Assembly: GCA_027491335.1 (NCBI GenBank)
Contig: JAIXWJ010000040.1
Coordinates: 1 to 39,819, forward strand
Source: Actinomycetes bacterium
GTDB lineage: Bacteria > Actinomycetota > Acidimicrobiia > Acidimicrobiales > Ilumatobacteraceae
Direction of reading: 5' to 3'
DNA: 39,819 bases
In this document: positions 1 to 39,819 of the stretch, one piece after another
Numbering within the stretch: position 1 is the stretch's first letter
How the letters are laid out: each line of letters opens with the position of its first letter
Program-made: the position numbers and the translations under genes
The notes under the pieces: model-generated
The model's database searches: none
What the model was told of the DNA's origin: nothing
The model's input: only the letters and a program-made list of their open reading frames with translations

Positions 1-581
1 ACGATTTCGACGGCGTCCCACAGGCGCAACGCTTCGGCTCCGCGCGGGATGCGCGAGATCACCGGACCGAAGAACGACCCTTCGTCGGGTGCCCCGGGAT
101 GAAACGTGAGAATCGGAGTACCAACGTCACGGCCCGTGCGTTCCAAAGCCAGTTCGGTGTCGGCCGAGATCACCGCGTCCATCGACTCGTCGAAGGCGGC
201 ATCGATGAACGCCGCGTTCAAGCCCGCGATCGACAACACCTCGCCCACGAATGACTCGGTGCTGGCGGCGAAGTCGTCACGACGCCTCTTGTTGTGACCC
301 TCGGTGCCGATGGTCGCGTAGAAACGCCCGACCGCCTCGTTGCCGAGTTCGGCGTCGATGCGCGCGGCCACACGCAGGGCCTCGTGACCCATGGCGTGCC
401 AACGCTTGTACTGATCCGTGTACCAGTCGGCGGTGTTGGCGCCGTTCAACAGCTTCAACGAGATGAAGCGCCAGCGCACGTCGTACGAGCGTTGCGACCT
501 CACTTCTTCCACCCAACGCGACGTGATCCAAGCCCACGGGCACACCGGGTCGAAGAAGAACTCGAGGTCGGGTTTGCTCAT
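1..581 (-). CDS. DsbA-family thioredoxin-fold protein, Rv2466c-like (3' end outside window)
   Basis: The minus-strand frame starts with ATG at 579-581 and runs off the left edge after about 193 codons. Near the N-terminus it reads FFFDPVCPWAWITSRW, and near the end FFGPVISRIPRG followed by a LWDAVE-type segment. Both patterns fit the actinobacterial Rv2466c family (DsbA-like fold with a helical insert), whose mycobacterial member is a mycothiol-dependent reductase. Position 2 of the CxxC-like site is Ala (CPWA), so only the nucleophilic cysteine remains; I recall this variant in other actinobacterial relatives. A monothiol mechanism with mycothiol is inferred. The start overlaps the infB stop by 4 bases (ATGA), which implies translational coupling. 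The substrate is unknown. Confidence 0.85.
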   Translation of the reverse strand, partial: MSKPDLEFFFDPVCPWAWITSRWVEEVRSQRSYDVRWRFISLKLLNGANTADWYTDQYKRWHAMGHEALRVAARIDAELGNEAVGRFYATIGTEGHNKRRRDDFAASTESFVGEVLSIAGLNAAFIDAAFDESMDAVISADTELALERTGRDVGTPILTFHPGAPDEGSFFGPVISRIPRGAEALRLWDAVEI

Positions 582-3445
582 GTGCGTACGACGAGCTTCT
601 CTTCGAACGTTTCGATGAGGTCGCCCTGCTTCAGGTCCTGGAAGTCGGACAGGCCGATACCGCATTCGAAGCCCTCGCGGACCTCGCGGACGTCGTCCTT
701 GAATCGACGCAACGACGTGATGGCGCCCTTCCAGATGATGACTCCCTCGCGGAGGAATCGCACCTTGGTGCCACGCGTGATCTGACCCGAGCGCACGTAG
801 CAACCGGCGATGGCGCCGATCTTGGGCACACGGAAGACCTCGCGCACCTCGGCTTCGCCGGTGACGACTTCCTCGAACTCGGGGGCGAGCATGCCGACCA
901 TGGCGCTCTCGATGTCCTCGAGGAGCTTGTAGATGATTTCGTAGGTGCGAATCTCCACGTGCTCGGCCTCGGCGATTTCTCGCGCCTTGCGGTCGGGACG
1001 AACGTTGAAACCGATGATGGTGGCATTCGTCGCCGCGGCCAGGCTGATGTCGTTCTCCGTGACTCCACCGACGGCGCGGTGCACGAAGGCCAACTTCACC
1101 TCGTCGCGCTCCAGACGCTTCAGGCTCTCGGTGACGGCTTCGAGCGAACCCTGCACGTCGGCCTTCAGCACCAGGTTCAAGGTGGCCACTTCGCCCGCCT
1201 GAATCTGGGAGAACACGTCCTCCAACTTCACGCCGCGCTGAACGCGCGCGTCGCCGCGCTGGGCCTTGGCCCGCAAACGCTGTTCGCGAGCCTCACCCAC
1301 CGTGCGGGCGGTCTTCTCGTCGGGTGCCACGCGGAACTCGTCACCGGCGTGCGGCACGCTCGACAATCCGAGCACCTGCACCGGCGTCGACGGTCCGGCT
1401 TCCTTGATCTGCTTGCCCTTGTCGTCGATCATGGCGCGCACGCGACCCCACGCTCCACCGGCGACGATGGGGTCACCCACCTTGAGGGTGCCCTTGTCGA
1501 CGAGGATGGTGGCCACCGGACCACGGCCGGTGTCGAGGTTGGCTTCCAACACCACGCCCTTGGCGCGACCCGTCGGATTCGCCGTGAGTTCTTCGACCTC
1601 GGCCACCAACGTCAGCTGTTCGATGAGATCGTCGACGCCCAGGTTCTGCTGGGCCGACATCTCGACGCAGATGGTGTCGCCACCCCAGGACTCGGGAACG
1701 AGTTCCTGCTCGGCCAACTGCGCCAACACGCGCTGCACGTCGGCGTTCTCCTTGTCGATCTTGTTGATGGCCACGACCATGGGCACGCCAGCGGCGCGAG
1801 CATGGCTGATGGCCTCCACCGTCTGGGGCATGACGCCGTCGTCGGCGGCCACCATCAACACGACGATGTCGGTGACCTGAGCACCGCGGGCGCGCATTTG
1901 CGTGAACGCCGCGTGACCCGGGGTGTCGATGAAGGTGACCTTCTTGCCGTTCTGGTCCACCTGATACGCACCGATGTGCTGGGTGATGCCACCGGCTTCT
2001 CCGGACACCACGTTCGCGTTGCGGATCTTGTCGAGCAAGGTGGTCTTACCGTGGTCGACGTGACCCATGACGGTGATCACCGGCGGACGCGAGGCCTGAG
2101 CCTCCTCGTCGTCGTCATCGCTGTCATCGAACAACGCCTGCAGTTCCAGCTCTTCTTGCTGACCCGGCTCGACCAACAACAGTTCGGCGCCGATCTCGAG
2201 CGCGAACAGTTCCATCTGCTCGTCGGTGAGGGTCATGGTGGCGGTCACCATTTCGCCGTTCTTCATGAGGAACAGCACCACGTCGGCCGCGGTGCGGTTC
2301 AGACGCGGAGCGAACTCCTGGGCCGACACACCACGCTCGACGACGATGGTGCCCTCGGGCACCGGCGCGCCGGTGGCGCTGTAGCTCTGCATCGAGGGCT
2401 GCAGCTCTTCCTCACCACGACGGCGACGACGACCACCACTGCGCGGCGCACGACGGCCACCGCTCGGACGAGCTCCTCCACCGGGACGTCCGCCACCGGG
2501 ACCACCACCGGGTCGACCGGCACCGGGACCACCGGGACCACCGCCGGGGCGCGGACCGCCGAAGGCACCAGGTGCCCCGCCGGGACGCGGACCACCGGGA
2601 CGCGGACCACCGAAACCACCCGGACGCGGAGCGCCGGTGCGCGGGCCGCCATAGCCGGCGCCACTGGGGCGCGAGCCGGGGGGCGGTGCGGTGCGCGGAC
2701 CACCCGGAGGCGGAGGAACCGGACGACCCGAAGCCGACATCGGACGACCGGGCGGGGGCGGGGGAACCGGACGACCCGACGGCGACAAGGGGCGCGGCGG
2801 TGCGGGCGGGGCCGGGCGAGCGGGCGGGGCTGCCGGAGCGCCAGATGCGGCCGGAGCCGACGGAGCGGCGGGGGCGGCCGGCGGACGACCAGCATCAGTG
2901 CGAGCCGTGTCGGGGCGCGCGGGCGGAGCCGAGGGAGCCGCCGGACGCGGCATCTCCTTGGTGGCATCACGACCCGAGATCACGCGACTGGACTTCACGG
3001 CCGCGGCGGGTGCTGCCGGATCGGTTGCCGACACCTCTGCGGGAGCGGGTGCCTCGACCACGGGAGCCGGGGCCGACGACGTTTCTTGCACCGGGGCCGC
3101 AGTCGGGGCGGGGGCCGCGGTCGGGGCGGCCGGAGCCGGGGTTCCCTCGGTCGCCGTCGACTCGTCGGAACTCGCCGCGTCATCGCCGGACTTCTTCGCC
3201 GCGGCCTTGCCGGTGGCGGCGGCCTTCTTGGGAGCCTTGACCGGCTTCACCTCTTCGGGCTGAACATCACGAACCAGGCCCTGAGCCTTGGCCTTGCGCT
3301 CGAGCAACGGAACGAAGGCATCGGCCAGAGTCGACTGATGCGTCTTGGCGGCAACTCCCTCCGCCTTGCAGAGGTCCAGCATCTCGGTATTGGTCATACC
3401 GAGCTTCTTGGCGAGTTCGCTTACTTTGATCTTGGCTGTTGCCAC
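578..3445 (-). CDS. infB: Translation initiation factor IF-2
   Basis: This is the GTPase that places initiator tRNA on the 30S subunit and promotes subunit joining. The 955-residue product starts with GTG. An N-terminal IF2_N helix region ([17 protein letters not shown]) is followed by a long low-complexity linker at about residues 60-345, rich in Ala/Pro and then in Gly-Pro-Arg runs. A conserved core follows: G1 GHVDHGKT near residue 460, G3 DTPGH near 505, G4 NKID near 562, then the beta-barrel and fMet-tRNA-binding C domains. The linker makes it longer than typical Gram-positive IF-2. It is the fourth gene of rimP-nusA-ylxR-infB, and its stop overlaps the next start by 4 bases. Identification is secure. 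Confidence 0.98.
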
Positions 3446-3497
3446 GCGACGTTCAGTCCTTCGTTGCTCTGTGGTCGGGCGAACCCGACACGGTTGA

Positions 3498-3752
3498 TTA
3501 CTTTGCCATGGTTAGGCGGTTCCTGAGATTGGTGTTCTTGTTGCTCGATCGCGACGCGAAGGCCCGATCGAATCCTCGAGTCGAGAACGCTTTGTCGAGG
3601 CAAACGCTCGAGTTCGTGCAGATCCACGCTCCCCGACCGGCGTCGGTTCGCGAGGCGCGCACCACGCCCGCATCGTCGCGCACGTAACGCGAGAGGGTCG
3701 ACTGTTCCCGACGGGAACGGCAACCCACGCACGTGCGAATCGGAGCGGACAT
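3498..3752 (-). CDS. rnpM: YlxR/RnpM family RNA-binding protein
   Basis: This 84-residue protein starts MSAPIRTCVGCRSRREQ and carries the DUF448/YlxR signature: R-x-C-x-x-C near the N-terminus, then GRGAWIC and a downstream CLDKAFSTRGFDRAF segment. The family fold binds RNA, and Bacillus YlxR (RnpM) modulates RNase P; the role here is inferred from the family. I chose the ATG at 3750-3752, two bases after the nusA stop, over a longer in-frame upstream start because homology begins at the RTCVGC motif and the upstream extension would lie inside nusA. It sits between nusA and infB, the standard bacterial position. Confidence 0.93.
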   Translation of the reverse strand: MSAPIRTCVGCRSRREQSTLSRYVRDDAGVVRASRTDAGRGAWICTNSSVCLDKAFSTRGFDRAFASRSSNKNTNLRNRLTMAK

Positions 3753-3754
3753 GA

Positions 3755-4900
3755 TCAGGCGTTCGCCTCTCCGCTGTCCGCGGCCGGCTGGGACGACATG
3801 CGCTCGTACTCCTGAAGGCTCATGACCGATCCATCCGCGGCGTGCCATTCCTGCTCACCGGTCTCGGGGTTGACCTTCCATTCGCCATCGGCGAATCCGT
3901 CCTCGAAGATGCCGTTGAGCTCGTTCTGATACTGCGTCTCGCTCTTGATATCGATGCGCACACCGGCCAAACGCGACGCCAAACGGGCGTTCTGGCCTTC
4001 CTTGCCGATGGCCAAGCTGAGTTGGAAATCGGGAACGATGACGTCGGCCTGGGTGCGGTCCTCGCTGAGACGAACCTCGGTGACCTTGGCCGGCGACAGG
4101 GCCTTGGCGATGAAGTCGGCCAGGTCCTCGCTGAAGGGGATGATGTCGATCTTTTCCTGATTCAGCTCGTTCACGACCATGCGCACGCGTCCACCACGCG
4201 CACCCACGCAGGCGCCCACCGGATCGACGTTGCTGTCGTTGCTGTGCACGGCGATCTTGGTGCGGTGACCGGGCTCGCGCGAGCAGGCCTTGATCTCGAC
4301 GACGCCGTCGGCGATCTCGGGAACTTCCAGTTCGAACAGACGCTTCACCAAACCGGGGTGCGTGCGGCTGACCACGATCTGCGGTCCGCGCTCGGAGCGG
4401 CGCACCTCGACGATGTAGGCCTTCACGCGCGTGCCGGGGTTGGCGCGCTCGTAGGGAACCTGCTCGCTCTGGGGCATGAGCGCCTCGACCTTGCCCAGGT
4501 CCAACAACGCGTAGCGGTGATCGTTCTGCTGCACGATGCCGGTGACGATGTCGCCCTCGCGGTTCGCGTATTCCTCGAACTTGCGGTCGCGCTCGGCCTC
4601 GCGGATGCGCTGGCCCATCACCTGACGGAAGGTCTGGGCGGCGATGCGACCGAGTTCGTTCTTGCTCGGCGTGTCGTCGCGCTCGTTGACCCAGTTGCCG
4701 TCCTCGTCAATGTCGAAGGCCTTGAAGCTCATCTCCAACGTGTCGGGGTTCAGATTCACTTCGACCTCTTCGGCCGCGCCGGGGCGCTTCTTGTAGGCCG
4801 TCGCCAATGCGTCGACCAGCACCTGCAAGAGGGTGTCTTCGGAGATGTTCTTCTCCGCCGCAAGCAGCTTGATGGCTTCTTTCATGTCGAGATTGCTCAT
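3755..4900 (-). CDS. nusA: Transcription termination/antitermination factor NusA
   Basis: NusA binds RNA polymerase and nascent RNA and affects pausing, termination and antitermination. The 381-residue product contains, in order, an N-terminal RNAP-binding domain (about 1-125), an S1 domain (GDIVTGIVQQNDHRYALLDLG, about 130-200), and two KH domains including GACVGARGGRVRMVVNEL and SLAIGKEGQNARLASRLAG. There are no C-terminal acidic repeats of the E. coli type, as is usual in actinobacteria. The start overlaps the rimP stop by 4 bases. NusA autoregulates its operon leader in E. coli, which is relevant to the hairpin at 5689-5716. Confidence 0.98.
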   Translation of the reverse strand: MSNLDMKEAIKLLAAEKNISEDTLLQVLVDALATAYKKRPGAAEEVEVNLNPDTLEMSFKAFDIDEDGNWVNERDDTPSKNELGRIAAQTFRQVMGQRIREAERDRKFEEYANREGDIVTGIVQQNDHRYALLDLGKVEALMPQSEQVPYERANPGTRVKAYIVEVRRSERGPQIVVSRTHPGLVKRLFELEVPEIADGVVEIKACSREPGHRTKIAVHSNDSNVDPVGACVGARGGRVRMVVNELNQEKIDIIPFSEDLADFIAKALSPAKVTEVRLSEDRTQADVIVPDFQLSLAIGKEGQNARLASRLAGVRIDIKSETQYQNELNGIFEDGFADGEWKVNPETGEQEWHAADGSVMSLQEYERMSSQPAADSGEANA

Positions 4901-5604
4901 GACTCGGAGTGCTCCTGGTCGTCGTGGATGTCTATGTCTTCGAATTCTTCAAGATCTGTGTCGTCGAAATCAGCGTCATCAAAATCTGTCTCGTCGAAAT
5001 CAGCGTCGTTGTCGGCAGACAAGTCTGCCGTGGTCGACGCCGAATCGGCTCCGGACCGAGGTCCCGAACCGGAACTTTTGCCCCGGGCGCCCTTCTTGCC
5101 GCCCGACTTGGCCGATCCGGGCTTGGGCGCGGCCTCCCACACGAACACCGTGCGGGCTCGATCCACCTGATCGAGCGAGATGACCCGCTCGTCACCCGTC
5201 TCCGTGCGCACGGTGAAGTCGGTCTCCGACGCCGCCACCAACACACCCGAGATTCGGCGTTCGCCGTTCACCACGTTGGTGAGTCGAACGGCCACCTGCT
5301 TGCCGATCTCGCGCTGAAAGTGACGGGGCAGACGCAAGTTGCGCTCCAGACCCGGACTGGATACCTCGAGGGTGTACTGACCGGGAATCGGATCGGCGTG
5401 ATCCAGATCGCGTGAAATCAGCCGAGTGGCCCGCGCCAACTGGTCGACGTCCACTCCACCGGGCGATCCCGGAGGCGTGTCGATGGTGACCTTCACGGTG
5501 CCACCGGCGTATTCGAGGTCGTACAGCTCGAGACCGAGGTCGGCGAGAATGGGAAGGGCGAGCTGGCGCACGCTCTCGGTGATGCTGTTGTCGGTGGCGC
5601 CCAT
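4897..5604 (-). CDS. rimP: Ribosome maturation factor RimP with acidic repeat tail
   Basis: RimP assists 30S subunit maturation. Residues 1-160 fit the family: LALPILADLGLELYDLEYAGG at the N-terminus, a central VDVDQLARATRLISRDLD segment, the VSSPGLERNLR motif, and a C-terminal SH3-like part. Residues 165-235 are an added basic-then-acidic low-complexity tail that includes four DxDFD-like pentads, making the 235-residue protein longer than the usual 150-180. The ATG at 5602-5604 follows a good Shine-Dalgarno (GGGAGAG). It is the first gene of the operon, with 187 bases to the divergent proS start. Core function is secure; the tail's role is unknown. Confidence 0.95.
   Translation of the reverse strand: MGATDNSITESVRQLALPILADLGLELYDLEYAGGTVKVTIDTPPGSPGGVDVDQLARATRLISRDLDHADPIPGQYTLEVSSPGLERNLRLPRHFQREIGKQVAVRLTNVVNGERRISGVLVAASETDFTVRTETGDERVISLDQVDRARTVFVWEAAPKPGSAKSGGKKGARGKSSGSGPRSGADSASTTADLSADNDADFDETDFDDADFDDTDLEEFEDIDIHDDQEHSES
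4948..5007 (-). repeat. Acidic pentapeptide repeats in the RimP tail
   Basis: Residues 200-219 of RimP read as four consecutive pentads: DADFD, ETDFD, DADFD, DTDLE. At the DNA level this is a 30-base period with strong similarity between copies (shared core TCGTCGAAATCAGCGTC on the plus strand). The pattern suggests replication slippage or selection for an acidic, aromatic-spaced tail. Confidence 0.85.
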
Positions 5605-5638
5605 GTCGTTCTCTCCCTTCTCCCGCTATCTCTCTCGT

Positions 5639-5666
5639 GTTGCCTCGCTCGAGTTGTCTCGCTCGA
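5639..5666. repeat. Two tandem 14-bp units in the rimP leader
   Basis: GTTGCCTCGCTCGA is followed directly by GTTGTCTCGCTCGA, with one mismatch. The unit carries the self-complementary CTCGAG when read into the next copy. It lies in the 5' untranslated region of rimP between the terminator-like hairpin and the Shine-Dalgarno. No function can be assigned; the RNA copies could pair through CUCGAG. Confidence 0.75.
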
Positions 5667-5688
5667 GTTCACTTCGACCCGAGTGATT

Positions 5689-5716
5689 AAAAAAGACGTG
5701 AGCTTTCGCTCACGCC
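5689..5716 (-). terminator. Intrinsic terminator / probable attenuator in the rimP-nusA-infB leader
   Basis: On the minus strand the sequence forms GGCGTGAGC, loop GAAA, GCTCACGTC, then six T residues. This is a 9-bp stem with one G-U wobble, closed by a GNRA tetraloop, with a U6 tail. It points toward rimP, about 85 bases upstream of its start, and no minus-strand gene lies immediately upstream for it to terminate because proS is divergent. A smaller stem (CCGCC-GTCA-GGCGG on the minus strand) precedes it by about 15 bases. Read on the plus strand the stem has an A-C mismatch and only three T residues, so the orientation is clear. Attenuation of the nusA operon is an inference. Confidence 0.85.
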
Positions 5717-5778
5717 TTTCCGACCCGCCTGACGGCGGAAACCCTCTCAAGACCCCCTGAATGATACAGGTTCCCAAC

Positions 5779-5784
5779 TAACCT
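5779..5784 (+). promoter_or_regulatory. -10 box TAACCT of proS (leaderless)
   Basis: TAACCT ends 7 bases before the proS ATG, so transcription would begin at or next to the A of the start codon. There is no Shine-Dalgarno upstream; CCTCC lies there on this strand, the reverse of one. No convincing -35 box is visible. Confidence 0.6.
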
Positions 5785-5791
5785 CCATCCA

Positions 5792-7585
5792 ATGTTGAGG
5801 TTGTCCAGCCTGTTCGTGCGAACCCTGCGGGAGAACCCGTCCGATGCCGAGGTCCCGAGCCACCAGTTGATGCTGCGCGCCGGCTACATCCGTCGGGCCG
5901 CCCCCGGTGGGTTCACCTGGTTGCCCCTGGGCTGGAACGTCTACCGCAACGTCGAACGTGTGGTCCGCGAGGAAATGGACGCCGCGGGCTTCCAGGAGGT
6001 CCACTTCCCCGCCCTGCTCCCCCGCGAGCCCTATGAAGCCACCAATCGCTGGTCCGAGTACGGACCGAACCTGTTTCGGCTCCAGGATCGACGAGGAGTC
6101 GATTATCTCCTCGGCCCCACGCACGAGGAGATGTTCACCCTGCTGGTGAAGGACCTGTACAGCAGCTACAAGGACCTTCCTCTCGTGATCTACCAGATCC
6201 AGACCAAGTACCGCGACGAGGCTCGCCCCCGTGCCGGCCTGTTGCGCGGCCGCGAGTTCGTCATGAAGGACAGCTACAGCTTCGACATCGACGATGCGGG
6301 CCTGGCCAAGAGTTACGAGGACCATCGTGCGGCGTACATCCGCACCTTCGAGCGCCTCGGATTGCCCTTCGTCATCGTGTCGGCCATGTCGGGTGCCATG
6401 GGTGGCTCCAAGAGCGAGGAGTTCCTGGCTCCCCTCGAAGCGGGCGAGGACACCTTCGTGCGGTGCGCTTGCGGGTACGCCGCCAACACCGAAGCGGTGC
6501 ACGTTCCGGCGCCCGCCGCGGCCCCCATCGATGGTGCCCCCGCGGCCCGGGTGGTCGACACCCCGGGGACGCCGACCATCGCCACGTTGGTGGACCTGTT
6601 GAACGACCGCGCGGATCTGCGTCGGGCCGATCGAGCATGGAACGCCGGCGACACCTTGAAGAACGTCATCGTGATGTTGCGTCACCCCGATGGCCGTCGC
6701 GAACCACTGGCCATCGGATTGCCGGGTGATCGCGAGGTCGACATGAAGCGCCTCGAGGCTCAGGTGGGCCCGGCCGAACCGGAAGCGTTCACCGAAGCCG
6801 ACTTCGCGGCGCATCCAACCTTGGTGAAGGGCTACATCGGACCCGACGTGCTGGGTGCTTCGTCGTCGTCGGGCATTCGTTATCTGGTGGATCCACGCGT
6901 CGTGTCCGGATCACGATGGGTGACGGGCGCCAACGCGGCCGGCAACCACGTCGTCGACCTCACGTGCGGTCGCGACTTCACACCCGATGGCACCATCGAA
7001 GCGGCCGAGGTCGTGGCCGGCGATCCGTGTCCGGCGTGTGCCGAGCGCGCAGCGAACGGAACGCTCGAGATGGCGCGCGGCATCGAGATCGGCCACATCT
7101 TCCAGCTCGGACGCAAGTACGCCGAGGCCCTCGACCTGACCGTGCTCGACCAGAACGGCAAGCAGGTCGTCGTGACCATGGGCAGTTACGGCATCGGTGT
7201 GTCTCGCGCCGTGGCCGCCATCGCCGAGGCCACCGCCGACGACATGGGACTCTGTTGGCCACGCGAGGTGGCTCCGGCCGACGTGCACATGGTGATCGCC
7301 AGCAAAGGTGCCGACGACATCGCCGCCGAGGCCGAACGAATGGCGGCCGAACTCGAGTCGCGCGGTGTTCGTGTGTTGCTCGACGATCGCATCACCGTGT
7401 CCCCCGGCGTGAAGTTCAAGGACGCCGAACTCATCGGTGTTCCCACCATCGTGATCGTCGGCAAGGGCTTGGCCGAGGGCGTGATCGAGGTCCGCGACCG
7501 GGCCTCCAACGAGCGACGCAACATCGCCGTGGCCTCGGCCGTCGAGGAATTGGTGGCCGAGTGCAACACGAACACCCGTCGGTGA
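5792..7585 (+). CDS. proS: Prolyl-tRNA synthetase
   Basis: This class II aminoacyl-tRNA synthetase charges tRNA-Pro in the cytoplasm. At 597 residues it has the bacterial ProS layout: a catalytic core starting [18 protein letters not shown], the motif [33 protein letters not shown] (motif 2 region), an inserted editing (INS) domain at about residues 225-390 that clears mischarged Ala-tRNA, motif 3 GSYGIGVSR, and the C-terminal anticodon-binding domain starting near [14 protein letters not shown]. It is divergent from rimP and leaderless by the signal at 5779-5784. manA follows after 19 bases. Identification is secure. Confidence 0.98.
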
Positions 7586-7592
7586 TGAGCGC

Positions 7593-7604
7593 GGTCGATC
7601 GACC
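7593..7604. promoter_or_regulatory. 12-bp palindrome abutting the manA start codon
   Basis: GGTCGATCGACC is a perfect inverted repeat that ends on the base before the manA ATG, in the 19-base gap after the proS stop. No Shine-Dalgarno is present. It could be a protein site or simply chance; a 12-bp palindrome is expected about ten times in a window this size. Confidence 0.35.
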
Positions 7605-8756
7605 ATGAAACTCGTCCGCGGTGTCGTGCAGCATTATTCGTGGGGCGACCCCGCGTCCATCCCCGAGTTGCTCGGCCTCGAAGCGGACGGTCGCCCGTGG
7701 GCCGAACTGTGGTTCGGCACCCACCTCGGCGGACCTGGCAAGGTGATCGACCTCGACGAGACCGGCCAACGCGGGCCGACTCCGACGCTCAGCGACGACA
7801 CCGGCGGACTGTTCTCTCCGCTCACCTCGGTGTCGGGCGAGCTTCCTTTTCTGTTGAAGGTGCTGGCCGCGGCCGAACCCCTCTCGTTGCAAAGTCATCC
7901 GTCGCAGGATCAGGCGCGCATCGGATACGCGCGTGAGAACCGCCTCGACATTCCCATCGGAAACAGCCGTCGCATTTATCGCGATCCCTTCGCCAAGCCC
8001 GAGCTCATCTGCGCCCTCGAGCCGTTCGAGGCGTTGTGCGGTTTTCGTCGCGAGGTGGACTCGATCCGACTGTTGCATTCGATCGGCGGCAGTGCCTCGC
8101 ACCTGGCCCGACTGATCACCGACCACGACCTCGGTCACGCGCTTCGCTATCTCTTCGGAGGAACCGAAGAGATCAGGGTGCTGCAGAACGAGATCATCGA
8201 CTCCTGCCGCGAGCACGATTCGGTCAGCGCGCGTTGGGCGGTGCGACTGGATCACGCGTACCCCGACGACCCCGCGGTCATCGTGACGTTGCTCATGAAT
8301 CACGTGACCCTCGAACGCGGAGAGGCGCTCTATCTCGGACCCGGCAACCTGCACGCGTACTTGCGGGGCACCGGTGTCGAGGTGATGGGGTCGAGCGACA
8401 ACGTCGTGCGTTGCGGCCTCACCAACAAGCACGTCGACGTGAACGAACTTCTGGCCACGGTGGTGCCCGAACCACTCCCCGACCCCATCGTGAGAGCCAC
8501 GCCCGTGGCGCGCACCGGGGCCGGGCGACTGTGGCGCTACGTCACCCCCGAGGCCCCCTTCGCCCTGTGGGTGCACCAGATCGACGGCACCGAGACCATT
8601 CGGGCCCGTACCCGCGAACTGACGCTGTGTGGTGTGGGTTCCACGGATCTGCTGCAGCGCGGCGAGGTGGCGTATCTGTCGCCCGGTGAGGAACTGACCC
8701 TTCGTGGCAAGGCCACGTTGTTCCGCGTCACCGAGTGGACCGACCCGCGGATCTGA
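7605..8756 (+). CDS. manA: Mannose-6-phosphate isomerase, class I
   Basis: This enzyme interconverts mannose 6-phosphate and fructose 6-phosphate and feeds GDP-mannose for glycan and glycolipid synthesis. The 383-residue protein has the type I signature: N-terminal VQHYSWGDP, the zinc-ligand segments LSLQSHPSQDQA and KPELICALEPFEALCGF, and the active-site stretch GNLHAYLRGTGVEVMGSSDNVVRCGLTNKHVD. The cupin-type C-terminus is complete. The start lies 19 bases after proS, so co-transcription is likely. Orientation is opposite to the flanking ispG and rimP blocks. Confidence 0.96.
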   Translation: MKLVRGVVQHYSWGDPASIPELLGLEADGRPWAELWFGTHLGGPGKVIDLDETGQRGPTPTLSDDTGGLFSPLTSVSGELPFLLKVLAAAEPLSLQSHPSQDQARIGYARENRLDIPIGNSRRIYRDPFAKPELICALEPFEALCGFRREVDSIRLLHSIGGSASHLARLITDHDLGHALRYLFGGTEEIRVLQNEIIDSCREHDSVSARWAVRLDHAYPDDPAVIVTLLMNHVTLERGEALYLGPGNLHAYLRGTGVEVMGSSDNVVRCGLTNKHVDVNELLATVVPEPLPDPIVRATPVARTGAGRLWRYVTPEAPFALWVHQIDGTETIRARTRELTLCGVGSTDLLQRGEVAYLSPGEELTLRGKATLFRVTEWTDPRI

Positions 8757-8795
8757 CCCGCAACATTCACCCGCACCATTCACCCGCAACATTCA
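8757..8795. repeat. Three tandem 13-bp units after manA
   Basis: CCCGCAACATTCA, CCCGCACCATTCA and CCCGCAACATTCA follow one another directly, beginning on the base after the manA stop codon, in the gap between convergent manA and ispG. One base differs in the middle copy. No T-run or strong hairpin accompanies it. The remaining 45 bases to ispG contain only a 5-bp stem (8808-8821) with no U-tract. Confidence 0.85.
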
Positions 8796-8840
8796 CTCGC
8801 GGATACAGCCGTGATGACGGCCCGACCAGCGTGGCGTCGG

Positions 8841-10064
8841 TCAGGACTTCTTGCGAATCTCGACGATGCGCTCGTTGGCGTTGTTGGCGTCCTCACCCTT
8901 TTCGGCCAGAAGAGCGGAACGATCCTTGGCGGCCTCGCGCTCGGCCTTGGTGGTGTCGACACGAGCGATGGCGGCGTCGACCCCGTGCTCGTGGATGAAC
9001 TCGGCCCACTCCACGAGTGCCTCGACCATCTCGGATTCGGGGACCACGGCCACGTTGCGACCCTTCACGAACAAGTGACCGCGCTTGTTGCCCGCGGCGA
9101 TGCCGATGTCGGCGTCGCGGGCCTCCCCCGGACCGTTCACCACGCAACCCATCACCGCGACTTGTAGGGGAATCTGACGCTCTCCGAAGGCGGCCATGGC
9201 GCGATTGGCCACGTCGATGACGTCGATCTCGGCGCGACCGCACGACGGGCAGGCGATGAGGTCCACGTTCTTGCGCTCGCGCAATCCGAGGGCCTCCAAC
9301 AGCTGACGACCCGCGCGCGCCTCTTCCACCGGATCGGCGGTGAGGCTGTAGCGAATGGTGTCGCCGATGCCTTCCATGAGCAAAGTCGCGATTCCGGCGG
9401 TGGCTTTCAACAATCCACCGGGCAACGGTCCGGCCTCGGTGACGCCCAAATGGAGTGGATGATCGGTGGCCTCGCTCAGTTGTCGGTAGGCCTCCACCAT
9501 GAGGGGCACGTTGGACGCCTTCACGCTGATCTTGATCAGGTCGAAGTCGACCTCCTGGAAGTAGGCGATCTCGCGCATGGCGGACTCCACCATGGCCTCG
9601 GGGGTCACCTTGCCGCCGTACTTGTCGTACAACTCCGGGTCGAGCGATCCGCCGTTCACGCCGATGCGAATGGGAATGCCCCGGTCGCGGGCCTCGCTGG
9701 CGACGGCCTTGATGTGTTCGGGCTTGCGAATGTTGCCCGGGTTCAGCCGCAGGCCGTGCACACCGGCTTCCATGGCGGCCAAAGCCATCTTGTACTGATG
9801 ATGAATGTCGGCGATCACCGGGATGGGTGACCGCGGAACGATGCGCGCCAAACCCTCGGCGGCCTCGATCTCGTTGCACGTGCAGCGAATGATGTCGCAG
9901 CCCGCCGCGGCCAACGCGTAGATCTGTTGCAGCGTTCCCTCGACGTCGGCCGTCTTGGTGATGGTCATCGACTGCACCGTGATCGGAGCGTCACCGCCGA
10001 CGGCCACCTTGCCGACGTGGATCTGTCGAGTCGGTCGACGAGAGGTGATCGACGCGTGCTGCAT
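8841..10064 (-). CDS. ispG: 4-hydroxy-3-methylbut-2-enyl diphosphate synthase (IspG/GcpE)
   Basis: IspG carries out the penultimate MEP-pathway step, reductive dehydration of methylerythritol cyclodiphosphate to HMBPP, using a 4Fe-4S cluster. The 407-residue product reads RPTRQIHVGKVAVGGDAPITVQSM at the N-terminus, the typical family opening, then a TIM-barrel region (RLNPGNI, IRIGVNGGSLD) and the C-terminal cluster domain with CPSCGR and MGCVVNGPGEA. I chose the ATG at 10062-10064; a frame extension to 10169 adds residues not typical of the family. It follows rseP by 20 bases, with dxr just upstream, so two MEP enzymes share this operon. A charged tail (KAEREAAKDRSALLAEKGED) closes it. Confidence 0.97.
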   Translation of the reverse strand: MQHASITSRRPTRQIHVGKVAVGGDAPITVQSMTITKTADVEGTLQQIYALAAAGCDIIRCTCNEIEAAEGLARIVPRSPIPVIADIHHQYKMALAAMEAGVHGLRLNPGNIRKPEHIKAVASEARDRGIPIRIGVNGGSLDPELYDKYGGKVTPEAMVESAMREIAYFQEVDFDLIKISVKASNVPLMVEAYRQLSEATDHPLHLGVTEAGPLPGGLLKATAGIATLLMEGIGDTIRYSLTADPVEEARAGRQLLEALGLRERKNVDLIACPSCGRAEIDVIDVANRAMAAFGERQIPLQVAVMGCVVNGPGEARDADIGIAAGNKRGHLFVKGRNVAVVPESEMVEALVEWAEFIHEHGVDAAIARVDTTKAEREAAKDRSALLAEKGEDANNANERIVEIRKKS

Positions 10065-10084
10065 GACCGTCAGTCTGCCAACAA

Positions 10085-11347
10085 TCAGAACGGTCGTGTG
10101 AGATCGAGGTACAGGCCGGTGAAGGTGAGGAACATGAGAAGTGTCACGACCACCACCGTCGCCGGCCACATCTTCTCGACATCGGCGCGATACTCGCGAC
10201 CCTTGCGACTACGGATGCGCTCGTAGGTGGCGATGGCCGCATGGCCACCATCGAAGGGCAGAAGCGGCAAAAGGTTGAACAATCCCACGAAAACGTTGAT
10301 GGAGGCCAACACCTCCATGACCCCGTAGAAGCCGTCCCGATCACCGATCTCGCCGGCGACCTTGGTGACGCCGACCACCGTGGTGGGGCGCTTGGACGGA
10401 TCGGCCTCGTCATTGGTGAGTTGTTCCCACTGATTGGCCGGATTCACCACCGTCCCGATGCCCGAGAAGGTGCGGCCCATTCCGGTCCAGAGATCGCCCA
10501 TGACGTGCGAGAAACCATCGACGATTCCCAACTCGGATCGATCCCAATTGTCGGTGCCCACGCCCAGATATCCGAGACCGGATCCGGGCTCCGAGGGGCG
10601 TTCGATGAGGGTGACATCGAGTGCGGACGCCACACCGTCGCGGACGATCTCGACCGTGACCCGCTCGCCGGCACCGATGCCGCCGATGGTCTCGCTCAAT
10701 TCGTCGACGCTGTCGATGCTTCGTCCGCCGATGGTGGTGATGTGATCGCCGAGTTCGATGCCCGCGCGTTCGGCCGGCGAGCCTTCGGTGACCGCGAACA
10801 CCTTCACCTCGTTGGTCTCTTGGTATCGACCGCCGCTGGTGTACACGAACATCATGATGAGAATCGCGATGATCATGTGCATCATCGATCCGGCGGTGAT
10901 CACGAGCAATCGCCAGCGGTAGGGCTTGCTCGAGTACGCCACGTTCTCGTCGCCGGGCTCGACGGGATCGAGATTGTTCATGCCGACGATGCGCACGAAC
11001 GCGCCCAATGGCAACGCGCGCACGCCGTACTCGACGCCGTTGCGGGTCATGCTCCAGAGTTTGGGGCCGAACCCCATGAAGAACTGGGTGCGCTTCATTC
11101 CCGCCCAACCGGCGGTCACGAAGTGACCGACCTCGTGCAGGAACACCGACACCAAGAGTCCGACGACCAACACCAGACTCCAGACGTTGGTGACGCCCAA
11201 CCACACCAGCAGGCCGAAGATGACGATCCCGGACGTGACCGCGACCGACCGCTTGGGTTCCTGACGCTCGGGTGACGAACCATCGGGACCGTCTCCCACG
11301 GCCCCACCGGCCATCATTTCGTCGCGGAACGAGCGATAGAGCGTCAT
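10085..11347 (-). CDS. rseP: Site-2 intramembrane zinc protease (RseP/Rip1-type, M50)
   Basis: This polytopic membrane metalloprotease cleaves membrane-anchored regulators such as anti-sigma factors. The 420-residue protein has a charged cytosolic N-terminus (about 1-35), a first membrane helix containing HEVGH (H71, E72, H75), the conserved GFGPKLW and PLGAFVRIVGM region, a PDZ domain at about 180-265, and near residue 370 NLLPLLPFDGGH, which supplies the third zinc ligand (Asp), followed by a last membrane segment. Its start overlaps the dxr stop by 4 bases. The dxr-rseP-ispG order matches M. tuberculosis dxr-rip1-gcpE. The particular substrate is unknown. Confidence 0.95.
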   Translation of the reverse strand: MTLYRSFRDEMMAGGAVGDGPDGSSPERQEPKRSVAVTSGIVIFGLLVWLGVTNVWSLVLVVGLLVSVFLHEVGHFVTAGWAGMKRTQFFMGFGPKLWSMTRNGVEYGVRALPLGAFVRIVGMNNLDPVEPGDENVAYSSKPYRWRLLVITAGSMMHMIIAILIMMFVYTSGGRYQETNEVKVFAVTEGSPAERAGIELGDHITTIGGRSIDSVDELSETIGGIGAGERVTVEIVRDGVASALDVTLIERPSEPGSGLGYLGVGTDNWDRSELGIVDGFSHVMGDLWTGMGRTFSGIGTVVNPANQWEQLTNDEADPSKRPTTVVGVTKVAGEIGDRDGFYGVMEVLASINVFVGLFNLLPLLPFDGGHAAIATYERIRSRKGREYRADVEKMWPATVVVVTLLMFLTFTGLYLDLTRPF

Positions 11348-12516
11348 CGGGACAGAACTCTACGGGCGGCATCGCGCCCGCGCCGGTCGGCCTCGATGAT
11401 GTCGGCGGCGACAAGGTCACCCGTCGGTGATTCGTGCTGCTGAAGAGATTCCTCGACGGTTTCGGCGATCTGGGTCCAGCGCAATCCACCCTCGAGGAAT
11501 CGCTCGACCGCCACTTCGTTGGCCGCCGACATGAACGCGGGCGCCGTCCCTCCGACACGTCCGGCCTCGTACGCCAGATCGAGACATCGGAAGGTGCCCC
11601 GGTCCGGCGGTGCGAAATCGAGTCGTTGCAGGTTCTCCCAATCGATGCGTCCGAACGGTGTGGCGATGCGATGCGGATGCGCGAGGGCGTATCCGATGGG
11701 CAGTCGCATGTCGGGCAGACTCAATTGCGCCATCGTGCATCCGTCGGTGAACTCGACCATGGAGTGAATGATGCTTTGGGGGTGCACCACCACCTCGATG
11801 CGGTCGTACGGAACCCCGAACAACTCGTGGGCCTCGATCACCTCGAGCCCCTTGTTCATCAGCGTCGAGGAATCGATCGTGATCTTGGGGCCCATGCTCC
11901 AGGTCGGATGCGCCAACGCTTGATCGACCGTGACCGATCGCAGATCGTCGGTGGTGCGCCCACGAAAGGGGCCACCACTGGCGGTCAACACGATGCGCGC
12001 CACCTCGACGCCCTCGCGAACGGTAGAACGCAGACATTGATGCACCGCACAGTGCTCGCTGTCGACCGGAACGATCTCGGCGCCGGGTGTCGACCGCAAG
12101 GGACGCACCACCGGCCCGGCGGCGATGAGCGACTCCTTGTTCGCCAGAGCCAACCGCTTACCGGCGGCCAACGTCGCCAAGGTGACGTCGAGTCCGGCGA
12201 ATCCGACCACCGCGTTCACCACCACGTCGGCGTGCGCGACCAGATCCGACATGGTCGGCTCCACCCGAACTCCGGGCAAAGCCTCGCGAACCTCGGCCAC
12301 TCGGGACGCGTCGGCGACGGCCACCACGCCCACGGCGAACTCGCGAGCCTGAGCGATGAGCACGTCCACGGAGGAACCCACGCCGAGTGCGGTCACGACG
12401 TACTCCACGTCACGATCAGGACGCGCGTTCTCCGCGCGCACGACGTCGAGAGTCTGGGTGCCGATCGAACCGGACGAACCGGCGATCGCCACGCGAACGG
12501 TCGTGGGCGAACCCAT
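11344..12516 (-). CDS. dxr: 1-deoxy-D-xylulose 5-phosphate reductoisomerase
   Basis: Dxr converts DXP to methylerythritol 4-phosphate with NADPH, the committed MEP step. The 390-residue product starts VRVAIAGSSGSIGTQTLDVV (NADPH-binding), contains ALANKESLIAAG, the catalytic acidic segment VDSEHCAVHQCLR, the flexible-loop region LTASGGPFRGR with HPTWSMGPKITIDSSTLMNKGLEVIEAHELF, and the C-terminal helical domain. All expected motifs are present. ATG start at 12514-12516; stop overlaps rseP. It lies 28 bases after cdsA. Confidence 0.98.
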   Translation of the reverse strand: MGSPTTVRVAIAGSSGSIGTQTLDVVRAENARPDRDVEYVVTALGVGSSVDVLIAQAREFAVGVVAVADASRVAEVREALPGVRVEPTMSDLVAHADVVVNAVVGFAGLDVTLATLAAGKRLALANKESLIAAGPVVRPLRSTPGAEIVPVDSEHCAVHQCLRSTVREGVEVARIVLTASGGPFRGRTTDDLRSVTVDQALAHPTWSMGPKITIDSSTLMNKGLEVIEAHELFGVPYDRIEVVVHPQSIIHSMVEFTDGCTMAQLSLPDMRLPIGYALAHPHRIATPFGRIDWENLQRLDFAPPDRGTFRCLDLAYEAGRVGGTAPAFMSAANEVAVERFLEGGLRWTQIAETVEESLQQHESPTGDLVAADIIEADRRGRDAARRVLSR

Positions 12517-12525
12517 CAGCGACCG

Positions 12526-12555
12526 CCCGTCACGACATGTCCCGTCACGACATGT
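12526..12555. repeat. Tandem 15-bp duplication at the cdsA 3' end
   Basis: CCCGTCACGACATGT occurs twice in direct succession. The right copy encodes the last residues and stop codon of cdsA (minus strand); the left copy is in the cdsA-dxr gap and preserves a would-be second stop. A recent slippage duplication is the simplest reading. Confidence 0.85.
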
Positions 12556-13978
12556 ACGGCTGGAGCACCATCAAGAGGTAGTACGACGCGGGCAGGACGA
12601 ACAGGAATCCGTCGAACCGGTCGAGCACTCCGCCATGGCCACGAATGACCGTGCCGAAGTCCTTGATCTCGAGGTTGCGCTTGAACATGCTCTCGACCAT
12701 GTCGCCCAAGGGCGCCAGGACCATCACGACGATGGCCAACAGCAACACCTCGCCGATGTCGTTCCAGGTGTCGCTCTGCAGGCTGACGATCCACATCACG
12801 ACCAGGGTGGCCAACGAACCGCCGAGCAGACCCTCGACCGTCTTGTTGGGGCTGATCCACTTGTGCAACGGCGTGTTGCCGGCGGCCGAGCCGACGAACA
12901 ACGCACCGACGTCGTTGGCGATCACGCCCGCCGCGACGATGAACAAGGTGTCCGTGCCAACGTGCGAGAGGCCCGGCGTGTTGGACGCACCCGCCAGCAA
13001 CGCGCCGTACGCACCGAGCAGACCGATCCAGGTCACGCCGAGCGTGGTGATGGCCACGTTCGGCATGGGGTTGGACTGAACGCTGTCGGCACCGATGTAG
13101 GTGATCGCCGAGGCCATGAACGCGAAGGTGAACACCAGCGGGAGCGCTCCGTCTCCCACCCAGTACGCGGCCAACGGCGCCGCGATGCAGGTGACGATGC
13201 CCACGATGGTGGCCGGTCGGTAGCGACGCTCGACGATCTTCTCGAAGAACTCGACGGCAGCGAGACCGCACACCAGCACCACGATGGCCAGCACGGCCAC
13301 CGGCTTCCAGATCAACGCGGCCACGAAGGCCGCCAACATCAGCAAGCCGACGGCGATCGCGGTGGGCATGTCTCGGCCACCAACGCCCGCGGCCGGACGC
13401 GGAGCGCGCGCCGGGCGCGCCTCGGGTCGCGGACGAGCCTCGGGTCGCGGACGAGCACCACTGCCGGTGCGACTGGTCGAATCCTCGCCGATGGAGAACT
13501 CGCCCGGAGCCGGCATCGGCCGAGTGGACGCGCCCGTCGTGGAATCCTCGGGGCGACGCACGGCCCCGGTGCTCGGGTCACGGCGGGTTCCGCCGGTGGA
13601 CTCGCCCAAGCGCACGCGCGGACGACCACCACTCGGGTCAGCGACGCGCGGTGCCGGGCCGGACGGATCGTCGGGCACCGGACGGGGCGCCGAACCCGAA
13701 TACGAGCCCCACACGTCGACATCTTCGGGCGCGGACTCACGCAAGATCGGCCGCGAGGTGCCACCCGAGCGCTCCTCGGGGAACAACGGGGCCCTCTCCG
13801 ACGACGGCGACTCGGTCCAATGGGGCAAGGGCCCGGTGTCGTCGGATCCGAAGCTCAACGGAGCGCCCTCGTCGGTCTCCTCGTCGGAGAAACGAAGCTC
13901 ACCGAAATCGTCGAACTCGTCGTCGTTCTGGTCGTTGGGGCCGTTTCCGGATCCTCGGCGCCACATGTCATCGCTCAT
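12545..13978 (-). CDS. cdsA: Phosphatidate cytidylyltransferase with long disordered N-terminus
   Basis: CdsA makes CDP-diacylglycerol from phosphatidate and CTP in the inner membrane. Membrane segments begin near residue 205, and the C-terminal family signature is intact (SPNKTVEGLLGG; MFKRNLEIKDFG then GHGGVLDRFDGFLF). Residues 1-203 are an unusual hydrophilic region, acidic at first and then rich in Pro/Arg/Gly, with a PRPEARPRPEARP-type repeat, giving 477 residues against about 270-300 for ordinary CdsA. I chose the ATG at 13976-13978 for its good upstream Shine-Dalgarno (GGGGAGA). The gene follows frr by 22 bases. Function is secure; the extension may be regulatory. Confidence 0.95.
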   Translation of the reverse strand: MSDDMWRRGSGNGPNDQNDDEFDDFGELRFSDEETDEGAPLSFGSDDTGPLPHWTESPSSERAPLFPEERSGGTSRPILRESAPEDVDVWGSYSGSAPRPVPDDPSGPAPRVADPSGGRPRVRLGESTGGTRRDPSTGAVRRPEDSTTGASTRPMPAPGEFSIGEDSTSRTGSGARPRPEARPRPEARPARAPRPAAGVGGRDMPTAIAVGLLMLAAFVAALIWKPVAVLAIVVLVCGLAAVEFFEKIVERRYRPATIVGIVTCIAAPLAAYWVGDGALPLVFTFAFMASAITYIGADSVQSNPMPNVAITTLGVTWIGLLGAYGALLAGASNTPGLSHVGTDTLFIVAAGVIANDVGALFVGSAAGNTPLHKWISPNKTVEGLLGGSLATLVVMWIVSLQSDTWNDIGEVLLLAIVVMVLAPLGDMVESMFKRNLEIKDFGTVIRGHGGVLDRFDGFLFVLPASYYLLMVLQPYMS

Positions 13979-14000
13979 GATTGTCTCCCCTTCGGTCTGG

Positions 14001-14558
14001 TCAGACTTCCAGAAGTTCCTGTTCCTTGCGTTGCACGGCCTTGTCGATGTGCTCGACGTGATCGTGGGTGATCTTGTCCAGTTCCTTTTCGGCTCGTTCC
14101 AGTTCGTCGGCCGAGATCTCGCCAGCCTTCTCCGCCGTCTCGAGTTGCTTGCGCGCGTCACGACGAACGTTGCGAACGGCCACACGACCGTCCTCGGCCA
14201 TATTCTTCACCAGTTTCACGTAGTCCCGGCGTCGCTCTTCGGTGAGCATCGGGAAGTTGAGTCGGATGACGACTCCGTCGTTCGAGGGAGACATTCCGAG
14301 ATCACTGTCGCGAATGGCCTTCTCGATGGCGCCCAAAGAACCACGGTCGTGGGGCTTGATGACCAGCACCCGGGCCTCGGGAACCTGGAAGCCCGCCAAC
14401 TGCTGCAATGGGCAATCGGCTCCGTAGTAGTTCACCATCAGCTTCTCGACCAGAGCCGGGGTGGCTCGGCCGGTGCGCACCGTCGTGAACTGGGCTTGAG
14501 CGTGCTCGACGGCCTTGTCCATCTTGTCGATGGCCTCGAGAAGAATGTCGTCGGTCAC
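14001..14558 (-). CDS. frr: Ribosome recycling factor
   Basis: RRF splits post-termination ribosomes together with EF-G. The 185-residue product is full length: ITDDILL-type start, the TGRATPALVEKLMVNYYGADCPLQQLA hinge region, NDGVVIRLNFPMLTEERRRDYVKLVKNMAEDGRVAVRNVRRDA, and a C-terminal helix ending EQELLEV. It starts with GTG at 14556-14558, and that GTGA overlaps the pyrH stop by 4 bases. The pyrH-frr-cdsA order is the usual one. Confidence 0.98.
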   Translation of the reverse strand: MTDDILLEAIDKMDKAVEHAQAQFTTVRTGRATPALVEKLMVNYYGADCPLQQLAGFQVPEARVLVIKPHDRGSLGAIEKAIRDSDLGMSPSNDGVVIRLNFPMLTEERRRDYVKLVKNMAEDGRVAVRNVRRDARKQLETAEKAGEISADELERAEKELDKITHDHVEHIDKAVQRKEQELLEV

Positions 14559-15289
14559 CCGACCAGCGTACCTATGCGCTGACCCTCCAGAACGGATCTG
14601 ATGTTTCCCGGCGTGCTGACGTCGAACACCACGATCGGGATCTTGTTGTCACGGCAGAAGGCGATCGCCGTGGCATCCATGACCCGCAATTCCTTCTCGA
14701 TGACCTCTTTGTGGGACACGCGGTCGTAACGAGTGGCGGTGGAGTCCAGTTTGGGGTCCGCGGTGTACACACCATCGACGCCCGAGTGAGTGCCCTTCAA
14801 GATGGCCTCGGCGTCGATCTCGGCGGCGCGCAGAGCGGCCGCGGTGTCGGTGGTGAAGAACGGGTTGCCGGTTCCACCGGCGAAAATGACGACCCGGCCC
14901 TTCTCCATGTGACGCTCGGCGCGACGACGGATGTACGGCTCGGCGACCTTGGGCATCTCGATCGCGGTCATGACACGGCTGTTCTGACCCACCCGTTCGA
15001 GCGCGTCCTGCAGGGCGAGGCCGTTCATGACCGTGGCGATCATTCCCATGAAGTCGGCCTGCGCCTGATCCATGCCCTGACCGGCCCCCTTCAGACCGCG
15101 CCAGAAGTTGCCTCCCCCGACGACGACGGCGATGTCGATCTTCAGGTTCTCGCGCACGTCCTTGATCTCGGTCGCCACCTGATGCAACACGTTGGTGTCG
15201 AGGCCGAAACCCGTGGGCTCGGCCAGAGCCTCACCCGACAATTTGAGGATGACCCGCTTCCACCGGGGACGATCCTCGGTCGCGGCCAT
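14555..15289 (-). CDS. pyrH: Uridylate kinase
   Basis: PyrH phosphorylates UMP to UDP and is the bacterial hexameric enzyme of the amino-acid-kinase fold. The 244 residues include KRVILKLSGEALAEP near the N-terminus, VVGGGNFWRG, the DFMGMIATVMNGLALQDALE helix, FAGGTGNPFFTTDTAAALRAAEI, and KLDSTATRYDRVSHKEVI near the end. It starts at the ATG at 15287-15289, six bases after tsf. Length and motifs are complete. Confidence 0.98.
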   Translation of the reverse strand: MAATEDRPRWKRVILKLSGEALAEPTGFGLDTNVLHQVATEIKDVRENLKIDIAVVVGGGNFWRGLKGAGQGMDQAQADFMGMIATVMNGLALQDALERVGQNSRVMTAIEMPKVAEPYIRRRAERHMEKGRVVIFAGGTGNPFFTTDTAAALRAAEIDAEAILKGTHSGVDGVYTADPKLDSTATRYDRVSHKEVIEKELRVMDATAIAFCRDNKIPIVVFDVSTPGNIRSVLEGQRIGTLVG

Positions 15290-15295
15290 GTCGGA

Positions 15296-16084
15296 TCAGC
15301 CGATCTCGATCTGGGCGAATCGCACGATGCTCGCGCCACCCAGAACCTGGGTGACCGACTGCTTGTCGTCCTTGGCGTACGCCTGCTCGACGAGGCACAC
15401 GTCCTTGAAGAAACCGTTGATTCGTCCTTCGACGATCTTGGGAAGCGCCGCCTCGGGCTTGCCCTCGTTGCGGCTGATCGTCTCGAGCGTCGCGCGCTCC
15501 TTGTCCACCACGTCGGCGGGAACCTCGTCGCGCGACAGGTACTTCGGACGAGCGAAGGCGATGTGCACGGCGATGTCGTGAGCCAGATCCACCGAACCGT
15601 TGGCGATCTCGACGAGAACCGCGTTCACGCCACGACCACCCTGGATGTGCTGGTAGCTGTCGATGACGTTGCCCGGAGCGGCCTCGATGCGAGCGACCTC
15701 ACCCAGTTCGATCTTCTCTTTCAAGGTGATCTTCAGATCGTCGAGGATGGCGGTGCGCTCGGAGACGGCGGCCTCACCCTTGGCGGCCACCAGTTCGGCC
15801 AACGCCTGAGCCTCGGCCTTGAACTGATCGCTGCCGGCGACGAAGTCGGTCTCGCACTTCAACTTCACGATGGCGCCCACGTTGCCCGACACCACGAGGG
15901 CCACGACACCTTGGGTGTTCTCGCGGTCGTCGCGCTTGGCCGACGCGGCCAAGCCCTTCTCGCGCAGCCACTGCTTGGCCTCTTCCATGTCGCCGTTGTT
16001 GGCTTCGAGGGCCTTCTTGCAATCCATCATTCCGGCGCCGGTCGACTGGCGCAGGGTCTGAACGTCTTTGGCGGTGAACGACAT
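15296..16084 (-). CDS. tsf: Elongation factor Ts
   Basis: EF-Ts recycles EF-Tu by nucleotide exchange. The 262-residue protein opens with a UBA-like domain (VQTLRQSTGAGMMDCKKALEANNGDMEEA), then the KGLAAS and TDFVA-type core segment (VKLKCETDFVAGSDQF), then the dimerisation-type C-terminal region (AFARPKYLSRDEVPADVV). It starts three bases after the rpsB stop and is presumably co-transcribed with it. Confidence 0.98.
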   Translation of the reverse strand: MSFTAKDVQTLRQSTGAGMMDCKKALEANNGDMEEAKQWLREKGLAASAKRDDRENTQGVVALVVSGNVGAIVKLKCETDFVAGSDQFKAEAQALAELVAAKGEAAVSERTAILDDLKITLKEKIELGEVARIEAAPGNVIDSYQHIQGGRGVNAVLVEIANGSVDLAHDIAVHIAFARPKYLSRDEVPADVVDKERATLETISRNEGKPEAALPKIVEGRINGFFKDVCLVEQAYAKDDKQSVTQVLGGASIVRFAQIEIG

Positions 16085-16087
16085 GGC

Positions 16088-16948
16088 TCAGGCCTCCGGG
16101 GTGGTCTCGGCCGCGGCAGCGGCGGTCTTGGCGGCGGCCAACTTGGCCTCGCGCTCGGCTTGGGCGGCCGCGGCCGCGGCGCGGGCCTTGGCCTGATCGG
16201 CGGCGAACTCGGCCTTCTCGGCCTCGGAGCGCTCGGGGGCCACGAGGCCCGGGTTGCGCTTTGACGCGATGTAGCGACCCTCGATGACCGCCTCGGCGAT
16301 GACCTTCGACATGAGCTCGTTGGCGCGGATCGCGTCATCGTTGCCCGGGATCGGGAAGGTGATCAGGTCGGGATCGACGTTGGTGTCGACGATGGCCACG
16401 ACGGGGATACCGAGCTTGTTGGCCTCGGTGACTCCGATGTGCTCCTTCTTCGTGTCGATGATGAACACGGCGTCGGGACGACGAGTCATGTGGCGAATAC
16501 CGCTGAGGTTCTTCTGCAGCTTGGCCAATTCGCGGCTCTTGAGGAGCGCTTCCTTCTTCGGCATGAGATCGAACTCGCCGGTCTCCTTCAGACGCTCGAG
16601 TTCGAGCATCTTCTGGACGCGCTTGTGGATGGTCTCGAAGTTGGTGAGCATGCCACCGAGCCAACGCTCGTTGATGTAGGGCATGCCACACTTCTCGGCG
16701 AAGCCGGCGATGGGATCCTGAGCCTGCTGCTTCGTGCCGATGAACAACACGTTTCCGCCCTTGGCCGACAGGTCGCGGATGAAGGCGTACGCCGTCTCGA
16801 TGCGCTCGAGCGTCTGCTGCAGGTCGATGATGTAGATGTCGTTGCGCTCACCGAAGATGAATCGCTTCATCTTGGGGTTCCAACGACGGGTCTGGTGGCC
16901 GAAGTGAACTCGCGCTTCCAGAAGTTGACGCATCGTGACGATGGCCAT
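16088..16948 (-). CDS. rpsB: 30S ribosomal protein S2
   Basis: The 286-residue product starts [28 protein letters not shown], the conserved S2 opening, and contains [25 protein letters not shown] and [23 protein letters not shown]. After residue 235 a tail rich in Ala, Lys and Glu ([23 protein letters not shown] within it) extends beyond the family core. The ATG at 16946-16948 is chosen because of the Shine-Dalgarno AGAGGAAA six bases upstream; the frame extends much further upstream but without homology. A structured leader is described at 16992-17007. Confidence 0.98.
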
Positions 16949-16991
16949 GACATTTCCTCTCGTGACTGCGGTTCGGGACACCGGCCGACGC

Positions 16992-17007
16992 GACACCCGA
17001 AGGTGCC
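16992..17007 (-). promoter_or_regulatory. UUCG hairpin in the rpsB leader
   Basis: On the minus strand GGCACC-TTCG-GGTGTC forms a 6-bp stem (one G-U) capped by the very stable C(UUCG)G tetraloop, 44 bases upstream of the rpsB ATG. No U-tract follows, so it is not a terminator. S2 autoregulates rpsB-tsf through the leader in E. coli; a similar role here is only a possibility. The rest of the 118-base gap shows no clear promoter. Confidence 0.5.
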
Positions 17008-17067
17008 GACCGCAGGACGCGACCGGTGTGTACTGGTACGGACCGGTATTCCGGGCCGCAGGGCAGG

Positions 17068-17676
17068 CTAGCGGGAGTTCGGGGTGGCCGGACAGACCAG
17101 CCGCGGTGGCGACGATCGCCACCGACCCGACCGAGGCACCAAACGGGCGGACACCCGCCAGCGGCCGAGCATCGGACCCGGATCGAGATACTGCCCCACC
17201 CAGTTCTTTTCGGGCCCATTTTTCTCTCCCGGGCTGGTCCGCCTCACGCTGAGGGTGATGGGCCACCCTCCCGCATCGCCGACCCGCTCCCCGCGGCGCA
17301 CCGGATCGCCCCGACGGGGGTTGGGGCCTTCGGCCGACACATCGTCGAGGAGCAGCCCACCCACGGTCACCACCATGCCCGGAGCGAACGTCGTCGAGTC
17401 GCGCGGGTCGATCGTGATGTACAACCGGCCCCCGACGAATCCGTAGAACGCCACGGTGCCGGCCACCGGCGACAGAACCGCCTCGCCCAGAGTGCTGGCG
17501 AAGTCGATGGTGCGATGGCCGGGACAATACGGACACGCGGGCGCCACGTACGGTGCCACCACTCGACCCGACACCGGAGGCTGAAGACAGTCGCCGGCGA
17601 CGCCTCCGAGCGTCGTCGGCAAGATACCCGTCGATAGCAAAGTGGACACGGACACGAGTGCGGCGATTCCCAACAT
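17068..17676 (-). CDS. Secreted M23-like (LytM) domain protein, probably inactive
   Basis: The 202-residue protein has a hydrophobic N-terminal segment ([18 protein letters not shown], about 2-19) that fits a signal sequence or anchor. A degenerate peptidase M23 domain follows: HRTIDFAS supplies His54 and Asp58 of the HxxxD zinc motif, then [24 protein letters not shown]. The second zinc motif, HxH in a PHLHFE-type context, is replaced by a [11 protein letters not shown]-type sequence near 137-145, so metal binding and hydrolysis look lost. Cys30, Cys48 and Cys51 could form a disulfide. An M23-like gene between whiG and rpsB is common in actinobacteria. A binding or activator role in the wall is inferred. 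Confidence 0.75.
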
Positions 17677-17713
17677 GCGTTGGGGTGAGCGTGACGCCCC
17701 GACGGGCGGAATG

Positions 17714-18523
17714 TCACATGCCGGCCGAGGTGAGTCGCGCGCGCAACATGATGACCGCCTTGGAATGAATCTGCGACACCCGACTCTCGGTCACGCCGAG
17801 AACGTCGCCGATTTCGGCCAAGGTCATTCCTTCGTCGTAGTACAGCGCGACCACGGTTCGTTCGCGCTCGGGAAGATTGCGGATCTCCGAGCGCATGATC
17901 TGACGCAACTCGCGATCCTCGACCACCGCGTCGGGGCCGTCGTCGCGCGATGCCGGCAGCTGTCGTGGTTCGGACTCCCCACCCGACACCACGTGATCGA
18001 GCGGACCGACGTTGGTCATGGCCAAGCTGCTCAGCCACTTGGCGAGCTCCTCGTCGGAGATTCCCAACTCGGCGGCGATCTCCTCGTCGGTTGGAGCCCG
18101 CTTCAAATCGTTGCCCAACTTGGCCACCGCTTGTTCGATCTGGCGGGCCTTGTTGCGAATCGAACGGGGCACCCAATCCTGCGCCCGCAGACCGTCGAGG
18201 ATGGCGCCCTTGATGCGCGGCACCGCGAAGGTCTCGAACTTCCAGCCGAGCGAGGGATCGAATCGATCGACGGCGTCCATCAACCCGAACACCCCGGTTC
18301 CCACCAGTTCGCCGGTGTCCACTCCGGCGGGCAAGCCGGCGGCCACACGTCCGGCCACGAACTTCACCAACGGCGAATAGTGAACGATCAGTTGATCGCG
18401 GGCACCCTCGTCGCGTTGCTCGACCCAGCGCACCCATGCGCGCTCGATGGCCGGTGTCGTGCGACTCGGCTTCTCGTCGGGTTCGGTCATCGGCGTCGGT
18501 CCGGATTCGTGAGGGTCGGTCAC
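17714..18523 (-). CDS. whiG: RNA polymerase sigma factor, FliA/WhiG family
   Basis: The 269-residue protein has region 2 (QLIVHYSPLVKFVAGRVAAGLP, GLMDAVDRFDPSLGWKFETFAVPRIKGAILDGLR), region 3 (RAPTDEEIAAELGISDEEL) and region 4 with a helix-turn-helix (LPERERTVVALYYDEGMTLAEIGDVLGVTESRVSQIHSKA split over about 220-260). This is the FliA/WhiG group (region 2-3-4, no region 1). In Streptomyces WhiG controls early sporulation genes; here no flagellar or developmental genes are visible, so its regulon is unknown. The start may be GTG at 18521-18523 or ATG at 18488-18490; neither has a well-spaced Shine-Dalgarno. It lies nine bases after xerC. Confidence 0.92.
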   Translation of the reverse strand: MTDPHESGPTPMTEPDEKPSRTTPAIERAWVRWVEQRDEGARDQLIVHYSPLVKFVAGRVAAGLPAGVDTGELVGTGVFGLMDAVDRFDPSLGWKFETFAVPRIKGAILDGLRAQDWVPRSIRNKARQIEQAVAKLGNDLKRAPTDEEIAAELGISDEELAKWLSSLAMTNVGPLDHVVSGGESEPRQLPASRDDGPDAVVEDRELRQIMRSEIRNLPERERTVVALYYDEGMTLAEIGDVLGVTESRVSQIHSKAVIMLRARLTSAGM

Positions 18524-18532
18524 CCTCGGGAA

Positions 18533-19447
18533 TCAGGCCCGGGGATGAGTGTTGCTGTACACAGACCGTAGACGCTCTTTGCTCACGTGCGTGTATCTCT
18601 GCGTGGTGGCCACGTCGCTGTGGCCGAGCAACTCCTGCACCGCGCGCAAATCGGCCCCACCGTCGAGCAAATGGGTGGCGAAGGTGTGGCGCAAGGCGTG
18701 CGGATGGGTGGGGGTGGCGCTTCGTCGGTCCATGACCCGGCGCACGTCGCGCGCTCCCATGCGACCGCCCCGGGAGTTCAAGAACAGGGCTCCGCCGGAG
18801 GCATCCGACAACACGTCGCGACGCAGCGCCGTCCAGGTTTTCACCGCTTCGATGGCGGCGTGCGACATGGGGACGCGACGCTCCTTGCCACCTTTGCCCC
18901 ACACCGTCACCACACCGCGTCGAAGGTCGACCCCGTCCAGGTCGAGCGCGCACAGCTCGCTCACGCGCAGGCCGCTGCCGTAGAGCATCTCCATGAGCGC
19001 GTCGTCTCGTCGTCGACGCCACGGAGGTTCGGTGTCGTCATCGGCGGACTCGGGTTCGAGCAGGGTTCGAAGTTCGGCCCCATCCAGCACGCGCGGCAAA
19101 CGCCCCTCCCCCGCCGGAGCCCGCAGACCCAACGACGGATCAACGGCGATCACGCCGGCCCGACGAGCCCACCCGAAGTACCTGCGAATGGCGGCCGCCT
19201 TGCGGGCGATGCTGCGTTTGGCGAATCGAGTGGCGGCCAGGTGCGCGAGATAGCGACGCAACAGAAGTCGGTCCACGGCGACGGGTTCGGCGACGTCGAC
19301 GGATGCGCACCATTCCACGAAGGCCGCCAGATCCGAGGTGTAGGCCGACTTGGTGTTGTCCGAAGCGGCGGTGAGCGACGACACGAACTCGATGGTCCGC
19401 CACGCGGGATCGATCCCGGAGGATGTCGATGTCGCGGGCCGAGCCAT
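18533..19447 (-). CDS. xerC: Tyrosine recombinase XerC/XerD
   Basis: This recombinase resolves chromosome dimers at dif. The 304-residue product has an N-terminal SAM-like domain (about 12-100) and a catalytic domain with all expected residues: Arg161 (SGLRVSEL), a Lys near 185-188 (GKGGKER), His250 and Arg253 (HPHALRHTFATHLL), His276 (LLGHSDV) and the nucleophile Tyr285 (TTQRYTHV). The dprA-xerC-whiG neighbourhood is that of the chromosomal housekeeping enzyme, not a phage integrase. ATG at 19445-19447 chosen; it has a leaderless promoter signal. Confidence 0.95.
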   Translation of the reverse strand: MARPATSTSSGIDPAWRTIEFVSSLTAASDNTKSAYTSDLAAFVEWCASVDVAEPVAVDRLLLRRYLAHLAATRFAKRSIARKAAAIRRYFGWARRAGVIAVDPSLGLRAPAGEGRLPRVLDGAELRTLLEPESADDDTEPPWRRRRDDALMEMLYGSGLRVSELCALDLDGVDLRRGVVTVWGKGGKERRVPMSHAAIEAVKTWTALRRDVLSDASGGALFLNSRGGRMGARDVRRVMDRRSATPTHPHALRHTFATHLLDGGADLRAVQELLGHSDVATTQRYTHVSKERLRSVYSNTHPRA

Positions 19448-19453
19448 GCCGGC

Positions 19454-19459
19454 AGAGTA
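19454..19459 (-). promoter_or_regulatory. -10 box TACTCT of xerC (leaderless)
   Basis: On the minus strand TACTCT is followed by GCCGGC and then the xerC ATG, a 6-base gap with no Shine-Dalgarno. This suggests that xerC and whiG are transcribed from here as well as, or instead of, by readthrough from dprA, which ends 86 bases upstream. Confidence 0.55.
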
Positions 19460-19533
19460 CCGACACGGTGCCGTTCGATTACCGACGGTGCGTCGGACGA
19501 TGTTCGCGCTCGCGGGCGGGGCGACTCCGAACC

Positions 19534-20691
19534 TCACACGTGCGCCCGCTCGAACCAACCTCCGGTGCAGATCAACCAGCCAGACGTCTCGAGGTGCCCG
19601 AGGCTCACCGCGGTGGCTCCGAAAGAGACGCCCAGCGAATCGCGGGCGCGGGCGGCCACGTCGTCCAGAGACAACGGTTCGGCGTCGAACAAATCCAGAA
19701 TTCGCGCGTCGATTCCCGCCGGAGGCACCCGCGGATCGAAACGTCCCGTCGCTCGCCGGTTGTCCAGACCCAACACCGCCAGCACGTCGTCGGTGTCGAT
19801 GGCCACCAATGCACCATCGCGAATGAGCATGTTGGTTCCCTGCGATGCGCGCGTGCTGGTGGCACCGGGGACCGCCATCACCGTGACCCCGCGTTGCAAC
19901 GCCTCGCGGACCGTGATCAACGAGCCACCCTCCAATCGAGACTCGATCACCAGAACGATCTCGGACATCGCGGCGATGATGCGATTGCGCAACGGAAAGC
20001 GAAACGGTTCGGGCGTGGTGCCCGGAGGAGACTCAGTGCAGAGGAATCCACGGTCACCCACTCGTTCCCACAGTCGATCGTGTTCGGGTGGGTACACCAC
20101 GTCCAGCCCACTGGCCACCACCGCCACCGGTCGGCCGACACCTCCGGAATCCAGCACGCCACGATGCGCCGCCGCGTCGATGCCTCGGGCCAGACCCGAC
20201 ACCACGTCGACGCCCGCCTCGGAGAGTTCGCTGCCGAATCGACGGGCCGCACCACGACCGTGCTCGGTGGCGTTGCGCGTGCCGATGATGGCCACGCGTC
20301 GACCCGCGAGCGCGTTCGGGTCACCCCGCGAGTACAGAACCGCCGGAGCCGCGGGATCGAGCGCCAGACAGTCCGGATACCCGGGCATCCCGAGCACGCG
20401 CACGTCGCATTGTCGCAACGCGTCGAGAGTCGACTCGAAAGGCGACACCGTTGTTCGAAGGGCGTCGCTCCATAGTTCGGCCAACGAACGTCCGGCACCA
20501 TTGGAGGGCCGGAAGGTCAGCAACTTGCTCGTGACCGGGTCCCACTCGCCGACACCATCGCGCAATCGTTCGACGATCGTCGATGGGAGTGCATGCGTCA
20601 GCAGAACGCGCAATCGGCGGGCGGTGACGAACGGCAACGTCGACAAACGCCAGGCGGCGATGCGTTCATCCGAATCGGGCAGCTCGTTCAT
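19534..20691 (-). CDS. dprA: DNA-processing protein DprA/Smf
   Basis: DprA binds incoming single-stranded DNA and loads RecA during transformation. The 385-residue product has an N-terminal helical region, the Rossmann-like core (RRVAIIGTRNATEHGRGAARRF, VVSGLARGIDAAAHRGVL, AVVASGLDVVYPPEHDRLW, ESPPGTTPEPFRFPLRNRIIAAMS, GSLITVREALQRGVTVMAVPGA within it) and a C-terminal winged-helix-like part. The ATG at 20689-20691 overlaps the comM stop by 4 bases, which decides the start over a longer upstream frame. Competence genes outside this pair are not visible. Confidence 0.95.
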   Translation of the reverse strand: MNELPDSDERIAAWRLSTLPFVTARRLRVLLTHALPSTIVERLRDGVGEWDPVTSKLLTFRPSNGAGRSLAELWSDALRTTVSPFESTLDALRQCDVRVLGMPGYPDCLALDPAAPAVLYSRGDPNALAGRRVAIIGTRNATEHGRGAARRFGSELSEAGVDVVSGLARGIDAAAHRGVLDSGGVGRPVAVVASGLDVVYPPEHDRLWERVGDRGFLCTESPPGTTPEPFRFPLRNRIIAAMSEIVLVIESRLEGGSLITVREALQRGVTVMAVPGATSTRASQGTNMLIRDGALVAIDTDDVLAVLGLDNRRATGRFDPRVPPAGIDARILDLFDAEPLSLDDVAARARDSLGVSFGATAVSLGHLETSGWLICTGGWFERAHV

Positions 20692-22265
20692 CCGACTCGA
20701 CGCAGATCGTCTCCTCGGCGCGGCGCGATTCGCGCGCGCAGAGCCAACGCCGCGGCGATGTGGGACTCGTCGAGGACCTCCGGGCCACCCTCGCGATCGG
20801 CGAGGGTGCGCGCCACACGTCGCACTCGGTGCAAACCTCGACCGGTCAACCGACCGGCTTCCAACTCGGATCGCAACCGAGCCATGCCCCGAGCATCGAC
20901 GGGAGCGAAACGTTCCAGATCGTCGCCGGCGAGGAACGCGTTCAATGATCCCTGTCGATCGAGAGCGATGTCGCGGGCCCGCATGACGCGTTCGCGCACC
21001 ACCGCGGTGCTCTCGCCGACTTTCTCGCCGAGCAGATCGTCCACGCGCGGACGATGCACCAACACCCGCACGTCGAATCGATCGATGAAAGGTCCGCTGA
21101 ATCGTCGGCGGTACTTCGCCAAGGCCGTTTCGTCGCACTCGCAGGTGCCCGGCGCCCCGCCGCCGCACGGACACGGGTTGGTGGCGGCCACCAAGGTGAA
21201 GCAGGCGGGCAACTCGAGTCGGGTGTTCGCCCGGTCGATACGAATTCGTCCGCTCTCGAGCGGTTGTCGCAGGGCGTCGAGGGTGGACGGAGCGAACTCA
21301 CCCAACTCGTCGAGGAACAGCACTCCACCGTGAGCGAGGCTCACCTCACCCGGACGCAACGACGAGGATCCCCCACCGATGATCGAAATGGTGCTCGCGG
21401 AATGGTGCGGCATTCGGATGGGCGGCGCGGTCACCAGCCCGTGACCACTCGGTTGTTCCCCGGCCGCCGACCGCACGAGCGTGGCGGCCAACGATGTTCG
21501 CTCGTCGAGTGGGGGCAACAAGCCGGGCAATCGTTGCGCCAACATCGTCTTGCCCGAACCCGGTGGACCCACCAAGAGCAGGTGATGCCCGCCGGCGGCC
21601 GAGAGTTCGAGACCCAAGCGCGCCGCATCCTGCCCGCGCACGTCGGCCAGATCGGGCAATGGAGTCGTTTGGTGCGTGACGGCCACCTGTGGAAGGTCGG
21701 GCCACGGTGCCGAGCCGACCAAACACTCCGCCAGTTCGCGCAACGTGCGCACGGCGCGCAACGTCGGCGGTTTGGCGATGCGCGCCTCGTCCACGTTTCC
21801 GACGGGAACCACCACTGCTCGCAACGGGTTCATGAACGGCCGGTCATCACCCTGGTCGTCATCTCCGTCGTCGTTGTGCACCAGCGACATCACCATCGGA
21901 GCCACCCCGGACACCGGACGCAGTCGACCATCGAGGCCGAGTTCGCCGATGATGGCCACACCGTCGACGACGTCGGCGGGTAGTTGGCCGTCGGCGACGA
22001 GAATGGCCACCGCCATCGCCGCATCGAGAGCGGTGCCGGTCTTGCGGTGTGTCGACGGCGCCAGATTGACCGTGATGCGGTGGGAGGGCCAATGGAAACC
22101 ACTGGACAGGACCGCCGTTCGAATGCGATCGCGCGACTCCCGACACGTGTCGTCGGGTCGACCGAGAATGGTGAAGGCCGGCAAACCGACCCCGATGTGC
22201 ACCTCGACGACCACCGATGCTCCTTGTGAGCCCATGACGCTCGCCGAGCGAATGGTGGACAACAT
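20688..22265 (-). CDS. comM: ComM/YifB AAA+ ATPase (Mg-chelatase-like)
   Basis: ComM is a hexameric helicase that drives branch migration during natural transformation. The 525-residue protein has an N-terminal ChlI/Lon-like domain (MLSTIRSASVMGSQGASVVVEV region), a short acidic insert (DDGDDDQGDD, about 133-142), then the AAA+ core with Walker A GPPGSGKT, GGVLFLDELGEF (Walker B), ATNPCPCGG with the family's Cys-rich insert, and a C-terminal helical lid. ATG at 22263-22265 follows a GCGAGG Shine-Dalgarno. Coupled to dprA by a 4-base overlap. Confidence 0.95.
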   Translation of the reverse strand: MLSTIRSASVMGSQGASVVVEVHIGVGLPAFTILGRPDDTCRESRDRIRTAVLSSGFHWPSHRITVNLAPSTHRKTGTALDAAMAVAILVADGQLPADVVDGVAIIGELGLDGRLRPVSGVAPMVMSLVHNDDGDDDQGDDRPFMNPLRAVVVPVGNVDEARIAKPPTLRAVRTLRELAECLVGSAPWPDLPQVAVTHQTTPLPDLADVRGQDAARLGLELSAAGGHHLLLVGPPGSGKTMLAQRLPGLLPPLDERTSLAATLVRSAAGEQPSGHGLVTAPPIRMPHHSASTISIIGGGSSSLRPGEVSLAHGGVLFLDELGEFAPSTLDALRQPLESGRIRIDRANTRLELPACFTLVAATNPCPCGGGAPGTCECDETALAKYRRRFSGPFIDRFDVRVLVHRPRVDDLLGEKVGESTAVVRERVMRARDIALDRQGSLNAFLAGDDLERFAPVDARGMARLRSELEAGRLTGRGLHRVRRVARTLADREGGPEVLDESHIAAALALRARIAPRRGDDLRRVG

Positions 22266-22392
22266 GATTACCTCGCGTTCCGGCCGAGGATTCGGCACGA
22301 CGTCGTGTGTGCGCCACGAGGCGAGTGTCGGCGACGATCCGGGAAACGGTGTGACCGGAAACCCGGGGGTCGACCTGTGAGAATGACAACCC

Positions 22393-22911
22393 ATGCGTGC
22401 TCGTGCCCGAACCGGAACGATGATCGGCCTCGCCGTCGTCATCGCGTCGACCATGACCGCATGCAGCGACACCGATCGCAGCGGAGCGAGGTTCTGCGGC
22501 GAATTGTCCGAGTCGATCACCGGACTCAGCGGCCCTCTTTCCACGTCGAACGAAATCGGCGATCTGGTGGATCGCTACGAGAAACTCGACGACATCACAC
22601 CGTTGGCCATTCGCGAGGACTGGCACGTGATCACCGAATTGCTACGCGCGGCCGAGGATGTGGACCTCGAGGATCCCCGCAGTCGTCAGGATCTGGCCGA
22701 CGCGGCGTACACGGCCGAGCGCAGTGCCCGCGAGGTGGCGCGCTGGGTGGAGTCCACGTGCGGTGTCGCCATGCCCGATGTGATCGGCGTGGAAGGACCG
22801 GACACCACCCTTGCCACCAGCGTGTCGACGACGGTTCCCATCATCGCGACCACGGTTCCGGCACTCGCGACGACGGTGGCGCCAACCGTGACACCATCCG
22901 TGACACCCTGA
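22393..22911 (+). CDS. Small lipoprotein of unknown function
   Basis: The 172-residue product has a lipoprotein signal peptide: basic start RARARTG, hydrophobic MIGLAVVIAS, lipobox MTAC with Cys24. The mature part is acidic and helical (about 40-125) with Cys35 and a second Cys near 122 (ESTCGV) that may pair. The last 45 residues are a Thr/Val/Pro-rich tail of TTV and TVxP units, probably an extended wall-spanning segment. I recognise no family. Its end is four bases from the convergent clpP stop. It is transcribed away from comM, and no Shine-Dalgarno is evident. Confidence 0.8.
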   Translation: MRARARTGTMIGLAVVIASTMTACSDTDRSGARFCGELSESITGLSGPLSTSNEIGDLVDRYEKLDDITPLAIREDWHVITELLRAAEDVDLEDPRSRQDLADAAYTAERSAREVARWVESTCGVAMPDVIGVEGPDTTLATSVSTTVPIIATTVPALATTVAPTVTPSVTP

Positions 22912-22915
22912 CGGA

Positions 22916-23518
22916 TCAGATGATCTCGCCGCGCTTCAGGATGACTTTGTCGACCAGACCGTATTCCTTGGCCTGCTCGGCGGTGAACCAACGGTCGCGC
23001 TCGGCATCGGCCTGAATGCGCTCGAGCGTCTGGCCACTGTGGAACGAGGTGAGTTCGGCCATGCGCTTCTTGGTGTACCCGAGCTGCTCCACCTGGATGG
23101 AGATGTCGGTGGCCTGACCGCGCAGACCGGCCAGCGGCTGGTGCATCATGATGCGCGCGTTCGGCAACGTGTAGCGCTTGCCCTTGGCGCCGGCGGTGAG
23201 AAGGAACTGACCCATCGATGCGGCGAGTCCCATGCACACGGTGGCCACATCGCAACTGACGAACTGCATCGTGTCGTAGATGGCCATTCCGGCCGTGACG
23301 GATCCGCCGGGGCTGTTGATGTACAGCCAGATGTCGGCATCGGGATCTTCGCCCTCGAGGTAGAGCAACTGAGCGCACAACTGATTCGCGATGTCGTCGT
23401 TGACGTCGGTACCCAGCATGACGACGCGATTCTTGAGCAGTCGCGTGAAGATGTCGGCTCGACCGGGATCTCCGGCGTCGAGGTTCATCGGGCGACCGGG
23501 AATCATGTCGGAGTTCAT
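22916..23518 (-). CDS. clpP: ATP-dependent Clp protease proteolytic subunit
   Basis: This is the serine peptidase subunit of Clp proteases. The 200 residues include the strand [21 protein letters not shown], the nucleophile Ser101 in GLAASMGQ, His126 in MMHQPLAG, and the Asp171 region ([20 protein letters not shown]). Length and triad are normal for a mature-type ClpP. It is not paired here with a second clpP or with clpX, as is common in actinobacteria. The ATG at 23516-23518 has a leaderless promoter signal 6 bases upstream; in-frame ATGs at residues 5 and 11 are alternatives. Confidence 0.97.
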
Positions 23519-23524
23519 GCGTTG

Positions 23525-23530
23525 AGACTA
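23525..23530 (-). promoter_or_regulatory. -10 box TAGTCT of clpP (leaderless)
   Basis: On the minus strand TAGTCT is followed by CAACGC and the clpP ATG, a 6-base gap, with no Shine-Dalgarno. It supports the longest ATG as the clpP start. The divergent carbonic anhydrase starts at 23556, so both promoters share about 37 bases. Confidence 0.55.
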
Positions 23531-23555
23531 GCCCTGCCCAAGGCAGAATGTCGGA

Positions 23556-24077
23556 GTGGCGAGCGACGAACCATTCACACCGAATGCCGACGAATTGGTC
23601 GCCAACAATCGTCATTTCGCCACCGGATTCGCCGACCATGGCTTGGCCTTGTCGCCCCGTCGTCACCTGGCCGTCGTCGCCTGCATGGACAGCCGAATGG
23701 ACATCTTCCAGATGCTCGGTTTGGCCCACGGCGATGCCCACATCATCCGCAACGCCGGTGGAGTCGTCACCGATGACGTGGTCCGTTCGCTCGTGGTCTC
23801 GCAACGTCTGCTCGGCACGCGCGAGGTGATCCTCGTTCATCACACCAACTGCGGCTTGCAGACGGTCACCGAGGACGAGTTCAAGCACGAGATCGAAGAG
23901 GAGTGCGGCATCCGACCGTGGTGGGCCCTCGAGTCATTCCGCGATCCCGTGCAAAGCGTTCGACAGAACATGAATCGACTTCGACTGAGCCCCTTCATCG
24001 TGCACAAGGTGAACATCCGCGGGTTCGTCTACGACGTCGATGACGGAACCCTGCGCGAGGTCGACGGCGACAGTTAG
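23556..24077 (+). CDS. Beta-class carbonic anhydrase
   Basis: This enzyme interconverts CO2 and bicarbonate. The 173-residue protein carries the beta-class zinc-site motifs: CMDSRMD (Cys43, Asp45, Arg47) and HHTNCG (His96, Cys99), with RNAGGVVTDDVVRSL between them. The size matches the short actinobacterial type. The start is GTG at 23556; the out-of-frame ATG at 23549 is not used. The last base of its TAG stop is 24077, and the convergent gene's stop overlaps it at 24074-24077. Identification is strong; physiological role is not visible from context. Confidence 0.93.
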   Translation: MASDEPFTPNADELVANNRHFATGFADHGLALSPRRHLAVVACMDSRMDIFQMLGLAHGDAHIIRNAGGVVTDDVVRSLVVSQRLLGTREVILVHHTNCGLQTVTEDEFKHEIEEECGIRPWWALESFRDPVQSVRQNMNRLRLSPFIVHKVNIRGFVYDVDDGTLREVDGDS

Positions 24078-25354
24078 TCGCGTCTCACGCCCGAGAAGGC
24101 CACCACCACTCGCGCGTCGTCGGCGAGTTCCGCTCGACATTCCAACAGGCCCGCCAACCCGGCCGAACCCGTGGGGCTGACGTTCACGCCCACGACCTCG
24201 GGGCCCATCTGTGAGGCTCGGATGACGTTCTTCTCGCGGGCCACGATCACTCGACCATTGGTCGCCTTCAGTTCGACGACGTCGGCGACCCAGTCGTAGG
24301 TCTCGTCGTCGAGAATTCCGTCGGCGAGCGAACGGGGCTCGGTCTCCCACGCCCACATGTGGTCGCTCCAATGTCGTGCCATCGCGTCATCGTCGCGAGC
24401 GGTGGTCCACGCCCGCGCCAATGGAGCACATCCTTCGGTTTGCACCGCGAACAACGGGGCGCGCAATCCGGCCTCGCGAGCACCGCGCGAGACACTGGCC
24501 GCGAACGCCCCACCACCGACCTGCACGAACAAGGCGTCCAGATCGTCGATGCCCGCATCGATCATCGACTCGGCCAGTTCCCAGCCGAACGTGCGACCAC
24601 CGTCGAGGCACAGCGCGTTCTCCGGACCCTGAACGCTGAATGGAATGGCGCCGCGAGACACCGCCTCGCGGAATCGCAGAACGGTCGGATCGCCGGGCGG
24701 ATCCTCGGACCGCCGCGGACAGCGCGTGATGTTCGCGCCGAGGGATTCCAGCGTGCTCACCACCACACCCCCGGCCCATTCGGGGATGAACACGTCGAGC
24801 GGCCACCGCACCTCGTGAGCCAGGGTCGCGGCCGCGATGGCGGCGTTTCCGCACGACGAAATGGCCAACGAGGGTCGTGATTCGGGCGTCCACGGAGCGA
24901 TGCCGAGCGACTCGGCGACTCGTAGGTGAAGCAGAATCGACATCAGGTGTCGGGCCTTTTGACTACCACCAACGTTCGCGGTCTCGTCCTTCACCCACAC
25001 GCCTCCGGAAGCGGAGAAGGCGAGTTCGTCGCTCAACGATGACGAGCGAACGACCGGTGTCGTGCGAAAGCCGTCGTTGGTGTCGCGCACCAACTCGACA
25101 GTGGCGGCATCGGACATGCCGTGACTCAGAGCGAAAGCGTGCCAGGCCATGAATCGACGGAATCGAACGAAGGGGTTCGGATCGTCGCCGTCGGAACGCA
25201 CGCGCGCGTTGTCCGTGCCACCATCGACATCGGCCGACTCCATGCGCAGCAGAACGTGATGTCGGTCGCCCCGCTCGTTCGGGCAACGCCATGGTGCGAA
25301 CGTGTCGAGTCCGACGAACGTCCCACAGGACGCGCATCGGAACCCGTCGATCAT
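24074..25354 (-). CDS. Threonine synthase-like PLP enzyme (fold type II)
   Basis: The 426-residue product opens with a small zinc-ribbon-like CASCG...WRCP segment (Cys7, Cys10, Cys24) as in some threonine synthases. A tryptophan-synthase-beta fold follows: the PLP lysine is probably Lys133 in KDETANVGGSQKARH, the phosphate cup is SSCGNAAIAAA, and a VQVGGGAFAASV segment lies near 270. The usual NPTGSFKDR is altered to NVGGSQKAR, so the substrate may differ from phosphohomoserine. It starts 13 bases after another PLP enzyme, so they are likely one operon. I would not assign it as thrC without a search. Confidence 0.85.
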   Translation of the reverse strand: MIDGFRCASCGTFVGLDTFAPWRCPNERGDRHHVLLRMESADVDGGTDNARVRSDGDDPNPFVRFRRFMAWHAFALSHGMSDAATVELVRDTNDGFRTTPVVRSSSLSDELAFSASGGVWVKDETANVGGSQKARHLMSILLHLRVAESLGIAPWTPESRPSLAISSCGNAAIAAATLAHEVRWPLDVFIPEWAGGVVVSTLESLGANITRCPRRSEDPPGDPTVLRFREAVSRGAIPFSVQGPENALCLDGGRTFGWELAESMIDAGIDDLDALFVQVGGGAFAASVSRGAREAGLRAPLFAVQTEGCAPLARAWTTARDDDAMARHWSDHMWAWETEPRSLADGILDDETYDWVADVVELKATNGRVIVAREKNVIRASQMGPEVVGVNVSPTGSAGLAGLLECRAELADDARVVVAFSGVRRD

Positions 25355-25367
25355 CGCCGTGACCGAA

Positions 25368-26909
<1,542 letters not shown>

Positions 26910-26962
26910 TTTTACAGTTTGTCAAAGGAAGACCCCAAAGCCGTGCTGGATCGAACATTTAC

Positions 26963-26976
26963 CAAGTGACGACTTG
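26963..26976. promoter_or_regulatory. Candidate operator CAAGT-N4-ACTTG
   Basis: CAAGTGACGACTTG is a perfect inverted repeat with 5-bp arms and a 4-bp spacer. It overlaps the likely -35 position of the SufR-like gene (GTGACG at 26966-26971, 16 bases before the -10) and lies 54 bases upstream of the divergent PLP gene. Autoregulation by the encoded regulator is inferred from position. Confidence 0.45.
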
Positions 26977-26987
26977 CGATATTCGGT

Positions 26988-26993
26988 TAGCCT
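26988..26993 (+). promoter_or_regulatory. -10 box TAGCCT of the SufR-like gene (leaderless)
   Basis: TAGCCT is followed by GCCGGC and the GTG start at 27000, a 6-base gap with no Shine-Dalgarno. A partial -35 (GTGACG, 4 of 6 against TTGACA) stands 16 bases upstream inside the palindrome. Confidence 0.6.
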
Positions 26994-26999
26994 GCCGGC

Positions 27000-27698
27000 G
27001 TGTCCAATGCCAGCGGCGGAACCAAACAGCGCGTCGTCGAGCACCTGCAGACGGTCACCTCGGCCACCGCCCCCGACCTGGCGCGTCTGATGGGCGTCAG
27101 CGATGCGGCCATGCGCCAGCACCTCGAACAGCTCCAAGCCGACGGCGTGGTGCGACGCATCGCTGGGGACGCCGCGACGGACGCCTCCTCCGACACCCGC
27201 CTGCGCGGACGTCCGGCCACGCGTTGGAGCCTGGAGCGTTTGGACTCCCGTTCGGCGATGGATGGCTTTCCCACCGCTTTCCCCGATCGACACGATGATC
27301 TGGCCGTCGATCTTCTGACCGCGATTCGGGGCGCCTTGGGTGACGACGCCCTCGAGCGCGTGTTGTCGCATCGCGGCGAACTGCAGTCCGAGTCGTATCG
27401 ACGCGCGATGGGAGACGGCACGTTGCCCGAGCGCGCCACGCGACTCGCTCAACTACGTCATCTCGAGGGCTACCGCGCCGAGGTGACCGCGGCCGACGAC
27501 GGATCGCTCACGCTCACCGAGCACCACTGCCCCATCGCCGATGCCGCCCGTTCGTGCGGGTCGGTGTGCGACTCCGAGTTGGTGGTGTTCCGCGCGGCAT
27601 TGGGCGCCGACGTGTCCGTCGAACGCACCCAACACGCGATGTCCGGCGACAGTCGATGCAGTTATCGCATCATCGCCACCGGCCGAATCACCGGCTGA
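27000..27698 (+). CDS. SufR-like HTH regulator with four-cysteine cluster site
   Basis: The 232-residue product has an N-terminal winged helix (TKQRVVEHLQTVTSATAPDLARLMGVSDAAMRQHLEQL, about 8-46) followed by a wing with RLRGRPATRWSL. The C-terminal domain holds Cys177, Cys186, Cys190 and Cys220 in the order HHCPIADAARSCGSVCDSEL and GDSRCSYRI, the spacing seen in SufR, whose Fe-S cluster controls sufBCDS genes. No suf genes lie here; instead the divergent operon encodes two PLP enzymes. Fe-S sensing is inferred from the cysteines. It starts with GTG and appears leaderless. Confidence 0.85.
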   Translation: MSNASGGTKQRVVEHLQTVTSATAPDLARLMGVSDAAMRQHLEQLQADGVVRRIAGDAATDASSDTRLRGRPATRWSLERLDSRSAMDGFPTAFPDRHDDLAVDLLTAIRGALGDDALERVLSHRGELQSESYRRAMGDGTLPERATRLAQLRHLEGYRAEVTAADDGSLTLTEHHCPIADAARSCGSVCDSELVVFRAALGADVSVERTQHAMSGDSRCSYRIIATGRITG

Positions 27699-27714
27699 AT
27701 TCGACGTCGTGGCC

Positions 27715-28005
27715 TCAGCCTTCGACGATCTCGGAGATCTGCATCACCGGAACGATGTTGGTGTAGTTCGCAACATCGGCCTGCACTTCGCCGGTGAGCG
27801 GCGAACCGAGCGCTGCTCCCATGGCTTCCATCGAATCGAAGGTCATGTGCACGGCGGCCACGTACGGTCCGTTCACTCCCTTGTCGATCACGGTCGACGT
27901 GGGGTTCCAAGCTTTGGCGGCCAACGGCACGTGCGTGGTGCGGTAGTAGTCGTGGTCGAAGGTGGAGCCCTCCGAGGACGGGTAGTAGACGCTCACTTTG
28001 ATCAT
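27715..28005 (-). CDS. EthD-family (dimeric alpha-beta barrel) protein
   Basis: This 96-residue protein starts MIKVSVYYPSSEGSTFDHDYYRTTHVPL and ends with NYTNIVPVMQISEI. This is the EthD pattern, a small ferredoxin-like dimer found with ether-degrading and many other enzymes, usually of unknown role. The ATG at 28003-28005 is chosen because homology starts there and a -10 box lies 6 bases upstream; the open frame continues upstream across the tRNA. It is convergent with the SufR-like gene and divergent from the tRNA. Confidence 0.85.
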   Translation of the reverse strand: MIKVSVYYPSSEGSTFDHDYYRTTHVPLAAKAWNPTSTVIDKGVNGPYVAAVHMTFDSMEAMGAALGSPLTGEVQADVANYTNIVPVMQISEIVEG

Positions 28006-28011
28006 GGGCAG

Positions 28012-28017
28012 ACCGTA
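28012..28017 (-). promoter_or_regulatory. -10 box TACGGT of the EthD-like gene (leaderless)
   Basis: On the minus strand TACGGT is followed by CTGCCC and the ATG, a 6-base gap with no Shine-Dalgarno. It overlaps the opposite-strand -10 candidate of the tRNA gene at 28016-28021. Confidence 0.5.
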
Positions 28018-28021
28018 GCCT
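28016..28021 (+). promoter_or_regulatory. -10 candidate TAGCCT for tRNA-Leu
   Basis: TAGCCT lies 18 bases before the mature tRNA 5' end, leaving a 5' leader of about 12 bases for RNase P removal. No good -35 is visible. Confidence 0.4.
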
Positions 28022-28039
28022 GTGGCACGCACGACACGC

Positions 28040-28121
28040 GCGGGCGTGGCGAAACTGGCAGACGCGCAGGATTTAGGTTCCTGTTCCGCAAGGAGTGTGG
28101 GTTCAAGTCCCTCCGCCCGCA
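28040..28121 (+). tRNA. tRNA-Leu (anticodon UAG)
   Basis: The 82-base gene folds as a class II tRNA. The acceptor is GCGGGCG with CGCCCGC, the D arm contains GAAACTGGCAGACGC, and the anticodon stem CAGGA/TCCTG encloses TTTAGGT with anticodon TAG, reading CUA and probably other CUN codons. A long variable arm (TTCCGCAAGGAGT region) marks Leu identity. The T arm is GTGGG-TTCAAGT-CCCTC, with a T-T mismatch at the second pair. The discriminator is A and CCA is not encoded. A PLP enzyme gene starts 14 bases downstream. Confidence 0.95.
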
Positions 28122-28134
28122 CTAAACAAGAGGG

Positions 28135-29202
28135 ATGGCCCCGTTCTCGGATTTGCCCACCCCCGCACTGGTGCTCAGCCTCGAGGTTCTGCAACGCAAC
28201 CTCACCACCATGGCGACCGCCCGCCCCGGGCCCACCCTGCGACCGCACGTCAAGGCGCACAAGTGCACGGGAATCGCTCGACAGCAGGTGAACGCCGGTC
28301 ATCGATCATTCACCTGCGCCACGCCGCTCGAAGTGGTCGGCATGGCCCGAGCCGGCGTGGGCGACGATCTGTTGTTGGCCAACGAAAGCGTGGACCCGCA
28401 TCGACTGGCCGCGATGGCGGCGGCCGAGCGCGAGACCGGAGTCATGGTGACGGTGGCGGTGGATTCGAACACCACCGTCGACATGGCGGCGGCGGCCGGA
28501 TTGCGCCATGTTCTGATCGATGTGAACGTGGGCTTGCCCCGATGCGGATGCGCACCCGAGGACGCCCGTACCCTCGCCGAGCGAGCGGTGGCGGCCGGAC
28601 TGATCGTGCGCGGCGTGATGGGCTACGAGGGTCATCTGATGACGGTTCCCGAAGCCGACAAGCCGAGCAAGGTCAAAGCGTGCATGAGTCGATTGGTGGA
28701 GGCCTTCGATTCGCTCGTCGACGTGGCCGGTGAGCAATGTCGCATCATCTCGGCCGGTGGCACGGGCACCTATCACGTGTTCGGTGGCGACGATCCGGTG
28801 ATGAGCCGCATCAACGAGGTGCAAGCCGGCAGCTACGCGTTGATGGACTCCAGTTACGGCGCGCAACCCTTGCCGTTCGAACAGGCTCTGTACGTTGTGG
28901 GCACGGTGATCTCCACCACCGCGCGAGCCACCGGTTCGTGGGCCGTCATCGACGTGGGCCTGAAGTCGTTGGGTATGGACCACGGCAATCCGCACATCGA
29001 CGAGGCCTCCGTCTGGTTCTGCAGCGACGAGCACACCACGTTCTCCATGAACGACGGGTCGTTGCCCGCGATCGGCGACCGTGTTCTGGTGCGACCGGCG
29101 CACATCGACCCCACCATCGCCATGCACGCCAACGTTCACGTGGTTCCGCGATGGGGCGAGAACGTGACCGAGGTGTGGCCGGTCGACCTACGACATTGGT
29201 GA
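28135..29202 (+). CDS. D-threonine aldolase / D-serine dehydratase-like PLP enzyme (fold type III)
   Basis: The 355-residue protein has an alanine-racemase-type N-terminal barrel with Lys40 in RPHVKAHK as the probable PLP lysine, then GYEGHLM and SAGGTGTY segments. The C-terminal metal domain has EHTTFSM and PAHIDPT, giving His323-x-Asp325. As I recall, His-x-Asp occurs in metal-dependent D-threonine aldolases and His-x-Cys in D-serine dehydratases, so the aldolase side is favoured. AGAGGG lies directly against the ATG, too close for an ideal Shine-Dalgarno. Its 3' end overlaps convergent rdgB by 15 bases. The exact substrate is not determinable. Confidence 0.85.
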   Translation: MAPFSDLPTPALVLSLEVLQRNLTTMATARPGPTLRPHVKAHKCTGIARQQVNAGHRSFTCATPLEVVGMARAGVGDDLLLANESVDPHRLAAMAAAERETGVMVTVAVDSNTTVDMAAAAGLRHVLIDVNVGLPRCGCAPEDARTLAERAVAAGLIVRGVMGYEGHLMTVPEADKPSKVKACMSRLVEAFDSLVDVAGEQCRIISAGGTGTYHVFGGDDPVMSRINEVQAGSYALMDSSYGAQPLPFEQALYVVGTVISTTARATGSWAVIDVGLKSLGMDHGNPHIDEASVWFCSDEHTTFSMNDGSLPAIGDRVLVRPAHIDPTIAMHANVHVVPRWGENVTEVWPVDLRHW

Positions 29203-29826
29203 TCGGGAACGCAACGCGACCGCCAACGATGTGAAGGCACGAGCTCGGTGCGACATGGAATTCTTCTCCGCGTCGGACATCTCGGCGAAGGTGCGGCCGT
29301 CTCCGTCGTCGGGAACGAACAACGGATCGAACCCGAAGCCGCGTTCGCCACGCTCCGCGGTGGCGATGGTTCCCGTGCACTCCCCTTCCACGAACAACTC
29401 CGTGCCATCGGGATAGGACACCAGAACCACGGTGACGAATCGAGCGCGGCGCCCACGATCGTCAGCGATGTCGACCAGTGCGCGCAGCAACTTGGCGCGG
29501 TTCGCTCCGTAGGGGTCGGACGCGTGCGACGACTGATCCGCGGCGTATCGCGCGGTGCGAACACCCAACTCTCCCGGCAACGCCTCCACGAACAATCCGG
29601 TGTCATCGGCGACGGCGGCCATCGAGGTGGCGTCACGAATTGCTTCGGCTTTCAACCGGGCATTGCCCACCAAGGTGTCCGCGGTTTCGTCCACGTCGGG
29701 CACGTCGGCGGGTCGCGGCCGTAGGTCGACGAGGCCCGCGAGAATCTGTTCGATCTCGCGCACCTTGTCGGGGTTCGCCGAGGCGCACACCAACACCGGC
29801 TGGACACCCGGTGCCGACGACGTCAC
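29188..29826 (-). CDS. rdgB: Non-canonical purine NTP pyrophosphatase (RdgB/HAM1)
   Basis: This housecleaning enzyme hydrolyses ITP, dITP and XTP to monophosphates. The 212-residue product has [14 protein letters not shown] (substrate-binding start), [12 protein letters not shown], and [25 protein letters not shown] with SHRARA near the end. I chose GTG at 29824-29826 because it overlaps the rph stop as GTGA; no ATG stands near the homologous N-terminus. The murI-rph-rdgB order is like M. tuberculosis Rv1338, Rv1340 and Rv1341. Confidence 0.95.
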
Positions 29827-30587
29827 GGACGGCGCGGGGGTTCGCTGGCGATCAACCGAGACTGAAGATCGAAGATCTCGGCCAGTCCGTTCTCGGCCAG
29901 ACCCAACAACGAGTCCAACTCCCCCCGGGTGAACGCCATGCCTTCGGCGGTTCCCTGCACCTCGACGAAACGAGCCACACCCGTCGACGTGTCGCGCAAC
30001 ATCACGACGTTCATGTCGACCTCGGCACAACTGTCCTCGACGTAGGGAAGGTCGATGACGGGCGTGCCACCAACGATGCCCACGCTGATGGCGGCGCACA
30101 ACGACGTGAGCGGATGAACGGGGATGGTGCCCGCCTGCACCAGTCGGGTGAGAGCGTCATGAAGCGCCAAGTAGCCGCCACAGATGGACGCCGTGCGCGT
30201 GCCGCCGTCGGCCTGCAGAACGTCGCAGTCCACGACGACCTGTCGTTCGCCCAACAAACGCATGTCGCAGGCGGCGCGAAGACTGCGACCGATGAGCCGC
30301 TGGATCTCGACGGTGCGACCGCTCTGCTTGCCCTTGGCCGCCTCGCGATCGACGCGTTCGGGAGACGAGCCCGGCAGCATGGAGTACTCGGCGGTCACCC
30401 AACCCTTGCCGCTGTTCTTCATCCAACGGGGCACGTCCTCGTCGATGCTGGCCGTGCACAGCACTCGGGTGCGACCGAACGACACCAACACGCTGCCGGC
30501 GGCCATCTCGGTGAAGTCGCGTTCGAAGGTCAGGGGGCGAAGTTCGTCGTGATGACGTCCGTCCGCGCGGTGTCCGGTGTTGCTCAT
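29823..30587 (-). CDS. rph: Ribonuclease PH
   Basis: RNase PH trims tRNA 3' ends phosphorolytically. The 254-residue product contains [47 protein letters not shown] with ER following, RLIGRSLRA and [16 protein letters not shown]. The ATG at 30585-30587 follows a good Shine-Dalgarno (GGAGAG). It sits 56 bases after murI; that gap shows no promoter I would defend. Length is slightly above the usual 240 because of a C-terminal addition. Confidence 0.97.
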
Positions 30588-30643
30588 GTTCTCTCCGTTG
30601 CTTGTGATGTCGTCGATCGAGATTCGACGTGGATGGTTGGTGT

Positions 30644-31486
30644 TCAGCGGGGGGCCCAGGTTTCGGCGTTGGCCAACTCGGGACCCAACAACTTCTGACC
30701 GAGAGTCTGGAACCACGAGACGTCCCCACTCGACATGAACCGATGACGTGGCTCATGGTCGTCGGATCGCAACAAGCCCATGTCGTCCAGTTGCTCACGA
30801 AGCGCGAAAGCGGTTTCGTCGGCCGACGACACCAGGATGACGTCGCTACCGAGAACTTCGGTGATGACCCGAGCGAGATAGGGGTAGTGCGTGCAGCCGA
30901 GCAACAGCGCGTCGACCTTGGCATCGCGGATGGGGGCCAACAAGCGCTCGGCGAGAAGAACCACCTCGGGCCCCGACGTGCGACCACGTTCGACGAACTC
31001 CACGAAGCCCGGACAGGCCGCGCTGGTGAGGCGGATGGTGGCCCCGATACCCGCCCGAGCGACCGCGCGATCGTACGCACCCGACCCGATGGTGCCGATG
31101 GTTCCGATGACACCGATGTCACCCGAGCGCGTGGAGTGCACGAGCGCGCGAGCCCCTGGCTCGATGACACCGAGAATGGGCACGCTCAAACCCTCGGCGG
31201 CGAATTCGGCTTCCAATTCGTGCACCGGCAACGCGGCCGCGGCGGTGTTGCAGGCCACCACGATCGCCTTGGCTCCGAAGTCGCGCACCAAGCTCCACGC
31301 CAGTTCACGGGCGTACGCGCGCACGTCGTTGGGGTCCTTGTCGCCGTAGGGGTAGCGGCCCGTGTCACCGATGTAGATGACGTCTTCGTGTGGAAGCAGA
31401 TCGATGACCGCGCGAGCCACGGTGAGACCGCCGAAGCCGGAGTCGAACAGACCGATCGGCCCGGTGATGTCGGCGGTGGAGTTCAC
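30644..31486 (-). CDS. murI: Glutamate racemase
   Basis: MurI makes D-glutamate for peptidoglycan. The 280-residue protein has [30 protein letters not shown], the two catalytic cysteines Cys79 (VVACNTAAA) and Cys198 (LLLGCTHYP), and a complete C-terminus. The start codon is GTG at 31484-31486, with a -10 box 7 bases upstream and no Shine-Dalgarno, which supports leaderless translation. It is divergent from the Dabb gene. Confidence 0.97.
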
Positions 31487-31493
31487 GTCGCAG

Positions 31494-31499
31494 AGGCTA
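31494..31499 (-). promoter_or_regulatory. -10 box TAGCCT of murI (leaderless)
   Basis: On the minus strand TAGCCT is followed by seven bases (CTGCGAC) and the murI GTG. Transcription would start at about the start codon. This is the likely promoter of the murI-rph-rdgB operon. Confidence 0.6.
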
Positions 31500-31571
31500 C
31501 GAGAATTGGCCTCGATTGTGCTTCACATCACCGCTGACACGAAGAATGCCCAGCGATCCCGGAGCGCCGTT

Positions 31572-31577
31572 TAGATT
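31572..31577 (+). promoter_or_regulatory. -10 box TAGATT of the Dabb gene (leaderless)
   Basis: TAGATT is followed by TGCGAC and the ATG at 31584, a 6-base gap with no Shine-Dalgarno. The -35 is not evident. Confidence 0.55.
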
Positions 31578-31583
31578 TGCGAC

Positions 31584-31901
31584 ATGTCCGCACAACGCAT
31601 TCGTCACATCGTGCTCTTCAATTGGAAGTCCGACACCCCCGCTGGCCATGCCGAGCGCACCACGGCGGCATTGGCCGACCTTCGACCCAAGATCCCCCAG
31701 ATTCGCTCGTATCACTACGGCGCGAACCTCGGTGTCAACCCGGGCACCTACGACTTCGCCGTGACGGCCGAGTTCGACAGCGTCGAGGATTACCTCGTCT
31801 ACCGCGATCACCCCGATCACAAGGCCTTCATCGAGGAGTACACCGCGCCCTACATCGACACTCGCGCATCGATTCAATTCCAGGTCCCCAGCGGATCCTG
31901 A
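31584..31901 (+). CDS. Dabb-family (stress-responsive A/B barrel) protein
   Basis: The 105-residue protein starts RIRHIVLFNWKSDTPAGHAE and contains IRSYHYGANLG, TYDFAVTAEFDSVEDYLVYRDHPDHKAFI. This is the dimeric alpha/beta barrel (Dabb) pattern of small proteins whose roles are mostly unknown. It lies six bases before the EamA transporter gene, so the two probably form a short operon. It is convergent, as part of that operon, with the nuclease/helicase cassette. Confidence 0.88.
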   Translation: MSAQRIRHIVLFNWKSDTPAGHAERTTAALADLRPKIPQIRSYHYGANLGVNPGTYDFAVTAEFDSVEDYLVYRDHPDHKAFIEEYTAPYIDTRASIQFQVPSGS

Positions 31902-31907
31902 GCCGAC

Positions 31908-32741
31908 GTGCTCGTCGCCACCGCCTTGGCGCTGGGCGCCGCCGTGCTTCATGCCGGCTGGAACCTGCGCATCAAGCAGTCCGGTGATCGATGGTTGGCT
32001 CTGTGGGGCTTGTTCGCGGCCGGCGGTTTGATCGGTCTGCCGTACACGGTCGTGGCAACGATCTCGGGTGACCTCGGCTGGAACGCGTGGGGTTGGGCCA
32101 CGGCGAGTGGTGCGGTGCACGCGTTCTACATCGGACGTTTGGCGCGCACGTACGACATCGCCGACTTCAGCGTGACGTATCCCATCGCGCGCGGAGCGGG
32201 CGCGCTGTTCGCCGCCATCGGTGGTGTCCTGTTCCTGTCGGACGATCTGTCCACCGTCTCGATGATCGGAATCCTGATCGTGGTGAGCGGTTTGGTGCTG
32301 TTGGCCGGGCACGTGGAATGGAGCCATGTGTGGCCCGCCCTGGTGGTGGGCCTGTTGATCGGTGCGTACACGGTGATCGACAGTCAGGGGTCACGGTCGA
32401 CGGTCGGCAGCGCCTACGCGATGGCCATCTTCGTCACCGGCGGCATCGGCACCACGATTCAGGGTGTGTATCGCGGTCGTTGGGTCGAGATGAAGGCCGG
32501 CATTCCCGCCATGTGGCGCCAGTACATGGCGACCGGCTTGGCGTCGCTGGTGACCTATTGGATGGTGCTGCTGGCGGTGCGACGCGCACCGGTTGGATAC
32601 GTCACCGCATTGCGGGAATCCAGCGTGGTGTTCGCCACCTTCATCGGCTGGAAAGTGTTGAAGGAAAGCAGCGGGATTCGACGCGTGGCCTCGTCGATGG
32701 TGATGGTCGTCGGACTGGTGACGCTGGTGGTGGGACGCTGA
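31908..32741 (+). CDS. EamA/DMT-superfamily membrane transporter
   Basis: The 277-residue product is strongly hydrophobic with about ten predicted membrane segments in two repeats, each with the EamA-like pattern (HAGWNLRIK near the start; YPIARGAGALFAAIGGVLFL; GYVTALRESSVVFATFIGWKVL). Such proteins export metabolites or amino acids; the substrate is unknown. GTG start at 31908, six bases after the Dabb stop. It ends 15 bases before the convergent stop of the TM0106-type nuclease, with no visible terminator in between. Confidence 0.9.
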   Translation: MLVATALALGAAVLHAGWNLRIKQSGDRWLALWGLFAAGGLIGLPYTVVATISGDLGWNAWGWATASGAVHAFYIGRLARTYDIADFSVTYPIARGAGALFAAIGGVLFLSDDLSTVSMIGILIVVSGLVLLAGHVEWSHVWPALVVGLLIGAYTVIDSQGSRSTVGSAYAMAIFVTGGIGTTIQGVYRGRWVEMKAGIPAMWRQYMATGLASLVTYWMVLLAVRRAPVGYVTALRESSVVFATFIGWKVLKESSGIRRVASSMVMVVGLVTLVVGR

Positions 32742-32756
32742 CGATCGCGCCCTTCG

Positions 32757-34691
32757 TCACTCGTACAAGTCGTCCAGTTCCGTCACGCTGCGGAACACCG
32801 GACCACGTCCGTTGAGGCCGTCATCCAGCCATTCCCGCAACACCTTGGTCGCGAGCACATCGTCCTCGTTGTAGCGCAGCAACTTCTCGCTCATCTCGCG
32901 TCGCTGACTCTCGTCGTCGGTGGTGACGACGATCTCGTACCAGAGAATCGAGTTGTCGCCTCCGGCATCCTCGTCACGCCATGAGAATCCGGCCAGCGGA
33001 GCAACCTTTTTCAAACCCAATCCATCCGTGGGCCAGATGAGCGATTCGACGTTCTTCTTCAGGTCCACCCATGAATCGGTGGCACAGAACTGATCGATGG
33101 CTTCGTGGCTCGGCATGCCGGGGAAGTCGGGCCAACGGCCGGCGATCTCGTGCATGCGGGAATTCTCGGCGTCGGTGTAACAGTAGAAGCGCACCGTCGA
33201 ACCGAGTTGCGCGCCCTCTCGAACGACCGCGTGCATCCAGTCCCAGAAAGCCACGAATGCTTCGGCCTCGTCGCGATGTCCGCCGGCCAAGGTGTGGAAG
33301 GGCCGATAGCCGGCCCGCACGCTCGTGGGCGTTCGCGCGCCGTCGCGAACGGTCGCATGCGTTCCCCACAGGTACACGACGTCGGAGTTCTCCATGTCGA
33401 CGTCGATCTCGATGTCGGCTCGCGGGACCTCGGGCACCCCTTCGGCACGAGGAAGGTGCGGCAGACCGTCGGGGTGCAAGCGCACCCGAGCCGAGTCGAT
33501 GCGTCGGGTGACGTTGGAGAACCACGACATCGGGGCCAACTTCGGGTCGAGCGTGGCCAAGTCGGACACGGAGATGAACCCCTCCGATTCCAGGAACTCG
33601 AGAGCCTTCTTGCTTTTTCCGGTGATCTTGGCCACCGAGTCGTCCGGATTGGAATGTTCGGCCGCCACCTTCCAGAACTTGGGCAGATCGATGTTCGCCG
33701 AATGGGCACGATCGAACACGGTCGCCGTACGAACATCGAGTCCGGCCAGTTGCGTCTGGGTGCGAACACCGATGGTGGCCAACTTCTTCACGTGCGCTTT
33801 GGTGACACCGGCGATGAGCGAAACGTGCTCGGCTCGATCCAACTCGTCGTAGCACACGTCCTTCCATTCACAGGTGGAACAGCTTCCGTGCAGAATCGGT
33901 TCGGTGATCGGCTGGTCACCGGCGAGCATCCGGGAAATGGCGTCCCAGCGAAACGTCCATTCGATGTCGAGTATCTCGAGCGCGCTTCGGGATTCGGAGG
34001 TGCCGGTTCCCGGGTGCTCGTGGCGCCACATGGGTTGGTCGAGTCGACGCCAGACCAACTGGAGGTCGATGTCGAAGATGCCACCGACTGGATCCACACC
34101 CGGCGCCCAACCCAACTCGGACAGCATCTCCCAGTAGTGCGCCAGCTGCAACGAGTCGTTCAAAGCAGGCGTTCCGAGCAATTCGATGGAATCGGCCGCC
34201 TCGAGGAACGGAGCATCGATCGACCCGATCGACCACTCCTTGGCCTTGGCCTTGCCATCGAAACCTCGGTGGCTCTTCACGTCGACCGGCACGTAGCCCC
34301 ACGCCGCCCCACCGCTGGATTGATCGACGCGAATCAGGATGTCGGGCTTTCCTGAACGACCCGAAACGGTGGGCAAGCCACCGGCCAGGATGACGCGCGC
34401 GCCCTTGGCCATCGACGCGGCGGTCTCGGCGATCAGATCGTCGGCGCTCATCGCGGGAAGTCGCACCACTCCGTGAGCCGCCTCCAAACGGGCGAAGACA
34501 TCCGCTTCGTGTTCGAATCCCTTCTCCATCAACAACTGCACGAAGGCACTGGGCTCGGTCCGCGGTAGATCGTCGTAGGCGGAATTGCGATTGTTCACCT
34601 CGCGATGGGAACACTCGGTGGTGAAGCGTCCGTCACCGGTGGCGCCGACGGGAATGGTGACTTTCCCGCGAATGGTGCTTGCGTCAGACAA
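32757..34691 (-). CDS. TM0106-type RecB nuclease with C-terminal RNase H-like domain
   Basis: This is a 644-residue product. The N-terminal PD-(D/E)XK part has a family-like LLMEKGFEHEADVFARLE, Asp near 117 (GKPDILIR), Asp-Val-Lys near 137-139 (VPVDVKSH) and the RecB Q-x3-Y motif (QLAHY). Cys27 plus Cys271-x2-Cys274-x5-Cys280 fits a nuclease-associated Fe-S cluster. A helix-hairpin-helix-like middle (SLIAGVTKAHVKKLATIGV) precedes a C-terminal domain with EIDVDMENSDVVYLWG and RYNEDDVLATKVL, resembling a DEDD/RNase H-like exonuclease. I chose TTG 34689-34691 because AAAGGAA stands five bases upstream; GTG at 34706 is the alternative. It overlaps the helicase by 8 bases and is last in the cassette. 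Confidence 0.85.
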   Translation of the reverse strand: MSDASTIRGKVTIPVGATGDGRFTTECSHREVNNRNSAYDDLPRTEPSAFVQLLMEKGFEHEADVFARLEAAHGVVRLPAMSADDLIAETAASMAKGARVILAGGLPTVSGRSGKPDILIRVDQSSGGAAWGYVPVDVKSHRGFDGKAKAKEWSIGSIDAPFLEAADSIELLGTPALNDSLQLAHYWEMLSELGWAPGVDPVGGIFDIDLQLVWRRLDQPMWRHEHPGTGTSESRSALEILDIEWTFRWDAISRMLAGDQPITEPILHGSCSTCEWKDVCYDELDRAEHVSLIAGVTKAHVKKLATIGVRTQTQLAGLDVRTATVFDRAHSANIDLPKFWKVAAEHSNPDDSVAKITGKSKKALEFLESEGFISVSDLATLDPKLAPMSWFSNVTRRIDSARVRLHPDGLPHLPRAEGVPEVPRADIEIDVDMENSDVVYLWGTHATVRDGARTPTSVRAGYRPFHTLAGGHRDEAEAFVAFWDWMHAVVREGAQLGSTVRFYCYTDAENSRMHEIAGRWPDFPGMPSHEAIDQFCATDSWVDLKKNVESLIWPTDGLGLKKVAPLAGFSWRDEDAGGDNSILWYEIVVTTDDESQRREMSEKLLRYNEDDVLATKVLREWLDDGLNGRGPVFRSVTELDDLYE

Positions 34692-36024
34692 TGAGATTCC
34701 TTTCACGGTGATACTCGAGGAACGCGCGATGGAGAGCGTGACCCTTGCCCACCGCGTCGTGGCATCCGAGGGCCTGATCCGCCAACGGCAGATGATCGTC
34801 CAAGGTGGCACCCACGTGATCGCGAGTGACGAAGAAGCACGCCGACTGATGTCGCGACGCCATGACGCACAACCGACCGGTTTCGAGGTCGAACGCCGAA
34901 GGCGCCATGACCCCCGACAACGGATGCACCGCCACCATGACCGGCTTCTCCAGACCCTGCCACCGTTCGGGCGTGGTGACTCGAATGGACGCGTACTTGG
35001 GCGAGAGTTCCCGCAATTCGTTCTGTATCGCGGTGTTCATGAGGTTGTGCGTGGACACCACACCGATGTCGGTGGGTCGCAAGGATCGCGGAGTTTCCTT
35101 CTCGCCCGATTCGGTGGACACTTCGCAACGACGTTCGAGCAATCGCGCGACCATCGCGGCGGTGAATCGAGCCAACTCCACGTCGGTGCCAACCGGCAAG
35201 CCAACCGCCGGGGTGGGCATCTGAATGATCGCGGTGGTCGAGGGGCGTCCCATGGCCCACATGGCCTCGAGGGCGGCATCGATCCCCGTGGCGGCCGGTC
35301 CGTCCGCTCGCGCGCGCTTCGTCGGTCGGATGAATCGCTCCCCCGGCTTGGCGTCGCTGTCGAACTCGAAGTCGTAGAAGCCGTTCACCAATCGCACCGA
35401 GTCGTACGGCAGACGACGACAGGTGGGCAGCCGAAGTTCGGTGCGCAATCCCGTCAGTGCGGGGTTCTCCAAAATCAAGGTCGGCGTCGCTTGATGCGGT
35501 GGATGCTCGGAGGACTCCCAGCGATCGACGTCGATGGCCACCGTGGGAGGAATCTGACCGGGGTCTCCGATGAAGACGTACCGGTCGGCCACGTGGCGCA
35601 CGGGCAAGAAGTCCGCCCACGCCATCTGCCACGCTTCGTCGACGAAGAGAATGTCGAAGTCGCCGTCGAACTTCGACAACGCCAACTTGGACACGGTCGC
35701 GACCATGATGATCGGGCCGTCGGGGATGGCCGCCTTTTTGTCGATGAAGACCACGCGCTCATCGATGTCGTCGGGCGGTTGGTAGCCGGCGCTGGAGAAA
35801 CGCACGACGTTCTGAGTCGGGTAACGCTGAGCGATTCGTTCGCAGATCTCGTCGACCTGATTGTTGGTTTGGGCCGCGATCACGATGCGTCGACGGCCCT
35901 TGATGCCGGCCGCGAGTGCCTCCACCAGGGTGTAGGTCTTTCCCGACCCGGGCGGGGCTTTCACCACGGCGATGGCCCCCGAGCCGACCACGAACGAACG
36001 CAAGGCCGTGACGACGGAACTCAT
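34684..36024 (-). CDS. Superfamily 1 helicase (Upf1/Dna2-like), compact form
   Basis: The 446-residue product is nearly only a helicase motor. Walker A is APPGSGKT at 23-30, motif Ia AAQTNNQVDEI at 50-60, motif II FVDEAW at 127-132, motif III GDPGQIPP at 153-160, an ELRLPTCRRLP segment near 196-206 in the position of the family's QYRM motif, motif IV VVSTHNLMNTAI near 322-333, motif V TTPERWQGLEKP near 350-361, and motif VI ASRHQSACFFVTR near 389-401. Upf1/Dna2-type proteins usually have a large domain before motif I; here it is missing, and the upstream 505-residue protein may supply it. ATG 36022-36024 overlaps that gene's stop by 4 bases. Confidence 0.88.
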   Translation of the reverse strand: MSSVVTALRSFVVGSGAIAVVKAPPGSGKTYTLVEALAAGIKGRRRIVIAAQTNNQVDEICERIAQRYPTQNVVRFSSAGYQPPDDIDERVVFIDKKAAIPDGPIIMVATVSKLALSKFDGDFDILFVDEAWQMAWADFLPVRHVADRYVFIGDPGQIPPTVAIDVDRWESSEHPPHQATPTLILENPALTGLRTELRLPTCRRLPYDSVRLVNGFYDFEFDSDAKPGERFIRPTKRARADGPAATGIDAALEAMWAMGRPSTTAIIQMPTPAVGLPVGTDVELARFTAAMVARLLERRCEVSTESGEKETPRSLRPTDIGVVSTHNLMNTAIQNELRELSPKYASIRVTTPERWQGLEKPVMVAVHPLSGVMAPSAFDLETGRLCVMASRHQSACFFVTRDHVGATLDDHLPLADQALGCHDAVGKGHALHRAFLEYHRERNLIV

Positions 36025-37538
36025 TCGTCGGCTCCCTCGTCCGGATCGACATCGAGATCGATGTCGGAGGAGATCTCGCGACGGAAGTAGTCGAGGATGT
36101 CGAAGCCGCTCTCGGTCGTGGCGTTGATTCGGTAACTCATGCTCTCCGTGAAGAACACCGGGAAGTCCTCGATGAGGATCAATTGACGGCCCCTCCACGT
36201 GGGATCGGATGCTCGCTTGGCCATGGGGCCGGAGGAATACTTGGCGGCCGACCACGACGGAATCACGATCATCGTGCGTTCCTCGACGGAGACCGAAAGC
36301 ACCTTCAACTGCAGCTTCGGTGCGCCGGCGATGGTGAGCGACCCACCGACCTTGACGTCGGGAACCGCCGGAAAGTCGTGCATCAATGTCCAGCGGGCTC
36401 CGCCACCTTCGACGGCGACCACCTTGGCGCGAACCCCGTGACCCCGCATCAACTCTTCTTCCTGCAGGTCGCGGTCACCGTGAACGAGCGAGTGCATCAC
36501 CTGACGGGATGCCGCCACTCGCTGCTGGTAGGAGAACGCCGCTTGGCGCGCACCGTTGTCGCCGCGCAGGCCCGGCCAATACGCGCGCACCTCGGGATCG
36601 TCGGAGAGTTCGCGCAACACCTGGTCCCACCACAGTCGACTGAACTTGTCCACGCCGATGCGCACGAGATCGGACAGACCGGCGTTCGCTCCGCGCGGAT
36701 CCTTGCGCAGTTTTTCGATCGTTTTCACCGTGAGCGAATGACGATGTCGCAATTGCTCACCCAGAACCTCGGCGATCTCGCGCGCCACCCGTTTGCCCTT
36801 CGCGGCGCGTTGTTCGCGCGGAGGCGCATTCCAACGTTCCACCAACGGCTGGACGGCGGTGCGTTCGAACTCGGGGTCGAGGGTGGTGGCCACCGACGAC
36901 TTCTCGGCTTCGGTGGCCGCGCGCAGTCGCGAATCACGCGTCTTTTCGCGACCCATCCACGCGAGCAGGTGACCGAGATGGGCCTGCCGAACGGGCGAAC
37001 TGGGAAAGTCGAACGCCGTGGTCAGGGCGCTCGACGCCACCACCACGGTCTGCTGGCCCGGTCGTTGGGCATCGACGAACAAACAGTTCGCCAGGTTGCC
37101 CAGTGCCCGCAGAACCTCGACGTCGGCTCGTTGCCACGTGGTGCGGGCGTAAGCGAACGCGACCGAGTGCAGCAGTTCGAGATGCGAGATTCCCGGCACC
37201 CAGATCTGTCGGAACTCGTACACCGACATCGCTTCGTCCACGTCGGATGCGAACGTCGGATGACCGAAGTGCTCCAGGACGATGCGCCCAATCTCCACCA
37301 TCATGTCGGCCACCATGTCGCGGTCGCGCGGATCGGGAACGCCGAACACGCGAGGTTCCTCGTGCGGATGGCCGACCGCCACCGCCCATGGCAAGGATTC
37401 GCCACCCATTCGCACGAACGACAGACACAGAATCTCGTCGTCGTCGCCCACGTGAACGTTCACCTTCTCGCCACGCGGAATCGGACGTCCCTCGTGCCAC
37501 GCCCGCAAACGTCGGATGGTGCGCAGTTCGTTGGTCAT
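36021..37538 (-). CDS. Cassette protein of unknown function (possible helicase partner)
   Basis: I recognise no family in this 505-residue protein. The N-terminal 100 residues are mixed alpha/beta (GEKVNVHVGDDDEILCLSFVRM); about 100-350 is largely helical, with many Arg residues; about 375-470 looks beta-rich (RAKVVAVEGGGARWTLMHDF, GGSLTIAGAPKLQLKVLSVSVEERTMIVIPSW), as expected for a small beta-barrel; the last 15 residues are acidic (DIDLDVDPDEG). No nuclease or ATPase motif is visible. Its start overlaps the upstream nuclease stop and its stop overlaps the helicase start, each by 4 bases. Given those overlaps it could be the missing N-terminal module of the helicase as a separate chain; that is inference. 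Confidence 0.8.
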   Translation of the reverse strand: MTNELRTIRRLRAWHEGRPIPRGEKVNVHVGDDDEILCLSFVRMGGESLPWAVAVGHPHEEPRVFGVPDPRDRDMVADMMVEIGRIVLEHFGHPTFASDVDEAMSVYEFRQIWVPGISHLELLHSVAFAYARTTWQRADVEVLRALGNLANCLFVDAQRPGQQTVVVASSALTTAFDFPSSPVRQAHLGHLLAWMGREKTRDSRLRAATEAEKSSVATTLDPEFERTAVQPLVERWNAPPREQRAAKGKRVAREIAEVLGEQLRHRHSLTVKTIEKLRKDPRGANAGLSDLVRIGVDKFSRLWWDQVLRELSDDPEVRAYWPGLRGDNGARQAAFSYQQRVAASRQVMHSLVHGDRDLQEEELMRGHGVRAKVVAVEGGGARWTLMHDFPAVPDVKVGGSLTIAGAPKLQLKVLSVSVEERTMIVIPSWSAAKYSSGPMAKRASDPTWRGRQLILIEDFPVFFTESMSYRINATTESGFDILDYFRREISSDIDLDVDPDEGADE

Positions 37539-38653
37539 GATGCGCCATCCAGCGGATTACGCATGCGACGCAGAAAATCACGTTCGATGTCGTTGCGGGG
37601 CCGTGCGCCGCCCATCAATTCGTCGGCGCGATGCAACGAGAGCCCGTTCAAGAACCGGTCGATGTCGTCACCCAACGCCGCTCCGTCACCGTCGGCGATG
37701 GCTTTGGCGTAGCACGACGGAGCGCGCTCGCAGAACGACAGGCACGCATCGGCGAACGACGTGGGGGCGGCCAGCACCATGTCGAAGAGGCTCTTGGGAC
37801 CTTCACCCTCGTCATCGCCCACCATGTCCGACATGTCGCGCGCCGCGGCCTCCATGAGTTCGAAGCCCTTGCGCGCTCGTTCGGCCTGATAGCGCAGATC
37901 CTCACCGACCCGCACCGTCGGATTGTTGGAGCCGGGGTTCGTGAGAACGAGGAAACCCTCGAGCGACAACTCGACGAGATCGGCCAGACCCAACTGTTCC
38001 AACACCATGGCCAACGCGTGTACGTACAGACCCATCTGGGCGCGGGCGTGGGCCAGATCGGACTTCGAGGTGTGGCCCCCTCGATCGGCGTAGGTCTTGA
38101 TCTCTCCCACCGAAACGACGGGCCGACCCCCGTCGAGCCGCACCGACAACGCATCGATGATGAGGGTGGCCTCGGGCAACATCACGCCCTTGGGAATGCG
38201 CAAGGTCGCGCTGGAGACGACGCCTTCGAAGGATCCTTTGGCGAAGGATCCTTTGGCGAAGGATCCTTCGGCGGCCAGCGTCCGCAGAAAGTCTTCCGTG
38301 TGGTCGATGGCATCGTCGATATCGGTCAACGGACCGCCGTTGATGGAGATGCGAAAGTCGAGGAACCGCGGGTCGGGTCCGGCGAACATCTGCCGCACGG
38401 CCATGGCGCGCAACAACTTCTCTCCCCCGTTCGCCACGAGGCCGGCTTCGAATCGCCGACCGCGCGCCAGCGCGAACACGGACTGCCCTTCCTTGGGTGC
38501 GGCCGGGTTTTCCCGTCGAGCGACCGCGCCCATCTTCACGTTGTGCACCGCCGACACGAGGTTGGCGCCGCACCCGGGGTGTTTGACCCATTGCTCGAAA
38601 CGACGACGGGTGTCGCGCCGATTGGCGGGAAGGGGCACCGGTACGGAGTTCAT
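37535..38653 (-). CDS. Cas4/AddB-like PD-(D/E)XK nuclease with putative 4Fe-4S site
   Basis: The 372-residue product heads the cassette. It has Cys28, then the PD-(D/E)XK core: Asp167 (LIIDALSVRL), Glu184-Ile-Lys186 (VGEIKTYADRG) and the RecB motif Q206-x3-Y210 (QMGLYVHA). It closes with Cys304-x3-Cys308-x5-Cys314 (CLSFCERAPSC), so one N-terminal and three C-terminal cysteines bracket the nuclease as in Cas4 and AddB Fe-S nucleases. This points to 5' end processing of DNA. Residues about 129-143 hold a GSFAK tandem repeat in a probable loop. The ATG at 38651-38653 has no clear Shine-Dalgarno. A 16-bp palindrome lies 9 bases upstream. Confidence 0.85.
   Translation of the reverse strand: MNSVPVPLPANRRDTRRRFEQWVKHPGCGANLVSAVHNVKMGAVARRENPAAPKEGQSVFALARGRRFEAGLVANGGEKLLRAMAVRQMFAGPDPRFLDFRISINGGPLTDIDDAIDHTEDFLRTLAAEGSFAKGSFAKGSFEGVVSSATLRIPKGVMLPEATLIIDALSVRLDGGRPVVSVGEIKTYADRGGHTSKSDLAHARAQMGLYVHALAMVLEQLGLADLVELSLEGFLVLTNPGSNNPTVRVGEDLRYQAERARKGFELMEAAARDMSDMVGDDEGEGPKSLFDMVLAAPTSFADACLSFCERAPSCYAKAIADGDGAALGDDIDRFLNGLSLHRADELMGGARPRNDIERDFLRRMRNPLDGAS
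38228..38272. repeat. Three tandem 15-bp palindromic units inside the Cas4-like gene
   Basis: GAAGGATCCTTTGGC occurs twice and GAAGGATCCTTCGGC once, in direct succession. On the coding strand they encode GSFAK-GSFAK-GSFEG. Each unit contains the 10-bp palindrome AAGGATCCTT. The frame is kept because the unit is a multiple of three. Confidence 0.95.
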
Positions 38654-38661
38654 ATCAACAT

Positions 38662-38677
38662 GAACGGTAGACCGTTC
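38662..38677. promoter_or_regulatory. 16-bp palindrome before the nuclease/helicase cassette
   Basis: GAACGGTAGACCGTTC is a perfect inverted repeat with 7-bp arms and a 2-bp centre, within the 45-base gap between the cysM stop and the first cassette gene. The 2-base loop is too tight for an RNA hairpin, so a dimeric DNA-binding protein is more likely. On the minus strand it includes TACCGT, a possible -10 box 10 bases before the ATG. No cognate regulator is adjacent. Confidence 0.5.
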
Positions 38678-38698
38678 CCGAAATGTGCGGAGTCGGGA

Positions 38699-39649
38699 TC
38701 AGAAATAGATGATCTTCTCGGCGCGGGCCTCGGCCTCGTCGAGATCGTCGGTGTAGGCCCCCGTGGAGAGGTACTTCCAGCCGCCGTCGCACACGATGAA
38801 CACGATGGTGCCTTCCTCGATCTCCGAGGCCACCTTGGCCGCGCCCGCGAGCGCCGCACCGGTGCTGATGCCGGCGAAGATTCCGCATTCGCGCACGATG
38901 CGGCGGGTCCATTCGATGGATTCGCGCGGGCGCACCACGCGCTTGCGGTCGAGGATGTCGAAGCCGTGCCAGTTGTCGAACAACGGCGGAATGTAGCCCT
39001 CGTCGAGATTGCGCAGACCCTCCACGCGTTCACCCAACGGAGGCTCGACCGCGATGATCTTGACGTCGGGCTTGTGCTCTTTCAGGAAACGACCGGTGCC
39101 CATGAGCGTGCCACTGGTGCCCAAGCCCGCCACGAAATGAGTGACCTCGGGGCAGTCGCGCAGGATTTCGGGGCCCGTGTTCTCGTAGTGAGCCCGCGGG
39201 TTGGCGTCGTTGGCGTATTGGTAGAGGAAGCACCATTCCGGGTTGGCCTTGGCCATCTCGATGGCGCGCGCCACGGCACCGTTGCTGCCCTCTTCGCCCG
39301 GCGTGAGGATGATCTCGGCGCCGAAGATCTCGAGCATCTGACGCCGCTCGATGGACACGCTGGTGGGCATGAGAATCTTGATGGGGTAACCCTTGATCTG
39401 GGCGATGGCCGCCAGCGCGATTCCGGTGTTGCCCGACGAGGGCTCGATGATGGTTTGGCCCGGCACGAGACGACCGTTCTTCTCGGCGTCTTCGATCATG
39501 GCCTTGGCGATGCGATCCTTCACGGAGCCGAACGGGTTCTGGCTCTCGAGCTTGGCCAGCAGACGCACACGAGGATTCGGCGACAAGCGGCTGACATCCA
39601 CCAACGGGGTGTTGCCGATCAGATCGAGAACGCTTTCGTGCGGGATCAT
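38699..39649 (-). CDS. cysM: Cysteine synthase, CysM type (possible O-phosphoserine sulfhydrylase)
   Basis: This is a fold type II PLP enzyme making cysteine. The 316-residue protein has LIGNTPLVDVSRL, the PLP lysine Lys44 in NPFGSVKDR, EPSSGNTGIALAAIA, VAGLGTSGTLMGTGRFLKEH and GIFAGISTGAALAGA. It resembles M. tuberculosis CysM in sequence pattern, including GLRNLDEGY with Arg213, which I believe corresponds to the phosphoserine-binding Arg220 there. The ATG at 39647-39649 is chosen over an in-frame GTG two codons upstream because AGGAGG is well spaced from it. It has its own promoter, and the product may use thiocarboxylated carrier protein or sulfide. Confidence 0.95.
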   Translation of the reverse strand: MIPHESVLDLIGNTPLVDVSRLSPNPRVRLLAKLESQNPFGSVKDRIAKAMIEDAEKNGRLVPGQTIIEPSSGNTGIALAAIAQIKGYPIKILMPTSVSIERRQMLEIFGAEIILTPGEEGSNGAVARAIEMAKANPEWCFLYQYANDANPRAHYENTGPEILRDCPEVTHFVAGLGTSGTLMGTGRFLKEHKPDVKIIAVEPPLGERVEGLRNLDEGYIPPLFDNWHGFDILDRKRVVRPRESIEWTRRIVRECGIFAGISTGAALAGAAKVASEIEEGTIVFIVCDGGWKYLSTGAYTDDLDEAEARAEKIIYF

Positions 39650-39702
39650 GCTCACCTCCTACCGACCGATGTGGGGACTAATTCCCTACCAAGACACTCG
39701 GG

Positions 39703-39731
39703 ATTGTAATGATTCCCCGTCCGAATGGGAA
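39703..39731 (-). promoter_or_regulatory. Promoter of cysM
   Basis: On the minus strand TTCCCA (39726-39731), a 17-base spacer and TACAAT (39703-39708) form a sigma-70-like promoter; the -10 differs from TATAAT at one base and the -35 matches 4 of 6. The expected start is near 39696, giving a leader of about 45 bases that ends in AGGAGG. The leader contains GGGA-N5-TCCC, a short inverted repeat of unknown meaning. Confidence 0.6.
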
Positions 39732-39753
39732 CACGTGCGGGAAGAACCGCCGG

Positions 39754-39819
39754 TCAGAGGGCACAGACGTCGATTTCGGCGATCTCGCCCTGGCGGATGC
39801 GGAAGGTCCGCATCTCGGG
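39754..39819 (-). CDS. C-terminal end of an upstream gene, possibly Mec-like (M67/JAMM)
   Basis: The last 21 codons before a TGA at 39754-39756 read without a stop to the window edge: MRTFRIRQGEIAEIDV is the core. The pattern (short beta strand, turn, strand, ending near an acidic-hydrophobic tail) resembles the end of Mec metallopeptidases, which in M. tuberculosis lie in mec-cysO-cysM. The assignment rests on position and a short segment and is uncertain. No cysO-sized frame exists between this stop and cysM (97 bases). Confidence 0.4.
   Translation of the reverse strand, partial: PEMRTFRIRQGEIAEIDVCAL

Follow-up and report, generated by a model that had tools for sequence, protein, structure and literature searches.

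RecBCD, AddAB and AdnAB each combine a helicase with a nuclease for work on DNA ends, and 88% of surveyed genomes encode one or another of them (PMC6452273). In Bad, a bacterial DNA2-like helicase-nuclease from Geobacillus stearothermophilus, an Fe-S RecB-family nuclease is followed by a conserved central domain whose structure is unknown and then by an SF1B helicase; Bad is sporadic in bacteria and has a type III methyltransferase as a neighbour (PMC7430649). Eukaryotic Dna2 and the fused RecB-RNase_H_2-helicase proteins of the TM0106 family (~1100-1200 aa) are two further systems close to the locus considered here.

The window, the whole 39,819-nucleotide stretch of Ilumatobacteraceae DNA analysed, holds a four-gene cassette, A-B-C-D. 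With somewhat better than even confidence, and on the strength of genome comparisons and structure models, we read it as a RecBCD-like DNA-end processor of the Dna2/Bad type, in which a three-subunit A-B-C machine would be joined by D. On our reading, the Dna2/Bad-like machine is split, and its natural exchange with RecBCD is unusual. The first-pass annotation of this DNA knew no named system of this composition, and no account of the gene set was found in the literature searched, a search with most subscription journals and preprints outside its scope.

Organization of the cassette

Coordinates and overlaps were confirmed as first annotated: four minus-strand genes overlap by 4, 4 and 8 bases (Table 1). 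Since A, B and C each end in a stop codon, nuclease and helicase do not form one polypeptide. A cysteine synthase gene, co-directional with the cassette, lies 45 bp ahead of gene A, and the other border is a gene for a membrane protein that we take to be of the EamA type. For D, the gene caller favoured a start at 34706 over the TTG, a codon that is in frame with the same 8-base overlap in 9 of the 10 relatives having both C and D. GC contents of the four genes (0.62-0.645, versus 0.648 for the window) bear out the earlier impression of a base composition like that of the neighbours, and dN/dS is ~0.10-0.15 in the nearer pairs of relatives.

Table 1. Features of the cassette and its borders in the window
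Feature	Coordinates	Strand	Description
Gene A	37535..38653	-	372 aa; Cas4/AddB/AdnA/Dna2-type PD-(D/E)XK nuclease, four cysteines C28, C304, C308, C314
Gene B	36021..37538	-	505 aa; predicted DEDD-exonuclease-like fold (without DxE motif I) and Upf1/Dna2-like 1B stalk/barrel
B residues 34-292	36663..37439	-	DEDD-exonuclease-like region, from model and alignment rows
B residues 328-494	36057..36557	-	Span aligned to IGHMBP2 1B region; 486-505 of low confidence
Gene C	34684..36024	-	446 aa; SF1 Upf1/SMUBP2/DNA2-like helicase core, probably SF1B 5'-3'
Gene D	32757..34691	-	644 aa, TTG start; TM0106-family RecB-like nuclease, four cysteines, C-terminal RNase_H_2 (DEDD-like) domain
D residues 539-622	32826..33077	-	Best RNase_H_2 stretch
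Cysteine synthase (CysK/CysM)	38699..39655	-	Upstream border of slot; TIGR01136 above cut-off
EamA-like membrane protein	31908..32741	+	Convergent, downstream border; TIGR03340 6.6e-30, below its cut-off

Predicted functions of the four proteins

Gene A returned zero matches in Pfam, NCBIfam and PADLOC (E limit 1). DNA nucleases (Cas4, lambda exonuclease, AddB, AdnA and Dna2) make up most of the fold matches of its model; residues and model together present a RecB-family nuclease with a four-cysteine (iron-staple) arrangement, which probably carries an Fe-S cluster. All 11 positions checked in A, together with nine in C, are retained in seven distant homologue sets, drawn from seven of the nine distant loci with L112 and L113 left out (two Streptomyces plasmids, Nonomuraea and four further genomes).

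Gene C matches Pfam AAA_11 and AAA_12, and TIGR00376 below its cut-off. Searched alone by sequence against the PDB, it finds a weak match and A, B and D none; used as a profile, it finds SMUBP2, DNA2, UPF1 and SEN1. Nine of its 11 motif positions are invariant in 21 rows, the other two varying conservatively (T30, Ser in four; D129, Glu in one). Pfam and the PDB profile search gave no nuclease and, for UvrD, a marginal match only, PADLOC gave partial helicase matches only (best MkoA, 1.5e-11), and no 1B domain was recognised within gene C itself. Its polarity is probably 5'-3', as in SF1B helicases. The nearest solved relatives of C, which include SMUBP2, UPF1 and SEN1, would also suit a complex that processes RNA or R-loops; we consider this very improbable, as DNA2 ranks just after SMUBP2 for C, the fold of A is shared mostly with DNA nucleases and the slot is common to the cassette and RecBCD.

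Gene D matches TIGR03491 at 170.4 bits (6.6e-50), over the curated threshold of 97.45, and RNase_H_2 at 2.5e-12, with no PADLOC match (E limit 1). No change occurs in any of 10 rows at the 16 positions checked, the DEDD-like residues included. The earlier assignments, with A as a nuclease, C as a compact SF1 helicase and D as a TM0106-type protein, hold up, as does the claim of two distinct PD-(D/E)XK nucleases with cysteine sets in A and D; the third exonuclease activity then raised as a possibility looks plausible from the conserved DEDD-like residues of D.

The 505-residue product of gene B had been left unrecognised, and in Pfam, NCBIfam and PADLOC (E limit 1) it yields a chance-level match only (PADLOC, 0.046). 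Its structure model (pLDDT 87), however, has moderate fold matches that point to a DEDD-exonuclease fold followed by a stalk/barrel (1B) domain like that of Upf1/Dna2-type helicases. None of the 31 rows has motif I, DxE, at residues 34-50 (30 of the 35 B-bearing loci plus the window; L046, L048, L049, L063 and L064, incomplete or broken, were dropped), and the exonuclease fold is probably dead. Two further alignments were hand-picked subsets of 23 and 20 loci, each with the window added. Residues 348-425 weakly match the pre-helicase linker of the fused TM0106-helicases in a profile comparison (probability 16%).

Comparison with described helicase-nucleases

A-B-C is colinear with the nuclease-central-helicase order of Bad; Bad is one polypeptide, whereas A-B-C occupies three genes and is accompanied by D. 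The model of B may hint at how the central domain of Bad is folded, should a direct comparison bear this out. With eukaryotic Dna2 the likeness extends to all three subunits, A resembling its nuclease, the C-terminal part of B its barrel and C its helicase, and the differences are the split over three genes and the extra exonuclease-like domain in B; if the reading is true, bacterial end processing would be tied to the eukaryotic Dna2 design. D corresponds to the N-terminal half of the fused TM0106-family proteins and C to their helicase (hhalign E 3.7e-24), whereas B is weakly similar to them and A shows no profile similarity.

With RecBCD, AddAB and AdnAB, the cassette shares the pairing of helicase and nuclease, the fold of A resembling the nuclease domains of AddB and AdnA, and with RecBCD also a chromosomal slot; it differs in its motor family and in its two separate nucleases. 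A non-catalytic fold, which B probably has, is also part of RecBCD, in RecC. Searches of A-D against Pfam and NCBIfam gave no match to a RecC-, AddB- or AdnB-type partner, and none of the four joins an SF1A (UvrD-like) motor to a nuclease at its C-terminus, a fusion that is found as gene E at other A-B-C loci. Judged from these comparisons, the cassette would work like RecBCD and yet stand outside its family, since neither a RecC-type partner nor an SF1A motor was found among A-D.

Conservation and distribution

The relatives set of 100 genomes contained 18 with a match to gene B. Its genus part, 24 genomes, accounts for 15 of these, and a match in G083 is regarded as chance. Of 18 stretches fetched from relatives and searched by tblastn, eight have all four genes in order and seven are broken by contig ends; L034 and L035 show A-B-C with D undetected, and L037 shows none. 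Scanning with gene A yielded 37 loci, of which several lie in genomes already described. B follows A in 35 of the 37 (the exceptions are L071, with B undetected, and L075, with A at a contig end), and wherever a contig continues past B, in 30 cases, C comes after it. The neighbour of C in these 30 loci is D in 14 and E in eight, and in one more, L073, E lies beyond a type III pair; four have neither (L055, L056, L057 and L066) and three contigs end. The product of gene E, which is convergent on C, joins a UvrD helicase to a PDDEXK_1 nuclease and has four cysteines that are invariant. In the B tree, the 19 D-type rows form one clade (100/100).

Because its order recurs in relatives, the four-gene arrangement is not due to chance. 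Conservation of that order had been put forward for testing in the first-pass annotation: the order recurs, A, B and C keep together as far as the contigs let this be seen, and none of the three proved to be a universal, separate repair gene, the finding that it had set against a common system.

Elsewhere prevalence is low, at five of 296 genomes of the class and 15 of 396 of the phylum (three strong matches and 12 weak). In six weak matches inspected (L111-L115 and L117), A and C were called in all six and B in five. Judged by record titles, the phyla with A-B-C are Actinomycetota, Gemmatimonadota (Palauibacter) and Acidobacteriota, while a Planctomycetota contig carries A alone.

Exchange with RecBCD at one chromosomal slot

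The search for both flanks covered 13 genus members, and nine slots were fetched. The cassette lies at the CysK-EamA slot in 12 genus genomes (both borders seen in six, one in six), and five genus members carry RecBCD genes there in the same orientation, with a complete interval in two and a partial one in three. The entire interval is made up of RecC, RecB and RecD, in the direction of CysK, in G006 and G007. In G003 the genes are divided between two contigs, CysK-RecC and RecB-RecD-EamA, while G016 (partial RecC, RecB and RecD up to EamA) and G005 (RecD beside EamA, RecC on other contigs) are seen from the EamA side only. RecD scores above its NCBIfam cut-off, and RecB and RecC below theirs yet far over chance. 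CysK and EamA are adjacent (15-36 bp) in G001, G011 and G019, where A-B-C-D is located elsewhere, complete in G001 and G019 and on two contigs in G011; by match coordinates, the flanks are likewise adjacent and the cassette elsewhere in G010. G008 has a D fragment adjoining EamA.

RecC (PF04257) occurs in none of 15 B-bearing genus members versus four of nine others (Fisher p 0.012, ignoring kinship); with G016 counted as RecBCD and G008 as cassette, RecBCD occurs in 0/16 versus 5/8 (p 0.0013, again ignoring kinship). PF04257 has no match in the window's genome, which is 94.6% complete, and gene C was not found in the RecBCD genomes, nor in G008, G009, G017 or G021.

In the CysK+EamA tree, the five RecBCD genomes nest among the 12 cassette genomes, so that cassette and RecBCD must have been exchanged at the slot at least once. 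The three slot states need two changes, and forcing the cassette genomes into one clade costs 103 log units, in a test chosen after the tree was seen. On a tree of codon positions 1+2, the RecBCD rows need two changes and still fall within the cassette species. With RecBCD monophyly moderately supported (69/79), the simplest history suggested by the trees would place the cassette first and RecBCD later, in one subclade. Related species bearing either the cassette or RecBCD offer a natural exchange experiment.

RecBCD and AdnAB-like complexes across genomes

Among 21 D-type-locus genomes (seven assigned by the clade of A or B, the contig ending before D), one has RecC and none an AdnAB-like pair; the 14 non-D-locus genomes include four with RecC, 12 with such a pair and 13 with either. 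Most D-type genomes appear to belong to one family, so this contrast is not independent evidence; many genomes are incomplete, and the 35 locus genomes overlap the genus genomes. AdnAB-like here means two close PDDEXK_1 matches in mostly long frames, a definition not specific to AdnA/AdnB; some frames are short, and the pair in G038 lies on separate contigs. In 37 other family members, RecC is present in 11 and AdnAB-like pairs in 13, never both, and 13 have neither. Since these 13 and the genus members G009, G017 and G021, which are without B, C or RecC, lack such complexes, having none is tolerated. Within the 24 genus genomes, every frame matched by PF12705 is shorter than 450 aa, apart from a 969-aa frame in G022, and no AdnAB-like pair was seen by this model, a weak negative since it also missed RecB. 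A further complex, if the reading is true, might explain part of the genomes without RecBCD, AddAB or AdnAB.

Proposed end-processing machine

In the proposed machine, A would be the nuclease and C the SF1 motor core of a three-subunit helicase-nuclease, B would give the motor its missing 1B domain and a probably dead exonuclease fold that serves as a scaffold or DNA-tracking module, and D would add a DEDD exonuclease along with a second RecB-like nuclease. The machine would act, in the window's genus, on double-strand DNA ends, in break processing and in the destruction of linear foreign DNA, and its role at the slot would be that of RecBCD in related species. Complex formation, DNA-end activity, equivalence to RecBCD and sensing by the dead domain are all parts that we infer.

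Several observations run counter to this explanation. The cassette and RecC are both present in one genome (G730, the same as G232; L052), distant A-B-C coexists with RecBCD or AdnAB-like pairs, and there is one motor only among A-B-C-D. The slot of L131 contains seven extra genes, and the slot may thus simply accept inserts. In Actinobacteria, moreover, RecBCD is reported to serve single-strand annealing and not homologous recombination (PMC6452273).

A broader formulation would make the cassette a further solution to the task of RecBCD, AddAB and AdnAB: a split Dna2-type machine in which B lends a 1B domain in trans and its dead fold tracks or reads the unwound strand. Such a machine could trade places with RecBCD at one locus and would have been put to further use in defence islands and next to Wadjet. 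We offer this as a tentative proposal, rather less probable than not. Within RecBCD, it is RecC that is held to read Chi.

Defence neighbourhoods

The main rival to the RecBCD-like reading is a dedicated anti-phage or anti-plasmid system, in which A-B-C would recognise and degrade invading DNA with D, E or neighbouring restriction genes as partners, the slot being an insertion hotspot. Outside the D-type loci, the neighbourhoods favour it. By clustering, type III restriction-modification adjoins A-B-C in seven non-D loci (families matched on two representatives), and A-B-C also lies beside Azaca (L057), HEC-05, which is GmrSD by Pfam (L055), a Schlafen-group helicase (L056), and a type IIG restriction enzyme with an Orf5/HEC-06 match (L061); five of ten non-D neighbour proteins tested had no match at 1e-10. 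The spread of A-B-C over three phyla and the seven other genes in the L131 slot point the same way. Against it stand the single slot of the cassette in 12 genus genomes, its native base composition, RecBCD as the alternative occupant and the ten proteins flanking two other D-type loci (L070 and L074), none of which matches PADLOC at 1e-10. In PADLOC-DB 2.0.0, no single system's models were matched by the four proteins. We consider a dedicated defence system unlikely, if still the most serious competitor.

The undescribed defence system suggested by the first-pass annotation fits the distant A-B-C loci and fits the window's lineage less well. There, the vertical repair role that it named as an alternative is the better reading, given the CysK and membrane-protein borders, the flanks without PADLOC matches at two D-type loci and the alternation with RecBCD. 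The best reading is that A-B-C has long been resident in the window's lineage and was reused in defence elsewhere.

A restriction-type effector under DNA methylation control, degrading DNA that lacks the host methyl mark as suggested for Bad, would account for the genes of type III methyltransferase and restriction proteins that accompany A-B-C and E at seven loci and would parallel the type III methyltransferase adjoining Bad in Geobacilli (PMC7430649). It is improbable, however, for a cassette bordered by cysteine synthase and a membrane protein in the window; the ten proteins around L070 and L074 match no methyltransferase model, and at L059 and L061 the type III pair is missing although A-B-C-E is present.

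On two Streptomyces plasmids, A-B-C lies directly upstream of genes annotated as DUF3375, DUF4194, an SbcC/MukB-like or ATP-binding protein and JetD, which we take, partly from the JetD name, to be Wadjet JetABCD. The position of A-B-C beside Wadjet and restriction systems suggests that one module could serve both repair and defence.

Gene neighbourhoods and variants of the cassette

The first three cassette genes, encoding a Cas4/AddB-type nuclease (A), an exonuclease-like protein with a helicase 1B domain (B) and an SF1 helicase core (C), recur in a six-gene island with gene E and a type III restriction-modification pair, E being there a UvrD/PDDEXK fusion of about 915 aa. In-frame stops break gene B in one of these islands (L063) and in a further locus (L034); A and C are open in both. 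On two Streptomyces plasmids, an apparent Wadjet operon, with one gene named JetD, lies directly downstream of the A-B-C homologues, and a 281-aa gene without assigned identity immediately precedes A.

Loci carrying cassette homologues, variants or slot inserts
Feature	Locus	Coordinates	Replicon
Six-gene island	L058, L062, L063, L065, L068, L069, L073		
A-B-C homologues and apparent Wadjet operon	L108 (NZ_CP027023.1)	3212-14021	Streptomyces plasmid
A-B-C homologues and apparent Wadjet operon	L109 (NZ_CP108489.1)	9911-20722	Streptomyces plasmid
CysK and RecC separated by seven additional genes	L131	1033-7206	
Split TM0106-type pair	L126	7022-10391	

Among the 37 family members outside the genus (G024-G060), RecC and an AdnAB-like pair (two PDDEXK_1 frames, usually neighbouring) never occurred together, and neither was found in 13. 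The CysK-EamA slot tolerates inserts, as in L131, where one inserted gene resembles, by eye, a DnaQ-type exonuclease.

A contig titled Planctomycetota (L071) carries an A-like gene, with no B detected on it, and a predicted 505-aa gene without family assignment. D-type loci, named for the TM0106-family nuclease gene D and otherwise seen in Acidimicrobiia-like MAGs, occur in two MAGs titled Bifidobacterium breve (L049 and L074), titles that may be wrong. In the split pair, the D-like protein is followed by a separate SF1 helicase, and an HNH protein lies immediately upstream.
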